Positions 1-64,000 of a DNA stretch of 64,000 nt are shown here, in pieces (positions within the stretch are counted from its first letter, which is position 1; each line of letters starts with the position of its first letter). The notes under the pieces are model-generated. The model made no database searches. It had not been told where the DNA came from and saw nothing but the letters and a program-made list of their open reading frames with translations. Origin of the DNA: Paeniglutamicibacter quisquiliarum (lineage in GTDB: Bacteria; Actinomycetota; Actinomycetes; Actinomycetales; Micrococcaceae); contig NZ_JAHRED010000003.1 of assembly GCF_019084045.1 (NCBI RefSeq), positions 434,001 to 498,000 of the forward strand, given 5' to 3'. A program made the position numbers and the translations under genes.

Positions 1-200
1 TCGCCAGCGGCACCTGGACGTTCAACTACTCCGACACGCTGATCCGCCTCTACCCGCCGCAGTTCTGGATCGACGCCGCCATCGGCATCGCCGGCCTGGT
101 GGTCATCACCGCCCTGGTGACCCTGTTCGCCACCTGGCCCACGGCCAAGCGCCGCGAGGGCTCGCGCCTGCGCCAGGAAAAGCGGGTCTTCGGGCTGTAG
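1..200 (+). CDS. C-terminal end of an integral membrane protein, probably DUF1461 (TIGR01906) family
   Basis: This is the last 65 codons of a gene that begins left of the window; the reading frame starts at base 3 and ends at TAG 198-200. The visible part holds the segment TLIRLYPPQFWIDAA, one hydrophobic membrane helix (GIAGLVVITALVTLFATW) and a basic cytoplasmic tail. From memory, the TLIRLYP..FW motif before a final helix fits the DUF1461/TIGR01906 membrane proteins of Firmicutes and actinobacteria, whose function is unknown. Family assignment is by recognition only. The gene converges on the acyl-CoA synthetase gene across a strong hairpin. Confidence 0.55.
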   Translation, partial: ASGTWTFNYSDTLIRLYPPQFWIDAAIGIAGLVVITALVTLFATWPTAKRREGSRLRQEKRVFGL

Positions 201-217
201 CCTTCCGGTGCACCTGG

Positions 218-265
218 TTCCCGGGTGTTTCCCGCCCCGTTCCGGGGCCGGGAAACGCCCGGGAA
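218..265. terminator. Bidirectional terminator-like hairpin
   Basis: A long inverted repeat has arms TTCCCGGGTGTTTCCCG and CGGGAAACGCCCGGGAA with one mismatch, and an inner CCCCG/CGGGG helix. It lies between two convergent genes. There is no long T tract, so intrinsic termination is inferred from the position and the strength of the stem. Confidence 0.7.
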
Positions 266-285
266 TCGCTGTTTGTGCGGCGTTT

Positions 286-2133
286 TCAGCGGGAGTAGAG
301 TTCGTCGATCCGGGCGCGGAAGTCGTGGGCGACGCTGGCCCGCTTCACCTTCAGCGACGGGGTCAGGTGCCCGGATTCCTCGGTGAACTCAGAGTCCAGG
401 ACGGCGAACTTCCGGATGCCCTCGGCCCGGGACACCGTGGCGTTGGCCGCGTCCACCGCCGCCTGGAGCCCGGCGAGCACGGCCGGGTGGACCGCCGCCT
501 CGGCGACCGAGAGCGCCGGCAGCGAGTTGGCCCGGCACCACGGGGCAATTTCGTCGGGGTCCAGGGTCAGCAGCGCGGCGATGAACGGGCGGTTCTCGCC
601 CACCAGGACCACCTGGGAGACCAGGGGCGAGGAGCGGATGATTTCCTCCAGCGGCCCGGGTGCCACGTTCTTGCCGCCGGCGGTCACCAGGATGTCCTTC
701 TTGCGCCCGGTGATGCGCAGGAACCCCGCCTCGTCCAGCGTCCCGGTGTCGCCGGTCCGGAAGAAGCCCTCCCCGTCAAAGGCCGCGGCGGTGGCCCGCG
801 CATTGCGGTGGTACCCGGCAAAGACGCCGATGCCCCGCACCAGCACCTCGCCGTCCGGCGCGATCCGGATGGTGGTTCCCGGGATGGGGACGCCCACGGA
901 ACCCACGCGCGGGTTTGCGGCCATGTTCACGGTGGCGGGGGCGGTGGTCTCGGTGAGCCCGTAGCCCTCCAGCAGGCCCACGCCGGCGCCGCGGAAGAAG
1001 TGGGCCAGGTCGGCGTTCAGCGCGCTGGCGCCGCAGATCGCGTAGCGCACCCGGCCGCCCAGCACCGCCCGCAGCCTAGGGTAGAGCACCTTGTTGAACA
1101 GGGCATGCCTGGCCAGCCGGACGGGGGAGCGGCGGGAGGCGAGCCCGCGGGCGCGGGCGTCGGCGCTCCTGGAGTATTCGATGGCGGCGGACTCGGCCTG
1201 GGCGAAAAGCCGCTCCTTGCCGGCCGCCTGGGCCGTGGCCGCGGCGGTGGCGCGGATCTTTTCGAAGATCCGGGGAACGGCCAGCAGGAAGCCGGGCCGC
1301 ACCGCGGCCAGGTCCTGGACCAGGGTGGAGGCCGAGGGCGTGTGGGCAATGGTCGATCCGGCGTGCACGCAGACCTGCTGGACGGCACGGGCCAGGACGT
1401 GTGCCAGCGGCAGGAACATCAGGGTCCGCTCACCGGTGCCCAGGACCGGGGCCATGTGCGGGGTCAGGTTCACGGCAATGAGGGAGAAGTTCGCGTGGGT
1501 CATCATGCAGCCCTTGGGCCGTCCGGTGGTGCCGGAGGTGTAGACCAGGGTGGCCAGGTCCCGCAGGCCCGCGGCGGTCCTGGCGGTTTCCACCTGTACG
1601 TCGCCGACCTGGCTGGCCGCGCCCGCGGCCACCAGCTCCCGCAGCCCGGCCGCCGGGATGCAGGAATCCGCGGGGGAGGCCTCCTGCTCGAAGCTCCACA
1701 CAGTGACCTCCTCGCCCAGGGATCCGGCGGCCTGGCCGATGACCCGGGCACACCCCGGATCCTCGGCGAAGACATGGCGTGCCCCGGAATCCTCAAGGAT
1801 CCACGCCACCTGGTGCGGGGAGCTGGTCTCGTAGATGGGCACCGACACCGCGCCGGCGAACCAGATGGCCTGCTCGGCCAGCGCCCATTCGTAGCGGGTG
1901 CGGGACATGATCCCGACGCATTGTCCAGCGCCGATCCCGGCGGCCAGCAGCATCTTGGCCAGCGAGCGGACGTCGGCCACGAAGTCGGCGGTGGACACGT
2001 CGATCCACGACCCGTCGCGCTTGACGCTGAAAAGCGGGGCGTCGTCTTCCCGCGCCAGGCGGTCGACCAGCAATTGGGTGGTGTTGAATTCCGGGGGCAG
2101 GTCATGGATCAGAGCGGTGCTGGCTTCGCGCAT
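286..2133 (-). CDS. Long-chain fatty-acid--CoA ligase (AMP-forming), FadD15-like
   Basis: The protein activates fatty acids to acyl-CoA through an acyl-adenylate. It carries the AMP-binding signature YTSGTTGRPKG (about residues 198-208), the GYGLTETTAP motif, TGDTG, and the C-terminal GRKKDILVTAGGKNV motif of the adenylating superfamily. About 615 residues is the usual length for this actinobacterial family. I chose the ATG at 2133 because MREAST is, from memory, the typical beginning of such proteins. An in-frame ATG at 2163 would add ten residues; a TAGACT box lies just upstream of it, and neither start has a convincing ribosome binding site. It lies downstream of the mannosyltransferase on the same strand but probably has its own promoter. 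Confidence 0.88.
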   Translation of the reverse strand: MREASTALIHDLPPEFNTTQLLVDRLAREDDAPLFSVKRDGSWIDVSTADFVADVRSLAKMLLAAGIGAGQCVGIMSRTRYEWALAEQAIWFAGAVSVPIYETSSPHQVAWILEDSGARHVFAEDPGCARVIGQAAGSLGEEVTVWSFEQEASPADSCIPAAGLRELVAAGAASQVGDVQVETARTAAGLRDLATLVYTSGTTGRPKGCMMTHANFSLIAVNLTPHMAPVLGTGERTLMFLPLAHVLARAVQQVCVHAGSTIAHTPSASTLVQDLAAVRPGFLLAVPRIFEKIRATAAATAQAAGKERLFAQAESAAIEYSRSADARARGLASRRSPVRLARHALFNKVLYPRLRAVLGGRVRYAICGASALNADLAHFFRGAGVGLLEGYGLTETTAPATVNMAANPRVGSVGVPIPGTTIRIAPDGEVLVRGIGVFAGYHRNARATAAAFDGEGFFRTGDTGTLDEAGFLRITGRKKDILVTAGGKNVAPGPLEEIIRSSPLVSQVVLVGENRPFIAALLTLDPDEIAPWCRANSLPALSVAEAAVHPAVLAGLQAAVDAANATVSRAEGIRKFAVLDSEFTEESGHLTPSLKVKRASVAHDFRARIDELYSR

Positions 2134-2207
2134 GGTGTGGTGGTTCCCGGTGGTGGTCGGCATGTGGTCTGGGCCATAGTCTATGTTACTTGCCGGTAAT
2201 CTAGGGT

Positions 2208-3815
2208 CTATCCCCAGCTGGGCATCCAGATGTGGCTGCGCCAGTTCCCGTAGGTGACCATGTCCCCGGTCCACACCGGCAGGAAGAATGCGGAGACGGC
2301 AACGACCAGGGCAAGGAAGATCCCCACGCCCCACAACGTCCGGCGGGCGTGCCATGGCGCCTGGCGGTCGCCAGGCAGGAACCTGCCCAGCACGTAGCAC
2401 AGCGCCAGGACCATGAACGGGGCGAAGGGCAGCGTATAGAAGAAGAACATGGTGCGCTCCGGGTAGGCGAACCACGGCAGGAATCCCGCGGCCAGGGCCG
2501 AAAGGATCGCGCCTGCACGCCAGTCGCGGGCGCCGATCCAGTAGAAGAGCACCAGCAGCAGGCTCAGCGTTGCCGCCCACCACATGACGGGGTTGGGCAG
2601 GTCGGTGATCGCCTGCACGCAATGGGCCGAGGTGCACCCGTATTCGCCGTTGCTCCGCGACTCGTAGAAGAAGAGCACTGGACGCCCGGCAAAGAGCCAG
2701 CTCCAGGGCGATGATTCCCAGCCGTGCGGCGAGCCCAAGCCCTCGTGGAAGGCATAGGCGGCCCGGTGGTATTCGCCGAGCGAGCGCAGCGCCTCCGGGA
2801 CCCAGCCCCAGGCTTCCGAGGGGTTCTCGGCGCCCCACCGGCGGTAGCGCCCGTCGGCCGAGAGCAGCCAGCCGGTCCAGGTCGCCAGGTACACCGCCAC
2901 GGCCGTGGGAATGATGAGCAGGAACGCCGGGATCCCGTCGCGGGTCAGCCCGGCGAGGACCCAGTGGCGGATCCCGGCGCGGCGCCGGGCCGAGAGGTCC
3001 CAGAGCACCGTCATCAGCCCGAACACCGCAATGAAGGACAGCGCCGACCACTTCACCCCGGCCGCGCACCCGAGCATCACCCCGGCCACCAGCCGCCACG
3101 GCCGCCACCACAGCCACGGGCCGTAGGCCAGCAGCCGGTCCGCCGGGCGGGCACCGTCCGCGGTGGCCAGCGCCCGCGCCAGCTTCGCGCGCCCGTGGAA
3201 GCGGTCAAGGAGCAGGGCGAGGAACCCGGCCAGGATGAAGAACATCAGGAAGATGTCAAGCAGCCCGGTGCGGGACATGACCAGCTGGTGCCCGTCGATG
3301 GCGGCCAGCAGGCCCGCGACACCGCCCAGGAACACCGAGGAAAACAGCTTCTGGGCCGCCAGCGCGCACAGCAGCACCGCGAGGGTGCCAAAAAGCGCGG
3401 CGGAAAAGCGCCAGCCCAGGCCGTTGTCGCTGCCGAAGAGCCACATGCCGCCGGCGATCAGCCACTTGCCCAGCGGGGGATGGACCACAAAGGAGGCGCC
3501 GTCCCGGGGTTCCGGGTGCCCGGCAATGAACGCGGGGTTGGGGTCGTCGCCCCATTCGAGCTCGTAACCCGCCTGCATCATGGTGTAGGCGTCCTTGACG
3601 TAGTAGGTCTCGTCGAAGATCAGCAGGTGCGGGTGTCCGAGGTTGGTGAATCGCAACACCCCGGCGAGCACGGTGACAGCAAGGGGAACGATCCACCCCC
3701 AGATCCCGCTCCGGTGCAGCGGGCCCACCAGACGGTCCCGCAGGGCCTCAAACCCGAAGGCGCCGGCCGGCGGGAGGACCCAGCGCCGAAGTCTCTGCGT
3801 GGATGCGGTAGTCAC
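2208..3815 (-). CDS. pmt: Dolichyl-phosphate-mannose--protein mannosyltransferase (GT39)
   Basis: This is a multi-spanning membrane enzyme that transfers mannose from polyprenyl-phosphate-mannose to Ser/Thr of exported proteins. The N-terminal extracytoplasmic loop has the Asp-Glu pair typical of GT39 (IFDETYYVKDAY), followed by VHPPLGKW and many hydrophobic segments, with about 535 residues in all. The GTG at 3815 is preferred because a TAGAGT -10 box ends exactly 7 nt before it, which predicts a leaderless mRNA. GTG 3824 and TTG 3821 are in-frame alternatives upstream. The gene is divergent from rsmI, a common actinobacterial neighbour (from memory). Confidence 0.9.
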   Translation of the reverse strand: MTTASTQRLRRWVLPPAGAFGFEALRDRLVGPLHRSGIWGWIVPLAVTVLAGVLRFTNLGHPHLLIFDETYYVKDAYTMMQAGYELEWGDDPNPAFIAGHPEPRDGASFVVHPPLGKWLIAGGMWLFGSDNGLGWRFSAALFGTLAVLLCALAAQKLFSSVFLGGVAGLLAAIDGHQLVMSRTGLLDIFLMFFILAGFLALLLDRFHGRAKLARALATADGARPADRLLAYGPWLWWRPWRLVAGVMLGCAAGVKWSALSFIAVFGLMTVLWDLSARRRAGIRHWVLAGLTRDGIPAFLLIIPTAVAVYLATWTGWLLSADGRYRRWGAENPSEAWGWVPEALRSLGEYHRAAYAFHEGLGSPHGWESSPWSWLFAGRPVLFFYESRSNGEYGCTSAHCVQAITDLPNPVMWWAATLSLLLVLFYWIGARDWRAGAILSALAAGFLPWFAYPERTMFFFYTLPFAPFMVLALCYVLGRFLPGDRQAPWHARRTLWGVGIFLALVVAVSAFFLPVWTGDMVTYGNWRSHIWMPSWG

Positions 3816-3822
3816 CGTCAAC

Positions 3823-3874
3823 ACTCTACCGGCGCCCGCCGGCGGGATCCGGCGGCACGCGCGGGCAGTAGGCT
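3823..3874. promoter_or_regulatory. Divergent leaderless promoters of pmt and rsmI
   Basis: On the minus strand TAGAGT (3828-3823) lies 7 nt before the pmt GTG. On the plus strand TAGGCT (3869-3874) lies 6 nt before the rsmI GTG. Both spacings put the expected transcription start at the start codon. No convincing -35 box is visible for either. Confidence 0.6.
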
Positions 3875-3880
3875 TGGGGC

Positions 3881-4729
3881 GTGGAAACTCAAGAAACCCC
3901 GGGCCAGATCGTCCTCGCGGCGACCCCCATTGGCAACCTTTCCGACGCGTCCCCACGCCTGATCGAGCTCATGAAGAGCGCAGACATCGTGGCCGCGGAG
4001 GACACCCGGAGATTCCTGCACCTGGCCACCGGGCTGGGCGTCCGCGTGCCCGGGCGGCTGATCAGCTACCACGAACACAACGAAACCCACCGGCTCACCG
4101 AGCTGCTGGAACTGGTCGCCGGCGGCGCCACGATCCTGGTGGTCTCCGACGCGGGCATGCCCGCGGTCTCCGATCCCGGCTTCAAGCTGGTCGAGGCGGC
4201 CGTGGCGGCAGGCGTCACGGTCACCGCGGTTCCCGGCCCCTCCGCGGTGCTCACCGCGCTGGCCCTTTCCGGGCTGCCCACCGACAGGTTCACCTTCGAG
4301 GGCTTCCTGCCCCGCAAGGCGGGGGAACGCTCCAAGCGCCTCGAGGACCTGGCCACCGAGCAGCGCACCATGGTCTTCTTCGAGGCACCGCACCGGCTCG
4401 ACGCGATGATCCGCGCGCTGCGCGACGCCTTCGGCCCCGGGCGCAGGGGTGCCATCGCCCGGGAACTGACCAAGATGTACGAGGAGGTCATCCGCGGGGA
4501 CCTCGACGAACTGCTGCTCTGGGCCGAGGGCGAGGTTCGCGGGGAGATCGCCGTGGTCATCGCCGGCGCGCCCGCCGGGGAGCCTGCCCGCGCCACCGAC
4601 CACGTGGCCCAGGTGCAGCAACTGGTCTCCGAGGGCCTGCGGCTCAAGGAAGCGGTGGCGGCGGTGGCCGAGACCGAGCGCGTGTCCAAGCGCGAACTCT
4701 ATGCGGCGGTGCTCGAGGCCCGCGCCTGA
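3881..4729 (+). CDS. rsmI: 16S rRNA (cytidine(1402)-2'-O)-methyltransferase
   Basis: RsmI methylates the ribose of C1402 in 16S rRNA with S-adenosylmethionine. The 282-residue protein shows the tetrapyrrole-methylase fold motifs of the family: VLAATPIGNLSDASPR at the N terminus, AEDTR, ISYHEHNE, VSDAGMPAVSDPG and VPGPSAVLTALALSGLP. Length is normal. It starts with GTG 6 nt after a TAGGCT box, which predicts leaderless translation. It is divergent from pmt. Confidence 0.95.
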   Translation: METQETPGQIVLAATPIGNLSDASPRLIELMKSADIVAAEDTRRFLHLATGLGVRVPGRLISYHEHNETHRLTELLELVAGGATILVVSDAGMPAVSDPGFKLVEAAVAAGVTVTAVPGPSAVLTALALSGLPTDRFTFEGFLPRKAGERSKRLEDLATEQRTMVFFEAPHRLDAMIRALRDAFGPGRRGAIARELTKMYEEVIRGDLDELLLWAEGEVRGEIAVVIAGAPAGEPARATDHVAQVQQLVSEGLRLKEAVAAVAETERVSKRELYAAVLEARA

Positions 4730-4822
4730 GACCGGGGCACCGAAGCGGCGCCCCGAATCGGCGTCGAAGCGCCCTTGGGGTACCTGCACAAAATGGGGGC
4801 TGCGTCATAGTGCAGATAGAAA

Positions 4823-4851
4823 TTTACAGCAACTTGCCGCGGCACTAGCGT
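4823..4851 (+). promoter_or_regulatory. Putative promoter of gabD
   Basis: TTTACA (4823-4828) and TAGCGT (4846-4851) are separated by 17 bp, a good housekeeping-sigma arrangement. It predicts a start near 4858 and a leader of about 54 nt containing the GGGAGAA ribosome binding site before ATG 4912. Confidence 0.55.
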
Positions 4852-4911
4852 GGAGACCAACAAGATCCTGTAATTCTCGCAACACCCCACTGTTCAAGGG
4901 AGAACGCCCCA

Positions 4912-6396
4912 ATGACCATTACCCCCGAACGCGAAGCCGAGCTACTGGCCTCCATCCCGACCGGTTTGCTGATCAATGGCGAATGGCGCGACGCCTCCGA
5001 CGGCGGAACCTTCGACGTCGTTGATCCGGCCACCGGCAAGGTGCTTGCCACCCTGGCCAGCGCAACCTCCGAGGACGCGATGGCGGCCCTCGACGCCGCG
5101 GATGCCATCCAGTCAAAGTGGGCCCTGACCGCACCGCGCGAGCGCGCCGAGATCCTGCGCCGCGCCTTCGACCTTGTCACCGCGCGCGCCGAGGACTTCG
5201 CGCTGCTGATGAGCCTGGAAATGGGCAAGCCGCTGGCCGAGGCCCGCGGCGAGGTCACCTACGGCGCCGAGTTCCTGCGCTGGTTCTCCGAGGAGACCGT
5301 GCGCGACTACGGCCGCTACCTCACCACCCCCGAGGGCAAGAACAAGATGATCGTGCAGACCAAGCCGGTCGGCCCGTGCCTGCTGATCACCCCGTGGAAC
5401 TTCCCGCTGGCCATGGCCACCCGCAAGGTCGCCCCGGCCATCGCCGCCGGCTGCACCATGGTGCTCAAGCCCGCCAAGCTCACCCCGCTGACTTCCCAGC
5501 TCTTCGCCGCCACCATGATGGAAGCCGGCCTGCCGGCCGGCGTGCTGAACGTTGTCTCCTCCAAGAGCGCCTCGAAGATCTCCGGCCCGCTGATGCAGGA
5601 CGACCGCCTGCGCAAGGTCTCCTTCACCGGTTCCACCGCCGTGGGCAAGATGCTCATGAAGGACGCCGCGGACAAGGTGCTGCGCACCTCCATGGAACTG
5701 GGCGGCAACGCGCCGTTCCTGGTCTTCGAGGATGCAGACCTGGACGCCGCCGTCGAGGGCGCCATGGCTGCGAAGATGCGCAACATGGGCGAGGCCTGCA
5801 CCGCGGCCAACCGCTTCCTGGTCCACGAGTCCGTGGCCAAGGAATTCATCGCCAAGTTCTCCGCCGCCATGGGCGCGCTGAAGACCGGCCGCGGCACGGA
5901 GGCCGCCACCAACGTCGGGCCGATCATCGACTCCGGTGCCCGCGACGACATCCACGCCCTGGTTTCCAAGGCAGTCGAGGCCGGCGCCGTTGCCGAGACC
6001 GGCGGCGCCCCGATCGATGGCCCCGGCTACTTCTACGCACCCACCGTGCTCTCCAACGTCGCCAACGACGCCGAGATCCTGCGCCAGGAAATCTTCGGAC
6101 CAGTCGCCCCGGTGACCACCTTCCGCGACGAGGCGCACGCCATCGAACTGGCCAACGCGTCCGAGTACGGACTGGCCTCCTACATCTACACCCGCGACCA
6201 CAACCGCCTCTTCCGCGTCGCGGAGCAGATCGAATTCGGCCTGGTCGGCTTCAACGCCGGCGTCATCTCCAACGCCGCCGCCCCGTTCGGCGGCGTGAAG
6301 CAGTCGGGCCTGGGCCGCGAGGGCGGCGCCGAGGGCCTGGCCGAGTACACCACCACCCAGTACATCGGCATCGCCGACCCGTACGCGGCACGCTAG
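4912..6396 (+). CDS. gabD: NAD(P)-dependent succinate-semialdehyde dehydrogenase
   Basis: The 494-residue protein belongs to the aldehyde dehydrogenase superfamily and probably oxidises succinate semialdehyde to succinate in GABA breakdown. Visible motifs are the cofactor-binding PWNFPLAMATRK, FTGSTAVGK, the catalytic Glu in MELGGNAPF, and the catalytic Cys at about residue 296 in GEACTAANR. The C-terminal PFGGVKQSGLGREGG is typical of the GabD group. A clear GGGAGAA site precedes the ATG. No GABA transaminase is adjacent, so the exact substrate is inferred from sequence type only. Confidence 0.85.
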   Translation: MTITPEREAELLASIPTGLLINGEWRDASDGGTFDVVDPATGKVLATLASATSEDAMAALDAADAIQSKWALTAPRERAEILRRAFDLVTARAEDFALLMSLEMGKPLAEARGEVTYGAEFLRWFSEETVRDYGRYLTTPEGKNKMIVQTKPVGPCLLITPWNFPLAMATRKVAPAIAAGCTMVLKPAKLTPLTSQLFAATMMEAGLPAGVLNVVSSKSASKISGPLMQDDRLRKVSFTGSTAVGKMLMKDAADKVLRTSMELGGNAPFLVFEDADLDAAVEGAMAAKMRNMGEACTAANRFLVHESVAKEFIAKFSAAMGALKTGRGTEAATNVGPIIDSGARDDIHALVSKAVEAGAVAETGGAPIDGPGYFYAPTVLSNVANDAEILRQEIFGPVAPVTTFRDEAHAIELANASEYGLASYIYTRDHNRLFRVAEQIEFGLVGFNAGVISNAAAPFGGVKQSGLGREGGAEGLAEYTTTQYIGIADPYAAR

Positions 6397-6410
6397 AAAC
6401 ACCGGCACGC

Positions 6411-6481
6411 ACGCACGGCGCCCCCTGCTCCGCCCGTCCCCCTCGAGGGGAGGCGCGGAGCAAGGGGCGCCGTGCGTTTTT
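6411..6481. terminator. Strong terminator between gabD and rmlA
   Basis: A very long inverted repeat runs from ACGCACGGCGCCCC to GGGGCGCCGTGCGT with an inner CCCCCTCGAGGGG turn, followed on the plus strand by six T. It terminates gabD and probably also the convergent rmlA transcript. Confidence 0.9.
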
Positions 6482-6483
6482 CC

Positions 6484-7368
6484 CTAGTGGTAGGGGTCCT
6501 CGAAATCGTGCCCCAGCAGCGCATGCAGGTAGTCGCCGTAGCCGCTCTTGCCCAGCTTCGCCGCGCACGCCTCCAGCGCCTCATCGTCGATCAATCCGCG
6601 GCGCCAGGCAACTTCCTCGGGGACCCCGATCTTCAGCCCCTGCCGCGCCTCGATGGTGCGGATGAAGTTCGAGGCGTCGTTCAGCGAGTCGAAGGTCCCG
6701 GTGTCCAGCCAGGCGGTGCCGCGGGCCAGCACGTTCACCCGCAGCGAGCCCTCCTCGAGGTATTGCCGGTTGATGTCCGTGATTTCCAGCTCCCCGCGCG
6801 CCGAGGGTGCCAGCTCCCTGGCCCGTTCGATCACGGTGTTGTCGTAGAAATAGAGCCCGGGGACCGCATAGTGGCTCCTGGGGTTCGCCGGCTTTTCCTC
6901 CAGCGAAATCGCCTTCCCCTCCTTGCTGAATTCCACCACCCCGTAGGCTCCCGGGTCCTTGACCCAGTACCCGAAGATCGAGGCCCCGCCGTCGGCATGG
7001 AAATCGCCCAGCTGCGTGCCGAAGCCGGGCCCGTAGAAGATGTTGTCGCCCAACACCAGGGCCACCGGCCCGTCGCCGATGTGCTCCGCCCCGATGAGGA
7101 AGGCCTGCGCCAGCCCGTCTGGCGACTCCTGGACGGCGTAGTCGATCCGGATCCCGAACTGCGACCCGTCGCCCAGCAGCCCGCGGAACTGGTGTGCGTC
7201 GGCAGGTGTGGTGATGACCAGGATTTCGGTGATGCCCGCGAGCATCAGCGTGCTCAGCGGGTAGTAGATCATGGGCTTGTCGTAAACAGGCACGAGCTGT
7301 TTTGAAATCCCATGTGTGATTGGATGCAGGCGCGATCCGGTTCCCCCAGCAAGTATGATCCCCTTCAT
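6484..7368 (-). CDS. rmlA: Glucose-1-phosphate thymidylyltransferase
   Basis: RmlA makes dTDP-glucose from glucose-1-phosphate and dTTP, the first step of dTDP-L-rhamnose synthesis. The 294-residue protein starts [18 protein letters not shown] (nucleotidyltransferase signature) and has [33 protein letters not shown] and ISLEEKP. Length and motifs are canonical. ATG 7368 lies 7 nt after a TACTAT -10 box, so the mRNA is probably leaderless. It is divergent from rmlB and the rmlC-rmlD fusion, which complete the pathway. Confidence 0.96.
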
Positions 7369-7375
7369 GGGGCCC

Positions 7376-9844
<2,469 letters not shown>

Positions 9845-9863
<19 letters not shown>

Positions 9864-12292
9864 CCCGCCGGTTCCAGCGGGCGCGGGGCGAAGAGCGAAC
9901 GGGGCCACAGGCCGCGCCCCAGGCGCTCGCCGGCCCCCATCGAGGCGGCCAGGGCCCGCCTCGCGTCCGCCAGCGCGGCCTCCAAGGCCGCCGGGTCGGG
10001 GCCGGGCCTCGGGCGCGCGTAGCGTTGGAGCTCGTAGGCGCCGGCCAGCAAGGCCAGGGGGTCGGTGGCCGCGGGGAAGGTGCGTGCCAGGCGCCGGGCA
10101 TAGTCCCCGGCCGACTCGTCAAGGCGCATGGGCCAGGAGTAGTCAATGCCCAGGGCCACGAGTTCCGCCCAGGCCGCCGCGGGCCCGGTTTCCTTCCCGC
10201 TGCGAACCTCCGCGTGCCCGTGCCGGCGCATGCGTGCCAGGCGGTTGGTGCGCTGGATCCGGCGCAGCGCCCACGGCACGGTCCCCGCCAGCAACACGAC
10301 CAGCGCGATGCGCGCCACGTCCGGGGCCGGGGTCCCGGTGCCGGGTCCGCCGCCCGGTGCCGCGGCGGGTGCGTCGGAGGATGCCTCGGCGAAGGCGGTA
10401 TTCGACGCGGAATTGGCCGGGTTGGTCGGGTTCGACTCCAGGGCGGAGCCGGCGCTGGGTGCGGGCAACGCCGGCGCATAGGCCGGCGGGACCCCGCGCC
10501 CGGGGGTCGGCTCGAACGCAATCCACCCGGCCCCGGGGAAGTAGAGCTCCGGCCAGGCATGGGCGTTGCGCGAGCTGACGGTGAATTCGCCCAGTTCCGT
10601 GCCGTCCTGCCCGGTGATCGACACCCCGGTGGGAGTGCCGGGGGCGTAGCCGGTGACCAGCCGGCTGGGGATGCCCAGCTCGCGGGACATCAGGGCCATG
10701 GTGGAGGCGAAGTGCACGCAGTAGCCTGCCTTTTCCTCCAGGAATGCGTCGATGACGTCCATGCCGCTGCCGTCGTAGCCGTCCTGGACCGGGGTCTGCT
10801 CCGAGTACGTGAAGGCCGCCGAACGCAGGTAGTCCTGGATGGCGACGGCCTGGTCATACGGGTCCGCCCCGGCATTTTCCGTCGCCGCCTCCGTGGCCCG
10901 CGCCAGGGACCGGGGCACGTCCCCGGGCAGCTGCAGGTATTGCGGGTCCACCTCCGCGAAGAAGCCGCGCGGGATCGAGGAGGACAGGTCCGCCAGCATC
11001 CGCGCGCTGATCTTCGGGTTCACGCTCATCACGGAGTAGTCCGCGGCCTGGGGCTCCTGGTCCTCGGCGGCCAGCAGGGTGCCGGTGTCGGGGCTCCACC
11101 CCCAGTTTCCGCCCAGGCCGTTGAGCGTGATCGCGTTCCCCGGCAGCGGCATCCAGGCGCCGCGGTACCTGTCGGTGAGAACCCGGGTGAAGACGGGTTG
11201 CGCCGACTCGAAGGCACTCGGGAAGGCGCGGGTCACCAGGTTCTCGGTGGCCGGGACCCGGTAGGCGTCCGGGTCCGGCAGCCAGCGGTCGGCCGCCAGC
11301 TGGCCGATCACCGAGGTGCGCAGGTAGGTGGGGGAATCCGAGTCGGTGAAGTAGCGCAGCACGGTGCCGGAGGAACGGCTGCGCAGGTCGTTGCCCAGCG
11401 AGACCAGGGGGTCGATGTTGGTCGCGAGCCTACCCCAGGACGGACGGGTGCCCTCGGTGAGCATGCCCTTGGAGAACCCGGGGATGGCCGCGGGCAGCAC
11501 CAGCAGCGTGATCAGCGCACCGGCGACCAGGGCGCCGCCCTGCAGCAGCGCCCCGCGAGCCTGCGGCGCGGGGGAGGGCCGCACCGAGGATTCCCCTTGC
11601 GGGGCCGCAAGCTCGACGGCACGGCGCTTGCCGGTGCGGGCACCTGCCGAAAGCCACCGGGATGCGGCCAAGATCAACAGGTAGCCCACCGCGGTGACGC
11701 ACACCGTGGCGATGCCGGCCCCGTGCGGCTCGAAGAGCGAGGCGATGGACAGCAACAGCGCCAGCGGGATGCCGGAAAGTGCGGCGGCGTTGATCTCGAA
11801 GGCCAGGGTGTCCACGGCCAGCGCCACCGCGGCGGCCCAGACACAGATGGAGAACACGATGACCCCGGTGGTCTGCACCGGCGGCACCTGGGAGCCCATT
11901 TCCTCGTTGGCCAGCGCCCAGACCTTCAGCAGGGCGCGGTAGGTCGATCCGGTGGGAATCACGCCCAGCCAGGCGGTGTTGGAGAAAAACAGCAAGGTCA
12001 GCGACATGACCGCCACCGCTGCCCCCGCAAGCGTAGCCAGGTAGCGGCGGGTGGTGAGGCACCGCACCAGGTTGGTGGCAAGCACGATGCACGCCACGAC
12101 CACGAACACCTGGAGCATCCACCCCCAGCCGCTGATGACCCCGTGCAGTGCGGCGGTGGCCCCGAGCATCGCCACGAGCGTGGCCAGCGCCGCGAAGGCG
12201 GCCGCCGGGATCCCGGAAGCGGGTCTCCGGGGTGCCGCGGCGGGGCGCGCCGGTTCCGGGGTGCGGGTCCGGGGCAGGGTCGCTGTGCTCAT
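9845..12292 (-). CDS. Transglutaminase-like membrane protein (TgpA/DUF3488 type)
   Basis: The 815-residue protein has an N-terminal block of about six or seven membrane helices (roughly 28-270), an extracytoplasmic transglutaminase-like core, a proline/alanine-rich linker, one more helix (about 662-678) and a cytoplasmic tail. The core keeps the papain-like residues: Cys525 in KAGYCVHFAST and His578 in RNAHAWPELYF, with an acidic residue in IAFEPTPG. The family partners MoxR ATPases and DUF58 proteins, as here. The stop lies inside the end of the convergent rmlC-rmlD gene. The start overlaps the DUF58 stop by ATGA. Substrate is unknown. Confidence 0.9.
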
Positions 12293-13704
12293 GTCTGCCG
12301 CCCCAATTCGCCCCAGGCCTCGGTGAGTGTGGTTTTCGGGTTCACCGCGACGGCGGACCAGCCGGCCTGCCGGAAGCGGGAGATCACCGGGTGCAGGTGA
12401 GCCTCGCGATTCGCCACGCACAGCACCGTCACCCTGCTGCGCGCGCCGACGACCTCGAGCCAGGCGTCTGCCTGCTCCTCGGTGGGCTCGCCAAGGATCA
12501 GCACCAGCCTGTCGCCGTGCTCGCGCATGCGTTCCTTCAAGGCCGCGGCGAGCGTGGCCCTGGCCGTGTCCTGGCGGACCGCCCCGGCGTCCTCGAGGCC
12601 CAGGGCCGCAAGTGCCTGTTGCATCCGGGCAGTGGCGTGGGGCCCGGCAAAAAGCTCCCCTGCTTCCTCGGTGCCCGAGGCGGAGACGTCGTTGACCCCC
12701 TGGCCGCGGTGGTCGATCAGGTCGATGCCGAACCCCGTCTGCGCCAGGTAGGCGCCGACGCCGAGCGCCGCGTGCAGCGCCCACTCGAATCTCCGGCTGG
12801 AGTCCTTGGGGGCGGAGGTGAATTGCGGGATCGACAGGGTCGGCTCGGCGCCCACGCCCTGGGCCAGGAAGGCCGCGCGGGAGCGGTCAAGCATGATCAC
12901 CGCCCGCGGGGTGGCCCGGTAGTCCTCCTGGCGCACCATCAACGAGCCGCGCCTGGCGGTGGCGGGCCAGTGGATGCGCCGCACGGTGTCCCCGGGACGG
13001 TACTCGCGGGTCATCACCTCGAAGGAATCGGGGGTCAGCCGGCGGTTGGAGGCGGCCTGCCCATGGGAGCCGTGTTCGCCGGGGATGCCGGTGGGCTCGA
13101 GCGCCTCGCACACCGGCAGGGCAATCAGGGCGCTGGGCGCATCGAGGGCGGCGGGGCGGGCGGCGAGCCCGAAGACGTCGGCCACCTGCGCCCGCACCGG
13201 TCCGACGGCATAGATGCCGCGGGTGGCGGGCCGCAACCGGTATTCGTACCAGCTGCCGGAGCCCTGCACCGCATTGCGTGAGGGATAGCTGAACCCCGGG
13301 CCCGTGCCGAAGTCCTCGGGCAGGGTGTCGGTGAGCGGAATCGAGGCGCCGGCCCGCCCGGTGTGGGTGATGTGCAGCCGCACCCGCACCGGGGAATCGG
13401 TGGTTGCCTGCGGCGGGTTGAAGGTGCGGGCCACGTTTAGCGCGGGGTTGCCGAAGCGCAGCAGGAAGGCTGCCAGCAGCGGGGTGAGCAGCAGGAACAG
13501 GGACACGGCCAGCAGCTCGCGCCGCCCCAGCATGAACGCGAGCAGCAGGGCGATGGCGCCGGAGGCGAAAAGGCCCCAGCCGCGCGCGGTGAGGAATCCG
13601 AGGTGGACCTTTTCGCGCAGCGTCGCCGGCCGTTGGGCTATGGCAAAGCGGCCGTGGGAAGGGGATTCGCGGAACTCGCCGGGTTCCGCGGAGTTGGTGC
13701 TCAT
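12289..13704 (-). CDS. DUF58 domain protein
   Basis: The 471-residue protein has two adjacent hydrophobic helices near the N terminus (about 41-85), a beta-rich middle, and the DUF58 signature REYRPGDTVRRIHWPATARRG followed by a von Willebrand A-like C-terminal region. DUF58 proteins occur with MoxR-type AAA ATPases and transglutaminase-like membrane proteins and are thought to act in envelope or complex assembly, but the role here is not known. It sits between these two genes, 34 bp after moxR and overlapping the transglutaminase gene by 4 bp. Confidence 0.88.
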   Translation of the reverse strand: MSTNSAEPGEFRESPSHGRFAIAQRPATLREKVHLGFLTARGWGLFASGAIALLLAFMLGRRELLAVSLFLLLTPLLAAFLLRFGNPALNVARTFNPPQATTDSPVRVRLHITHTGRAGASIPLTDTLPEDFGTGPGFSYPSRNAVQGSGSWYEYRLRPATRGIYAVGPVRAQVADVFGLAARPAALDAPSALIALPVCEALEPTGIPGEHGSHGQAASNRRLTPDSFEVMTREYRPGDTVRRIHWPATARRGSLMVRQEDYRATPRAVIMLDRSRAAFLAQGVGAEPTLSIPQFTSAPKDSSRRFEWALHAALGVGAYLAQTGFGIDLIDHRGQGVNDVSASGTEEAGELFAGPHATARMQQALAALGLEDAGAVRQDTARATLAAALKERMREHGDRLVLILGEPTEEQADAWLEVVGARSRVTVLCVANREAHLHPVISRFRQAGWSAVAVNPKTTLTEAWGELGRQT

Positions 13705-13738
13705 GCGTGCCTCATGCGTGTCTCTGTCGCGCCCGCTG

Positions 13739-14719
13739 CTAGCCGCGGGCCCCGGCGCGCACCGGTATCGCGTTGAGGATGGCCACGAGGATGGATTCGG
13801 GGTTGGCGCCGGCGGCCTCGGCCCGGCGGTGCAGGATCAGGCGGTGTCCGAGCACCTTGGAGGCGATGTTGCGCACGTCCTCGGGCAGCACGTAGTCGCG
13901 GGCGTTGAGCGCCGCCTCGGCCTTGGCCGCCCGCAGCAGCTGCAGCAGGGAACGCGGGGAGGCGCCCAGCCGGATGTCCGAATGCTCCCGGGTCGCCCGG
14001 CCCAGGGCCACGACGTATTCCTTCACGGGCTCGGAGACGTAGACGGCCGCGACGGTGTTGATCAGCGTGTGCAGGGCCTCCAGGTCCAGCACCGGGCGCA
14101 GGTCATCCAGCGGCGAGGTTGACTGGTGGGTTTCGAGCATCGCCATCTCCGCGGCGGCATCCGGGTAGCCCATGGAGATCTTGGCCATGAACCTGTCGCG
14201 CTGCGCCTCGGGCAGCGGGAAGGTGCCCTCGAGCTCGATGGGGTTCTGCGTGGCGATCACCATGAAGGGGGTCTCCAGCCGGTGGGTGATCCCGTCGACG
14301 GTGACCTGTCCCTCCTCCATGCATTCGAGCAGGGCCGACTGGGTCTTGGCGTTGGCCCGGTTGATCTCGTCGCCGATGACGATGTGCGCGAAGACCGGGC
14401 CGGGCCGGAACTGGAACTCGTGGGTGTTCTGGTTGAAGATCGACACCCCCGTCACATCCGAGGGCAACAGGTCCGGGGTGAACTGGATGCGGTGCACCGT
14501 GCAGTCAACCGACTTGGCCAGGGTCTTGGCCAGCATGGTCTTGCCGACCCCCGGCACGTCCTCCAGCAACAGGTGCCCCTGGGCAAGCAGCACTGTCAGG
14601 GCGGTGCGTGCCACCTCCGCCTTGCCGTCGATCACGGTGGCAATCCCGGCCAGCACTTCTTCGCAGACCCGGCCGAATTCGTCGGCGGGAAGAACCTGGG
14701 ACTCGGTGGAAAGCGACAT
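13739..14719 (-). CDS. MoxR family AAA+ ATPase
   Basis: A 326-residue AAA+ chaperone-like ATPase with Walker A DVPGVGKTMLAK, Walker B GDEINRANAKTQSALLECMEE, sensor ATQNPIELEGTFPLPEAQRDRF and the MoxR C-terminal SPRSLLQLLRAAKA. MoxR proteins are proposed to assist maturation of complexes together with a VWA/DUF58 partner encoded next to them. ATG 14719 is preceded at 7 nt by a strong AGGAGGA site. It is first in a three-gene minus-strand operon with the DUF58 and transglutaminase-like genes. Confidence 0.92.
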   Translation of the reverse strand: MSLSTESQVLPADEFGRVCEEVLAGIATVIDGKAEVARTALTVLLAQGHLLLEDVPGVGKTMLAKTLAKSVDCTVHRIQFTPDLLPSDVTGVSIFNQNTHEFQFRPGPVFAHIVIGDEINRANAKTQSALLECMEEGQVTVDGITHRLETPFMVIATQNPIELEGTFPLPEAQRDRFMAKISMGYPDAAAEMAMLETHQSTSPLDDLRPVLDLEALHTLINTVAAVYVSEPVKEYVVALGRATREHSDIRLGASPRSLLQLLRAAKAEAALNARDYVLPEDVRNIASKVLGHRLILHRRAEAAGANPESILVAILNAIPVRAGARG

Positions 14720-14821
14720 GCAACGTCCTCCTGGAGCGCATCCGATTGGCGGGCGGTCAAAGCCCTTCATCCCCACGATACCGCCAATGCTGTGCCCTGC
14801 ATCACGCAAATGCCGCCGAGT

Positions 14822-14848
14822 CGCCCATCCGCGTACGCTGGATGGGCG
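14822..14848 (+). promoter_or_regulatory. Inverted repeat over the putative tatD promoter
   Basis: Perfect 9-bp arms CGCCCATCC (14822-14830) and GGATGGGCG (14840-14848) flank a TACGCT -10-like box (14834-14839). Transcription would start near 14846, about 56 nt before tatD. The dyad could be an operator or simply an RNA hairpin. Confidence 0.4.
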
Positions 14849-14901
14849 AGTGCTCATTGCCCCGGGAGGCCGGGGCACGTATTGAAGGGGACGTGGCATC
14901 C

Positions 14902-15861
14902 ATGTCAACGGCAAACCAGCAAGTGGAAAACTCACGGACCCGGGGGGTGCCCGATGCCTACCTGCCGGCCCCGGCGGCGGGCGGATCGGGAGCGCCGGCC
15001 CGGAGCGCCCAGGACGAGCAGGGCAAGAAGCGCGACCTCTCCTACCCTCCCGCCCCGGCACCGTTGCCCTTTGGCGTGCCGGACAACCACACGCACCTGG
15101 ATTTCCGTGACGGCTCGATCCATGTCACCGTCGCCCAGGCGCTGGATGCGGCAAATGCCGTGGGGGTGCCAGGGGTCATTCAGGTCGGTTGCGACGTGGA
15201 GTCCTCCGAATTTGCCGTGCGCGCCGCCGCCGGGGACCCGCGGGTGCTGGCCGCCGTGGCCATCCACCCCAACGACGCCGCACGCCTGGCCGCGACCGGG
15301 GACCTGGAGGGCGCGATAGCCCGGATCGAGGAGCTGGCCGCCCATGAGCGCGTGCGTGCCGTGGGCGAAACCGGACTTGACTATTTCCGCACCGGCGAGG
15401 CGGGCCGGCCGGCCCAGGAGCACTCCTTCCGCGAGCACATCCGCATCGCCCGCGAGCACTCCAAGGCCCTGCAAATCCACGATCGTGACGCACATCTCGA
15501 TGTGGTGCGCGTCCTGGGAAGCGAGGAACTCCCCGAGCGCGTGGTCTTCCACTGTTTTTCCGGGGACGCGGAACTGGCGGAGATCTGCAACGCCAACGGC
15601 TGGTACCTCTCCTTCTCCGGCACCGTGACATTCAAGAACTCGCATGACCTGCGTGATGCATTGTCGGTGGCCAACCCCGAATTGGTGCTGGTGGAGACCG
15701 ACGCCCCGTTCCTCACGCCGCACCCCTACAGGGGCCGCCCGAACGCCAGTTACCTGATCCCGCAAACGGTGCGCTTCATGGCCGAAACCATGGGCGTCGA
15801 CCTGGAGGAGTACTGCCGGACCCTGGCCGCAAACACGCGGCGTGTCTACGGGGACTTCTAG
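14902..15861 (+). CDS. tatD: TatD family metal-dependent hydrolase (DNase)
   Basis: The 319-residue protein belongs to the TatD metallo-hydrolases, which have 3'-5' exonuclease or DNase activity. Metal ligands are visible: His63 and His65 in NHTHLDF, Glu in AVGETGLDYF, His in LQIHDRDAH, His in VFHCFSGD and Asp in VETDAPFLTP. An N-terminal extension of about 58 residues rich in Ala, Gly and Pro precedes the catalytic domain. ATG 14902 has a GAAGGGGAC site upstream. The gene precedes rpf and ksgA, a recurrent actinobacterial order (from memory), but a 294-bp gap separates it from rpf. Confidence 0.9.
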   Translation: MSTANQQVENSRTRGVPDAYLPAPAAGGSGAPARSAQDEQGKKRDLSYPPAPAPLPFGVPDNHTHLDFRDGSIHVTVAQALDAANAVGVPGVIQVGCDVESSEFAVRAAAGDPRVLAAVAIHPNDAARLAATGDLEGAIARIEELAAHERVRAVGETGLDYFRTGEAGRPAQEHSFREHIRIAREHSKALQIHDRDAHLDVVRVLGSEELPERVVFHCFSGDAELAEICNANGWYLSFSGTVTFKNSHDLRDALSVANPELVLVETDAPFLTPHPYRGRPNASYLIPQTVRFMAETMGVDLEEYCRTLAANTRRVYGDF

Positions 15862-16155
15862 CCCATTTCGTGCACAAGGCAAGCACGAAGTGCTTGCGGC
15901 CTTATTACGATTCGGTTACGGTTGGTTTTTAGTAGCCGGGATCGGGGAAGGTTCCCGGGTGCATTTGATTCTGCCTGCGGCGGGGAAACCCGCGCCGGGC
16001 GCGACATCGACAGATGACAAGAATTGGATTGTGCTCGCACCAATCAATGGGCACACGGCGGGCTGCGTCCGGGTTTTTCCGGGGGGCAACCGTTCACCCG
16101 CCGTGTTCGCATCGATCTGCCCCCGTGCCCGGGTTGAACCTAAGTTTGGAATCCT
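15862..16155 (+). promoter_or_regulatory. rpf upstream region with a TTACG direct repeat
   Basis: No gene is visible in this 294-bp region. TTACG occurs twice with an 11-bp period (15905-15909 and 15916-15920), one helical turn apart. It resembles the direct-repeat sites of the MtrA response regulator seen in front of cell-wall hydrolase genes of other actinobacteria. That match is from memory and the regulator is not in the window. A poorly conserved GC-rich leader follows; I did not find the conserved pieces of a c-di-AMP riboswitch. Confidence 0.35.
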
Positions 16156-17292
16156 GTGCAGAATGCCCTTAAGAATCGTTGGGTGAAGATCGGCGCGCAA
16201 GCAGCCGTTTTGACCGCGTTGATCCTCGGTCTTGTCATGTTCGTCGGCGGCAGCAAGACCCTTGCGGTGGCCGTCGATGGCGAAAGCCAGAGCATCACCA
16301 CTCGCGCCGCCACCGTGGCCGATGTCTTGGAGGACTCATCGATCACACTCGATGAGCGCGATGTCATCACCCCGGCACTGGACGCACCGGTTGCCGACGG
16401 AGCCGTCATCGACATCAAGCGCCACAAGGAAGTCAACGTGAGCATCGATGGCGTGGACCGCGTCGTGCACACCACCGGACTGACCGTGGCAGACGTCGTG
16501 GACCAACTCAACCTTTCCGAAAAGGCGCAGATCGAGCAGGGCCGGGCACTGTCCCTCGCCGCGCTGGTCACCCCGATCGACATTTCCACTCCCAAGGACG
16601 TGTCCATCAAGGCCGATGGCAAGACCAAGAAGCTGAACACCACCGCCGAGACCGTCGGCGCCGCGCTCAAGGAAGCGAAGCTCTCCCTGGGCAAGGACGA
16701 CGAGCTCAATGCGAACGAATCCGACGCGATCACCCAGGACATGGAACTGAAGATCGTCCGCGTGAAGACCAAGACCGTCACCGAGACCGAGGTCATCGAC
16801 CACGGCACCGACACCGTCAAGGATTCCGACGCGCTGGTCGGCACCAAGAAGACCCTGGAAGAGGGCAAGGACGGCGAACGCACCCTCACCTACACCGTGA
16901 CGCTGCGCGACGGCAAGGAATCCAAGCGCGAACTCGCCAGCAACAAGATCACCACCAAGGCCGTCGACGCCGAGATCTCCGTGGGCACCAAGCCCAAGCC
17001 CAAGCCGAAGGCGGAGCCGAAGGCCCCGGCGACCTCCGGCAGCGTCTCGAGCACCTGGGCCGCCCTGGCCAAGTGCGAGTCCGGCGGAAACTGGTCGATC
17101 AACACCGGCAACGGCTACTACGGCGGACTGCAGTTCTCCGCCAGCAGCTGGCTCGGTGCCGGCGGCGGCAAGTACGCTCCGCTGCCGCACCTGGCTTCGG
17201 CCTCCGAGCAGGTTGCCACGGCCGAGGTGCTGCGCCGCAGCGGCGGCTGGGGCCACTGGCCGGCATGCTCCAGCAAGCTGGGCCTGCGCTAG
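16156..17292 (+). CDS. Resuscitation-promoting factor, RpfB-like
   Basis: A 378-residue secreted or membrane-anchored peptidoglycan hydrolase that stimulates regrowth of resting actinobacteria. After a basic N terminus and one hydrophobic segment (about 12-32) come repeats of the DUF348 ubiquitin-like type (about 36-190) and a G5 domain (about 195-275). A KPKPKPKAEPKAP linker then leads to the C-terminal Rpf lysozyme-like domain (about 303-378). This has the catalytic Glu in LAKCESGGNWSINTGNGYYGG and two framing Cys. The start is GTG at 16156 with only a weak GGAA site. A hairpin follows the gene. Confidence 0.93.
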   Translation: MQNALKNRWVKIGAQAAVLTALILGLVMFVGGSKTLAVAVDGESQSITTRAATVADVLEDSSITLDERDVITPALDAPVADGAVIDIKRHKEVNVSIDGVDRVVHTTGLTVADVVDQLNLSEKAQIEQGRALSLAALVTPIDISTPKDVSIKADGKTKKLNTTAETVGAALKEAKLSLGKDDELNANESDAITQDMELKIVRVKTKTVTETEVIDHGTDTVKDSDALVGTKKTLEEGKDGERTLTYTVTLRDGKESKRELASNKITTKAVDAEISVGTKPKPKPKAEPKAPATSGSVSSTWAALAKCESGGNWSINTGNGYYGGLQFSASSWLGAGGGKYAPLPHLASASEQVATAEVLRRSGGWGHWPACSSKLGLR

Positions 17293-17349
17293 GCTCCTCC
17301 CGGGCCCACCGGCCCGACGCACCATCGCACAGGTGCACCTGATGTCACG

Positions 17350-17395
17350 ATGAACCATGGGTTCCGCCTTCTACAGGGCGGGACCCATTGTTCAT
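17350..17395 (+). terminator. Terminator-like hairpin after rpf
   Basis: ATGAACCATGGGTTCCGCC pairs with GGCGGGACCCATTGTTCAT around an 8-nt loop, with two mismatches. No T tract follows. Confidence 0.6.
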
Positions 17396-17463
17396 GGCGG
17401 CAATTTCCCGCCGTGGCCCCGCCGCAGACGACGCCCCGGTCGGCGGGCCGCGGGCCCCTGAAC

Positions 17464-17469
17464 TAGGAT
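17464..17469 (+). promoter_or_regulatory. -10 box of a leaderless ksgA transcript
   Basis: TAGGAT lies 6 nt before the GTG start of ksgA; no ribosome binding site is present. Confidence 0.5.
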
Positions 17470-17475
17470 TGAGAC

Positions 17476-18357
17476 GTGACTTCCGTAGAATCGACCCCGC
17501 CACCACTGCTCGGCGCCACCGAGATCCGCCGCCTTGCCGGTGAACTCGACGTGCGCCCCACCAAGACCCTGGGGCAGAACTTCGTCATCGACGGAAACAC
17601 CATCCGGCGCATCGTGGCCACCGCCAAGCTTGATCCGGCCGAGACCGTGCTCGAGGTCGGGCCGGGCCTCGGCTCGCTGACCCTGGGCCTGCTCGATGCC
17701 GCCGCCCGCGTCGTGGCGGTTGAAATCGACCCGAAGCTCGCCGCCCGGCTGCCGCAGACCGTCGCCGAAATGCGCCCGGAAAAGGCGCAGAACCTCACCG
17801 TCGTCCTTTCCGACGCGATGAAGGTCACCGAGCTGGAGCACCCGCCAACCGCCCTGGTGGCGAACCTGCCGTACAACGTGGCGGTGCCCGTGGTGCTGCA
17901 CCTGCTCGAGCACTTCCCCTCGCTGCGCCACGGCCTGGTCATGGTCCAGGACGAGGTGGCCGACCGCATGGCCGCCGGCCCGGGCAACAAGACCTACGGG
18001 GTGCCCTCGGTCAAGGGCGCCTGGTACGGCACCATGCGCAAGGCAGGTGTCATCGGCATGAATGTCTTCTGGCCCGCGCCCAAGATCAACTCCGGGCTGG
18101 TCAGCTTCGAACGCGGCACGCCGCCGGAAACCACCGCCACCCGGCGCGAGGTCTTCGCCGTCATCGATGCGGCCTTCGCCCAGCGCCGTAAGACGCTGCG
18201 GGCCGCCCTGGCCGGCTGGGCCGGATCCCCGGCGCTGGCCGAGGAGGCCCTGCTGGCAGCGGGCATCGACCCGCAGGCCCGCGGGGAAAAGCTCGGCATC
18301 GCCGAATTCGCCGCGATCGCCGAGGCAAAGGTCGCGCACGAGCCGGCAGCCCCATGA
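17476..18357 (+). CDS. rsmA: 16S rRNA (adenine(1518)-N(6)/adenine(1519)-N(6))-dimethyltransferase
   Basis: KsgA/RsmA dimethylates two adjacent adenines in the 3' hairpin of 16S rRNA. The 293-residue protein has [14 protein letters not shown], the SAM-binding [22 protein letters not shown] and the catalytic NLPYNVAVP motif. [16 protein letters not shown] and RRKTLRAAL near the C terminus are also typical of the family. The GTG start is 6 nt after a TAGGAT box, predicting a leaderless message. Its TGA overlaps the ATG of ispE (ATGA), an arrangement common in actinobacteria. Confidence 0.96.
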
Positions 18358-19295
18358 CCCATGCCGTCGTTGCCCGGGCCCCGGGCAAGATCAACTGCTA
18401 CTTCAGGGTCGGCCCGCCCCGCGAAGACGGCTACCACTCGGTGGCCAGCCTTTACCTGGCCGTCTCGCTCTACGAGGACGTCTCGGCCACGGCCCGGGAG
18501 GACCAGGAAATCCAGGTCTTCCTGCACCCGGATTCCACCGCTGTCTCGGACCCCGAGTCCTTCCCGCTGGGCCCGGAAAACCTGGTGGTCCAGGCGGCAA
18601 CCCTGCTGCGCGAACACACCGGCCACTACGCCGGGGTCGATTTGTGCATCACCAAGCGCGTGCCGATCGCCGGGGGAATGGGCGGGGGATCGGCGGACGC
18701 CGCTGCCGCGCTCGTGGCCTGCAACGCCCTGTGGGGCACCGGGCTGAACCGCGAGGAACTGGCCCGCCTGGGCGCCCGCCTGGGCGCCGACGTGCCCTTC
18801 GCCCTGCAGGGCGGCGCCGCCGTCGGCCTGGGCGTGGGCGACGAGCTGGCGCCGCTGCTGCTGCGCACCCGCACCGACTGGGTGCTGGTCCCCGCCTCCT
18901 ACGGCCTGTCCACCCCGCGGGTCTACGGCATGCTCGACCGGCTCCGGGCCAACGAACACGTCGAAACCCCCACCGAGGTCGACCCGCGCATGGTCGGGGC
19001 GCTGCTGGACGGCGACCTTGACGCGCTGGCCCCCCTGCTGGTCAACGACATGACCCGTGCCGCCCTGGCGCTGGCCCCCGAACTGGGCGTGGTGCGCGAC
19101 GTGGGCGAGGCGGCCGGTGCGCTGCACGCGCTGGTCTCCGGCTCCGGCCCCACCCTGGCACTGCTCGCCCGCGACCAGGCGCACGGCGCGGAAATCATCA
19201 CCCAGCTCTCCGACGAAGCGGGCGTTGCAACCCTGCAGGTCCACGGCCCGGTCCCCGGCGCCGGCATCCTGCCCACCGTCATTCACACCCCTTAA
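18354..19295 (+). CDS. ispE: 4-diphosphocytidyl-2-C-methyl-D-erythritol kinase
   Basis: IspE is the GHMP kinase of the non-mevalonate isoprenoid pathway, phosphorylating CDP-methylerythritol with ATP. The 313-residue protein has [20 protein letters not shown] at the N terminus, the ATP-binding loop [17 protein letters not shown] (about 104-120), GADVPFAL and the C-terminal [11 protein letters not shown]. It is translationally coupled to rsmA by a 4-bp overlap and precedes the ABC-F gene by 18 bp. Confidence 0.96.
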
Positions 19296-19313
19296 CCAAA
19301 GGAGCACCACACC

Positions 19314-21122
<1,809 letters not shown>

Positions 21123-21241
21123 CCTCGGATTTGCCCCGCCACCGCCCGCTGCCGGCCGCGAACCTGCCATAAGTGCCGCGGACGCTGGCGCACCCGCGCC
21201 GGCGGGGCCAGGCACAAACCGGGCGAACCATCCACTGGGTG

Positions 21242-21694
21242 CTACATCGACTGGATGGTTCCCCGGGTGCGCCGCGCCCTGGCCAGCACGGCGGCCTGCG
21301 TCAGCAGCACACCGGATGCCGCGCCCAGGGCGTTGCAGATAACGTCGCGTACGGAACCCACTCGGCCATCGAGCAGGAAGTGCTGAACCACTTCGATGCC
21401 GATTGAAAGCGCCACGGCGCAAAACCACCCGGCAATCGGGCTCCGAGGGGCAAAGGCCAGCGGCAGCAGCAGGCCCAGGGGAACGAAGAACAGGACATTG
21501 GCGGCGGCCTCGACGTGCCCGAAACGCACGCCTTGCAACATGCCTCGGCCCTGGAATGCCCCAAGGAGCCCGCCCACGGTTTCCGGCAGGCGCATGTCCC
21601 CGAGGCGGAGCATGAACGCCACCATGAAGACGATCGCCAGATAGGCGGCAACCGCCGTGGCGGCTCGGCGCCGGACATTCGATCGCGATGTCAT
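21242..21694 (-). CDS. VanZ-like membrane protein
   Basis: A 150-residue protein with about four hydrophobic helices and the VanZ-family pattern of a polar loop (HVEAAANVLFFVPLG) followed by IEVVQHFLLDGRVGSVRDVICNALG written here in parts: IEVVQHFLL and GRVGSVRDVICN. VanZ proteins were first linked to teicoplanin resistance, but most members are uncharacterised. The ATG at 21694 has GGAG about 8 nt upstream. It converges on the ABC-F gene and is transcribed away from the LuxR pair. Confidence 0.82.
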   Translation of the reverse strand: MTSRSNVRRRAATAVAAYLAIVFMVAFMLRLGDMRLPETVGGLLGAFQGRGMLQGVRFGHVEAAANVLFFVPLGLLLPLAFAPRSPIAGWFCAVALSIGIEVVQHFLLDGRVGSVRDVICNALGAASGVLLTQAAVLARARRTRGTIQSM

Positions 21695-22291
21695 CGTTCG
21701 CTCCGGGGGATGCCCGGCGGGATACGGCGGCCCGCTGCCGGTGATTCCCTGCGGGTCGAGCGCGTGAAGCAATCTTCACCGGTCACGGTCCGGGCGCACC
21801 CGGAACATGACGATCCTGTCTGCGTCCATGGCATTGCCCCACACATCCCTCTGCCACGCCGGTCGAATGGCCCGTTTGGTCAACTGTGCACGAGCCCGCC
21901 GGGCGTTGGCAAGCATCCGCGCCAACCAATCGAGGCGCGTATCGGTCGGGTCGACAGGGCGTCCGGAACGACCCGGAGCCGGTGCCGCCGGTACTCTTCG
22001 GCTGCTACCCCTTGTGCAACGGGGGACCGCGCGGGAGACTTTGAACTGAAGGAAACGGACGGTGAAGCAGCGACTACCTCGGATCGAGTCGGATTCGGTG
22101 GGCATCGGTGGTTGCCGCCATGGGGGATAGGAGCACCAAGGAACACTTCATGCGGAGTGCTCTTGCCGGCTGGGGGGTCGGTAAGGCCAACAACTAGTGA
22201 TTTCTCGACGCTTGCCGTCTAAGATGGCCATCAACGCCGATGCATCTGGGCGTACTTGGGGAAAGAACCGATTTTGGGGACGGTTTTGACG
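21695..22291. other. Intergenic region upstream of the LuxR pair
   Basis: This stretch of nearly 600 bp has no gene I can support. Short open frames on both strands lack ribosome binding sites and recognisable domains. A GAGCAC/GTGCTC inverted repeat (22131-22136 and 22157-22162) and a possible TAAGAT -10 box (22220-22225) are the only signals noticed. It presumably contains the promoters of the VanZ-like gene and the first LuxR gene. Confidence 0.4.
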
Positions 22292-24916
22292 ATGCAGTAT
22301 TCGCTATTTTTAACTAAAAATCGCTTTCGAAATCCAACTGGGCTCTTGGGGGAGACCAGCATTTCGTTGGCGCCGGACGACCCGGCCGAAATGATCCACG
22401 CGATTCTCACGGACCCCGAGGGCGGCGGGGCCGTATTGATCGGGCCCGCGGGCAACGGGCGCCAGGATGCCTTCGAGGCAGGGTTCTCCCGCCTCGAGGT
22501 CAAACCGGAACTCATCAGGCTCAACGGCACCAGTTTTGCAGCGGGCGTGCCCAGGGGTGCCCTCGCCTTCCTGCTGTCGCGCCTGGACGTCGGCATCGAA
22601 GCCACTCGGCACGAAGTCATCCACGGTATTGCTGGAATTCTCTGCCCCTTGGGGCATCCGGCGGTGGTGCTTCTCGGGCGGCCCGAGCTCGTCGACGAGC
22701 AGTCGGCATCGATTCTGGCGCAACTGGCCGCCATGCGGAAGATCGTCCTGGTGGTGATGTGCGAACGTCTTCAGGACCTTCCCCAGGACGTCCTGTCGCT
22801 GTACCGCTCCGGTCGGCTGGCCAGGATTAGCTTGCGCAGCATGGACATGGGCGAGACGCGCACTTTCCTGGAGCATGAACTTGGCGGGTCCATGTCCATG
22901 CTGGCCGCCGCCACGCTGCGTTATCTGACCGACAACAGCCGCGACCTGATGTTAAAGCTGTGCCGCATCTGGGTCACCGACGGGCAACTGCAGCAGCATC
23001 GGGGCGTATGGGTCCTGAGGCTGGGAGGGCTCGGTACCGGGCCGGCATTGAACACCCTGATGAACTCGATGCTCTCCGGTCTCAAGCAACCCGAGCGCCA
23101 GTTGCTGCAGGTCCTGGCCATCGGCGGTCCGATAGCACTCGACGTGGTGCACCGAAACGGGTCGGCGCAGGAACTGGACGCGTTGTGCAGAGGCGGACAT
23201 GTCCGCATAGTCCAGGGACCCATCGACCAGGTGCAAATCGGTGTTCCGTTGCTGTCGATCCTGTTGCGCGAAAGCCTCGACGAGGATCTGCGACTGAACG
23301 TTGAAGACCGCCTGAGCACCTTGCACACCGATCCGGCCGCCGCGCTGGCGCGTACTTCGATGCGCGCATTGCTGGACACCGGAGCCGTCCAAGAGATGGT
23401 CGCCGTGGCCCAGGACTTCGGCGTGGACGGTTTTGCCGCCGAGGCCTGGCCGCGCGACCCGGAGCACCGGATCGCCATCCTGAACCTGCACGTGAAGGCG
23501 CTGCTGAGGCTCCGTCGAACCGACGAGGCCGCAACCGTGTTGGCACGCGCCCAGGCAGGATTCAAGGAAGCACCTCACGGGAACGGCCTGGGCGACCGAA
23601 TGGCTTCGGCCGGACAGGAACTGGAGCTTCTCAGAAATCGAATTCTCATGGGCGTGAATGGCGGGCGCCCGGACAGCGACAGGCAAACGGACAGAATCCT
23701 GGACGAATGCAACGAGTGGCACACCGAATCGTTGCACTTCCGGGCATTGACGGTGCAATCTCTCGAATGGGCATCCCGCACACGGCAAGGCGACGCCCTT
23801 AACGCAGTCGAACAGATCAGCGACGACCTGGCCGGGCTAAGGATCAATGGTCAATTTGACGAGATCTTCCCCGCAGACGAAGCTGCCGAGCTCGAAGCCA
23901 TTCTGCTGCAGACCCAGTTGATGGCGGGGGATTGGAGGGGTGCCGCACACCGGGCAGGGGTGTTGGCCAGCGGCCAATACAGCAACCCGAGGGTCACCGC
24001 CTACGCCGATGCGGTCCAGGGCATCCTGTTCGGTCTTTTTGACGAGGCCGAACTCGCCCTGAAGGCACTTAATCCCGCCATGCAACAGTTCGTGTTCACT
24101 CCGGACGTGGCCGAACGTGCAGCTGTGGAAGCTGTCGCGACTTTTTCGCTGGTGTCCATCGGGCAGAGTGCCGAGGCCACCGAACTCCTGCTCCAGGAGC
24201 AGGAACCCGCACCGTCCGCAATGCCGCTGAACTTCTTTTCCTGGGTGGCTGAGGTCTTTGCGTCCCTTTCGGTGGCCCGCATCAATGACCCGGGCTCGGG
24301 GCAGTCCCGGATCGCGGCCTTTGCCGACAAGGTCCATGACGCCGGATACGCGGGATTGGAGATGCACACGCTGGCGTTGGCACTCAGGTTGGGGCATTTT
24401 GGGGTTGCAGATCGTCTCCACCGAGTCGCCGGGGACTGCCAGGGTTCGGTTGCGCTGAACTATGCGCGATTGGCGGCGGCAGTTTGCAACGAGGAACGCA
24501 GCGGAATCCCCAACGTCCTGGAAGAGCTGGGACGATCCGGCCAGGTGCTGTTGTCGGTCCCTACCACCAATGCGTTGGTCGAATTCATGGACCCCAAGGA
24601 ACAACGCAGATTGGCGACCTACTTGTCCCGTCTGAGGCGCCAATATGCAGGCAACCAAAGCGAGGACCTAGCCGCGGAAAAGGCACCGGGGGAGAAACTG
24701 CCCAGCTGGATGAAGGAACTGACCAAACGAGAGTCACAGGTGGCGCTTCTGGCCATAGACGGCCGTGGAAACTCCGAGATTGCCCGCAGCAGCGGAGTTT
24801 CGATCCGTACCGTGGAAGGCCACTTGTACCAGGTGTATTCCAAGCTGCAGGTACGAAATCGACAGGAGCTCACCGCCCTTGACAGAGCCACCAGGCGTGC
24901 ATCGGGTAAGAGATGA
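22292..24916 (+). CDS. Large LuxR-family regulator with a degenerate ATPase domain
   Basis: An 874-residue protein with the layout of LAL/MalT-like regulators: an N-terminal STAND-type NTPase region, a long helical repeat region, and a C-terminal LuxR/NarL helix-turn-helix (LTKRESQVALLAIDGRGNSE followed by IARSSGVSIRTVEGHLYQ). The P-loop position reads IGPAGNGRQDAF (about 50-61), so the Lys and Ser/Thr needed for nucleotide phosphate binding are missing. The Walker B position reads VVLLGRPELVDE without the Asp pair. ATP hydrolysis is therefore unlikely. ATG 22292 is chosen, with GGGGACGG upstream; TTG 22256 is an alternative. The stop overlaps the ATG of the following regulator (ATGA). Confidence 0.85.
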   Translation: MQYSLFLTKNRFRNPTGLLGETSISLAPDDPAEMIHAILTDPEGGGAVLIGPAGNGRQDAFEAGFSRLEVKPELIRLNGTSFAAGVPRGALAFLLSRLDVGIEATRHEVIHGIAGILCPLGHPAVVLLGRPELVDEQSASILAQLAAMRKIVLVVMCERLQDLPQDVLSLYRSGRLARISLRSMDMGETRTFLEHELGGSMSMLAAATLRYLTDNSRDLMLKLCRIWVTDGQLQQHRGVWVLRLGGLGTGPALNTLMNSMLSGLKQPERQLLQVLAIGGPIALDVVHRNGSAQELDALCRGGHVRIVQGPIDQVQIGVPLLSILLRESLDEDLRLNVEDRLSTLHTDPAAALARTSMRALLDTGAVQEMVAVAQDFGVDGFAAEAWPRDPEHRIAILNLHVKALLRLRRTDEAATVLARAQAGFKEAPHGNGLGDRMASAGQELELLRNRILMGVNGGRPDSDRQTDRILDECNEWHTESLHFRALTVQSLEWASRTRQGDALNAVEQISDDLAGLRINGQFDEIFPADEAAELEAILLQTQLMAGDWRGAAHRAGVLASGQYSNPRVTAYADAVQGILFGLFDEAELALKALNPAMQQFVFTPDVAERAAVEAVATFSLVSIGQSAEATELLLQEQEPAPSAMPLNFFSWVAEVFASLSVARINDPGSGQSRIAAFADKVHDAGYAGLEMHTLALALRLGHFGVADRLHRVAGDCQGSVALNYARLAAAVCNEERSGIPNVLEELGRSGQVLLSVPTTNALVEFMDPKEQRRLATYLSRLRRQYAGNQSEDLAAEKAPGEKLPSWMKELTKRESQVALLAIDGRGNSEIARSSGVSIRTVEGHLYQVYSKLQVRNRQELTALDRATRRASGKR

Positions 24917-27600
24917 GCAAGCCGAGCCACAGGGGCAGGGAAAGCTCGGTCGAATACCGGGAACTGCTCAACATTGTCACTAGTCCGGAGCCCAGTGGCG
25001 CCATCGTCCTTGGCAGCATGGGCATGGGCAAGACAAGCCTGGTCGAGGCGGTGCTGGCACACCCCGATGCGCCCGCGCCGGTGATGAGGCTTTATTGCAG
25101 CCCCACCCTCTCAGAGGTGCCTTATGGCGTCCTGTCACCATATTTGGGTTCCCTGCAACGCATCGAGGGTCCTGTTGAGGTTCTCCGCGAAATCAACACG
25201 GCACTCGAGGCCGCCGCCACGGGGGACGTGAAACCCGTCGTTGTGGTGGAGGACGCACACCACCTTGACACCGAATCCGCATTCGTATTGTCGCTCCTGA
25301 TGGAAAACGCTGCCCTGAAATTGGTCGCCATCGGCGCCGGCGTCATTGACAGCGGTTCCGCGCTGGCGGCGCTTTCCGATTCCGACGCACTATCCACCAT
25401 CGTTGTGCAGCCGCTTGGCCTCGAGGGCGTCCGGGCACTCGTTGAGGAGCAGCTTGGCGGCAAGATCAGCGAGGGAACAGCAAGGATCATCCTGGCCACG
25501 AGCGGAGGGAATCCGAGTTTCGTCCGGGCCAACGTGGAATCCTGTCGTGAGCAGGGAATCCTGTTCAACGACCGGGCGTTTGCCCACGACAGCGGAGATG
25601 CGCCATCCATCTGGATCCTTGCGCGCCCATTGCCGGCGGTGGACGACCGGTTGACGGACATGGTGACGGAAATTCACGGACTTACCCCTCATGCAGAACA
25701 GGGCACGCTCGAAATGCTGGCCCTCGCAGGTCCCTTGCCGAGCAAGCTCTTGTCGATTTGCGATATGCCCTACCGACACCTGCTCGACTCCGGGGAACTG
25801 CGGCAGACCACGAATTCCACGATGCGCATCAACTCCGCGCTGCATGAAACCATGTTGCGCCAGCTCGTCCCGGCGCAGCGGAAGGCCGAGCTGTTCGCCG
25901 TGTGGGACAGGGCGCGCGCAGACCTAGGCCTACAACCCACACCCACGCAGGTGCTGTGGGGAATCGAAATCGGCGTCGAAGCCGAAACCGACGTGGTGCT
26001 CCGTGCCGTGCAACAGGCAGCGGACGCCTTGGACTTCGAGCTGGCGTGGAAGTTGTGCGTCGCCTCGGACATCGCGGCGCGAAATGAGCGGGGAACGCTA
26101 CTGGAAGCCGCCGTGCTACTGGGAATGGGTCGATATTACTCGTCTCGGTCGCTGCTGGTCCGGCTCCTGGACCAGGCCAGGGATGCCTCCATGCTGACCT
26201 CGGCATATATGCAATTGCTTATTGTTCTGAGCAACCTCGATGTCGAGGCCCATGACAGGCAAGCCATCGAGCGACTGTGGGAAGCCCGTGCCAGTGAATT
26301 CGATGACAACTCCGGCCGTGGCGAAATCCTAAGAGGACATCGAACCGCGGAGCTGCTCCTGGAGCGCTGGAGCTCCTTGAACACCCCCGACGCGGAACGC
26401 CCGTCAACGGCCGAGCTGGAAAACCTTCTTGAGGATCCCGACATGACCCCCGAGGGGTGCCTCGTCGTGCTGTCCCTGCTCAGTGACCTCAACAGCATCG
26501 AGGGACGCAACGAGACTGCGCTGGATCTTGCACGTCAAGTGCTCAAGGGTCTGGGACAGAATCCTCGGCTGGAGGGAACCTACCAGTCAAAGACAGTCTT
26601 TCGGGTGGGCTGGAACCTGATCATATGCGGTCGGTACGTCGAGGCCAATGAGTTCATCGATTCGTACCAAGGCCAATCCATTCATTTGATCGTCCATCGC
26701 CAGGGCATGCTCGCCCTGCTTCATGGGCTGGGTGACCTGTTGCAAGGCCGGAAAGCAGCAGCCACTGAGGAACTTGCCGAAGCCGTCATGGAACTCCGCC
26801 TTAGGGACCCCGCCCAGTTGTTGGCGCTGGCATTGCGCCTGTATCAATGGACCTCGGGACAAACCGGTGTTGCCGTGTCCGACCGAGGTGCACGGCAACG
26901 TCGAGATCCCGCATCGAATGACCGGCAACGAGCAGAAGCCCTGGCCGAGACCCCTTCCAGCCGTCGCCTCTTTGCCAGGGCAGTCGCCGCGGGCATGGGA
27001 CATCCCCTGGGGCACGAAAAGGTTTCCGACTTTCCGCTCGTCGAACGCGAATTGCTGCTATGGAAAACAGCGCAATTGGACCACGAGGAGCTGCAAAGCG
27101 ATCCCGCCCAAGAGCGGCTGGCGTACCTGGTCCGAGGCCACGAGGGACCCCGGGCGACGCTGGCAGCACGCCTGGTCTCTTCACGGGGAATGAACGACGC
27201 CGAGGCCCTGGAGAGCCTGGGGCGAGATGCCCTGCATCAGGGCGATTTCCGCATCGCGACCGAGGCGTTGACCAGAGCAGCACTTAGATACCTGGCCGAA
27301 GGGGAACCGCGCGTCTGCGGTGCAATCCTGCGCCAGGTGGGGCGCATCATCGATGAGCAGGGCCTGGTGGCCGAAAACCACATTGCCCGGGCCTTGGCCT
27401 TCACGGAACTGACGGCACGGGAAAAGGAAATCGTGGATCTGGCACGTTCGGGGATGAATAATGCGCAGATTGCCCGGGCGTTGACCGTTTCCCAACGGAC
27501 AGTGGAAGGACATCTCTACCGGGTGTTCTCCAAGTTGGGTATTTCCGAGCGCTCGGAACTGAACGACATGGACCGCGAGTCGGGTAATGGCGGCAGCTGA
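24913..27600 (+). CDS. Large LuxR-family regulator with an intact ATPase domain
   Basis: An 895-residue LAL-type regulator and apparent paralogue of the upstream protein. Here Walker A is complete (GSMGMGKTS, residues 34-42) and Walker B reads VVVVEDAHHLD (109-119). A helical TPR-like middle follows, then a C-terminal LuxR helix-turn-helix (LTAREKEIVDLARSGMNNAQ then IARALTVSQRTVEGHLYR). It is translationally coupled to the first regulator by a 4-bp overlap. The pair lies directly in front of the exopolysaccharide locus on the same strand, so a role as its regulator is likely but inferred from position. Confidence 0.88.
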   Translation: MSKPSHRGRESSVEYRELLNIVTSPEPSGAIVLGSMGMGKTSLVEAVLAHPDAPAPVMRLYCSPTLSEVPYGVLSPYLGSLQRIEGPVEVLREINTALEAAATGDVKPVVVVEDAHHLDTESAFVLSLLMENAALKLVAIGAGVIDSGSALAALSDSDALSTIVVQPLGLEGVRALVEEQLGGKISEGTARIILATSGGNPSFVRANVESCREQGILFNDRAFAHDSGDAPSIWILARPLPAVDDRLTDMVTEIHGLTPHAEQGTLEMLALAGPLPSKLLSICDMPYRHLLDSGELRQTTNSTMRINSALHETMLRQLVPAQRKAELFAVWDRARADLGLQPTPTQVLWGIEIGVEAETDVVLRAVQQAADALDFELAWKLCVASDIAARNERGTLLEAAVLLGMGRYYSSRSLLVRLLDQARDASMLTSAYMQLLIVLSNLDVEAHDRQAIERLWEARASEFDDNSGRGEILRGHRTAELLLERWSSLNTPDAERPSTAELENLLEDPDMTPEGCLVVLSLLSDLNSIEGRNETALDLARQVLKGLGQNPRLEGTYQSKTVFRVGWNLIICGRYVEANEFIDSYQGQSIHLIVHRQGMLALLHGLGDLLQGRKAAATEELAEAVMELRLRDPAQLLALALRLYQWTSGQTGVAVSDRGARQRRDPASNDRQRAEALAETPSSRRLFARAVAAGMGHPLGHEKVSDFPLVERELLLWKTAQLDHEELQSDPAQERLAYLVRGHEGPRATLAARLVSSRGMNDAEALESLGRDALHQGDFRIATEALTRAALRYLAEGEPRVCGAILRQVGRIIDEQGLVAENHIARALAFTELTAREKEIVDLARSGMNNAQIARALTVSQRTVEGHLYRVFSKLGISERSELNDMDRESGNGGS

Positions 27601-27733
27601 GTAGACGCAATCCACGCAATGTTGAAGTAGTGACCACGCGTGTCAAGGAATGTCGGGGCTACGTAAGCTCTTTTACAGGGAGAAACGCAGGAAAAATGCG
27701 ATTAAGTCCTGTCCGAACGAGTTACCTCTAATT

Positions 27734-27754
27734 CCCGTCGCTTGCGACGGGTTT
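27734..27754 (+). terminator. Hairpin after the LuxR pair
   Basis: CCCGTCG-CTTG-CGACGGG followed by TTT; a compact stem-loop 130 bp after the second LuxR gene. Confidence 0.5.
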
Positions 27755-27837
27755 GGACTCATCCCTAGGGCGGGACCGGCGGCCAGCGGACCCTAAAAAG
27801 TCCACCCCCCAGCGACCGTCGGTCCCCTATCCGATCC

Positions 27838-27879
27838 GGCCCCATGCCGAGCGCACCACGCGCCAGGCATGGGGCCTGA
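27838..27879 (+). terminator. Second hairpin after the LuxR pair
   Basis: Perfect 11-bp arms GGCCCCATGCC and GGCATGGGGCC, followed by TGATTGTTT. It probably isolates the LuxR transcript from the EPS promoter. Confidence 0.6.
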
Positions 27880-27970
27880 TTGTTTCTTCGGCCCCGCAAT
27901 CCGAATTAGGTGTGGCGCTGGTATTGACCGAGTAGCGACCGAGTGTCCTTTTCGTCCGGTACGTGGATAA

Positions 27971-27990
27971 ACGAGTGTCGGGTCACTCGT
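27971..27990 (+). promoter_or_regulatory. Candidate activator operator of the EPS locus
   Basis: A perfect inverted repeat ACGAGTG-N6-CACTCGT. The octamer CGAGTGTC of the left arm also occurs 32 bp upstream (27940-27947) and again at 48956-48963 in front of the last EPS genes. Its centre lies about 43 bp before the start predicted from a TACGAT box, the position where class II activators bind. A link to the LuxR pair is inferred. Confidence 0.5.
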
Positions 27991-28011
27991 GCCTGACTTT
28001 GGCTCGCAACT

Positions 28012-28017
28012 TACGAT
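28012..28017 (+). promoter_or_regulatory. Possible -10 box of the EPS operon
   Basis: TACGAT with no recognisable -35 box at the right distance; the expected -35 position directly abuts the inverted repeat. This fits an activator-dependent promoter with a start near 28024. Confidence 0.35.
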
Positions 28018-28174
28018 CGGTGTTGACCGGGGCGCATGACCACTCGCGTGGGAACTTGGGGGCCCCGGAATTGTCACAGCATCATTGGGGAGATTGCACA
28101 GATGTGTAAAGAACGGGCTGAACACTTTGCCCTTTTCCACGGTGCCGATCCAGGTCGCACCGTGGGGGCAAGTC

Positions 28175-29752
28175 ATGACGCAAATTAGTGGAAAACTGGA
28201 TGGGCGCAAGCTTGGCATCATTCGGGCCTGGACGTCTTCGACCCTGACGACCACCTCTTCGGTTGCCGGCGCCAACACCGGAGTCGGCGGTCGAAGCTAT
28301 CGCCGCCGCTTGCTTCTGACCGACGTCTTGATCATCTGTCTGGCTTGCGTCCTGCCGGCCGCGGTGGCGATGGGTGCGGTCCCGGATGCCGGGGGAGGCG
28401 GCCGTGTACTGGCCCAGAACCTCGGATTGACGAACCTTGCCGCCACCCCGCCGCATAGTCTGGCCCTGGCCGGTATCATCATCGGCGGATGCTGGATCCT
28501 GAGCCTGAGGTTCTTTAGGACCCGTGCCATTGGCCGAATCGCCGTGGGGATGCAGGAATACAAGTTCCTCGCCTATGCAACCGTCGCGCTGGCCGGGGCC
28601 ATAGGGAGCCTGGCACTTGTCACCGACAGCACCGACCTGCGAATTTTCGTCGTCCTCAGCCTGCCTGTGGGTCTCGGCGCACTCCTGATCGGGAGGTGGG
28701 GATGGCGCCAGTGGCTGGCAGTCCAACGGGCGCGGGGCTTCGCATTGAGCAACGTCCTGATTTACGGCCAAGCCAAGGACGCCCCCTACGTGGTGCGCCA
28801 GATATCCCGAAAGTCGGGCCCCGCCTACCGCGTGGTCGGGGTTCTCCTTGATGGCGAACCCGACATCGACGCGGAGAACAAGATCCGCGCGGCGGACCCG
28901 ACCTTGCCGCTGATCTACGACTCGGGCCGAATCGAGGAAGAGGTGCGGCGCCTGGGCGCCGACGCGTTGGTGGTGGCCGGCCCCCTGACCGGGGGAAACC
29001 GCGCCATCCAGGAGTTGGGCTGGCGGCTGGAAACTTGTGCCACCCAGCTGATCCTCGTGTCCTCGCTGACCAACGTCTCCGGCCGCCGAGTGCGCATGAG
29101 CCCGGTGGACGGCATGCCGCTGCTGCACGTTGACCTGCCCGCGTTTACGGGCTGGCGCTACGGACTCAAGCGCGGCATGGACGTCGCGTTCTCGGCCGCC
29201 GTGCTGTTGATGCTCTCTCCGATCCTTTTGGTCATTGCCTTGGTCATCCGCCTGGACAGCCCAGGGAAGGTCTTTTTCAAGCAAGAGCGCGCCGGCCGCG
29301 ACGGCACTCCGTTCAAGATGTACAAGTTCCGCACCATGGTGGAGGACGCCGAGGCACAACTGGCCATCCTGCAGCTGCACAATGAGGGAGCGGGCCCGCT
29401 GTTCAAGCTCAAGGACGACCCCCGAGTCACCCGCGTGGGGAGCTGGCTGCGCCGGCACTCCCTGGACGAACTGCCGCAGTTCCTCAATGTCCTCAAGGGC
29501 GACATGTCGGTGGTGGGTCCGCGCCCGCCGCTGCGAAGGGAAGTCGCCGAATACGAGGGGCACACTTACCGCAGGCTCTACATCAAGCCCGGGGTCACAG
29601 GACTGTGGCAGGTCAGCGGACGCTCGAACCTGGACTGGGAGGAAAGCGTTCGGCTGGACCTGTACTACGTGGAGAACTGGACGGTCCTCAGCGACCTGCG
29701 CATCGTGTGGCGCACTTTCAAAGTCATGATTCAACCGGAAGGGGCCTACTGA
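28175..29752 (+). CDS. Polyprenyl glycosylphosphotransferase priming EPS synthesis (WbaP/CpsE type)
   Basis: This membrane enzyme transfers a sugar phosphate from a nucleotide sugar to undecaprenyl phosphate and so starts the repeat unit. The 525-residue protein has four or five N-terminal membrane helices, a CoA-binding-like middle domain, and a C-terminal bacterial sugar-transferase domain (about 328-520). That domain shows KRGMDVAFS, FFKQERAGRDGTPFKMYKFR, DELPQFLNVLKGDMSVVGPR and the GVTGLWQVSGRS motif. ATG 28175 has a GGGGGCA site; the frame is open further upstream but without a good start signal. It is the first gene of the EPS array, overlapping the next start by one base (TGATG). Confidence 0.93.
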   Translation: MTQISGKLDGRKLGIIRAWTSSTLTTTSSVAGANTGVGGRSYRRRLLLTDVLIICLACVLPAAVAMGAVPDAGGGGRVLAQNLGLTNLAATPPHSLALAGIIIGGCWILSLRFFRTRAIGRIAVGMQEYKFLAYATVALAGAIGSLALVTDSTDLRIFVVLSLPVGLGALLIGRWGWRQWLAVQRARGFALSNVLIYGQAKDAPYVVRQISRKSGPAYRVVGVLLDGEPDIDAENKIRAADPTLPLIYDSGRIEEEVRRLGADALVVAGPLTGGNRAIQELGWRLETCATQLILVSSLTNVSGRRVRMSPVDGMPLLHVDLPAFTGWRYGLKRGMDVAFSAAVLLMLSPILLVIALVIRLDSPGKVFFKQERAGRDGTPFKMYKFRTMVEDAEAQLAILQLHNEGAGPLFKLKDDPRVTRVGSWLRRHSLDELPQFLNVLKGDMSVVGPRPPLRREVAEYEGHTYRRLYIKPGVTGLWQVSGRSNLDWEESVRLDLYYVENWTVLSDLRIVWRTFKVMIQPEGAY

Positions 29753-30846
29753 TGAGCATCGCACCCGAAACGAGCGTCTACCCCGCACTGCGCGTTGCCG
29801 TGATCGGCGCCGGCTATTGGGGACCCAACCTCGCCCGCAACTTTGCAATGAGTTCCGACTGGGAATTGGTGGCCATCTGCGACATGGACCTGGAACGTGC
29901 CGCCGCACTGGCACGCAAAACGGGAGAGCCAGCCGTTGTCTCCTCCGTCGAGGAGCTGCTGCGGGACCACGCGATCGATGCGGTTGCCATTGCCACGCCG
30001 GCGCGGACCCATCACGGCATCGCCATGGCGGCCCTCGCCGCGGGCAAGCACGTCGTGGTGGAGAAGCCGCTGGCCGACAACAGCGTGCGCGGTACCGAGA
30101 TGGTGGAAGCTGCACGTGCCGCCGGGCTCATCCTGATGGCCGACCACACCTACTGCTACACCCCGGCGGTGCTCAAGATCCGCGAGCTCCTGGAAGCCGG
30201 CGAACTCGGCGAGATCCTCTACATCGACTCGGTGCGCATCAACCTGGGCCTCGTGCAGCCGGACGTGGATGTCTTCTGGGACCTGGCCCCGCACGACCTG
30301 TCCATCCTGGACTTCGTGCTTCCCGGCGGCCTCAACCCGCTGTCGGTCACCGCCCAGGGCGCCGACCCGCTGAACGCCGGCAAGGCCTGCGTGGGCTACA
30401 TGAACATGCCGCTGGACAACGGGGCCCTGGCCCACATCAACGTCAACTGGCTCTCCCCGACCAAGATCCGCCAAATGGTGATCGGCGGCAGCCGCAAGAC
30501 CCTGGTCTGGGACGACCTGAACCCGCAACAGCGCCTGAGCATCTTCGACCGCGGGGTCAACCTTGACCGCCAGGCGATGATCCGGGCCGATGCCGAGGAC
30601 CGCAAAGGCGCCACCATCTCATACCGGCTGGGCGACACCTGGTCGCCCGCACTATCGGAATTCGAGCCCCTGGGCTTGATGGTGGCCGAGCTGGCCTCAA
30701 GCATTCGGTCCGGCAACGCAGCGCCGACCGACGGGCTCTCGGCGCTGCGCGTGTTGAAGGTCCTTGAAGAGGCAAGCGCAAGCCTGGCAACCGGTTCGTT
30801 GCCGCAAACCCACAATCCTGATTCCAGTTTGGAGACTGCATCATGA
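29752..30846 (+). CDS. Gfo/Idh/MocA family nucleotide-sugar oxidoreductase (WbpB/WlbA-like)
   Basis: A 364-residue NAD(P)-dependent oxidoreductase with an N-terminal Rossmann motif VIGAGYWGPNLARNF, the family motif VVVEKPLADN (Lys at about 105) and the WDLAPHDLSILD stretch. WbpB/WlbA enzymes oxidise C3 of UDP-GlcNAc uronic acid before transamination. That role fits the DegT aminotransferases nearby and the WbpD-like acetyltransferase at 48.2-48.8 kb. The substrate is inferred from this set. No UDP-GlcNAc 6-dehydrogenase is in the window. It overlaps both neighbours. Confidence 0.82.
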   Translation: MSIAPETSVYPALRVAVIGAGYWGPNLARNFAMSSDWELVAICDMDLERAAALARKTGEPAVVSSVEELLRDHAIDAVAIATPARTHHGIAMAALAAGKHVVVEKPLADNSVRGTEMVEAARAAGLILMADHTYCYTPAVLKIRELLEAGELGEILYIDSVRINLGLVQPDVDVFWDLAPHDLSILDFVLPGGLNPLSVTAQGADPLNAGKACVGYMNMPLDNGALAHINVNWLSPTKIRQMVIGGSRKTLVWDDLNPQQRLSIFDRGVNLDRQAMIRADAEDRKGATISYRLGDTWSPALSEFEPLGLMVAELASSIRSGNAAPTDGLSALRVLKVLEEASASLATGSLPQTHNPDSSLETAS

Positions 30847-31865
30847 ACGAGAACCTGAAGTCATTGGCGGGGGGTCGCTATCTGGTGACGGGCGGGGCCG
30901 GAACCATCGGCTCGGAGATCGTCGACCAACTGCTGGCGGCCGGTGCGGCGCGCGTCGACATCCTGGACAACCTGGTGCGCGGGCGCCGGAGCAACATCGC
31001 CGAGGCGCTGGCCACCGGAAAGGTCAACCTCATCGAGGGGGACATCGCCGACAGGGCATTGGTCAGGGAGCTCGTGCAGGGGCGGGACGCGGTGTTCCAC
31101 CAGGCCGCGATCCGCATCACCCAATGCGCCGAGGACCCACGACTGGCGGTGGACGTGATGGTCAACGGAACGTTCAACGTCCTGGAAGCTGTCGTCGAGG
31201 CCAGGGTGCCCAAGATCGTTGCGGCCTCCAGTGCCTCGGTGTACGGCATGGCGGAGGAATTTCCCACGACCGAGCGCCACCATCCGTACAACAACGACAC
31301 CCTCTACGGCGCGGCCAAGACGTTCAACGAGGGAATGTTCAAGAGCTTTCGTGCCATGTACGGCCTGAACTACGTGATGCTGCGCTACTTCAACGTGTAC
31401 GGGCCCCGCATGGATGTCCACGGCGCCTACACCGAGGTGCTGGTGCGGTGGATGGAACGCATCGCCGACGGGCTGCCGCCGCTGATTTTCGGTGACGGAA
31501 GCCAGACCATGGACTTCGTCTTCTCGAAGGACATCGCACGCGCCAACCTGCTCGCGGCGGCCGGCGGCATCAACGAGGGCGTGTACAACGTCGCCAGCGG
31601 GACCGAAACCAGCCTGCGGCAACTGGCGGAAACGCTATTGGTGGCCATGGACTCGGACCTGGGCATCGACTTCGGCCCCGAGCGGGCGGTGAACTCGGTG
31701 GTACGCAGGCTGGCCGACACCTCCGCGGCCCGACGCGATCTGGGATTTGAGGCAACCACCGGGCTGGAGGAGGGGCTGGAAAAGCTGGTCGAATGGTGGG
31801 CCCCGCTTCGCGAGGAAGTGGCCGCCGGGCGCAACGCTGGCCACAAGGTCGGCACCAGAACCTAA
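30843..31865 (+). CDS. NAD-dependent nucleotide-sugar epimerase/dehydratase
   Basis: A 340-residue extended SDR enzyme with VTGGAGTIGSEIVDQLL, the FHQAAIRITQC segment, the catalytic SSASVYG and YGAAKTFNEG (Tyr-x3-Lys), then LRYFNVYGPRMD and the DFVFSKDIARANLLA motif. It resembles WbpP-type UDP-GlcNAc 4-epimerases and related C4 epimerases or dehydratases; which one cannot be settled by eye. It overlaps the oxidoreductase gene by ATGA and is followed after 33 bp by an aminotransferase. Confidence 0.82.
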   Translation: MNENLKSLAGGRYLVTGGAGTIGSEIVDQLLAAGAARVDILDNLVRGRRSNIAEALATGKVNLIEGDIADRALVRELVQGRDAVFHQAAIRITQCAEDPRLAVDVMVNGTFNVLEAVVEARVPKIVAASSASVYGMAEEFPTTERHHPYNNDTLYGAAKTFNEGMFKSFRAMYGLNYVMLRYFNVYGPRMDVHGAYTEVLVRWMERIADGLPPLIFGDGSQTMDFVFSKDIARANLLAAAGGINEGVYNVASGTETSLRQLAETLLVAMDSDLGIDFGPERAVNSVVRRLADTSAARRDLGFEATTGLEEGLEKLVEWWAPLREEVAAGRNAGHKVGTRT

Positions 31866-31898
31866 ATGGACATCGGGACTTCCTTGGGGGGAAGAACA

Positions 31899-33038
31899 AT
31901 GAATCGCATCAGTGTCATGAAACCGTGGCTGGGCGCGGCCGAATCCGAGGCGCTCGCCGAGGTCGTAGCCTCCGGCTGGGTTGCGCAGGGACCACGGACC
32001 GCCGCCTTCGAAGGGGCCTTCGCGGAACACCAACACGTGCAACACGCGGTGGCAACCTCCAGTTGCACCACCGCGCTGCAGCTTGCCTTGATCGTGGCGG
32101 GCGTGAGGCCGGGGGACGATGTCGTGGTCCCATCCTTCTCCTTCATCGCCACCGCTAACGCACCCACCTACCTGGGTGCCCGACCCGTGTTCGCCGACGT
32201 CGAGGAATCGACGGGAAACCTCTCCGCGGACACCGTTGCGGCGGTGCTGACCGGAAAGACGACGGCAATTATCGCTGTGGACCAGGGCGGCATGCCCCTG
32301 GACCTGGAACCGCTGCGGCACTTGTGCGACGAACGCGGAATTGCCCTGGTTGAGGACGCCGCCTGCGCCGCCGGATCCACCTACAGGGGAAACCCGGTGG
32401 GGGGAGGTGCCGACGTGAGCGCGTGGTCATTCCATCCCCGGAAGCTCCTGACCACAGGGGAGGGCGGGATGCTTACGACCAACAACGCCGAGTGGGCGGC
32501 CCGGGCCCGGCGCCTGCGCGAACACGCCATGGACGTCTCCGCGGCCGAGCGCCACGGCTCGACCCTGGCCCCGCAGGAACACTACGGCGAGGTCGGTTAC
32601 AACTTCCGGATGACGGATCTGCAGGCGGCGGTCGGGCTGGTGCAGTTGGGCAAGCTCGATGCCATGGTGCAACGCCGACGTGAACTTGCCCAGCGGTATC
32701 GCGAGGCATTCGGGGGAATGAGTGGACTGCGCTGTGCCCGGGACCCGGAGCATGGCACGTCGAATTTCCAGTCTTTCTGGGTGGAGGTCCTGCCGGAATT
32801 CCGGATGGACCGGGAACAGCTGATTGAAAAGCTGGCCGCGGATGAAATATCCGCACGCCGCGGCATCATGGCGGCGCACCGGCAGCCGGCGTATGCGGGA
32901 CACCCGGGCATGGTCTCACCCTTGCCTGTCACGGAGCGCCTGACCGACAACACGCTGATCCTGCCGCTGTACCACGAGCTTGCCGAGCATGAGCAGGACC
33001 GCGTGATCTCCAGCGTGCTCACCGCCGGAGGTGGATGA
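31899..33038 (+). CDS. DegT/DnrJ/EryC1/StrS family aminotransferase
   Basis: A 379-residue PLP-dependent sugar aminotransferase that would convert a keto nucleotide sugar to an amino sugar. The PLP lysine is Lys182 in SFHPRKLLTTGEGG; SSCTTALQLAL, PSFSFIATANA and VEDAACAAGS are family motifs. ATG 31899 is chosen over ATG 31866 because GGGGGGAAG stands 6 nt before it. It overlaps the beginning of the acyltransferase region, so the pair may make an N-acylated amino sugar, for example from the RmlB product. That is inference. Confidence 0.9.
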   Translation: MNRISVMKPWLGAAESEALAEVVASGWVAQGPRTAAFEGAFAEHQHVQHAVATSSCTTALQLALIVAGVRPGDDVVVPSFSFIATANAPTYLGARPVFADVEESTGNLSADTVAAVLTGKTTAIIAVDQGGMPLDLEPLRHLCDERGIALVEDAACAAGSTYRGNPVGGGADVSAWSFHPRKLLTTGEGGMLTTNNAEWAARARRLREHAMDVSAAERHGSTLAPQEHYGEVGYNFRMTDLQAAVGLVQLGKLDAMVQRRRELAQRYREAFGGMSGLRCARDPEHGTSNFQSFWVEVLPEFRMDREQLIEKLAADEISARRGIMAAHRQPAYAGHPGMVSPLPVTERLTDNTLILPLYHELAEHEQDRVISSVLTAGGG

Positions 33039-33039
33039 A

Positions 33040-33753
33040 ATGGCGCGGGTGCTCTTGATTGCCGCTGGCGGGCTGGCTCGCGAGGTGATCTCCTCCATCA
33101 GGCAAACCGGAGACCATGACGTCGTCGGTCTGCTCGACGACGACACGTCCCTGCACGGGCGCTTGGTCGGCGGCGTCCGCGTCCTGGGAGGGCCGGAACT
33201 GGCGGCAGGGATCGATGCAGGACTGCTGGTTTGCGCGGGCCGGGGCAGCGCACGCGCCGCCGTCGTGGATCGACTCGAGGCGCTGGGCATCGGAGCCGCC
33301 CGCTACGCCACACACGTCCATGGCTCCGTGGGCCTCGGCGCGGGTTCGCACGTGGGCGGCGGCACCATCCTGTTGGCCGGTTGCGTCGCAACCAGCGATG
33401 TTCTCGTCGGCCGGCACTGCGTGCTGATGCCCCGCGTCACCTTGACCCACGATGACAGGCTTGGGGACTTCGTGACGATGGCCGCAGGCGTGGCCTTGGG
33501 CGGGCGCGTCACCGTGGGTCCTGGAGCATATCTGGGAATGAACGCCTCGGTGCGCCAGGACCTGGCAATCGGGACCGGTGCGGTGTTGGGCATGGGGTCG
33601 GTCCTCCTGCAGGACCTTCCCGCCGGTGAAGTCTGGGCGGGAAACCCCGCCCGGATGCTGGCAAGACATCCCGGCGGCAAGGCGAGGGGCGACGCGCCGG
33701 CCCGGCGAACTGTCAACGAAATGTATCCGGAGCAACAGGGGGCGAACCCATGA
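33040..33753 (+). CDS. PglD/NeuD-like sugar O- or N-acyltransferase
   Basis: A 237-residue protein with an N-terminal Rossmann-like nucleotide-sugar binding part (LLIAAGGLAREVISSIRQ, VVGLLDDD) and a C-terminal left-handed beta-helix of hexapeptide repeats. The general base His is expected in LTHDDRLGDFVTMAAGV, and VWAGNPARML closes the helix. PglD-type enzymes acetylate the 4-amino group of a dideoxy sugar. The GGAGGT site at 33027-33032 selects ATG 33040 over GTG 33031. It sits between two aminotransferase genes and overlaps the second by ATGA. Confidence 0.85.
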   Translation: MARVLLIAAGGLAREVISSIRQTGDHDVVGLLDDDTSLHGRLVGGVRVLGGPELAAGIDAGLLVCAGRGSARAAVVDRLEALGIGAARYATHVHGSVGLGAGSHVGGGTILLAGCVATSDVLVGRHCVLMPRVTLTHDDRLGDFVTMAAGVALGGRVTVGPGAYLGMNASVRQDLAIGTGAVLGMGSVLLQDLPAGEVWAGNPARMLARHPGGKARGDAPARRTVNEMYPEQQGANP

Positions 33754-34892
33754 ACACCGTCCCAGTGGACGTACAACGGATCCCCTTGGTGGATCTGCAG
33801 GCACAGCAGCGCGAAATCCAGGAAGTAGTGGATGCCGGACTCGCCAGGATCTTTGAAAGCACGGCATTCATCGGAGGCCGGGCGGTTACCGAGTTCGAGG
33901 ACGCCTACGCCGGTTTCCTGGGCGCCAGGCACTGTGTGGGGGTCGGCAATGGGACGGACGCCCTTGAGCTGGCCCTCCGTGCCAGCGGGGTCGGACCCGG
34001 GGACGAGGTCATCCTCCCGGCGAACACCTTCATTGCCACCGCGGAGGCGGTCAGCAGGGTGGGAGCGGTCGTCGTGCCCGTGGACGTGGACCCGGAGTAC
34101 CTGCTCATCGATCCGCTGGCCGTGGCCAGGGCAGTCACGTCCCGGACCCGTGCCATCATGCCGGTCCACCTTTTCGGACAGACCGCCTTTGTGGAGCAGT
34201 TAGAACCCATCGCAGCGGCCTGCGGCGCGGTCATCATCGAGGACGCGGCCCAATCCCAGGGTGCCAAGCGGTTGGGCCGCAGCGCCGGTACGTTGGGGGT
34301 CGCCGCCGGAACCAGTTTCTATCCGGGCAAGAACCTGGGGGCCGCGGGGGACGCCGGCGCGGTCCTGAGCAACAACGAAGAACTCGCCGATCGCGTGCGC
34401 ATGCTATCGGCGCACGGAAGCCGGGAGAAATACCGGCACGAGGCGGTCGGCGTGAATTCCCGGTTGGACGCGGTGCAGGCGGTGGTGCTCAGTGCCAAGC
34501 TGGCACATCTGGACCGCTGGAACGGCTTGCGGCGCGAGGCGGCCCGACGCTATGGGCACTTGTTGTCCGAAGACCCAGCAATCCTCTTGCCGCGGCAAGC
34601 CGAAGGCAACGAGGATGTCTGGCACCTGTATGTGGTTCGGGTGCCGGAGCGGGACAGGGTCTTGGCTCAACTGAATGCCGGCGGCATAGGTGCAGGCATC
34701 CACTACCCGACACCGGTGCACCTGACCGAGGCGTTCTGGCACTTGGGCCATGGGCCGGGATCTTTCCCCGTGGCGGAACTCGCCGCGCAGCAAATACTCT
34801 CGCTGCCGCTATATCCGCACATCTCCGAGGCCCAGCAGGAATCTGTAGCGCGCTTCGTGCGATCGGCGCTGTACGGCAAGGGGGAGCAATGA
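33750..34892 (+). CDS. Second DegT/DnrJ/EryC1/StrS family aminotransferase (WbpE/FdtB-like)
   Basis: A 380-residue PLP-dependent sugar aminotransferase beginning with the typical IPLVDLQAQQREI. It has GVGNGTDALELALRA, PANTFIATAEAV, IEDAAQSQGA and the PLP lysine (about 194) in SFYPGKNLGAAGDAGA, with C-terminal IHYPTPVHL. This pattern fits enzymes acting on 3-keto sugars, such as WbpE or FdtB, which would match the oxidoreductase upstream. It differs clearly from the first aminotransferase, so the two probably serve different sugars. Confidence 0.9.
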   Translation: MNTVPVDVQRIPLVDLQAQQREIQEVVDAGLARIFESTAFIGGRAVTEFEDAYAGFLGARHCVGVGNGTDALELALRASGVGPGDEVILPANTFIATAEAVSRVGAVVVPVDVDPEYLLIDPLAVARAVTSRTRAIMPVHLFGQTAFVEQLEPIAAACGAVIIEDAAQSQGAKRLGRSAGTLGVAAGTSFYPGKNLGAAGDAGAVLSNNEELADRVRMLSAHGSREKYRHEAVGVNSRLDAVQAVVLSAKLAHLDRWNGLRREAARRYGHLLSEDPAILLPRQAEGNEDVWHLYVVRVPERDRVLAQLNAGGIGAGIHYPTPVHLTEAFWHLGHGPGSFPVAELAAQQILSLPLYPHISEAQQESVARFVRSALYGKGEQ

Positions 34893-36061
34893 TGAAACGC
34901 ATGCGCGTGATCGTCTGTCCGCATGAACTTGCCATGGGCGGCAGCCAAATCAATGCCATAGAACTTGCCGCCAAATTGAAGGCACGCGGACACGACGTGA
35001 TTGTCTATGCTCCCCCGGGACCGCTCGGGAAACTCGTGACGGAGCTCGGGCTAGAGCATGTTGCCAGCCCGGATGGCACCCGGATGTCCCTTGCATGGAT
35101 GCAGGGGCTGGGACGCCTCGTCAAGGACCACGGGGCGGATATCGTTCACACCTATGAGTGGGCCCCCAGCCTGGGAGCAGCGTGGCGACTGTTGCCGATC
35201 GCGAAAACCCACTTGGTGATGACGGTGCTGTCGATGGACTTGCCCGACTTCCTGCCCACGCACGTGCCGTTGATCGTGGGGACCGAGGCCTTGCGCCGTC
35301 ATGCAACCCGGCGCAGGGCCCCGGTCCATCTCATGGAACCGCCTATTGACACGGACCTAAATAGCCCCGGCTCCATGCCGCCGATGCCGTTCAATCACGC
35401 CGGACTGGTCGTTTCAATGGTCTGCCGCATTACGGACGAGCTCGACAAGGCCGATGGGGTGCTGCAGGCGATCGAGGCCGTGGCCGGGCTCGCAGTCGAG
35501 CACGACATCCGCTTGGTCATCGCGGGCGACGGCGAAGCCATGGGAAAAGTCAGGATCTTGGCCGATGACGCCAACGGGCAGTCCAACCGAGAAATAGTAC
35601 GACTGCTTGGAACCCTGCCCGATCCCCGAGCGGCGTACCACCAATCCGACATCTGCCTTGGCATGGGAAGTTCGGCACTCAAGGCCCTGGCCTTCGGAAA
35701 GCCATTGATCGTTCAAGGAGCCAGCGGCTACTGGAAAACGCTGACTCCTGAAACCCTTCCGGAATTTGAACTACAGGGATTCTATGGGCGGGGAGGCAGC
35801 GGCGCAGCAGGGCTCGGCCAGGAGCTGGGCAGGCTTTGCCTTGATGACGAGCTGCGGCAGCGCCTGGGGACTTGGGGGCGGGAAGTCGTGGAAGAAAAGT
35901 ACAGTCTCTCCAGCGCCGTCGTTGCCCTCGAAAAAATCTACTTGGAGGCCATGGCAGCGCGCACAAACCGTTTCATCGGTCCCGCAAGCATGACCAAATC
36001 CGCGTATGACTTTGGAAAATTCATCATGGCGAGAAGAATCCGTGCCGGGGTGGCGTCATGA
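34889..36061 (+). CDS. Glycosyltransferase, GT4-like
   Basis: A 390-residue cytoplasmic GT-B type protein: N-terminal GGSQINAIELAAKLKARGH (acceptor domain), then a nucleotide-sugar domain with LVIAGDGEAMGKV and YHQSDICLGMGSSALKALAFGKP. The last segment is the place of the GT4 EX7E motif, but the usual glutamates are Ala/Leu/Lys here. The donor-binding mode may therefore be unusual, or it belongs to a divergent family. It overlaps the aminotransferase gene by ATGA. Sugar specificity is unknown. Confidence 0.75.
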   Translation: MMKRMRVIVCPHELAMGGSQINAIELAAKLKARGHDVIVYAPPGPLGKLVTELGLEHVASPDGTRMSLAWMQGLGRLVKDHGADIVHTYEWAPSLGAAWRLLPIAKTHLVMTVLSMDLPDFLPTHVPLIVGTEALRRHATRRRAPVHLMEPPIDTDLNSPGSMPPMPFNHAGLVVSMVCRITDELDKADGVLQAIEAVAGLAVEHDIRLVIAGDGEAMGKVRILADDANGQSNREIVRLLGTLPDPRAAYHQSDICLGMGSSALKALAFGKPLIVQGASGYWKTLTPETLPEFELQGFYGRGGSGAAGLGQELGRLCLDDELRQRLGTWGREVVEEKYSLSSAVVALEKIYLEAMAARTNRFIGPASMTKSAYDFGKFIMARRIRAGVAS

Positions 36062-36219
36062 AAACCCTCCATCCCGATGCCGGGCCCACGTGGGAGAATC
36101 CACGTTGCGCGTCTGCCGGGTCCGAGGCCCGGCAGCCTACCGCTTCGCGTGAATCCTCGCGGTTAATGGTGGTTCCGCGACACCAGAGCAGACCCGGAGT
36201 TGGACATGCTTCAAGTTGA
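36058..36219 (+). CDS. Short coupled open frame, doubtful gene
   Basis: An ATG overlapping the glycosyltransferase stop (ATGA) opens a 53-codon frame ending within the start of the flippase gene. The peptide is polar, without domain or membrane segment, and no relative is recognised. Every other gene junction around it is coupled in the same way, which is the only argument for translation. It may instead just carry ribosomes to the flippase start. Confidence 0.2.
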   Translation: MKTLHPDAGPTWENPRCASAGSEARQPTASRESSRLMVVPRHQSRPGVGHASS

Positions 36220-37717
36220 CCTTGGTATGGGGGTTCGCAGGGGGCTCGTCTGGAGTTCGCTGAATGCGGTGGTGCTCCGGATTGGTACCTTCGCCATGGG
36301 AATCTTTCTTGCCCGCATTCTGGCTCCCGAGGAATTCGGGGTGTTCGCCATCGCCTTGACCGTGCAGGCGGTCCTGATGACCTTGGCAGATTTTGGCCTC
36401 AGCACGGATCTGATTCGTTCCAAGAACCACCAAGCCAAGAGCCCCACGGTCGGAACACTGGGCCTGATCATGGGCACACTGCTGTTCGTTCTCATGTGGT
36501 CCAGTTCCCAGGCGACGGCCAATTTGCTGGGGAGTCCCGAAGCCGGACCCGTGATTGCCGTCATGTCTGGATCGCTCCTCCTTGCCGGGCTCGGCGTGGT
36601 GCCCTATGCAAAGCTGCAGCGGGATTTTCAACAGAAACGCCTGTTTGGAATCAGCCTTCTGGATTTTGTTGTGGTTAACACCTTGACCGTTGTTCTGGTG
36701 CTGTTGGGTTGGGGAGTCATTTCCTTGGCCATCGCTCGGTTGGCGGCCCAATTTGCAACTCTCATTGCACAATTTGTCCTCGCCGGGGTGAAACCCAGAT
36801 TTGGCTTCAACCGCGTGCTTGCTCCGGAGGTCATTTCCTTCGGGCTCCCGGTGGCCGGGGCAAACATGCTCTCGTGGATATTGCTCAATGTGGACAACAT
36901 AGCGATCTCCAGCATGGCGGGTCCTGTGAGTCTTGGCTTCTACTACCTGGCATTCAATGTCTCAAATTGGCCCATGAGCATGCTTGGCCAAGTCGTCCGC
37001 TCCATTTCCCTGCCCGCGTTCGCGCGAGTGGTGGGTGGCCAAAAAGATCGGAGCCTCGCGCTCGCCCTTGGCCCGGTTTGGGCAGTGGCGCTGTTTGCCG
37101 GTTTCATGCTTTCGACCCTGTCGGAACCCTTGGTCAGGGTCGTTTATGGGGAACGCTGGTTACTCTCGGCGGGAATCCTGGCGTTCCTGGGAGTGTTTGG
37201 AGCGCTTCGCATGATTTTCGATCTCTTCGTTTCGTACATGCTTGCCAAGGGTCATTCGACCCGAGTCCTGATCGTGCAGGCAATATGGATCGTCGGGCTC
37301 GTGCCCAGCTTGGTATTGCTGGTGCGCCAACAAGGTGCTTTGGGAGCCGGTCTGGCGCATGTGATCGTGTCGACTTGCCTAGTGCTCCCTGCCTACCTCG
37401 TCGTCCTACACCGGAGCCAAGCGGATATCAGGCTGATACTCCGAAACCTGGTTACTCCTGCGGTGGCCGCCGTACCAGCCGTTTGCGCCGCGTACTTGGT
37501 CGGGACGGCAGTGGACGCGGATCTCATGAAACTTTTTCTCGGGGGAATGGCCGGATCTGTGGTCTACGCCTGCGCCATATTTCGGTGGTTTCGGGCCAGA
37601 ATGCACGACCTGACGAACTACGCGGGACAAGTCGGGCAGGTCGGAGGCGATGTTCCCGAATTCGCCCCCAACGATACCGCGACGGCCAGTCGTGGCGAGA
37701 AAGGGGGAACAGCATGA
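36206..37717 (+). CDS. Wzx-like polysaccharide flippase (MOP/PST family)
   Basis: A 503-residue protein made almost entirely of 12-14 hydrophobic helices with the family opening GLVWSSLNAVVLRIGTF and LARILAPEEFGVFAIA. Such proteins flip lipid-linked repeat units across the membrane for Wzy-dependent polymerisation, and a Wzy-like protein is encoded 7 kb downstream. ATG 36206 has GGAG 6 nt before it. The gene is visibly richer in A and T than the sugar-synthesis genes before it. It overlaps the next glycosyltransferase by ATGA. Confidence 0.9.
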   Translation: MLQVDLGMGVRRGLVWSSLNAVVLRIGTFAMGIFLARILAPEEFGVFAIALTVQAVLMTLADFGLSTDLIRSKNHQAKSPTVGTLGLIMGTLLFVLMWSSSQATANLLGSPEAGPVIAVMSGSLLLAGLGVVPYAKLQRDFQQKRLFGISLLDFVVVNTLTVVLVLLGWGVISLAIARLAAQFATLIAQFVLAGVKPRFGFNRVLAPEVISFGLPVAGANMLSWILLNVDNIAISSMAGPVSLGFYYLAFNVSNWPMSMLGQVVRSISLPAFARVVGGQKDRSLALALGPVWAVALFAGFMLSTLSEPLVRVVYGERWLLSAGILAFLGVFGALRMIFDLFVSYMLAKGHSTRVLIVQAIWIVGLVPSLVLLVRQQGALGAGLAHVIVSTCLVLPAYLVVLHRSQADIRLILRNLVTPAVAAVPAVCAAYLVGTAVDADLMKLFLGGMAGSVVYACAIFRWFRARMHDLTNYAGQVGQVGGDVPEFAPNDTATASRGEKGGTA

Positions 37718-38805
37718 GGCATGGACGAAGAGGTCGATTCACTGCAACGCGAAGTGCGCTTGACGGCCCGATGGCACGGGTCAGTGTTGTCATTCCCTGC
37801 TTCAACTACGCCGCGTACCTGCCAGCTGCAGTACACAGCGTGATCGGCCAAGCCGGAATCGACCTACAAATAATCGTCGTCAACGATGCGTCCACGGACG
37901 ATAGCTTGCACGTCGCAAACGAGCTTGCGCACAAATTTGCCCAAGTCACCGTTCTGCACAACGAAAGGAATCGTGGCCCCGTGGAAACGTTCAACCGCGG
38001 TTTGGAACGTGCCACGGGTGAATTCCTGGTGCGCCTTGACGCCGACGACTTGCTGACTCCAGGGTCCCTCCATCGGGCAGTGGCCGTCGCCCGCTCGGAC
38101 CCCATGATAGGCCTCGTTTACGGTCATCCGATTCACTTTTCCGGCGACAGCCTCCCCAAGGCAAGAGACAGGGTCAAGGGGTGGGCCGTCTGGGAAGGCT
38201 TGCAGTGGCTGGAGGACCGGTGTCGAACGGGCGTAAACGTCATTACTTCGCCTGAGGTGCTCATGCGGATGTCGGTGGTCCGGCAGGTCGGCGGGCAACG
38301 GGACCTTGCGCATTCCCACGACATGGAAATGTGGATGCGAATTGCGTCTGTTTCCCGGGTCGCCTATATCCGTGGCGCGGACCAGGCATGGCATCGCGAT
38401 CATGCGCTGAGCCTATCTGCCAGGAAAGTCGATTTCACCACCGATTTTGAACAAAGGTGGCTGGCCTTTGAAACCCTTTTCGACCATTGCCAGCCGGCAG
38501 AACACCGGTTCTCGGCCTTGCGCCTTCTGGCTCGGGAGACATTGATTGAAGAAGGGATCAGATCCGCTCGGGTGGAACTTCAGCTCGGACTGCCCGACCG
38601 GGAACGTTTTGCAGCGTGGATGTCAATGGCTAGGCGCATTGGCCCCAACGAGTCACAGGCGGCCAGACTAGCTCGCCTGGAGAACCAGGCCCATGGTCCC
38701 CAAGCATCGCCGTTCCGGCGAGCGGACACATTCCTGAGGCGAGTCTACCGACGGATGATGCGTGAATATCGGCAGAGGCATTGGGCCAGCTATGGCATCT
38801 ACTAA
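37714..38805 (+). CDS. Family 2 glycosyltransferase
   Basis: A 363-residue GT-A protein with an N-terminal catalytic domain: VSVVIPCFNYAAYLPAAVHS, VVNDASTDDSL, FLVRLDADDLLTPGSL (DxD motif) and a later HDMEMWMRIAS region. A C-terminal tail of about 130 residues is basic and helical. It starts at ATG 37714 behind AAAGGGGGAAC and overlaps the flippase gene by 4 bp. The added sugar cannot be told from sequence. Confidence 0.88.
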   Translation: MRHGRRGRFTATRSALDGPMARVSVVIPCFNYAAYLPAAVHSVIGQAGIDLQIIVVNDASTDDSLHVANELAHKFAQVTVLHNERNRGPVETFNRGLERATGEFLVRLDADDLLTPGSLHRAVAVARSDPMIGLVYGHPIHFSGDSLPKARDRVKGWAVWEGLQWLEDRCRTGVNVITSPEVLMRMSVVRQVGGQRDLAHSHDMEMWMRIASVSRVAYIRGADQAWHRDHALSLSARKVDFTTDFEQRWLAFETLFDHCQPAEHRFSALRLLARETLIEEGIRSARVELQLGLPDRERFAAWMSMARRIGPNESQAARLARLENQAHGPQASPFRRADTFLRRVYRRMMREYRQRHWASYGIY

Positions 38806-38830
38806 ACACGAAACGGTTTATCGGAGGTTC

Positions 38831-38863
38831 ATGAAAAATCAAAGCGAAACTGAATTTTATTGA
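38831..38863 (+). CDS. Possible 10-residue leader peptide
   Basis: In the AT-rich gap before the next glycosyltransferase, a CGGAGG sequence lies 3 nt before an ATG that opens a 10-codon frame (MKNQSETEFY). The spacing is short for efficient initiation. It might be a leader controlling downstream genes, or chance. Confidence 0.2.
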   Translation: MKNQSETEFY

Positions 38864-38891
38864 ATATCAAATAGCTAAACTAGGGGGTAAA

Positions 38892-40151
38892 ATGTCCAGT
38901 TCAAGGCAAGCTGCCGAACAATTGATCCGCGGTCTACAGCGATTTGGGGTCGAAGGGACCAAACGTCGCATTGCCCGGAAAATGTTTCGGCTTGCGGATT
39001 CACGCATGAATTTCGCTGAACTTGATTTTCCGCTGCGCAACGAAGACATAGTGGACTTGGCAAAGTATGCATACGCGCATCCGCCGCAGGTGGCAAAGGA
39101 AAAGCTTCGATTGGGGTGGGTGTGTGTCCCCCCGAGCGTGGGGTCCGGTGGCCACACCACGTTATTCAGAATGGTACAGGCGGCACAGGATGCCGGACAC
39201 GACTGCAGCGTCGTGCTCTATGACCGAGATGATGACGACGTGACAAGGCACCACGAGGTGTTGCGGCGGGGCTGGCCATGGCTGACGGCCAAGATTGTCA
39301 GCAGTTCTGTCATTGACGGACATTTCGACGCCTTCATTGCGAGCTCCTGGCCAACCGCCCATGTAATCGCATCTCGTGCGCCAAGCTCCGTGCGGCGATT
39401 CTACTTCGTTCAGGATTTCGAGCCTTACTTTTATCCGCGGGGCTATCTCTACCAGTTGGCCGAAGACAGCTATCGGCTGGGGTTCCATGTACTAGCACTT
39501 GGCGACATGGTGGCGTCCGAATTGAAGTCGAATTGCGATCTGACGCCGAACGCAGTGCTTCCGTTTGGCTGTGACCGAAGCCTTTACCGCATCTTGCCCG
39601 CCCCCAAACAGGGCCGGCCGCGCTCGGGCGTTGTCTACTATGCTCGCCAGGATTCGGACCGTCGGGGATACCTGCTGGCCAAGGCCGCCCTGGAGAAGTT
39701 CCATGTGCTGTGCCCCGACCAGGAGATCCACTTGTACGGCGATCGTGTTCAGGGGTGGTCGATTCCCGTGACCAACCATGGAAACCTGCCGCCGGAATCA
39801 CTCAACGATCTCTACAACCGAACTATCGGCAGCATCGCGATGTCATTCACGAACATTTCTTTGGTGGCCAGCGAATTGTTGGCCGCAGGCAACATCCCGG
39901 TCCTCAACGAATCACGAACCGCTCGGCAGGATGCCTCGTTTGCCGTGTGGGCGCCGGCGACGCCCTCAGGACTGGCCGAGGCGTTGGCCAAGGTCGTTCG
40001 GTACCACGATATTGAAGGGCGGGCGTTGGAAGCGGCCCTTCAGATTCCGCCCAGTTGGGGTGTCACCGAGCAGCAAATTGTTGTCGAGATCTCGGACGCG
40101 TGTCGACGGCTGAACAAGGAAGAGGGAACTCGAGTGGGTGAAATGACATGA
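38892..40151 (+). CDS. WsaF-like glycosyltransferase, probable rhamnosyltransferase
   Basis: A 419-residue protein with a GT-B layout. KLRLGWVCVPPSVGSGGHTT and FYFVQDFEPYFYPRGYLY match, from memory, the WsaF family of beta-1,2-rhamnosyltransferases of S-layer glycan clusters. A C-terminal donor domain has VYYARQDSDRRGY, EIHLYGDRV and LVASELLAAGNIPVLNE. dTDP-rhamnose could come from the rml genes at 6.5-9.9 kb. AGGGGG 5 nt before ATG is a strong ribosome binding site. It overlaps the lipoprotein gene by ATGA. Confidence 0.78.
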   Translation: MSSSRQAAEQLIRGLQRFGVEGTKRRIARKMFRLADSRMNFAELDFPLRNEDIVDLAKYAYAHPPQVAKEKLRLGWVCVPPSVGSGGHTTLFRMVQAAQDAGHDCSVVLYDRDDDDVTRHHEVLRRGWPWLTAKIVSSSVIDGHFDAFIASSWPTAHVIASRAPSSVRRFYFVQDFEPYFYPRGYLYQLAEDSYRLGFHVLALGDMVASELKSNCDLTPNAVLPFGCDRSLYRILPAPKQGRPRSGVVYYARQDSDRRGYLLAKAALEKFHVLCPDQEIHLYGDRVQGWSIPVTNHGNLPPESLNDLYNRTIGSIAMSFTNISLVASELLAAGNIPVLNESRTARQDASFAVWAPATPSGLAEALAKVVRYHDIEGRALEAALQIPPSWGVTEQQIVVEISDACRRLNKEEGTRVGEMT

Positions 40152-41470
40152 GCGTCGGGACGAGGAAACCCGGAAGTGGCCGATCGCAGGTGGCCTGGAA
40201 ACTGCTTGCCGTGTTGGCGCTGCTACTTAGCGCGTGCACGGCGGGGCCCCTCACTCAAACCCCGCCCCAGAGCGAGCCGCCGAAGGTCGGCGGCCCGCTG
40301 GGACTCCCAACAATCCCTTGGGAAGGTGGTGGCGAGTATTGGAATGCCTTTGACGCGCCTCGCGAGGCCGGGTGGACGGATGACTCGTTCTTTCCCATCA
40401 CGTTGTGGTTCAACGCAATCATGTCGAACGAAGAAGTCCAGTACGACAAGAAGCTCGGATTCAACACCTATATCGGACTGGATCCGAGTACCCCGTACGA
40501 GCTCTTTGCCGACAACGACGCATATTGGATCGGTGGGCCGTTGAATGACTCCTTCACCGCGGACAGCAAGAACTGGGTGGGAGACTTCCTGGGCGACGAA
40601 GTGGACGGAAGATTTGACGTCGACACCGGACAACAAATGATGCGCGAGGCCTCTGACCTCACGGAAGGCACCGGGCGATTCAGGTATACCAACTACACGC
40701 AAATAGTCATGGCACAGTATATGAAGGACAAGGACACCGAAACGTACGTCAATGACTATTCGGACGTGGTTTCCATTGACATGTATTGGTACACAATTCC
40801 TTTCTGCAGCCAACTGCCATTGCAGCATGCCTACCTTTTCACCCTGACTGAATCCAATTGCAGGACGTCCAGTAGCTACGGGAAGACGATGCAAGCCTTG
40901 CGCGAGAGGGACGTAGTTGATGGCAAACTGCAACGCCTGTGGCAATTCGTTGAAATCCTGAATGGCGGCCCAGGCCAAGATGCGACGTACATTGAGGAAA
41001 TATCTCCCGGGCAACTGAAGGGAGCCGTAATGAATTCCTTGATCCACGAAGCGCGCGGAATCGTATATTTCAACCAATCGCTCAGCGGAGACTGCCTCGC
41101 CGGTTCTGTGGTTCGGCAGAGCCAAGTGGTGGAAGACTACTGCGGCAAGAAACAGGTGGAAGCCGCTGGAGAGATCAACTCCTTGGTCCATTCCTTGGCG
41201 CCGGTCTTGAATTCTCAGTCCTATGTCTTTGACTTCGGGGAGGGACTCGACACGATGCTGAAGGTCAAGGGCGATACCGCATACGTCTTTTCGATGCTCG
41301 ATGATTCCCACCAGACGGGGGAACGCAATTTTACGGTTCCGGAACAACTCCGTGGAAAACCCGTCGAAGTCATCGGTGAGAATCGAACCATATTGCCAAA
41401 TGCCGACGGGACCTTTACCGACACCTTCGAGCATGAGTACACCTACCACGTCTACAAGGTCATCCTATGA
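40148..41470 (+). CDS. Lipoprotein of unknown function, possibly glycoside-hydrolase-like
   Basis: A 440-residue protein with a basic N terminus, a hydrophobic stretch and a lipobox LLSAC (residues 26-30), so it should be exported and lipid-anchored at Cys30. The mature part is rich in aromatic and acidic residues (IPWEGGGEYWNAF, VGDFLGDEVDGRFD, VVSIDMYWYTIPF). It has the look of a TIM-barrel carbohydrate-active protein with a small beta-sandwich at the C terminus, but I do not recognise a named family. Overlapping genes for two glycosyltransferases on both sides suggest it trims, modifies or binds the polysaccharide outside the cell. Confidence 0.6.
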   Translation: MSVGTRKPGSGRSQVAWKLLAVLALLLSACTAGPLTQTPPQSEPPKVGGPLGLPTIPWEGGGEYWNAFDAPREAGWTDDSFFPITLWFNAIMSNEEVQYDKKLGFNTYIGLDPSTPYELFADNDAYWIGGPLNDSFTADSKNWVGDFLGDEVDGRFDVDTGQQMMREASDLTEGTGRFRYTNYTQIVMAQYMKDKDTETYVNDYSDVVSIDMYWYTIPFCSQLPLQHAYLFTLTESNCRTSSSYGKTMQALRERDVVDGKLQRLWQFVEILNGGPGQDATYIEEISPGQLKGAVMNSLIHEARGIVYFNQSLSGDCLAGSVVRQSQVVEDYCGKKQVEAAGEINSLVHSLAPVLNSQSYVFDFGEGLDTMLKVKGDTAYVFSMLDDSHQTGERNFTVPEQLRGKPVEVIGENRTILPNADGTFTDTFEHEYTYHVYKVIL

Positions 41471-42336
41471 AAACGGCCGTCGACCACGTAATCCTGACTC
41501 GTTTCAACCTTCCATCGAAAGGCCCCGAGAGTTTCATTCGGGCTCGAGAAGGGTGGCTTGTCGATCGGGTAAAACTATTCGAGCAGTATTGTCTTCCCTC
41601 TGTCCGCATGCAGACCTCAAGCAACTTTTCCTGGATCATCTATTTCGATCCGGAATCACCAGATTGGTTGCGCGAGAAGATTCAGGAGTGGAATCAAAAT
41701 CCGCTGTTTTCCGCGATTTACCGTGAAGAGGTTTCCCGCGACGAATTGTTGACCGATATTCGTTCGACTACCGGGGCAAGCCGACAAAGACTGCTGACCA
41801 CAAATCTTGACAACGACGACGGCCTTTCACGGGACTTCGTCGAACGATTGCAGTCGGTGGAGGCCCCTCCCCGACGCCTGGCCATCTACCTTAGCCACGG
41901 GCTCATCAAAAGCGGCAACGCGTTGTATTGGCACCGGGATAGAGAAAATGCCTTTTGTTCCGTGCTGGAGAACTGGGACGATCCAGTCACCTGTTGGGTT
42001 GACTGGCATAACAGGTTGGCGGATCATATGTCTACAACCGAAGTGACGGATGGGCCGGCATGGCTGCAGGTAATTCATGAACGAAATGTGAGTAACAGGG
42101 TTCATGGACGGAGAGTGCCAGCGGGGAAATTCATCCTTAACTTCGGACAATTGATTGGGGATATAAATGACCCGAGCTGGTACGAAACGGCACTAGATCG
42201 GTATTGGGGCGCACCACGGCGATTCGTCTACGAGACGACACGTTCTGGTGTCAAGAAAGCGACCATGCTCGTCGGCGGCAAGTCGGCGTTGGACAGAATG
42301 AAGATTCTGCTCCAGCAGGGTCAAACAGGAAAATAA
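41467..42336 (+). CDS. Putative rhamnosyltransferase (PF11316-like glycosyltransferase)
   Basis: A 289-residue protein beginning VDHVILTRFNLPS, followed by SWIIYFDPESPDWLREKI and RLLTTNLDNDDGLSRDFVERL. This pattern of LTRFN and LDNDD is, from memory, that of the putative rhamnosyltransferase family PF11316, where the acidic cluster would bind the nucleotide-sugar metal. It overlaps the lipoprotein gene by ATGA. With the WsaF-like protein it suggests a rhamnose-containing polymer. Confidence 0.78.
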   Translation: MKTAVDHVILTRFNLPSKGPESFIRAREGWLVDRVKLFEQYCLPSVRMQTSSNFSWIIYFDPESPDWLREKIQEWNQNPLFSAIYREEVSRDELLTDIRSTTGASRQRLLTTNLDNDDGLSRDFVERLQSVEAPPRRLAIYLSHGLIKSGNALYWHRDRENAFCSVLENWDDPVTCWVDWHNRLADHMSTTEVTDGPAWLQVIHERNVSNRVHGRRVPAGKFILNFGQLIGDINDPSWYETALDRYWGAPRRFVYETTRSGVKKATMLVGGKSALDRMKILLQQGQTGK

Positions 42337-42433
42337 AGTCCACTGTCACTGGGGGTTAGGCAACATGGACAATAATTCACGTTTAAGCATGGTTGGAGAA
42401 AAAAATTTACCGCGGCAGATGGCGGTGGAGTAG

Positions 42434-43237
42434 ATGTTTCTTCAAGACTTAGGTTTCGCCTTACTACGTCGTTGGTATTTTGTTTTGTTCGGAGTGTTGG
42501 TCACGGTTGCCGGGGTGTTTGGCATTTATCAGGTTGTGCCAGTCAGCTACCAAGCAACTGCGAGCCTCGTCTTGGTTCCTCCGCAAACCGCGGTCATCGA
42601 GGGGGAGAACCCCTACCTCTACATGGGGGCACTGGACCAAGCCCTGAGCGTCCTCGTTGTCAAAATGAACTCGGCGCAAGTTTCTGAGCCAATTTTGCAA
42701 AAGGACCCGAATCTCAGTTACGCACTAACTAAGGACGTTGCCACGACCGGGCCGATTATTCTCATTGAAAGCGAAGCACCGGTTGACACCACGGCTCTGT
42801 CCATCGTCAACCAAGTGTTGAAGCAGGTTCCACCAAATCTGGTGGAAATCCAGGACGCATTGGGAGTGCCCAAGGACGCGCGCATCACGGCGATGACAAT
42901 TGTGCAGAACCGCGAAGCCGAAGAAGTAACCAAGAAACAACAGCGAATGATGATTGCGGGCGCCGCCGGCGGCCTTGCCCTGACAGTGTTGGTAACTGGC
43001 CTTATGGACAAGCTCCTGACGCGGCGCAAACAAAAACGGATGGCCAAGAGAAAGGTTCGAGCGGTCGCCGAGGAACATCCGATCGAAGCTATTCAAGAGT
43101 CCCGCAAGGGCATTCAACCGGCGCGTTCCCATTCTGCCGGAGGGCCTGAAATCAAGACCACTGATGACGGGAACGATCCGGAACGCGACGTAGCGCATCC
43201 GGCGCAGGTCACGCAAAGTACACTAATTGAGTCCTGA
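42434..43237 (+). CDS. Wzz-like chain-length/co-polymerase membrane protein
   Basis: A 267-residue protein with a membrane helix at about 13-33, an extracytoplasmic domain starting YQATASLVLVPP, and a second helix at about 172-192 followed by a basic cytoplasmic tail. This is the topology of Wzz/YveK co-polymerases that set polymer length with Wzy. No tyrosine-kinase domain is attached or encoded nearby. A GGTGGAG site precedes the ATG. A 97-bp AT-rich gap separates it from the preceding gene, so a promoter may lie there. Confidence 0.8.
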   Translation: MFLQDLGFALLRRWYFVLFGVLVTVAGVFGIYQVVPVSYQATASLVLVPPQTAVIEGENPYLYMGALDQALSVLVVKMNSAQVSEPILQKDPNLSYALTKDVATTGPIILIESEAPVDTTALSIVNQVLKQVPPNLVEIQDALGVPKDARITAMTIVQNREAEEVTKKQQRMMIAGAAGGLALTVLVTGLMDKLLTRRKQKRMAKRKVRAVAEEHPIEAIQESRKGIQPARSHSAGGPEIKTTDDGNDPERDVAHPAQVTQSTLIES

Positions 43238-43248
43238 GGATTGCAGCC

Positions 43249-44598
43249 ATGGACCATTCGGCAGGCCCTAACCAGCCGTTGAGGGTGAAAACCCCGACGT
43301 CCTGGGATGCTGTTACCGTCCTCAAGGGTTTCGTGTTGGTTCAATACGTGATTCCATCGGACCAGCGGATCTTGGCACTAGGCGCGGCAGGTTCCCCGGC
43401 AATCATTTATGCCTTGGGCGCCATGCTGTGGTGGGTGTGGCATAGAATCCGGTATACGGCACCGGAACGGTCATTTCGAGCCCGAATGCTCAGGGGTGCC
43501 CTCTATTGCTTCTTGGCTGCCATGATTTCCGGTTATGCGGCTGCTAACGTCACCGCTCTGCCGCCGTCCGAGTCCAATATGGCGGACATGGGCGCCATCA
43601 AGATCGTCGCGATGATTGGACTGGTTCTTGTCGCCAGCGATGGAATCCCGAGTATCCCGCGCCTCATCAATTTTGTGCGATTCCTGAGCACGGTGGGAGG
43701 GCTCTATGCCACCCTGGGATTGTTCCAGTTTTTCACCGGAATCAGCGTTATTAACCTCATCAGCATTCCCGGGCTGTCGAGTATTGGGGGTTCCGGTGTC
43801 GATGAGCGAGGTGGATTCGTCAGGGCTGTCGCTACAGCCATGCACCCCCTGGAATACGCGACCGTTTTGTCGATGCTTCTGCCGCTATGCCTGACCCTTG
43901 CTGTATTTGACCGGAGGAAGTCGGGTCTTGTGCGGTGGTATCCCGTGGTGGCAATCTCCGTCTGTTCAATGCTCTCAGTGAGTCGGTCTGCCCTCATTGG
44001 TGCTGCGGCTGTTTTTCTCATCCTTCTTCCGACGTGGCCGCGCCCATTGCGCCAAGGAGTGGGCATCATGATGGGCTTCGGATTTGCGGCCATGTACGTA
44101 GCCGTCCCGGGCATGGCTGGAACGATTCTGGGTCTATTTTCAGGCTCTGACACCAGCGTCAGCTCCCGCACGGGAAGTTACGGAGCGGCATCCGAATTCC
44201 TGGCCGTTTCCCCAATATTCGGACGTGGCCTGGGAACTTTTCTTCCGAGCTATCACATATTCGACAATCAATATCTTTTGCTGGTGATTGAAACCGGAAT
44301 CTTGGGCCTCGTGGGTTTCTTGGCCCTCTTGGTAGTCACGATGTACGGGGTCCTGAGAAGCCGCGCGAAGTTTTCCGACGCTGTCGTCCGCGGTCTCGGG
44401 ATGGCCATATTTGCCGCGTTGGTCGCGGGCGCCCTCCTATCTGCCTTTTTTGATAGCTTGTCGTTCCCGCAAGCCGGCAGCCTCATTTTCCTCATGATCG
44501 GCGTTGCGGGCGCCTATGTGTCCCTAGCGGCGTCCGATCCCGGAAAAGTCGGGAAAGAGGTGACCCGATGGCAAGAGACAGGACAAGCTGGGGGCTAA
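43249..44598 (+). CDS. Wzy-like polymerase / O-antigen ligase family membrane protein
   Basis: A 449-residue protein with about 11-12 hydrophobic helices. The large extracytoplasmic loop typical of Wzy_C proteins contains SSRTGSYGAASEFLAVSPIFGRGLGTF and a following HIFDNQYLLLVIETGILGLV segment. It would polymerise flipped repeat units outside the membrane. It follows the first Wzz-like gene by 11 bp and overlaps the second by 31 bp, so the three probably work as one complex. Confidence 0.86.
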   Translation: MDHSAGPNQPLRVKTPTSWDAVTVLKGFVLVQYVIPSDQRILALGAAGSPAIIYALGAMLWWVWHRIRYTAPERSFRARMLRGALYCFLAAMISGYAAANVTALPPSESNMADMGAIKIVAMIGLVLVASDGIPSIPRLINFVRFLSTVGGLYATLGLFQFFTGISVINLISIPGLSSIGGSGVDERGGFVRAVATAMHPLEYATVLSMLLPLCLTLAVFDRRKSGLVRWYPVVAISVCSMLSVSRSALIGAAAVFLILLPTWPRPLRQGVGIMMGFGFAAMYVAVPGMAGTILGLFSGSDTSVSSRTGSYGAASEFLAVSPIFGRGLGTFLPSYHIFDNQYLLLVIETGILGLVGFLALLVVTMYGVLRSRAKFSDAVVRGLGMAIFAALVAGALLSAFFDSLSFPQAGSLIFLMIGVAGAYVSLAASDPGKVGKEVTRWQETGQAGG

Positions 44599-45332
44599 GG
44601 GAACGGCTGAGGAAACATAAAAATGTTCTGGTCCGGCGCTGGTACCTGATCGCTGCAACCACGTTGGTGCTCATGCCCGCGCTAATCGCCGTGCACAATG
44701 CGACAGGGGTCTATTACTCGACGGCGTCCGTCTTGTTCCTGCCGCCTGCCTCGGCCGTGGAAGGCGGCGGAAATTCATTGCGCGCCGATCCCGGGAGCAC
44801 CGTGTATTTCGCGGCCGTCGTCGAACGCCATTTCAACCAGGGGGCTCATGCCTACGAAGTGCCTCGACCAACGAGCGCCCCACTCTACGCGACGGGAGTT
44901 CGCCATGGTTCAGCCGTGTACCTTCCCGACCAAGGCGGACAATGGCAGACCAACTTCAATAAGGCAGAGATACGCATAGAGGTTGTTGGCACTTCAGAGG
45001 AGGAAGTTCTGACGAAAATGAGCGAAACCATTGAGACCTTGAGAGTGCTGGCCATCAGGCCGCAGGAAGAGATGGGAATCTGGCCGGAGTCTCGCATCAC
45101 CACCGAAACCTCGCCCGAAAAGCCCGCCGTAGCATATGCCTGGATCCGCAATAGCCGCGCTGAAATGACTGTCGCGGCACTGATCGTGGGGCTGAGTATT
45201 GGTGTGGCCAACATCGGTGACTCGGGGCTCAACGCGCGTGCGCGCAGGCGCGCTGGACGTGAGGGTGCAAATGCGCCACGGCCAGGATCCCGTGATCGAG
45301 TCGGGTTCGGTGTCGGTTCCGAGGCTTCGTAG
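44568..45332 (+). CDS. Second Wzz-like membrane protein
   Basis: A 254-residue protein with a basic N terminus, a membrane helix at about 25-44, an outside region starting YYSTASVLFLPPASAVEGG and a second helix at about 198-215. Overall layout and the STASVLFLPP stretch copy the first Wzz-like protein, although similarity elsewhere is low by eye. It starts inside the end of the polymerase gene (31-bp overlap) and ends the plus-strand array, converging on the fused glycosyltransferase gene after 52 bp. Confidence 0.65.
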   Translation: MARDRTSWGLRERLRKHKNVLVRRWYLIAATTLVLMPALIAVHNATGVYYSTASVLFLPPASAVEGGGNSLRADPGSTVYFAAVVERHFNQGAHAYEVPRPTSAPLYATGVRHGSAVYLPDQGGQWQTNFNKAEIRIEVVGTSEEEVLTKMSETIETLRVLAIRPQEEMGIWPESRITTETSPEKPAVAYAWIRNSRAEMTVAALIVGLSIGVANIGDSGLNARARRRAGREGANAPRPGSRDRVGFGVGSEAS

Positions 45333-45384
45333 CCCCGAACGGACGCGGTTGGACAAGGACGATTCTGGACGGTCGGTTGAGAGC

Positions 45385-48090
45385 CTACCGACTCGATTCG
45401 TCCCGTTCCCAGCGCTGATCCTGCATCCTGCTCGCGTTGCGCGCCTTGAGTCTTCCTCCGATGGCAAGGACACCGTAGATCCCGGCATCCACTGCCGTGA
45501 ACGGACCAGAAACCGATGCCAGCAGCTGCTCGAGCGTTCGCAAAGAATCCGGAGCGTGTTTCTCAGCCATGGCCCCGGCACCAGACCGAAGTTCATCTTG
45601 CCCACGGTAGTTTCTGCGCAGCACCGACATGAGCGATGCGACCGATCGGGGCGTTGAGACCTGAACCGGCGGCGTGGGCAGAATTTGCTTTTCCTCGACT
45701 GAAAACTGCAGGTCCACGTACAGGTCATCGGCCGTGACGTCCGGAAACGAATCAAAACGCCGACGTCCGATTTCGCTCATGCCGTAGGCGCCGGCGCCCC
45801 ACAGCGCCTCGTTAGTCGCGGGCAACCGGCGGCGGGCTCGGTAGAACGCGCGCACGGGCCATGACGCTCCTGCGGTTACGTACTCAAATGCCGGTCGTGC
45901 CGACAACGCCCCGGGCCGAGACAAATAATCGAAGGTCATGCGCAGGGCGGATGGCGTAATGACGATATCGGCGTCCAAATACAGTCGTGGATACACCGTC
46001 GTCTCACCGTCGGCCAAGTTGAGGGCGGCAACCTTGGAGGGGATTTGGGACTCCAAGACTCTGACACCTGCAAAGCCCCTTGCAATCTCCGCCGTGTCGT
46101 CGGTGCAGCCGTTGCAGGCGACAATCACCTCGATGGCGCCACTGGCGGCCAACCCGGCCAGAGGCGCCAAGGTCCGCGCGATGACCGAAGACTCGTTGTG
46201 TGCAGGAATGATGACAGCTCCCGGCGGAAAGCCAAATGTGCAGCCGGGTTCCTGCGTTGCGCGGGGTAGTTCGCTCCAGCGTTGTTCGTTGGAGACAAGG
46301 CTGAAGATCCCGCGGTGGCCTGGCCTGGCGGAACGCAGCGCCTCGTGTAGGACCACCACGGACTTGAACGCGGAGGCGTACCGGGCAGACCGGTGCTTGC
46401 GGACGTATCGGACGCGGTTGGCCGCCATGAGCGCATTGAGGGCGACCGAGGCACCGGAGCCTCCCATATGGTGCGTCATGACGGCTTCGGGTTCATACCA
46501 AATGGTTGCACCGGACTCCCTGGCACGCCGGAAGTAGTCTGTCTCCTCGGAGTATAAGAAGAACTGTTCGTCCCAGACGCCTAGACGCCTGTCCAGCCCG
46601 GCATCGATCAACAGTGCCGCGCCAGTGGCCCAGTCGACCTGGTGCGGGTGGGCGTAGCACTCCGGATTGAATTCCATCTCCGACGTCCAGACTGGGCGCT
46701 GCGGAAGCCGCTCGCCCAGGAGCGCATCGCCCAGGGCGCGGCCAAGGGAAGGCTCCCGGCGAAGGGAAGGATAGGTCTTGCCGTCGCCCTGCAGGAGGCG
46801 TGGAACCACGATGCCGGCACCCGAGATGACGAGCCGCTCCAGCATTGCGGCGATGGCTCCGGTGCCCACTGTCAGATCGGGATTCAGGACCAGCACGGCC
46901 GAGCAATCCCCGGCAAGGAACCGAACCGCATTGATCCCCCCGGCGTAGCCCAGGTTCGATTCCGTGGACACCGCAATGACATCCGGATGGGCTTGGAGAC
47001 GTTCCAGCGTTCCGTCCACGGAACCGTTGTCGGCCACGACAACGCGCAGGGCCAATGTGAGCGCCTCCCGGCGAAGACTGAGCATCAGGTCATCAATCGT
47101 GTCCTCGTTGTTGTAGGTAACCACCAGGACGGTCACATCGGCGCTGTCGTGACGACCGACGAAACTGGCCAGCGGAGCGTGGGACCGTATGGTTTCCACC
47201 TGCGGCTGGACACTGTCGATGACTGGCTCATCGTCTGCAAGAACGCTGCTGTCACGACGGATCTTTAGCAGGCCGGGCGGGTCGTCGACCAGATAGCGGC
47301 GGGCCATCCGCCGGGGTTCCGCGGCTAGCCTCCAAGCCCACTCCAGCCCCCTGTCGCTAACCCAGGTTGGTGCACGCCTTACCGCCCCGGCCAGGAAATC
47401 CACCACGGCACCGAAAGCGAGGAGGGTCTGTGCTCCGGTCAGCGTCCCGTAGGCGGCCATCCATAATTCCTGGCGCGGCTTTCCCAACCCCACGACCAGG
47501 ATGTCGGTGTCGGTTCGGTGGATCGCATTGGCCAGCGCCACGGAGGCATCGTGGTCCTCCAACTCGGTGCGTGCCGGCGCCCAGAAGCCGCTGACCTGAA
47601 GCCGCGGTCGGTGCTCCGCCAGGGTGCGCGAGAGTTCGTCGTGGATTTCGGCCGATCCTCCCAAGAAGCCTACGGACAGTCCGGTCCGCTCCGCCTCGTT
47701 CAATATCGGCCCGATCAGGTCGCTGCCGGCCAGACGCGGCCAGCTGCCGCCGGTGAGACGGTTGGACTGGGCAACCAGCGGCGCACCGTCCAACAAGGTC
47801 AGCCACTCCATATCGGGCGTCCTGTCTCCGGAAGGGGCATTGGCCTGCAGGAGGCGCAGTGGCTGCGTGGGCCTGAGGGAATCGCCTAGCACCCCATGCC
47901 AACGGCCGCCGGCACCGAACTGGACGACGTGGTCGAGATTGGCCGATACAACTGACAAGGGCCTCGTGCGGTCCTGTCCGGCCGAGCGGCCGGAAGTTGA
48001 ATGGTCGATGATCCGGGCCACCGCGTCTTGCCGCTGAAGCAGGTCGACGACTATGCCTGCCAGATCTACGCGTCTGTATTCAGATGACAT
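45385..48090 (-). CDS. Three-domain glycosyltransferase fusion: WecG/TagA/CpsF + GT2 + GT2
   Basis: A 901-residue protein that joins three transferases. Residues about 40-285 form a GT26 WecG/TagA/CpsF domain: SVVSANLDHVV, TLLDGAPLVAQ (Asp101 at the expected catalytic place) and VVGLGKPRQELWM. Residues about 318-560 form a GT2 domain of rhamnosyltransferase type: VLVVTYNNEDTI, VVADNGSVDGT, NLGYAGGIN, LNPDL and FLYSEETDYFRR. Residues about 622-830 form a second GT2 domain: AVIIPAHNES, CNGCTDDT, LYLDADI and TADDLYVDL. ATG 48090 has GGAAGGGCAGG upstream; an open frame continues further without support. It could build several links of one repeat unit. It is the second gene of a two-gene minus-strand operon. 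Confidence 0.88.
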   Translation of the reverse strand: MSSEYRRVDLAGIVVDLLQRQDAVARIIDHSTSGRSAGQDRTRPLSVVSANLDHVVQFGAGGRWHGVLGDSLRPTQPLRLLQANAPSGDRTPDMEWLTLLDGAPLVAQSNRLTGGSWPRLAGSDLIGPILNEAERTGLSVGFLGGSAEIHDELSRTLAEHRPRLQVSGFWAPARTELEDHDASVALANAIHRTDTDILVVGLGKPRQELWMAAYGTLTGAQTLLAFGAVVDFLAGAVRRAPTWVSDRGLEWAWRLAAEPRRMARRYLVDDPPGLLKIRRDSSVLADDEPVIDSVQPQVETIRSHAPLASFVGRHDSADVTVLVVTYNNEDTIDDLMLSLRREALTLALRVVVADNGSVDGTLERLQAHPDVIAVSTESNLGYAGGINAVRFLAGDCSAVLVLNPDLTVGTGAIAAMLERLVISGAGIVVPRLLQGDGKTYPSLRREPSLGRALGDALLGERLPQRPVWTSEMEFNPECYAHPHQVDWATGAALLIDAGLDRRLGVWDEQFFLYSEETDYFRRARESGATIWYEPEAVMTHHMGGSGASVALNALMAANRVRYVRKHRSARYASAFKSVVVLHEALRSARPGHRGIFSLVSNEQRWSELPRATQEPGCTFGFPPGAVIIPAHNESSVIARTLAPLAGLAASGAIEVIVACNGCTDDTAEIARGFAGVRVLESQIPSKVAALNLADGETTVYPRLYLDADIVITPSALRMTFDYLSRPGALSARPAFEYVTAGASWPVRAFYRARRRLPATNEALWGAGAYGMSEIGRRRFDSFPDVTADDLYVDLQFSVEEKQILPTPPVQVSTPRSVASLMSVLRRNYRGQDELRSGAGAMAEKHAPDSLRTLEQLLASVSGPFTAVDAGIYGVLAIGGRLKARNASRMQDQRWERDESSR

Positions 48091-48162
48091 GGTCCTGCCC
48101 TTCCAAGTCCGGGGTGCGGCGTTCGGTTCCATGGCCATGCGGAAGCCGCGCCCTCGAATGGC

Positions 48163-48783
48163 CTAGTGCGCGAAGCCGGCGTCCGGGACGTCCGCCTGAG
48201 AGATTCGTTCCAAACCGTCCGCGGCCACGCGATAGCGACTTCCGCTGATTGGACATACCCAATGGTCGCCATCCGGATGCAAGGGATGCCCCGCCTCTCC
48301 GACCCAGCCGACTTGGCGTGCCGGGACCCCCACGACGATGGCGTGGGCCGGCACATTGCGGTTCACCACGGCACCCGCGGCGACCATAGCCCAAGGCCCG
48401 ACGGTCACCGGAGCGATGCACACCGCCTGGGCGCCGATCGAAGCCCCCTTGCCAACGGTCACGCCGACGGATTCCCAGTCGTTGGGGCTCTTGAGCGAGC
48501 CGTCTGGATTGATTGCCCGTGGAAACAGGTCGTTGGTCAATACCGCCGCCGGACCGATGAAGACGCCATCGGCCAAGCGGGCGGGTTCGTAGACCAGCGC
48601 GTAGTTTTGGACCTTGCAGTTGTTCCCCAGCCTGACCTCGGGCCCAATATACGCCCCGCGCCCGATGTTGCACCCCTTGCCCAGGACTGCGCCTTCGCGC
48701 ACTTGAGCCAGATGCCAGATCTTCGTGCCAGCGCCGATTACCGCTTCCGGCGATACATCGGCGCTGTTTTCAATGCGAGTCAT
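48163..48783 (-). CDS. WbpD-like sugar N-acetyltransferase (hexapeptide repeat)
   Basis: A 206-residue left-handed beta-helix acetyltransferase. IGAGTKIWHLAQVREGAVLG, NNCKVQNYALVYE and VFIGPAAVLTNDLFPRA follow the WbpD pattern. These enzymes acetylate the 3-amino group of UDP-2-acetamido-3-amino-2,3-dideoxy-glucuronate, using acetyl-CoA. The final 45 residues form a short extra tail with WVCPISGSRYRV. ATG 48783 is preceded by GGGGGGGA. It fits with the WbpB-like oxidoreductase and WbpE-like aminotransferase 14-18 kb away. It precedes the fused glycosyltransferase gene by 72 bp. Confidence 0.85.
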   Translation of the reverse strand: MTRIENSADVSPEAVIGAGTKIWHLAQVREGAVLGKGCNIGRGAYIGPEVRLGNNCKVQNYALVYEPARLADGVFIGPAAVLTNDLFPRAINPDGSLKSPNDWESVGVTVGKGASIGAQAVCIAPVTVGPWAMVAAGAVVNRNVPAHAIVVGVPARQVGWVGEAGHPLHPDGDHWVCPISGSRYRVAADGLERISQADVPDAGFAH

Positions 48784-49133
48784 TTATTTTTCCCCCCCAA
48801 TGCATGGGCCCGAGATCAGGCTCACGAAGTATCCCCCCAAAAAGCTATGTGACACTTCTAGTAGTGACGTTAGGGGCGGTTAGGGGTGCTTTCAATATCG
48901 ATTGCCCAAAGTGAGTGCTAATTGGGTGGCCCCTGAATCCTGAACGCGTAATTTACGAGTGTCGTGGCGGTTGCCCCCGGTCGAAGGCGGACTTTGCCGC
49001 CCGTTGACCCTCAACGGCAGCCTCGGGGCAGGCCTTGTCTGAAAGGTTGAATAACCCGCGGACGGCGGATAGTCTCAATCTCACTCGGGCCATGGGGGAC
49101 CGGGGCTTGCCGTGAATTTGGGGAAATTACGTC
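48784..49133. promoter_or_regulatory. Divergent regulatory region at the end of the EPS locus
   Basis: A 350-bp gene-free region between the acetyltransferase (-) and the secreted protein (+). It contains ACGAGTGTCG (48955-48964), identical to the left arm and spacer start of the inverted repeat at 27971. It also has TCACTCGGGCC (49081-49091), one base different from the right-arm sequence at 27983-27993. Confidence 0.5.
49047..49075 (+). promoter_or_regulatory. Putative promoter of the secreted EPS-locus protein
   Basis: TTGAAT (49047-49052) and TAGTCT (49070-49075) with a 17-bp spacer; start predicted near 49082, giving a leader of about 52 nt. Confidence 0.55.
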
Positions 49134-51293
49134 ATGGGGTTCTTACGTCGCAGCGCTAAACGAAAAATCATCGCAATAGTCGCGTTCCTGGGTTTGGCGG
49201 TGCTGACCGGCGGTTCTCTGGTCTATGCACAGGCAACACGCGGAGCGGAAATCGTTTCACATTTCCCCCGAGATGGCGCGGAATCCGTTTCGCATGCAGC
49301 CGCGGTGGTCGCATGGCTGGATAGGCCGATAGCCAGCGAGCCCGGCGGGCTGGACCTGATGTTATACGACCAGCGGGGAATGTCGGTTGAGGGCGATCTC
49401 GAATTGGGCGGTGACCGCAAATCCATCATTTTTGAACCGTCGAGGGCCTTGGAGCCAGGTAAATATGTGGCTTCGGTACGGGACAAGGAAACCACCAACG
49501 AGTCAACGGATCTGAGTACATGGTCCTTTTTCGTGCCCGACAAGACCCCGATTTCCGAGGGCCCCGGCGGCTCGATCCTGCTGATCCTCGATGAAGATCA
49601 TGAATTCTCCGCGAACCTTTCCGAGGTCCTCCGCTCCGAGGGGCTGAACACCTTTGAAACCATTTCAATTGACGACGTGTCGCCAGCGATCCTCAAATCC
49701 CACGAACTGGCAATTCTGGGTGCCGGGACAGTGGCAGCGGAAAAGGAGGACATGATCGCCCACTGGGTCGAAAATGAACGCGGAAATCTCGTTGCCATGA
49801 GCCCGACGGGGAGGATTGCCGATCTTGCTGGCGTGACGCACCTGGGTCCGGGCCCGCGCGATGGATATGTTCAGGTGGACACGGCGCAAGCACCAGGCTT
49901 GGGCATTGTCGCCGAACCCATTCAATTCCACGGAGACTCGGTGATCCTTGGGCTGGAGCAAGGTACCCGCGCCATCGCCTGGCTCAGGGAAACGGAAAAC
50001 GATCCGGGTGGACCGCCCGCCATAACCCTGAAATCGGGAAACGACGACCGCGGCTCCGTTGCCGCGTATTCCTTCAACCTTGCCAAATCCACGGCGCTCA
50101 CGAGGCAGGGAAACCCTGACTGGGTGGGGCAAGAACGCGACGGCATTGCGCCCATCAGGTCCAACGACTTGTTTTTTGGTTCCAAGGGCAAGGACTACCT
50201 GGACCTGTCGAAGGCGCACATCCCCCAAGCCGACGAGCAAATGCGGCTATTCTCCAATTTGATCGGCTACATGAACCAAGACAACGGGCCGATGCCCAAG
50301 TTCTGGTACTTCCCGAAATTCGCCAAAGCCGTCCTGGTCATGGCATCGGACGACCACGGAACGCCCAACGGGACAGCGAAGACTTTCGAGCGGTTGAACG
50401 AGCTCAGCCCCGAGGGCTGTTCCGTTGAGCATTGGGAGTGCTTTCGGGCGACCTCGTGGTTGTATTCAAACTCCGGCCTCGGTTCGGAGGCTGCCAAGAC
50501 CTACACCGACCGGGGATTCGACATCGGCGCCCACGTCACCACGGGCTGCACGGACTGGAACGCTCGGTCACTGATGCTGGCCTTCTCGCAATCCCTGGGT
50601 GAGTTCCGAACAAGATATCCGGAACTTCCGCCACAAACGGGAAACAGGATGCATTGCATCGCGTGGAGCGACTGGTCTTCGCAGGCAACCGCCGAGCGCA
50701 GCTGGGGTATGCGCATGGACATGAACTACTACTACTGGCCCGGCGACTGGGTCCGGGGGCGAGCCGGCTTCATGACCGGGTCCGGGATCCCCATGCGCTT
50801 CAGCGACCCCGAGGGGCGGCTAATAAATGTCTACCAACAGGAAACTCACCTGGTCGATGAGGTCTTTGCATCGAATCCACGGGCGGTGGAGCGGCTCCTG
50901 GCTCGGGCAACGGGGCCCGAAGGGTTCTACGGGGCGTTCGGGACCCACTACGACTTCAGCAACGAATTCGATGTCGAGCTGATGGACATCGCCATCCGCA
51001 ACTCCATTCCAATGGTTTCGGCCAAGCAACTGCTGGAATGGGTGGATGCCCGCAACGCATCGAGTTTCACCAACACGGACTGGAACGGAGGAAAACTTTC
51101 GTTCGAACTCGACGTTGACCCAGGGACCCACGGAATGCTCAAGACCATGATTCCGACCGGTTCCGCCGACGGCTCGCTGACCGGGATCCGGTCCCGGGGA
51201 GAAGACATCGACTTCATGGTCGAAACGGTCAAGGGCGTCGAATACGCAGTCTTCGATGCGGCCAGTGGGTCCTTCGAGGCGACCTACAAATAG
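49134..51293 (+). CDS. Secreted multidomain protein, polysaccharide-deacetylase-like
   Basis: A 719-residue protein with a basic N terminus, hydrophobic segment (about 11-31) and an AQA signal-peptidase site near residue 34. An Ig-like domain of Big_5/SbsA type follows (about 36-133; IVSHFPRDGAESVSHAAAVV). A flavodoxin/amidotransferase-like region comes next (about 144-390). A catalytic-looking domain begins AVLVMASDDHGTPNGT and continues FDIGAHVTTGCTDW, MHCIAWSDW and FGTHYDF. The Asp-Asp-His and later His residues recall NodB-type polysaccharide deacetylases, though the usual spacing is altered. A GGGGAAA site precedes ATG. It probably modifies or cuts the EPS outside the cell. Confidence 0.65.
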   Translation: MGFLRRSAKRKIIAIVAFLGLAVLTGGSLVYAQATRGAEIVSHFPRDGAESVSHAAAVVAWLDRPIASEPGGLDLMLYDQRGMSVEGDLELGGDRKSIIFEPSRALEPGKYVASVRDKETTNESTDLSTWSFFVPDKTPISEGPGGSILLILDEDHEFSANLSEVLRSEGLNTFETISIDDVSPAILKSHELAILGAGTVAAEKEDMIAHWVENERGNLVAMSPTGRIADLAGVTHLGPGPRDGYVQVDTAQAPGLGIVAEPIQFHGDSVILGLEQGTRAIAWLRETENDPGGPPAITLKSGNDDRGSVAAYSFNLAKSTALTRQGNPDWVGQERDGIAPIRSNDLFFGSKGKDYLDLSKAHIPQADEQMRLFSNLIGYMNQDNGPMPKFWYFPKFAKAVLVMASDDHGTPNGTAKTFERLNELSPEGCSVEHWECFRATSWLYSNSGLGSEAAKTYTDRGFDIGAHVTTGCTDWNARSLMLAFSQSLGEFRTRYPELPPQTGNRMHCIAWSDWSSQATAERSWGMRMDMNYYYWPGDWVRGRAGFMTGSGIPMRFSDPEGRLINVYQQETHLVDEVFASNPRAVERLLARATGPEGFYGAFGTHYDFSNEFDVELMDIAIRNSIPMVSAKQLLEWVDARNASSFTNTDWNGGKLSFELDVDPGTHGMLKTMIPTGSADGSLTGIRSRGEDIDFMVETVKGVEYAVFDAASGSFEATYK

Positions 51294-51344
51294 CCGCGGC
51301 GCACCGGGAACACTTGGAAAACCGTCATGCGACGGACGGGCCCG

Positions 51345-51992
51345 CTACTCGGACGGCGCGTCGGCCTGTCCCTCGCGGAGACCCGGTTCCTTGCGCAGGC
51401 CGGTCAGGCCATACCAGGCCAGGTTCACCACATGGGCGGCAACCGTTCGCTTGTCGGGGTGCCGGGCATCCAGCCACCACTGGGCGGTCATGGCGACCAT
51501 GCCCACGAGCATCTGTGCGTATATCGATCCGTCCTCGGAGCTGAACCCTCGGCGGGAAAACTCGTCGGCCAGGATGTGCTCGACCTGCTCCGTCACCTTG
51601 GTCAACAGCGTGGAGTACGTGCCTTCGGGCTGGGACGGCGGGGCATCGCGCACCAGGATGCGGAAGCCCTCGGTGCTGTCCTCTATATAGGTCAGCATCG
51701 CAAGCGCGGCCTTCTCCAACAACACCCGTGAAGAGTCGTCACCGGAAAGCGACTCCGTGATGCGGCCCAGCAGTTCCCGGTATTCGTTGGTGACCACTTC
51801 CATGTAAAGCGCTTCCTTGGAACCAAAGTGCTCATAGACAATGGGCTTGGACACACCGGCCGCGCGGGCGATTTCCTCGATCGTGGTTCCGTCAACGCCC
51901 CGCAAGGAGAACAGCTGGCGGGAGATATCGATCAGCTGGAGTCGTCGTTGTACTCCGGTCATTCGCGTGCGCGGGCGTGCGGTGGGGCTCAT
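51345..51992 (-). CDS. TetR family transcriptional regulator
   Basis: A 215-residue repressor-type protein. The N-terminal helix-turn-helix reads LFSLRGVDGTTIEEIARAAG followed by VSKPIVYEHFGSKEALY, the TetR signature; the C-terminal helical ligand domain is unassigned. Of the ATGs at 52001, 51998 and 51992, I prefer 51992 because a TACCAT -10 box ends 7 nt before it, predicting a leaderless mRNA. The gene sits alone between the EPS locus and the tRNA; its targets are unknown. Confidence 0.9.
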   Translation of the reverse strand: MSPTARPRTRMTGVQRRLQLIDISRQLFSLRGVDGTTIEEIARAAGVSKPIVYEHFGSKEALYMEVVTNEYRELLGRITESLSGDDSSRVLLEKAALAMLTYIEDSTEGFRILVRDAPPSQPEGTYSTLLTKVTEQVEHILADEFSRRGFSSEDGSIYAQMLVGMVAMTAQWWLDARHPDKRTVAAHVVNLAWYGLTGLRKEPGLREGQADAPSE

Positions 51993-51999
51993 AGGCATC

Positions 52000-52005
52000 A
52001 TGGTA
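52000..52005 (-). promoter_or_regulatory. -10 box of the TetR gene
   Basis: TACCAT on the minus strand, 7 nt before the ATG at 51992. Confidence 0.4.
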
Positions 52006-52145
52006 AGCACAGGAGCGGCATAAACCATGCCAAGTCACCGTGGTGTGAACGGAGGATTAACGCGCCGCCGTCCCTGAAGTCGCATCGATGCCTCCAGTCG
52101 TGGCAGAATAGTTCACTGTGCCGGTGAGGCAAGCTCAGCGCACAT

Positions 52146-52217
52146 TCCGCCCTGGTGTAATGGCAGCACCCCAGCCTTTGGAGCTGTGGAGTATAGGTTC
52201 GAATCCTATGGGCGGAA
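52146..52217 (+). tRNA. tRNA-Gln (anticodon TTG)
   Basis: A complete cloverleaf of 72 nt. The acceptor stem is TCCGCCC/GGGCGGA with discriminator A. The D-arm region is TGGTGTAATGGCAGCA, the anticodon loop is CTTTGGA giving TTG, and the T-arm is TATAGGTTCGAATCCTATG. CCA is not encoded. Confidence 0.95.
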
Positions 52218-52234
52218 CGCACCACTCATTGAAA

Positions 52235-52255
52235 ATCCCGGTGTTCTCCCGGGAT
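52235..52255 (+). terminator. Hairpin between tRNA-Gln and glmU
   Basis: Perfect 7-bp arms ATCCCGG and CCGGGAT with a 7-nt loop. TAGAAT (52255-52260) at its end could be the -10 box of glmU, so the hairpin may separate the two transcripts. Confidence 0.45.
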
Positions 52256-52314
52256 AGAATGATGAGGCCTGGCCCGGCCGGTCCGGCTAGCCAAAGTACA
52301 GGGGAGTACCAATC

Positions 52315-53787
52315 TTGAGCGTTCACGCCAACGCACCAGCCGCTGTCATCGTTCTCGCCGCAGGCGCGGGAACCCGAATGAAATCGGCAAAACCCAAGAT
52401 CCTGCATGAAATTGGCGGCCGTTCCATGGTGGGGCACGCCCTTGCCGCAGCGGAGGGCCTCGAACCCGAAACGCTCGTGGCCGTGGTCCGCTTTGAACGC
52501 GAACGCGTTGTCGAGCACCTCCTGCAGGTCAAGCCGAACGTCGTCATCGCCGACCAGGATGAAATTCCCGGCACCGGACGAGCCGTGCAATTGGGTCTCG
52601 AGAAGCTGGACCCGGCCCTTGAAGGCACCATCGTTGTCACCTACGGCGATGTTCCGCTGCTGACCACTGAACTGCTCTCCGAATTGGTTGCAACCCACGA
52701 CGCCGAAGGCAACGCCGTCACGGTGCTCACCGCACTGTTGGATGACGCCACCGGATACGGTCGCATCCTGCGCGCCGAGGACGGCACCGTCACCGGCATT
52801 CGCGAGCACAAGGATGCCAGCGACGAAGAGCGCGCCATCCGCGAAGTGAATTCCGGCATCTACGCCTTTGACGCGGAGGTCCTGCGCTCGGCACTGGCCG
52901 AGGTCACCACCGACAACGCGCAGGGTGAAATGTACCTGACCGATGTGCTGGGCATTGCCCGGTCCACGGGGGGCCGCGTGGCGGCCGTCGTCACCGAGGA
53001 CGCCTGGCAGGTCGAAGGTGCCAACGACCGCGTCCAGCTGGCCGCGCTTGGCAAGGAAATGAACCGCCGCATCCTGGAAAAGTGGATGCGCGCCGGGGTC
53101 AGCATCATCGACCCGGACAGCACCTGGATCGATGTCGAGGTCGCCCTGTCCACCGATGTCACCATCAAGCCGGGCACACAGCTGCATGGGACCACCGCCA
53201 TCGGCACCGATGCCGTCGTCGGCCCGGACACCACGCTGACCAACACCCAGGTCGGACGCGGCGCCAAGATCGTCCGCTCGGATGTCACCGACTCGGTCAT
53301 TGCCGACGGCTCGTCGGTCGGCCCCTTCGCCTACCTGCGCCCCAAGACCAACCTTGGCCCGGACGCCAAGATCGGCGCCTTCTACGAAACCAAGAACATC
53401 GTCGTGGGCCGCGGCTCCAAGCTCTCGCACCTGGGCTACGCCGGGGATGCCGAAATCGGCGAATACACCAACATCGGCTGTGGCAACATCACCGCCAACT
53501 ACGATGGCGTGAACAAGCACCGCACCGTCATCGGCTCGCACGTACGCACCGCCTCCAACACCGTGTTCGTCGCCCCCGTGAGCATCGGGGACGGCGCATA
53601 CACGGGAGCGGGAGCCATCGTGCGCAAAAACGTTCCGGCGGGGGCCCTTGCGCTTTCCGTGGCTCCGCAACGCAACACCGAGGGCTGGACGATTTCCAAG
53701 CGTCCCGGTTCCCCGGCCGCGGAGGCCGCATTCAGGTCCGCACTGGATTCAGGCGCAACCGCCGAATCCGCGGACCAGGTCAAGTAA
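52315..53787 (+). CDS. glmU: Bifunctional UDP-N-acetylglucosamine pyrophosphorylase / glucosamine-1-phosphate N-acetyltransferase
   Basis: GlmU makes UDP-GlcNAc for peptidoglycan and, here, probably also for the EPS amino sugars. The 490-residue protein has the N-terminal uridyltransferase motif VLAAGAGTRMKSAKPK, GDVPLLT and DVEGANDRVQL-type linkers, then a C-terminal left-handed beta-helix with LRPKTNLG, YAGDAEIGEYTNIGCG and NYDGVNKH. Start is TTG behind AGGGGAG at 8 nt. It forms an operon with prs, 46 bp downstream, the usual actinobacterial order. Confidence 0.96.
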   Translation: MSVHANAPAAVIVLAAGAGTRMKSAKPKILHEIGGRSMVGHALAAAEGLEPETLVAVVRFERERVVEHLLQVKPNVVIADQDEIPGTGRAVQLGLEKLDPALEGTIVVTYGDVPLLTTELLSELVATHDAEGNAVTVLTALLDDATGYGRILRAEDGTVTGIREHKDASDEERAIREVNSGIYAFDAEVLRSALAEVTTDNAQGEMYLTDVLGIARSTGGRVAAVVTEDAWQVEGANDRVQLAALGKEMNRRILEKWMRAGVSIIDPDSTWIDVEVALSTDVTIKPGTQLHGTTAIGTDAVVGPDTTLTNTQVGRGAKIVRSDVTDSVIADGSSVGPFAYLRPKTNLGPDAKIGAFYETKNIVVGRGSKLSHLGYAGDAEIGEYTNIGCGNITANYDGVNKHRTVIGSHVRTASNTVFVAPVSIGDGAYTGAGAIVRKNVPAGALALSVAPQRNTEGWTISKRPGSPAAEAAFRSALDSGATAESADQVK

Positions 53788-53833
53788 CCCTCCACATCAT
53801 TTCCGATCCCCGTCTGAGCGAGAAAGCGATCCC

Positions 53834-54814
53834 ATGAGCGAACTGAGCCATAACGTAGATAAGAAGCTGGTGCTGGCTTCCGGGCGTGCCCACCCCGAGC
53901 TTGCCGAAGAGGTGGCAGCGGCCCTCGGGACCGAGTTGCTTCCGATGAGTGCCTACGACTTCGCCAACGGCGAGATCTACGTCCGCTCCGGCGAATCGGT
54001 GCGAGGCAAGGATGTCTTTGTCATCCAGGCCCACCCGGCGCCGCTGAACAACTGGCTCATGGAACAGCTGATCATGGTTGACTCCATGAAGCGCGCCTCG
54101 GCCCGTCGCGTCACCGTCGTGGCCCCGTTCTACCCCTACGCCCGACAGGACAAGAAGGGCCGCGGGCGCGAGCCGATCTCCGCTCGGCTGGTTGCCGACA
54201 TGTTCAAGGTGGCAGGCGCCGACCGCATCATGAGCGTTGACCTGCACACCGCGCAGATCCAGGGCTTCTTCGACGGCCCGGTCGACCACCTCTTCGCCAT
54301 CCCGCTGCTGGCCGACTACATCCGCAAGGTCGTCGGGGACGACCCGGTCACAGTGGTTTCCCCCGATACCGGCCGCGTCCGCGTTGCCGAGCAGTGGGCC
54401 GAGCGCCTCGGCGGCGCGCCGCTGGCCTTCGTGCACAAGTCCCGCGACCTGACCGTCCCGAACCAGGCGGTATCCAAGACCGTCGTCGGCCAGGTCGAGG
54501 GTCGCACCTGCGTGTTGATCGATGACATGATCGACACCGGCGGAACCATCGCCGGAGCCGTGAAGGTGCTGAAGGACGCCGGCGCCAAGGACGTCATCAT
54601 TGCCGCCACGCACGCCGTGTTCTCCGACCCGGCCGCGCAGCGCCTTGCTGAATCGGGAGCCCGCGAGGTCGTGGTGACCAACACGCTGCCGATCCCGGAG
54701 TCCAAGCGCTTCGACTGCCTGACCGTACTATCGATCGCACCCTTGCTGGCCCGTGCCATCAAGGAAGTCTTCGAAGACGGCTCGGTCACCAGCCTCTTTG
54801 ACGGAGACGCCTAG
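53834..54814 (+). CDS. prs: Ribose-phosphate pyrophosphokinase
   Basis: PRPP synthetase transfers pyrophosphate from ATP to ribose-5-phosphate. The 326-residue protein has KLVLASGRAHPELAEEVA, the FYPYARQDKKGRGREPISAR loop, VDLHTAQIQGFF, and the PRPP-binding VLIDDMIDTGGTIAGA motif. Length is normal. It follows glmU and is closed by a strong terminator. Confidence 0.97.
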   Translation: MSELSHNVDKKLVLASGRAHPELAEEVAAALGTELLPMSAYDFANGEIYVRSGESVRGKDVFVIQAHPAPLNNWLMEQLIMVDSMKRASARRVTVVAPFYPYARQDKKGRGREPISARLVADMFKVAGADRIMSVDLHTAQIQGFFDGPVDHLFAIPLLADYIRKVVGDDPVTVVSPDTGRVRVAEQWAERLGGAPLAFVHKSRDLTVPNQAVSKTVVGQVEGRTCVLIDDMIDTGGTIAGAVKVLKDAGAKDVIIAATHAVFSDPAAQRLAESGAREVVVTNTLPIPESKRFDCLTVLSIAPLLARAIKEVFEDGSVTSLFDGDA

Positions 54815-54846
54815 GAGCCCGTCCCACGGGACCTTGGCTTGATGCC

Positions 54847-54895
54847 GGGCGCCGCTGCTGCTCCCCTGACGGGAGCCGCGGCGGCGCCCGCTTTC
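54847..54895 (+). terminator. Terminator of glmU-prs
   Basis: GGGCGCCGC pairs with GCGGCGCCC, with an inner CTCCC/GGGAG helix, followed by GCTTTC. Confidence 0.75.
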
Positions 54896-54950
54896 ATTGG
54901 GGCCGAAACGGTGGATCGCCGACGATTTCCGTCGGGCACCCGGGCCCTGC

Positions 54951-55120
54951 TAAAATATTGACTTGTGCCCAGGCGAGGGAACCCCATGAAAATGGGGGTC
55001 CGTTATCGACGAGGCTAGAAACGCACTACGCGTCCTTCTCCTTAGAGGGAATCGGATGATGTTGCTTCTAGGCCCGAGCGGGGCAGGAACCAATTAATCA
55101 TCTTCCACAAGGAGAACACC
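54951..55120 (+). promoter_or_regulatory. Promoter and structured leader of rplY
   Basis: A TAAAAT -10-like box (54951-54956) predicts a leader of about 155 nt. Three pairings can be drawn: a closing stem TGCCC/GGGCA (54966-54970 with 55081-55085), a 10-bp stem with one mismatch capped by a GAAA tetraloop (54978-55001), and a CTAGAA/TTCTAG arm extended by GGC/GCC. They give a three-way junction of about 120 nt just before the ribosome binding site. Ribosomal protein genes are often autoregulated through such leaders; this fold was drawn by eye. Confidence 0.5.
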
Positions 55121-55696
55121 ATGAGCAACATCATCACGCTTGACGGCGAACTGCGCACCGACTTCGGCAAGGGCGCCGCACGCCAGGCCCGCCGCGCCGG
55201 CAAGATCCCTGCAGTGATCTACGGCCACGGCACCGACCCGGTCCGCGTCCTCCTGCCGGCCGCCGCCACCACCCTTGCAGTCCGCGGCTCCAACGCCCTG
55301 CTGAACATCTCGGTTGACGGCGAAGACACCATCACCCTGGTGAAGGACATCCAGCGCCACGCACTGCGCCAGACCGTTGACCACCTTGACCTCCTGATCG
55401 TCAAGAAGGGCGAAAAGGTCATCGTTGAGGTTTCCGTCCAGGTCCAGGGCGAACTCACCGCCGGCTCCACCCTTTCCCTGGACCACGCGGTCATCGCCGT
55501 CGAGGCCGAGGCAGTTGCCCTTCCGGAGCACGTTGTTGCCAACGTCTCTGGCCTGGCCGCAGGTACCCAGATCCTGGCCTCTGACCTGGTTCTCCCGGAG
55601 GGCACCGCCCTTGCCATCGACGGCAGCGTCGTCGTTGCAACGATCGATGCCGCTGTTTCGGAGACCGAAGAGGAATCGGCAGCTTCCGCCGAGTAA
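55121..55696 (+). CDS. rplY: 50S ribosomal protein L25 / general stress protein Ctc
   Basis: The 191-residue protein combines the 5S rRNA-binding L25 domain (about 1-95: RTDFGKGAARQARRAGKIPA and VIYGHG, KDIQRHALRQTVDHLDLL) with the C-terminal beta domain of the TL5/CTC type. The end is acidic. AAGGAG stands 6 nt before ATG. It is followed by pth after 21 bp, a classical bacterial pairing. Confidence 0.96.
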   Translation: MSNIITLDGELRTDFGKGAARQARRAGKIPAVIYGHGTDPVRVLLPAAATTLAVRGSNALLNISVDGEDTITLVKDIQRHALRQTVDHLDLLIVKKGEKVIVEVSVQVQGELTAGSTLSLDHAVIAVEAEAVALPEHVVANVSGLAAGTQILASDLVLPEGTALAIDGSVVVATIDAAVSETEEESAASAE

Positions 55697-55717
55697 TTTC
55701 TTGAATTTGGTTGTCGC

Positions 55718-56299
55718 ATGACTAGCGAAACCTGGCTCGTAGCCGGGCTCGGAAACCCCGGGCCCGGCTACGCGCATAACAGGCACAATGTTGGCCAGAT
55801 GGTCGTCGACGAGCTTGCCTCCCGCATCGGGGGGAAGTTCAAGACCCACGGCTCCCGGGCGCAGATCCTCGAGGGACGCATGGGTATCGGGGGACCCAGA
55901 CTCGTTCTGGCGAAGCCGATGACCTACATGAATCTTTCGGGCGGCCCCGTCGCCAATCTGGCAAAGTTCTTCGGTATCGATCCCGCACACGTCATTGCCG
56001 TGCACGACGAGATCGACATTCCCTTTGACACCGTCAAGGTCAAGCTCGGCGGCGGCGAAGGCGGCCATAACGGGCTGCGCGACATCTCCAAGGCCCTGGG
56101 CACCAAGGACTACCTGCGCGTGCGCGTGGGCGTGGGAAGGCCTCCCGGACGCATGGAAACAGCGGATTACGTGCTGAAGGACTTCTCCAAGGACGAAAAG
56201 AAATCCCTTCCGTTCCTGACCGATGCGGCGGCTGACGCCGTGGAGGAATTGATGAACCACGGGCTGGAAATCGCGCAACGCAAGTTCAATCTCTCCTAG
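55718..56299 (+). CDS. pth: Peptidyl-tRNA hydrolase
   Basis: Pth recycles tRNA from prematurely released peptidyl-tRNA. The 193-residue protein has VAGLGNPGPGYAHNRHNVG with the catalytic His in RHN (about 23), KPMTYMNLSG, VHDEIDIPF and GGGEGGHNGLRDI. It follows rplY and probably shares its transcript. The nearest upstream Shine-Dalgarno-like sequence is weak. Confidence 0.96.
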   Translation: MTSETWLVAGLGNPGPGYAHNRHNVGQMVVDELASRIGGKFKTHGSRAQILEGRMGIGGPRLVLAKPMTYMNLSGGPVANLAKFFGIDPAHVIAVHDEIDIPFDTVKVKLGGGEGGHNGLRDISKALGTKDYLRVRVGVGRPPGRMETADYVLKDFSKDEKKSLPFLTDAAADAVEELMNHGLEIAQRKFNLS

Positions 56300-56372
56300 C
56301 GGGCTCTTCACGCCGCGGGCTGCTGGCGCCGATGAAGTTCGTTGGCGCTTGGTTGCGCACGCCATGTGTAAT

Positions 56373-56401
56373 TTGTTCAACAATCAAGCGCCTCATACAA
56401 T
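56373..56401 (+). promoter_or_regulatory. Near-consensus promoter of a candidate small RNA
   Basis: TTGTTC (56373-56378) and TACAAT (56396-56401) separated by exactly 17 bp, one of the best sigma-A-type matches in the window. The start would be near 56408. Confidence 0.6.
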
Positions 56402-56407
56402 GATCAA

Positions 56408-56493
56408 GTGCCAGTTGGCCCCAAGACCAGGGGCCGGTAGCGGGCGGCCTCCGAGACTGGGCCACCCCCATCCCGCTATCGGCCCCTTTTTTT
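56408..56493 (+). ncRNA. Candidate small RNA ending in a strong intrinsic terminator
   Basis: About 86 nt lie between the start predicted from the upstream promoter and a T7 tract. The 3' part is a long stem GGGGCCGGTAGCGGG/CCCGCTATCGGCCCC (56430-56444 and 56473-56487) with one mismatch, enclosing a GGCC..GGCC inner hairpin and a C-rich ACCCCCAT segment. There is no ribosome binding site or open frame. The terminator alone could serve pth; the independent promoter makes a separate RNA likely. Confidence 0.5.
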
Positions 56494-56681
56494 GTGCCAT
56501 TTCCCTGTCGAATTCGAATTGGTAAGGGTCGACTTATGTGCCACGGCGGCCCGAACGTGGGAGAATTAGCGAAGCAAATGATGCCGTAATCACGAATCGC
56601 ACCATGGAATATGCCGCAGGTTGCGCGGCGGAGAACCAATGCGGCGTGGTCGGCATGAAACGAACTTCGGAGGTTCCCAAC

Positions 56682-57998
56682 GTGTCCAGTGCATTGCCCA
56701 CGACGCAAGATACCCTTCCCAAGCGCCTGGATGACGTCGAGGTCGCGCGGTTGCGGGCAGACTTCCCCATTCTGGGTCGCAATGTCAACGGTGTCCCGTT
56801 GACGTATTTGGATTCCGGGGCCACCTCGCAAAAGCCCAGCTGCGTGTACGAGGCCGAGCAGCACTTCTACGAGAACTTCAATTCGGCAGTCCACCGCGGT
56901 GCTCACTCCCTGGCCGTAGAGGCCACCGACATCTTCGAGCAGGCCCGTACCGACGTCGCCGGGTTCATTGGCGCCAAGGACAACGAGGTCGTATGGACCT
57001 CAAACGCCACCGAGGCGCTGAACCTCATCACGTACTCCTTCGGCAATGCCAGCGCCGGCCTTGGGGGAGAGGCAGCACGACGCTTCGCGCTCGGCGCGGG
57101 GGACGAAATCGTCGTCACCGAGCTTGAGCACCATGCCAATTTGATCCCATGGCAGGAACTGGCGCTGCGCACCGGCGCGACCCTCAAGTACATTCCCGTC
57201 GACGAATCAGGCGCCCTGCGCATGGATCTTGCCGACTCGATCATCACCGCGGCCACCAAGGTCGTGGCCTTCACGCACGTCTCCAACGTGCTGGGTACGG
57301 TGACCGATGTAGCGGCGCTGGTGGCTCTGGCCCGCAACGTCGGGGCGCTGACGGTCCTTGACGGCTGCCAGTCGGTTCCGCACCTTCCCGTTGACGTCAA
57401 GGCGCTCGACGTCGACTTTATGGCGTTTTCCGGGCACAAGATGCTCGGCCCCACGGGGATCGGCGGACTGTACGGCCGCGCCGCGCTGCTCGACGCGATG
57501 CCGCCCTTCCTCACGGGAGGCTCGATGATCACCTCGGTGACCATGGAGAAGGCCGAATACCTGCCTGCCCCGATGCGCTTCGAGGCCGGCACCCAACGGA
57601 TCTCGCAGGCCCATGCCCTGGCTACCGCCGTTTCCTACCTGCGCGAAGTGGGCATGGACCGCATCGCGGCCTGGGAAGAGCACTTGGGGGATCGCATGCT
57701 CACCGGCCTGGCCGGGATGCCCGGAGTCCGTGTTCTGGGCCCGGACCGGGGTGTCGCGCGTATCGGCACCGCACCGTTCGTGGTCGAAGGCGTGCACCCG
57801 CACGACGTGGGACAGTTCCTGGATTCGCGCGGCATTGCGGTGCGCGTGGGCCACCACTGCGCCCAGCCGCTGCACCGGGCATTGGGCGTTGTCTCCAGCA
57901 CCCGGGCAAGCAGCTACCTATACAACACCACCAGCGACGTCGACACCCTGCTCAATGCGGTGTCGGATGTGCGCGGATACTTTGGAGTCGGCAAGTGA
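56682..57998 (+). CDS. sufS: Cysteine desulfurase, SufS type
   Basis: SufS takes sulfur from cysteine for iron-sulfur cluster assembly. The 438-residue PLP enzyme has YLDSGATSQKP, FNSAVHRGAHSLA, the PLP lysine 253 in SGHKMLGPTGIG and the persulfide Cys393 in RVGHHCAQPLHRAL. GTG 56682 is chosen because GGAGGT stands 8 nt before it; an in-frame ATG at 56655 is an alternative. It overlaps sufU by GTGA. No sufBCD genes are in the window. Confidence 0.95.
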   Translation: MSSALPTTQDTLPKRLDDVEVARLRADFPILGRNVNGVPLTYLDSGATSQKPSCVYEAEQHFYENFNSAVHRGAHSLAVEATDIFEQARTDVAGFIGAKDNEVVWTSNATEALNLITYSFGNASAGLGGEAARRFALGAGDEIVVTELEHHANLIPWQELALRTGATLKYIPVDESGALRMDLADSIITAATKVVAFTHVSNVLGTVTDVAALVALARNVGALTVLDGCQSVPHLPVDVKALDVDFMAFSGHKMLGPTGIGGLYGRAALLDAMPPFLTGGSMITSVTMEKAEYLPAPMRFEAGTQRISQAHALATAVSYLREVGMDRIAAWEEHLGDRMLTGLAGMPGVRVLGPDRGVARIGTAPFVVEGVHPHDVGQFLDSRGIAVRVGHHCAQPLHRALGVVSSTRASSYLYNTTSDVDTLLNAVSDVRGYFGVGK

Positions 57999-58444
57999 AC
58001 GATCTGGACCAGCTGTACCAACAAATCATTCTGGACCATGCCAAGGCCAGGCACGGCGCCGGGCTGCTCGAGGCGCCGGACGGCGTGGCTCACGGCGAAT
58101 CGATGCAGCACAACCCCGTGTGCGGGGACCACATCCAGCTGCGCGTCCAGGTCGAAGGCAGCGTCGTGAAGAACGTTTCCTGGGAAGGCGACGGCTGCTC
58201 GATCTCCATGGCCTCCGCGTCGGTCCTCAGTGAACTGGCCACCGGTATCGAACGCGAGGAGTTCATGGCCATCCTCGACGAATTCCGCGAACTGATGCGC
58301 TCGCGCGGCGCCCGGGCCGGGGACGAGGAAATCCTGGGCGACGGAGCGGCCTTTGCCGGGGTGTCCAAGTTCCCCGCGCGCGTCAAGTGCGCGATGCTCT
58401 CCTGGGTGGCCGCCGAGGCCGCCCTGCTGGCCGCCAACGAATAG
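57995..58444 (+). CDS. sufU: Iron-sulfur cluster assembly / sulfur-transfer protein SufU
   Basis: The 149-residue protein is of the SufU branch of IscU-like proteins. It has the zinc/sulfur ligands Cys43 (NPVCGD), Asp45, Cys68 (GDGCSIS) and Cys132 (RVKCAML), plus the insertion typical of SufU between the second and third Cys. It accepts persulfide from SufS, with which it is translationally coupled by a 4-bp overlap (GTG start). Confidence 0.95.
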   Translation: MNDLDQLYQQIILDHAKARHGAGLLEAPDGVAHGESMQHNPVCGDHIQLRVQVEGSVVKNVSWEGDGCSISMASASVLSELATGIEREEFMAILDEFRELMRSRGARAGDEEILGDGAAFAGVSKFPARVKCAMLSWVAAEAALLAANE

Positions 58445-58465
58445 CGGAACGCACCCATAAACAAC

Positions 58466-58515
58466 AGAGCCGGATTGGCTTGCCCGGGATTTCCCGGCCA
58501 AGCCAATCCGGCTCT
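58466..58515. terminator. Bidirectional terminator between sufU and nhaA
   Basis: Perfect 17-bp arms AGAGCCGGATTGGCTTG and CAAGCCAATCCGGCTCT with an inner CCGGG/CCCGG helix. Confidence 0.9.
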
Positions 58516-58535
58516 TCTGGTGTGCGGCGTCCCCG

Positions 58536-59888
58536 CTAGCCGTTGTTTTCGGGCTGCTGGAAGATGTCGGGGACGCCGTCGCGGTCCTCGTCCCTGGCCG
58601 CCCGCTCGTTCACGAGGCGGTAGCGGCGGTCGCGCGGCCGCAGCCAAATCGTGCCGAGGATGGCGGCCACCACGGAGGCGGTCAGGATCGCGACCTTCGC
58701 GTGGTCGTAGTGCGGTGAGGCCAGGCCGAAGGAGAGCTCGGAGACCAACAGGGACACGGTGAATCCGATGCCCGCCAGGAACGTCACGCCCAACAGGTCG
58801 CCCCACTTGGTGTCAGGATCCAGGTTCGCCTTGGACGAGCGGGTCACCAGCCAGGTGGCGCCCAGGATGCCGATGGGCTTGCCGAAGACCAGGCCGAAGA
58901 CGATGCCCCAGAGCACCGGGTCGCCCAGGGCCGAGGCGAAGCCCTCGGCGCCGCCGACGGCAACGCCGGCGGAGAAGAAGGCGAAGACCGGGACGCAGAA
59001 GCCGCTGGAGAGCGGGCGGAAGCGGTGCTCCAGCTGCTCGGCCAGGCCCGGCCTGTCGATCTCGTCCGTGTTCTTGCGCAGCACCGGGACGCAGAAACCC
59101 AGCACAACGCCGGCAATGGTCGAGTGGATGCCCGATCCGAAGACCAGTGCCCAGGCCGCGATGCCCAGCGGCAACAGGATGACCCAGGGCGCCCAGAGGC
59201 GCGCGGCGAAGAACTTCGGCCACTTGTGGGTCACGAACGCATAGAGCGCAATGGGGGCCAGCGCCATCAGCAGGTATGGCGGGTTCAGATCCTCGGTGAA
59301 GACGAAGGCGATGATCACGATGGCAATCAGGTCATCGACGACCGCGAGGGTCAACAGGAAGATGCGCAGCGGGGAGGGCAGGTTCGAGCCGATGACGGCC
59401 AGCACCGCAACGGCGAAGGCGATGTCGGTGGCGGTGGGGATGGCCCAGCCGCGCAGGGTTTCCCCGCCGGTGGAGGCGTTCAGGGCGACGAAGATCAGCG
59501 CGGGGACCAACACGCCGCCAAAGGCGGCGGTCACCGGGACGATGGCGCGTTTCATGTCGCGCAGGTCCCCGGCCACGAATTCCTTTTTCAGCTCCAGGCC
59601 GACCAGGAAGAAGAACACGGCCAGCAGCCCGTCGGCGGCCCAGTGGCCCAGTGACAGGTTCAGGTCGATGCCGAACACCTCGAAGCCGAGGTGGAAATCG
59701 CGAAGGGCGAAGTAGCTGTCGGCGGCGGGGGAGTTGGCCCAGATCAGCGCGATGACGGCGCCCACGATCAGGACGAGGCCGCCAACGGTTTCCTTGCGCA
59801 GGATCTCCCCGATGCGCAGGTATTCGGTGTAGCTGCCCGGGCCGAAAACCGTCTTGGGTTTCGGCGTGGGTGTGGGGGCTTGGTTCAT
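58536..59888 (-). CDS. nhaA: Na+/H+ antiporter NhaA
   Basis: The 450-residue protein has about twelve membrane helices and the family motifs: [15 protein letters not shown], the ion-binding Asp pair 185-186 in [22 protein letters not shown] and [16 protein letters not shown]. It exchanges sodium for protons for pH and salt homeostasis. A hydrophilic C-terminal tail of about 40 residues follows the last helix. The start is ATG 59888 with GAAGAAA upstream. Confidence 0.95.
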
Positions 59889-60070
59889 GGTATTTCTTCA
59901 ATTCTTTCGGGGACGCTGAAGTTATCGCCGACCAGACTTCCCGGCACACCAGAGACCACACTATCGCCTAAACGTGTCCCGGTGCACATCCGGAAGCCAC
60001 ATGAAGCCGGTGGCCGCCGCGTCTTGACCGACCCGGCAGTGCGCCTGCGGCGGCCCGCCTTAAAGGCGAA

Positions 60071-60115
60071 GGACCGGCACGAGGTCCGCCCTCCGGGGCA
60101 TGCACGTGCCGGCCC
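60071..60115 (-). terminator. Terminator-like hairpin after the DUF2505 gene
   Basis: On the minus strand GGGCCGGCACG pairs with CGTGCCGGTCC and is followed by TTCGCCTTT. It lies 53 bp after the stop, in the 279-bp gap before nhaA, where I see no gene. Confidence 0.5.
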
Positions 60116-60167
60116 TTTGGCCAGGGACTGGCGCCCGCCGCAACCACGGCGGGCCAAGCGTCGGTAT

Positions 60168-60665
60168 TTAACCGCGTTCGATCCAGGCAGAGACCTTGGC
60201 AGCCTGCAGCGAGAGCGCCTTGGAGATGAATGGCTCGGCGGCCGATGCGATCTTTCCGCCCACAAACGGGATGGAGGAGGACACGGTGGCCTCCACGCCC
60301 AGGGCCGAGCCGGCGTCGGTGGCGCGCAGCGACTCGGTGCCGGACACCGAAACCGGCAGCGAACCGACGGTGACCTTCAAGGTGGCCTCGCGGGAGCCGT
60401 CGGCGGCCGGGGACGACCAGGACTCGACCTGGGTGACTTCCACGGACTGGCCAACGAACTTGCGGGCGATTTCCGGGGCGCGGTCGGTGGGCAGGGTGCG
60501 CACGGTGGTCAGCGTGAAGGCCGCGGCGGTGTCGCCGGCAACCTCGAAGCTCTTGAGCTCTCCTCCGACCAGGCCGGTGAGGTGCTCGGCGAAGTCGCGA
60601 TCGGCAAGCGTGGCGATGACGGTGTCGGGGGCGTGCGTCAGGTCTGTGGTGGCGTTAAGTGCCAT
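60168..60665 (-). CDS. DUF2505 domain protein
   Basis: The 165-residue protein begins MALNATTDLTHAPDTVIATL and has alternating beta-strand patterns and a final amphipathic helix (SLQAAKVSAWIERG). This matches, from memory, the actinobacterial DUF2505 family, thought to have a START/SRPBCC-like lipid- or ligand-binding fold. Function is unknown. ATG 60665 has GGAGTCC about 8 nt upstream. It is divergent from mfd, and the very long open frame running on through mfd on this strand is not coding. Confidence 0.82.
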   Translation of the reverse strand: MALNATTDLTHAPDTVIATLADRDFAEHLTGLVGGELKSFEVAGDTAAAFTLTTVRTLPTDRAPEIARKFVGQSVEVTQVESWSSPAADGSREATLKVTVGSLPVSVSGTESLRATDAGSALGVEATVSSSIPFVGGKIASAAEPFISKALSLQAAKVSAWIERG

Positions 60666-60710
60666 GGGGCAGGACTCCGTAAAGTAGATCGGCCGGGATA
60701 CAACCCCACC

Positions 60711-60743
60711 AGCGTACCGGGCATGCGCGCGCGCGGCGGTACG
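60711..60743. promoter_or_regulatory. Symmetrical divergent promoters of the DUF2505 gene and mfd
   Basis: Perfect 9-bp arms AGCGTACCG (60711-60719) and CGGTACGCT (60735-60743) place a TACGCT -10 box on each strand, pointing outwards. Leaders would be about 40 nt for the DUF2505 gene and about 78 nt for mfd. Confidence 0.5.
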
Positions 60744-60827
60744 CTTGAAAGGCGCACCCCGGGATCCGGCATGGATCTCGGGTAATTGTGTTGTGCGCGT
60801 ACCAGTCTTCGGAAAGGACCCCACCCG

Positions 60828-63800
60828 ATGGCGCTTCACGGCCTGCGCACTGCATTGCGAACCGACACCTCCTTTTCCCGCGTCAGATCCAATGCCGCAA
60901 CCGGGTACGCCGCCCGCGCCAACGAACTGGAGATCGCCGCCCCGGCCGGAATGCGCGCAGTCATCACCGCCGAAACCGTCGAGGCGCTGCGCTCCAAGGT
61001 CGCCGACGGGCTGGTGCTGGCGGTGACCGCCACCGGCCGCGAGACCGAGGAACTTCTCGCAGCCCTGCACAGCTACCTCCCCGAGGACGCCGTGGCGGAA
61101 TTTCCATCCTGGGAAACGCTGCCCCACGAGCGCCTTTCCCCGCGCTCGGACACCGTGGGCAGGCGCCTGGACGTGCTGCGCCGGCTGGAGACCAAGGACC
61201 CGACGCTGCAGGTCATCGTGGCGCCGATCCGCGCCGTCATCCAGCCCCTGGTCGCCGGCCTGGGCAAGCTGGAGCCGGTTAACCTGCAGGTGGGCGACGA
61301 ATACGAGTTCTCCGCCGTGGTCAGGGCGCTGGCCGATGCCGCCTATGCGCGCGTTGACATGGTCACCCACCGCGGCGAGTTCGCGGTGCGCGGCGGCATC
61401 CTGGATGTCTTCCCTCCCACCCTGAACCACCCGGTGCGCATCGACTTCTTCGGCGACGAGATCGAGGCCATGCGCTTCTTCTCCATCGCCGACCAGCGTT
61501 CCCTGGAGCACGAGGCGCCCACCCGGATCCAGGCACCGCCCTGCCGCGAACTGCTGATCACCCCGTCGGTGATGTCGCGGGCGGCAAAGCTGCAGTCGGA
61601 GATGCCCGCGGCGAGGGACATGCTCGCCAAGATCGCCGGCGGCCTGGCGGTGGAGGGCATGGAGTCCCTGGCCCCGCTGCTGGTCGACGCCATGGTGCCG
61701 CTGCTCTCGGCGCTGCCGGCCGAATCCATCGCACTGGTCATGGAACCGGAACGGGTCCGCGCCCGGGCCCATGACCTGGAAGCGACCAACGCCGAGTTTC
61801 TGGCCGCCGCCTGGGCAACCGCCTCCGACGGCGGGGCCGCACCCCTTGACCTGTCCCAGGCGCAGGCGCAGGCCGCCGCGGCCGAGCTGGAGGCCGGGAA
61901 CTTCACCTCCCTGGCCACCACCCGCAACGACGCGCAGGCCGCCAAAGTCTCCTGGTGGTCGGTGACCTCGCTGGGCACCGACGCCGAACTGTTGCCCGAG
62001 GCCGACTCGATCCGCATCAATGCCCGCGAGCCGCGCGGCTACCAGGGGGATGTGGCCGAGATGCTCGGGTTCATTTCCGGGCGCATCAAGGACGACTGGT
62101 CGATCGTGGTGGCAACCGACGGCCCCGGACCCGCCCAGCGCCTGGCCGAGCTCTTCCACGACGCCGACATCCCCACCCACCGCATCAATTCGCTCGACGA
62201 GGCACCGACCCCCGGGCTGATCGAGATCACCACCGCGCAGGCCGGGCGCGGCTTTGCGCTCGATTCGCTGAAACTCGGCTTCCTCACCGAGGCGGACCTC
62301 CTGGGCCGATCCAGCGCCTACGCCCCGAGCGGGGCCAAGCGGCTTGCCGCCAAGCGGCGCAATGCCGTTGACCCGATGACCCTCACCGAGGGCGACTTCG
62401 TCGTGCACGAGCAACATGGCATCGCCAGGTTCGTGGAGCTGATCGCCCGCAAGGTCGCCGGCGGGGCCGACGCCAAGCGCGAGTACCTGGTCCTGGAGTA
62501 CGCGCCGGCCAAGCGCGGGGCGCCGGGTGACAAGCTCTTCGTGCCCACCGACCAGCTGGACCAGGTCACCCGCTATGTCGGCGGCGAGGCCCCGACGCTG
62601 TCCAAGATGGGCGGCTCGGACTGGGCCGGCACCAAGTCCCGGGCGCGCAAGGCCGTCAAGGAGATCGCCGGGGACCTGATCCGGCTCTACTCCGCCCGCA
62701 TGGCCTCGCGCGGGCACGCCTTCGCAACCGACACCCCCTGGCAGTCGGAGCTGGAGGAGGCCTTCGCCTACGTGGAGACCCCGGACCAGCTGACCACCAT
62801 CAACGAGGTCAAGGCCGACATGGAGCGCGAGATCCCGATGGACCGGCTGGTCTCCGGGGACGTGGGCTTCGGCAAGACGGAAATCGCGGTGCGCGCCGCG
62901 TTCAAGGCCGTGCAGGACTCCAAGCAGGTCGCGGTGCTGGTGCCCACCACGCTGCTGGCCTCCCAGCACCAGCAGACCTTCACCGAGCGCTACTCCGGCT
63001 TCCCGGTGCGGGTGAAGACGCTCTCGCGCTTCCAGAGCGCCAAGGAGTCCAAGGACATCATCGAGGGGCTGAAGAACGGCACCGTCGACGTGGTCATCGG
63101 CACCCACCGGCTGCTCTCGGACACCGTGCAATTCCGTGATCTCGGACTGGTGATTGTCGACGAGGAGCAGCGCTTCGGCGTCGAGCACAAGGAACAGCTC
63201 AAGAAGATGCGCACCAACGTGGACGTGCTGTCCATGTCCGCGACCCCGATCCCGCGCACCCTGGAGATGAGCCTGACCGGCATCCGCGAGACCTCCACGC
63301 TGGCCACCCCGCCGGAGGAGCGCCACCCGGTGCTCACCTACGTGGGCCCGCGCACCGACAAGCAGATCTCCGCGGCCATCCGCCGCGAGCTGATGCGCGA
63401 CGGGCAGGTCTTCTTCGTGCACAACCGCGTCTCCTCCATCGACAAGATCGCCTCCGAGCTGCGCGAGCTGGTGCCCGAGGCCCGGGTCGAGGTGGCACAC
63501 GGCAAGATGAGCGAATCCCGGCTGGAGAAGATCATCCAGGACTTCTGGGAGAAGAAGTTCGACGTGCTGGTCTCCACCACCATCATCGAGACGGGCCTCG
63601 ACATCTCCAATGCCAACACGCTGATCGTGGACCGGGCCGACAACTACGGCCTGTCCCAGCTGCACCAGCTGCGCGGGCGCGTGGGCCGCGGACGCGAGCG
63701 CGCCTACGCCTACTTCCTGTGGAACGCCGAAAAGCCGCTGGGCGAGGTCGCCCTCGAGCGGCTCAAGGCCGTGGCCGCGCACAACGAGCTCGGCTCGGGC

Positions 63801-64000
63801 TACCAGCTGGCGATGAAGGACCTGGAGATCCGCGGGGCCGGCAACCTGCTCGGCGGGGAACAGTCCGGGCACATCGCCGGGGTCGGCTTCGACCTTTACC
63901 TGCGCCTGGTCGGCGAGGCGGTGGCGGACTTCAAGGGCGAGGCCGACGAGAAGACCGCGGAGATGAAGATCGAGCTGCCGGTCAACGCGCACCTGCCGCA
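60828..64000 (+). CDS. mfd: Transcription-repair coupling factor (truncated by the window edge)
   Basis: At least 1057 codons are visible and no stop is reached. Mfd removes RNA polymerase stalled at DNA damage and recruits UvrA. The N-terminal UvrB-like part is followed by the RNA-polymerase-interacting domain (LTEGDFVVHEQHGIARFVEL). The RecG-like motor has Walker A SGDVGFGKTE (about 677-686), DEEQRFGVEHKEQL (from about 778), SATPIPRTLEMSLTGIR, the TTIIETGLDISNANTLIVDR motif and QLRGRVGRGRERAYAY. ATG 60828 follows AAAGGA at about 10 nt. Only the last C-terminal domain is missing. It is divergent from the DUF2505 gene. Confidence 0.96.
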   Translation, partial: MALHGLRTALRTDTSFSRVRSNAATGYAARANELEIAAPAGMRAVITAETVEALRSKVADGLVLAVTATGRETEELLAALHSYLPEDAVAEFPSWETLPHERLSPRSDTVGRRLDVLRRLETKDPTLQVIVAPIRAVIQPLVAGLGKLEPVNLQVGDEYEFSAVVRALADAAYARVDMVTHRGEFAVRGGILDVFPPTLNHPVRIDFFGDEIEAMRFFSIADQRSLEHEAPTRIQAPPCRELLITPSVMSRAAKLQSEMPAARDMLAKIAGGLAVEGMESLAPLLVDAMVPLLSALPAESIALVMEPERVRARAHDLEATNAEFLAAAWATASDGGAAPLDLSQAQAQAAAAELEAGNFTSLATTRNDAQAAKVSWWSVTSLGTDAELLPEADSIRINAREPRGYQGDVAEMLGFISGRIKDDWSIVVATDGPGPAQRLAELFHDADIPTHRINSLDEAPTPGLIEITTAQAGRGFALDSLKLGFLTEADLLGRSSAYAPSGAKRLAAKRRNAVDPMTLTEGDFVVHEQHGIARFVELIARKVAGGADAKREYLVLEYAPAKRGAPGDKLFVPTDQLDQVTRYVGGEAPTLSKMGGSDWAGTKSRARKAVKEIAGDLIRLYSARMASRGHAFATDTPWQSELEEAFAYVETPDQLTTINEVKADMEREIPMDRLVSGDVGFGKTEIAVRAAFKAVQDSKQVAVLVPTTLLASQHQQTFTERYSGFPVRVKTLSRFQSAKESKDIIEGLKNGTVDVVIGTHRLLSDTVQFRDLGLVIVDEEQRFGVEHKEQLKKMRTNVDVLSMSATPIPRTLEMSLTGIRETSTLATPPEERHPVLTYVGPRTDKQISAAIRRELMRDGQVFFVHNRVSSIDKIASELRELVPEARVEVAHGKMSESRLEKIIQDFWEKKFDVLVSTTIIETGLDISNANTLIVDRADNYGLSQLHQLRGRVGRGRERAYAYFLWNAEKPLGEVALERLKAVAAHNELGSGYQLAMKDLEIRGAGNLLGGEQSGHIAGVGFDLYLRLVGEAVADFKGEADEKTAEMKIELPVNAHLP

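Follow-up and report, generated by a model that had tools for sequence, protein, structure and literature searches.

Paralogous STAND-type LuxR regulators, one of them without an ATP site, as candidate joint activators of an exopolysaccharide locus in Paeniglutamicibacter quisquiliarum

The window, i.e. the whole 64,000-nucleotide stretch of P. quisquiliarum DNA analysed here, carries upstream of an exopolysaccharide (EPS) locus two adjacent LAL-type regulators, A and B, which are homologous over their full length (hhalign, 837 columns, probability 100) and of which B alone retains its ATP site. We favour, at roughly even odds, the interpretation that this paralogous STAND-type LuxR pair jointly activates the EPS operon and its own genes, A being the partner devoid of ATPase activity.

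Results

The initial annotation had described two open reading frames of 874 and 895 residues overlapping by 4 bp, each with a complete LuxR helix-turn-helix (HTH). Both statements hold (Table 1), the Pfam GerE model matching A (4.5e-13, 49 bits) as well as B (1.2e-13, 50.8 bits); the mechanical frame of A begins further upstream, at a TTG codon at 22256.

Table 1. Features of the regulator pair and the adjacent EPS locus (positions in the window)
Feature	Position	Strand	Details
Gene A	22292..24916	+	874-aa LAL-type regulator; degenerate STAND NTPase domain, intact LuxR HTH
Degenerate P-loop of A	22442..22465	+	GPAGNGRQ, residues 51-58
Degenerate Walker B of A	22664..22696	+	VVLLGRPELVD, residues 125-135
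LuxR/GerE HTH of A	24716..24874	+	residues 809-861; Pfam GerE
Gene B	24913..27600	+	895-aa LAL-type regulator; Walker A and Walker B intact
A stop/B start overlap	24913..24916	+	ATGA
Walker A of B	25012..25038	+	GSMGMGKTS, residues 34-42
Walker B of B	25237..25269	+	VVVVEDAHHLD, residues 109-119
LuxR/GerE HTH of B	27406..27567	+	residues 832-885; Pfam GerE
Candidate promoter of the pair, before A	22193..22225	+	ACTAGTG-N20-TAAGAT
Candidate operator of EPS promoter	27972..27991	+	CGAGT-N8-ACTCGTG
-10-like element	28012..28017	+	TACGAT, 22 nt past ACTCG
First EPS gene	28178..29752	+	polyprenyl glycosylphosphotransferase (Bac_transf); start codon chosen, mechanical ORF from 28085
Rest of EPS block	29791..44598	+	GFO/IDH, epimerase, DegT x2, hexapeptide, GT4, Wzx, rhamnosyltransferase-like, Wzy_C

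Protein B has the features by which LALs are recognized, namely a P-loop NTPase at the N-terminus that carries both Walker motifs, a C-terminal HTH and a length of about 800-1000 aa. As first read, it keeps both ATP-site motifs (GMGKTS, VVEDAHHLD), and Pfam places AAA_16 (1.4e-07, 32.6 bits against a cut-off of 32.6) and AAA_22 (4.6e-06, 27.4 bits against 27) on it. Its AF2 model (pLDDT 88.0) predicts an AAA+-like NTPase domain followed by a TPR-like solenoid, as in STAND proteins, with Cdc6/Orc, MuB, RuvB, APC/C subunits and, at rank 33, a wheat resistosome among its structural matches.

Protein A reads GPAGNGRQD at the P-loop position and has lost both Walker B acids, in agreement with the loss of the P-loop Lys and Ser/Thr (GNGRQ) and of the acidic pair originally noted. 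For A, Pfam lists no NTPase model at E<=1, AAA_16 and AAA_22 matching B only. An intact P-loop displaced along the first protein was looked for by alignment and by a motif search, and none was found: hhalign places the A loop directly on the B loop, and the whole protein holds no GK[ST], [AG]xxxxGK or hhhh[DE][DE] elsewhere, which therefore rules out a shifted P-loop. Since it lacks a Walker A of the form GxxxxGK[ST] and a Walker B of the form hhhhD[DE], and yet conserves the C-terminal LuxR/GerE HTH and full-length homology to LALs, A can be classed as a pseudo-LAL. Its AF2 model (pLDDT 87.5) likewise predicts the STAND arrangement of an AAA+-like NTPase domain and a TPR-like solenoid, with strand 46-50, a loop and helix 57-66 at the degenerate site; the best PDB match was the STAND-TPR protein 6mfv (E 9.8e-08, with a low global TM of 0.24), further matches being CED-4 (8jol) and the human apoptosome.

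Residues G51, G54 and R57 of the A loop are invariant in 9 aligned A proteins and the domain is under constraint (see below), both of which favour an A protein that is not dead, its GxxGxGRR loop binding a nucleotide or another phosphate ligand differently so that A senses a different small molecule. However, the loop itself is not conserved, reading GDRRE in the Micrococcus/Citricoccus branch and either GDDR or ADDR in many strains of the same genus, and A of the window is without both Walker B acids; we regard an altered ligand as quite unlikely.

Each of five comparisons gave a dN/dS below 1 for the NTPase domain of A (about 0.04, 0.44, 0.15, 0.18 and 0.28), the values for B being 0.08, 0.19, 0.15, 0.24 and 0.32, which indicates that the dead domain of A is under a constraint like that of B. 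The absence of P-loop and Walker B, the shorter A proteins of many same-genus strains (692-732 aa) and the close L116/L117 comparison, with about 0.44 in A versus 0.19 in B, could instead betray a decaying gene heading for loss. Against such decay, the other four comparisons gave A values (about 0.04-0.28) like those of B, and 19/19 members of the dead-A branch have long open frames ending in the HTH, so that we give it very little credence.

The pair is not unique to this genome, an idea that we rejected upon finding it in many relatives, where it also precedes polysaccharide genes; a search for the same pair beside EPS genes had been suggested at the outset. On plasmids no close relative was found: three records matched in part, each over less than 80% of A. 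Loci were fetched by likeness to A or B, and pair counts describe those loci rather than all LALs: neighbours no more than 100 bp apart were arranged A>B in 137 cases, B>A in 3 and A>A in 3. Separate occurrence of the two genes in homologous loci, which would speak against the initial annotation, was looked for: of the 146 B-class proteins in the fetched loci, 137 are preceded by an A at a distance of no more than 100 bp, and two of the remaining nine start less than 300 bases from the edge of the fetched locus. Distances among A and among B proteins correlate across 58 pairs (r = 0.97), and therefore both genes have been inherited together.

These data bear on the possibility that A and B are independent regulators sharing an operon, each acting as separate homodimers or oligomers on half-sites, with an ATP-independent A that is constitutive or responds to ligand only. 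The HTH is intact in both proteins, and some class A paralogues lack an adjacent B (class sizes, A 175 and B 146), as independence would allow; the near-invariant A>B order, the four-base overlap in 57/137 pairs of the fetched loci and the distance correlation argue against it. Four-base gene overlaps are frequent in bacteria.

As for ATPase status, taken from MAFFT alignments that left 3/137 pairs unclassifiable, motifs indicate a single competent partner in 99/134 pairs (A impaired in 87, B in 12), two impaired partners in 30/134 and two intact ones in 5/134. The second acid of Walker B is present in 25/135 A versus 128/137 B proteins, and one HTH residue is Arg in 136/136 B proteins having that position and Gln in 111/137 A. 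By motif, the proposed pairing of a pseudo-enzyme with an enzyme stands in the window and in those 99 pairs. Of the 11 same-genus relatives that carry both genes, however, 9 have a damaged P-loop in A and B alike, contrary to a simple rule of one dead and one live partner; together with the 30 doubly impaired pairs, this means that the use of ATP by B cannot be universal. Nor is the pair a one-off: paralogous pairs of this kind are widespread, the present one being a single branch among them, and the loss of the ATPase depends on the branch and can strike B instead of A. On FastTree-only trees the two-way loss comprises few events (3 changes in the A P-loop, 4 in that of B), and a sign test of whether selection keeps one, and only one, ATPase alive in each pair had only 8 independent contrasts (median p 0.5). 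The counts are suggestive of such a rule; a swap of the ATPase role between partners we take as no more than a lead.

The pair stands just before the EPS genes, as originally reported, and occupies the same position in many relatives, with a conserved promoter element common to the pair and the polysaccharide genes. In 31/43 genomes with a LAL match, the priming transferase follows at no more than 12 kb in the same orientation, and 38/98 loci are without a transferase within the flank examined. Judged from sequence, the EPS link of the pair appears real and more specific than first proposed.

The gap between B and the EPS genes contains six half-sites (starts 27718, 27929, 27940, 27972, 27985 and 28042), and the sole perfect copy of CGAGTG-N6-CACTCG in 4.44 Mb falls within the element at 27972-28017. 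After removal of identical copies by script and of seven more near-copy loci by eye, ACTCGTG-N20/21-TANNNT was found in 24/45 of the gaps that separate B from the gene for the priming glycosyltransferase (mean 0.02 in shuffles, which were first-order Markov resamples), often inside CGAGT-N7/8-ACTCGTG. No gap of the 45 had ACTCGTG 10-19 nt from TANNNT, and 10/12 dyads had TANNNT at offset 22; the EPS promoter would thus be class-II-like, with a fixed distance from operator to -10. Among the 21/45 gaps without the composite are 4/4 with full A and dead B and 3/4 with both dead. Upstream of A, the composite occurs in 14/127 regions (shuffle mean 0.01) and its ACTNNTG variant in 32/127 (shuffle mean 0.45); members of the 45 gaps and of the 127 regions are phylogenetically related, and these counts ignore kinship. 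The dyads are asymmetric, with TG after ACTCG in 12/12 and CA before CGAGT in 0/12, which again speaks against independent A and B; half-sites also found singly or as direct repeats 32-33 bp apart speak for it. On balance we judge independence unlikely, though a serious contender, and retain joint action.

It is the placing of the promoter patterns that is unusual, not their number: genome-wide there was no excess over backward controls (22 matches versus 60), nor in the own genome (2 versus 5), where the second match (L191) was set aside as lying inside a frame that by eye resembles cytochrome oxidase subunit II. A spacing control with the -10 shifted by 2 gave three matches in 74 genomes, all of them, judging by coordinates, away from LAL loci. 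The operator relaxed to 2 mismatches showed no enrichment in the window, with 3 matches versus 5.03 expected, and the weight therefore falls on the perfect site. Of the 84 exact matches to CGAGT-N7/8-ACTCGTG that 119 genomes contain, 71 lie outside the 3 kb following a LAL match, some of them fitting the consensus well; on this count the promoter could belong to another regulator of cell-surface genes, the LAL pair being tied to EPS by location only. This we hold to be improbable, since the element precedes 11/33 transferase matches with a LAL versus 0/82 without one, and the LAL genes are themselves preceded by the same promoter.

Other elements were scarce. No Rfam match reached the gathering threshold in 17000-46000, and generic sigma-70 and terminator scans before A gave nothing; in the B-EPS gap they returned one sigma-70 match, on the minus strand, and a plus-strand terminator-like site at 27864-27878 (shuffles 0.8). 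An AACCG...CGGTT sequence directly before A in 7/12 window-type loci resembles a hairpin; we discarded it because, in four loci examined, its folding did not surpass that of shuffled sequences.

Discussion

We propose that A and B are an old paralogous LAL pair that would jointly activate the adjacent EPS operon from a dedicated promoter and also switch on their own genes. In the window B would be the switch that binds and hydrolyses ATP. A retains the DNA-binding domain, the solenoid and a STAND fold but would neither bind nor hydrolyse ATP normally; its most likely role is that of a partner without catalysis, which as signal receiver or as holder would join B in a hetero-complex. We infer that this complex binds the asymmetric inverted repeat CGAGT-N7/8-ACTCGTG, the right arm of which would occupy the -35 position (centre at about -43, assuming a transcription start 7 nt past the -10), and recruits RNA polymerase to the TANNNT -10. 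Going further, it is conceivable, and we advance it only tentatively, that pseudo-ATPase and ATPase LAL form a sensor/executor STAND pair, a hetero-oligomeric activator of surface polysaccharide genes in which the ATPase role has shifted between lineages.

A natural pair with one ATP site intact and the other gone, with the loss falling on the other member in some lineages, and linked to a predicted promoter, is directly testable. For Arthrobacter-type soil bacteria it would open a regulatory way into their surface polysaccharides, and paired STAND receptors would gain a simple model in bacteria.

Actinobacteria commonly possess LAL regulators, although the way in which these couple ATP, signal and DNA binding is largely unexplained. 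The proteins described here resemble known LALs in size, in the N-terminal P-loop NTPase domain (in B), in the helical solenoid and in the C-terminal LuxR HTH. Known LALs are described as regulators that act singly and depend on ATP, most of them controlling antibiotic clusters or maltose genes (PMC9659744). Unlike them, A and B are adjacent paralogues of which A is without an ATP site, and they probably target an EPS locus.

The lux box is an inverted repeat of about 20 bp over the -35 position, centred near -42.5; the promoters that it governs share the geometry predicted here and differ in the N-terminus of the protein and in sequence. RcsA-RcsB and BldM-WhiI have N-terminal parts other than STAND NTPases, and their genes are not known to form an overlapping pair. 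Joint binding of both HTHs in the manner of RcsAB would here fall on the asymmetric conserved element that precedes the -10 of the EPS promoter. Each of the two systems consists of two proteins with LuxR-type HTHs, one of them auxiliary, that work as a heterodimer, as is proposed for A and B; the sites of BldM-WhiI lack palindromic symmetry, and RcsAB targets exopolysaccharide genes (PMC4125116).

Plant paired NLRs (RRS1/RPS4, RGA5/RGA4) are also STAND-class pairs encoded side by side, in which the P-loop is required in the helper and not in the sensor (PMC9528088), the P-loop of RRS1 being required for one function, the potentiation of RPS4 autoactive alleles (PMC8133560). They differ in that their output is cell death instead of DNA binding and their genes are generally head-to-head; the likeness is indirect, consisting of the pairing and of the asymmetric motif loss, and implies no orthology, and the CED-4 and apoptosome neighbours of the A model belong to the same broad class as NLRs only. 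If true, a sensor/executor pair of LALs would resemble these plant receptors, but with a DNA-binding output and a readable operator.

Degenerate and intact ATP sites in a conserved pair

The initial annotation described A as carrying a degenerate ATP site beside an intact B, and this was confirmed: the aligned P-loop position reads GPAGNGRQ in A versus GMGKTS in B, the Walker B position VVLLGRPELVD versus VVVVEDAHHLD, and a motif search of the full A protein retrieved neither GK[ST] nor hhhh[DE][DE] elsewhere. Pfam recognises an NTPase domain in B but not in A. The two genes overlap by ATGA in a genome of 4.44 Mb, and G51, G54 and R57 of A are invariant among its nine closest A proteins. The AlphaFold model of A (pLDDT 87.5; 42-row alignment) retains the strand-loop-helix at the P-loop; its top solved structural neighbour is a TPR-containing STAND protein (6mfv; E 9.8e-08), CED-4 and the human apoptosome (rank 5) being also among the best. 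These predicted-model matches, with low global TM-scores (0.24), support membership of the STAND class rather than a close relationship. The B model (pLDDT 88.0) matches Cdc6/Orc, MuB, RuvB, APC/C subunits and a wheat resistosome (rank 33), and the A and B profiles can be aligned across 837 columns. In five locus pairs, the first being G. soli/G. protophormiae, dN/dS of the NTPase domain was 0.04, 0.44, 0.15, 0.18 and 0.28 for A and 0.08, 0.19, 0.15, 0.24 and 0.32 for B, weaker constraint on A being seen in one comparison with few changes (L116/L117); thus, the dead A domain is about as constrained as the live B domain. A is a pseudo-STAND protein rather than a wreck.

Coordinates of features in the window
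Feature	Position	Strand	Description
LAL pair, EPS genes and flanking genes	17476-48138		ksgA, ispE and ABC-F same-genus; LAL pair and EPS genes nearest Glutamicibacter and relatives
Composite before A	22193-22225		ACTAGTG-N20-TAAGAT
Inverted repeat	22266-22285		AACCG...CGGTT, G-rich loop, just before A start
A	22292-24916	+	874 aa; C-terminal LuxR-type HTH
B	24913-27600	+	895 aa; C-terminal LuxR-type HTH
Half-site pair	27972-27989		CGAGTGTCGGGTCACTCG; genome's only perfect CGAGTG-N6-CACTCG
-10-like TACGAT	28012-28017		candidate EPS promoter
Fusion protein	45385-48138	-	917 aa; WecG/TagA/CpsF domain and two family-2 glycosyltransferase stretches

Matches at E<=1e-20 were found in 23 (A) and 43 (B) of 119 genomes, the window's own included, and scanning named genomes with the A alignment gave at least 76 loci among the best 80 matches. 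HMMs assigned 321 distinct giant LuxR ORFs from 122 fetched loci, including the window, to class A (175) or B (146), and 98 of these loci hold the pair. Neighbours within 100 bp are nearly always ordered A>B (137, against 3 B>A and 3 A>A), most frequently with a gap of -4 (57/137). In a tree built without the Walker columns the classes occupy largely separate sides (16 label changes versus a shuffled mean of 53.8; three groups, 120 rows), and A and B pairwise distances are correlated (r = 0.97, 58 pairs). Several relatives carry a third giant paralogue, C, about 50-160 bp upstream of A (L042:540-3242, L044:1022-3493, L047:6342-9098, L086:13536-16289 and others), lacking the P-loop Lys or following Ser/Thr in 11/11 members of its branch; it is absent from that place in the window.

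Loss of the ATP site is uneven. The P-loop is full in both partners of 84 of the 137 pairs; Lys is lost from A beside a full B in 18 and from B beside a full A in 10, nine combine an A with Lys only and a B without it, and the remaining classes are smaller. Of the two Walker B acids, the second, which usually serves in catalysis, persists in 25/135 A and 128/137 B proteins. When GK[ST] plus two Walker B acids is taken as competence, this motif rule leaves only B competent in 87 of 134 pairs and only A in 12, with both partners impaired in 30 and both competent in 5. The branch of the 120-row tree that holds the window's A has 19 members, all without the Lys or the next Ser/Thr. However, of the 11 same-genus relatives carrying the pair, nine have damage in both partners, which counts against a neat rule of one live partner, and parsimony places three P-loop changes in A and four in B, too few for a statistical test.

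Linkage to EPS genes and a candidate operator

In many relatives ksgA-ispE-ABC-F precede the pair, which is followed by the gene for the priming polyprenyl glycosylphosphotransferase (hereafter the transferase), the first of a polysaccharide locus. The transferase lies downstream on the same strand in 60/98 pair loci (median distance 745 bp) and was not found in the flank examined of the other 38; per genome, it lies within 12 kb in 31 of the 43 with a LAL match, some of the other 12 having it on a separate contig or lacking a strong match. Ten ORFs scanned from three of those 38 loci included UDP-sugar dehydrogenase genes (two loci), polysaccharide deacetylase (two) and a GDP-mannose dehydratase-like gene (one), three ORFs giving no match. 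The window's ABC-F, compared in 15 loci, is of same-genus type (distance 0.07 to P. psychrophenolicus), whereas its A, B and transferase are closest to Glutamicibacter; therefore, judging from sequence, regulators and EPS genes were apparently replaced as one block. L135, a contig recorded as Vibrio cholerae strain 35D, also carries an actinobacterial-type LAL pair, probably through contamination or mislabelling.

Between B and the transferase gene, a gap of 580 bp contains six CGAGT/ACTCG half-sites (1.12 expected), and 52 gaps together 152 (79.8 expected). After dropping seven near-copies by eye, the dyad CGAGT-N7/8-ACTCG occurs 12 times in 45 gaps (34,447 bp; shuffle mean 0.082, maximum 2 of 500) and just 13 times in the whole 1.0 Mb of their loci. 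The core is asymmetric, TG following the right arm in 12/12 and CA preceding the left in 0/12, and a TANNNT -10 stands exactly 22 nt past ACTCG in 10/12. The composite ACTCGTG-N20/21-TANNNT is present in 24/45 gaps (shuffles 0.02, maximum 1) and at spacings 10-19 in 0/45; by P-loop type it accompanies 14/21 pairs with both full, 9/16 with dead A, 1/4 with both dead and 0/4 with full A and dead B. Across 115 transferase matches, weaker rows left out, CGAGT-N7/8-ACTCGTG lies within 3 kb upstream in 11/33 with a LAL upstream versus 0/82 without (Fisher p 2.7e-07, uncorrected for kinship). The element including the -10 has 22 matches in 119 genomes, nine in LAL-pair intergenic regions (coordinates, by eye), the window's being the only one in its genome. 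A backward control gave about 60 matches in these 119 genomes, and was also ahead for the pattern without the -10 (more than 84) and in a promoter-pattern search of the window's own genome (5 vs 2); the pattern is thus not enriched genome-wide and the evidence is the location of its matches. Before A genes, the composite occurs in 14/127 as ACTCGTG (shuffle mean 0.01) and 32/127 as ACTNNTG (0.45).

Direct repeats of CGAGT with a spacing of 32-33 bp, or roughly three turns of the helix, were noted in the gaps of the window and two other loci (L090, L164), five versus 0.16 in shuffles. CGAGTAGCACGATACTCGTG has four identical occurrences in a same-order genome (G111), as if within a repeated element. 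The AACCG...CGGTT repeat, kept in 7/12 window-type loci, was rejected as an RNA structure, its fold in four loci being no better than shuffles; it is perhaps a protein site.

Proposed mechanism and known systems

The pair had been put forward as candidate activators of the EPS locus, a role now strengthened by a candidate operator and promoter absent from that proposal, activation itself being our reading. Transcription starting about 7 nt after TACGAT would set the operator centre near -43, as for a lux box, where a LuxR-type activator would take over the -35 contact. Both HTHs contain RTVEGHLY, followed by Arg in 136/136 B and Gln in 111/137 A proteins, and the operator halves have CGAGT in common with different extensions, which is consistent with a heterodimer whose two subunits recognise related half-sites. 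The A-B hetero-complex is a well-motivated hypothesis.

None of the titles and abstracts listed from the open-access literature reports such a pair, a LAL that is a pseudo-ATPase or the operator, and no such pair was seen in the parts consulted of two actinobacterial LuxR papers (PMC9659744, PMC3466318); with coverage confined to open access, this absence is weak evidence.

B would be the ATP switch and A its non-catalytic partner, a division of labour suggested because in RRS1/RPS4 and RGA5/RGA4 the P-loop is required in the helper alone; Pik-1/Pik-2 require both (PMC9528088, in part), and the RRS1 P-loop is required for one function (PMC8133560, in part). In its related half-site specificity the proposed heterodimer can be likened to BldM-WhiI, and its place at EPS genes recalls RcsA-RcsB, which acts at exopolysaccharide genes (both from part of PMC4125116).
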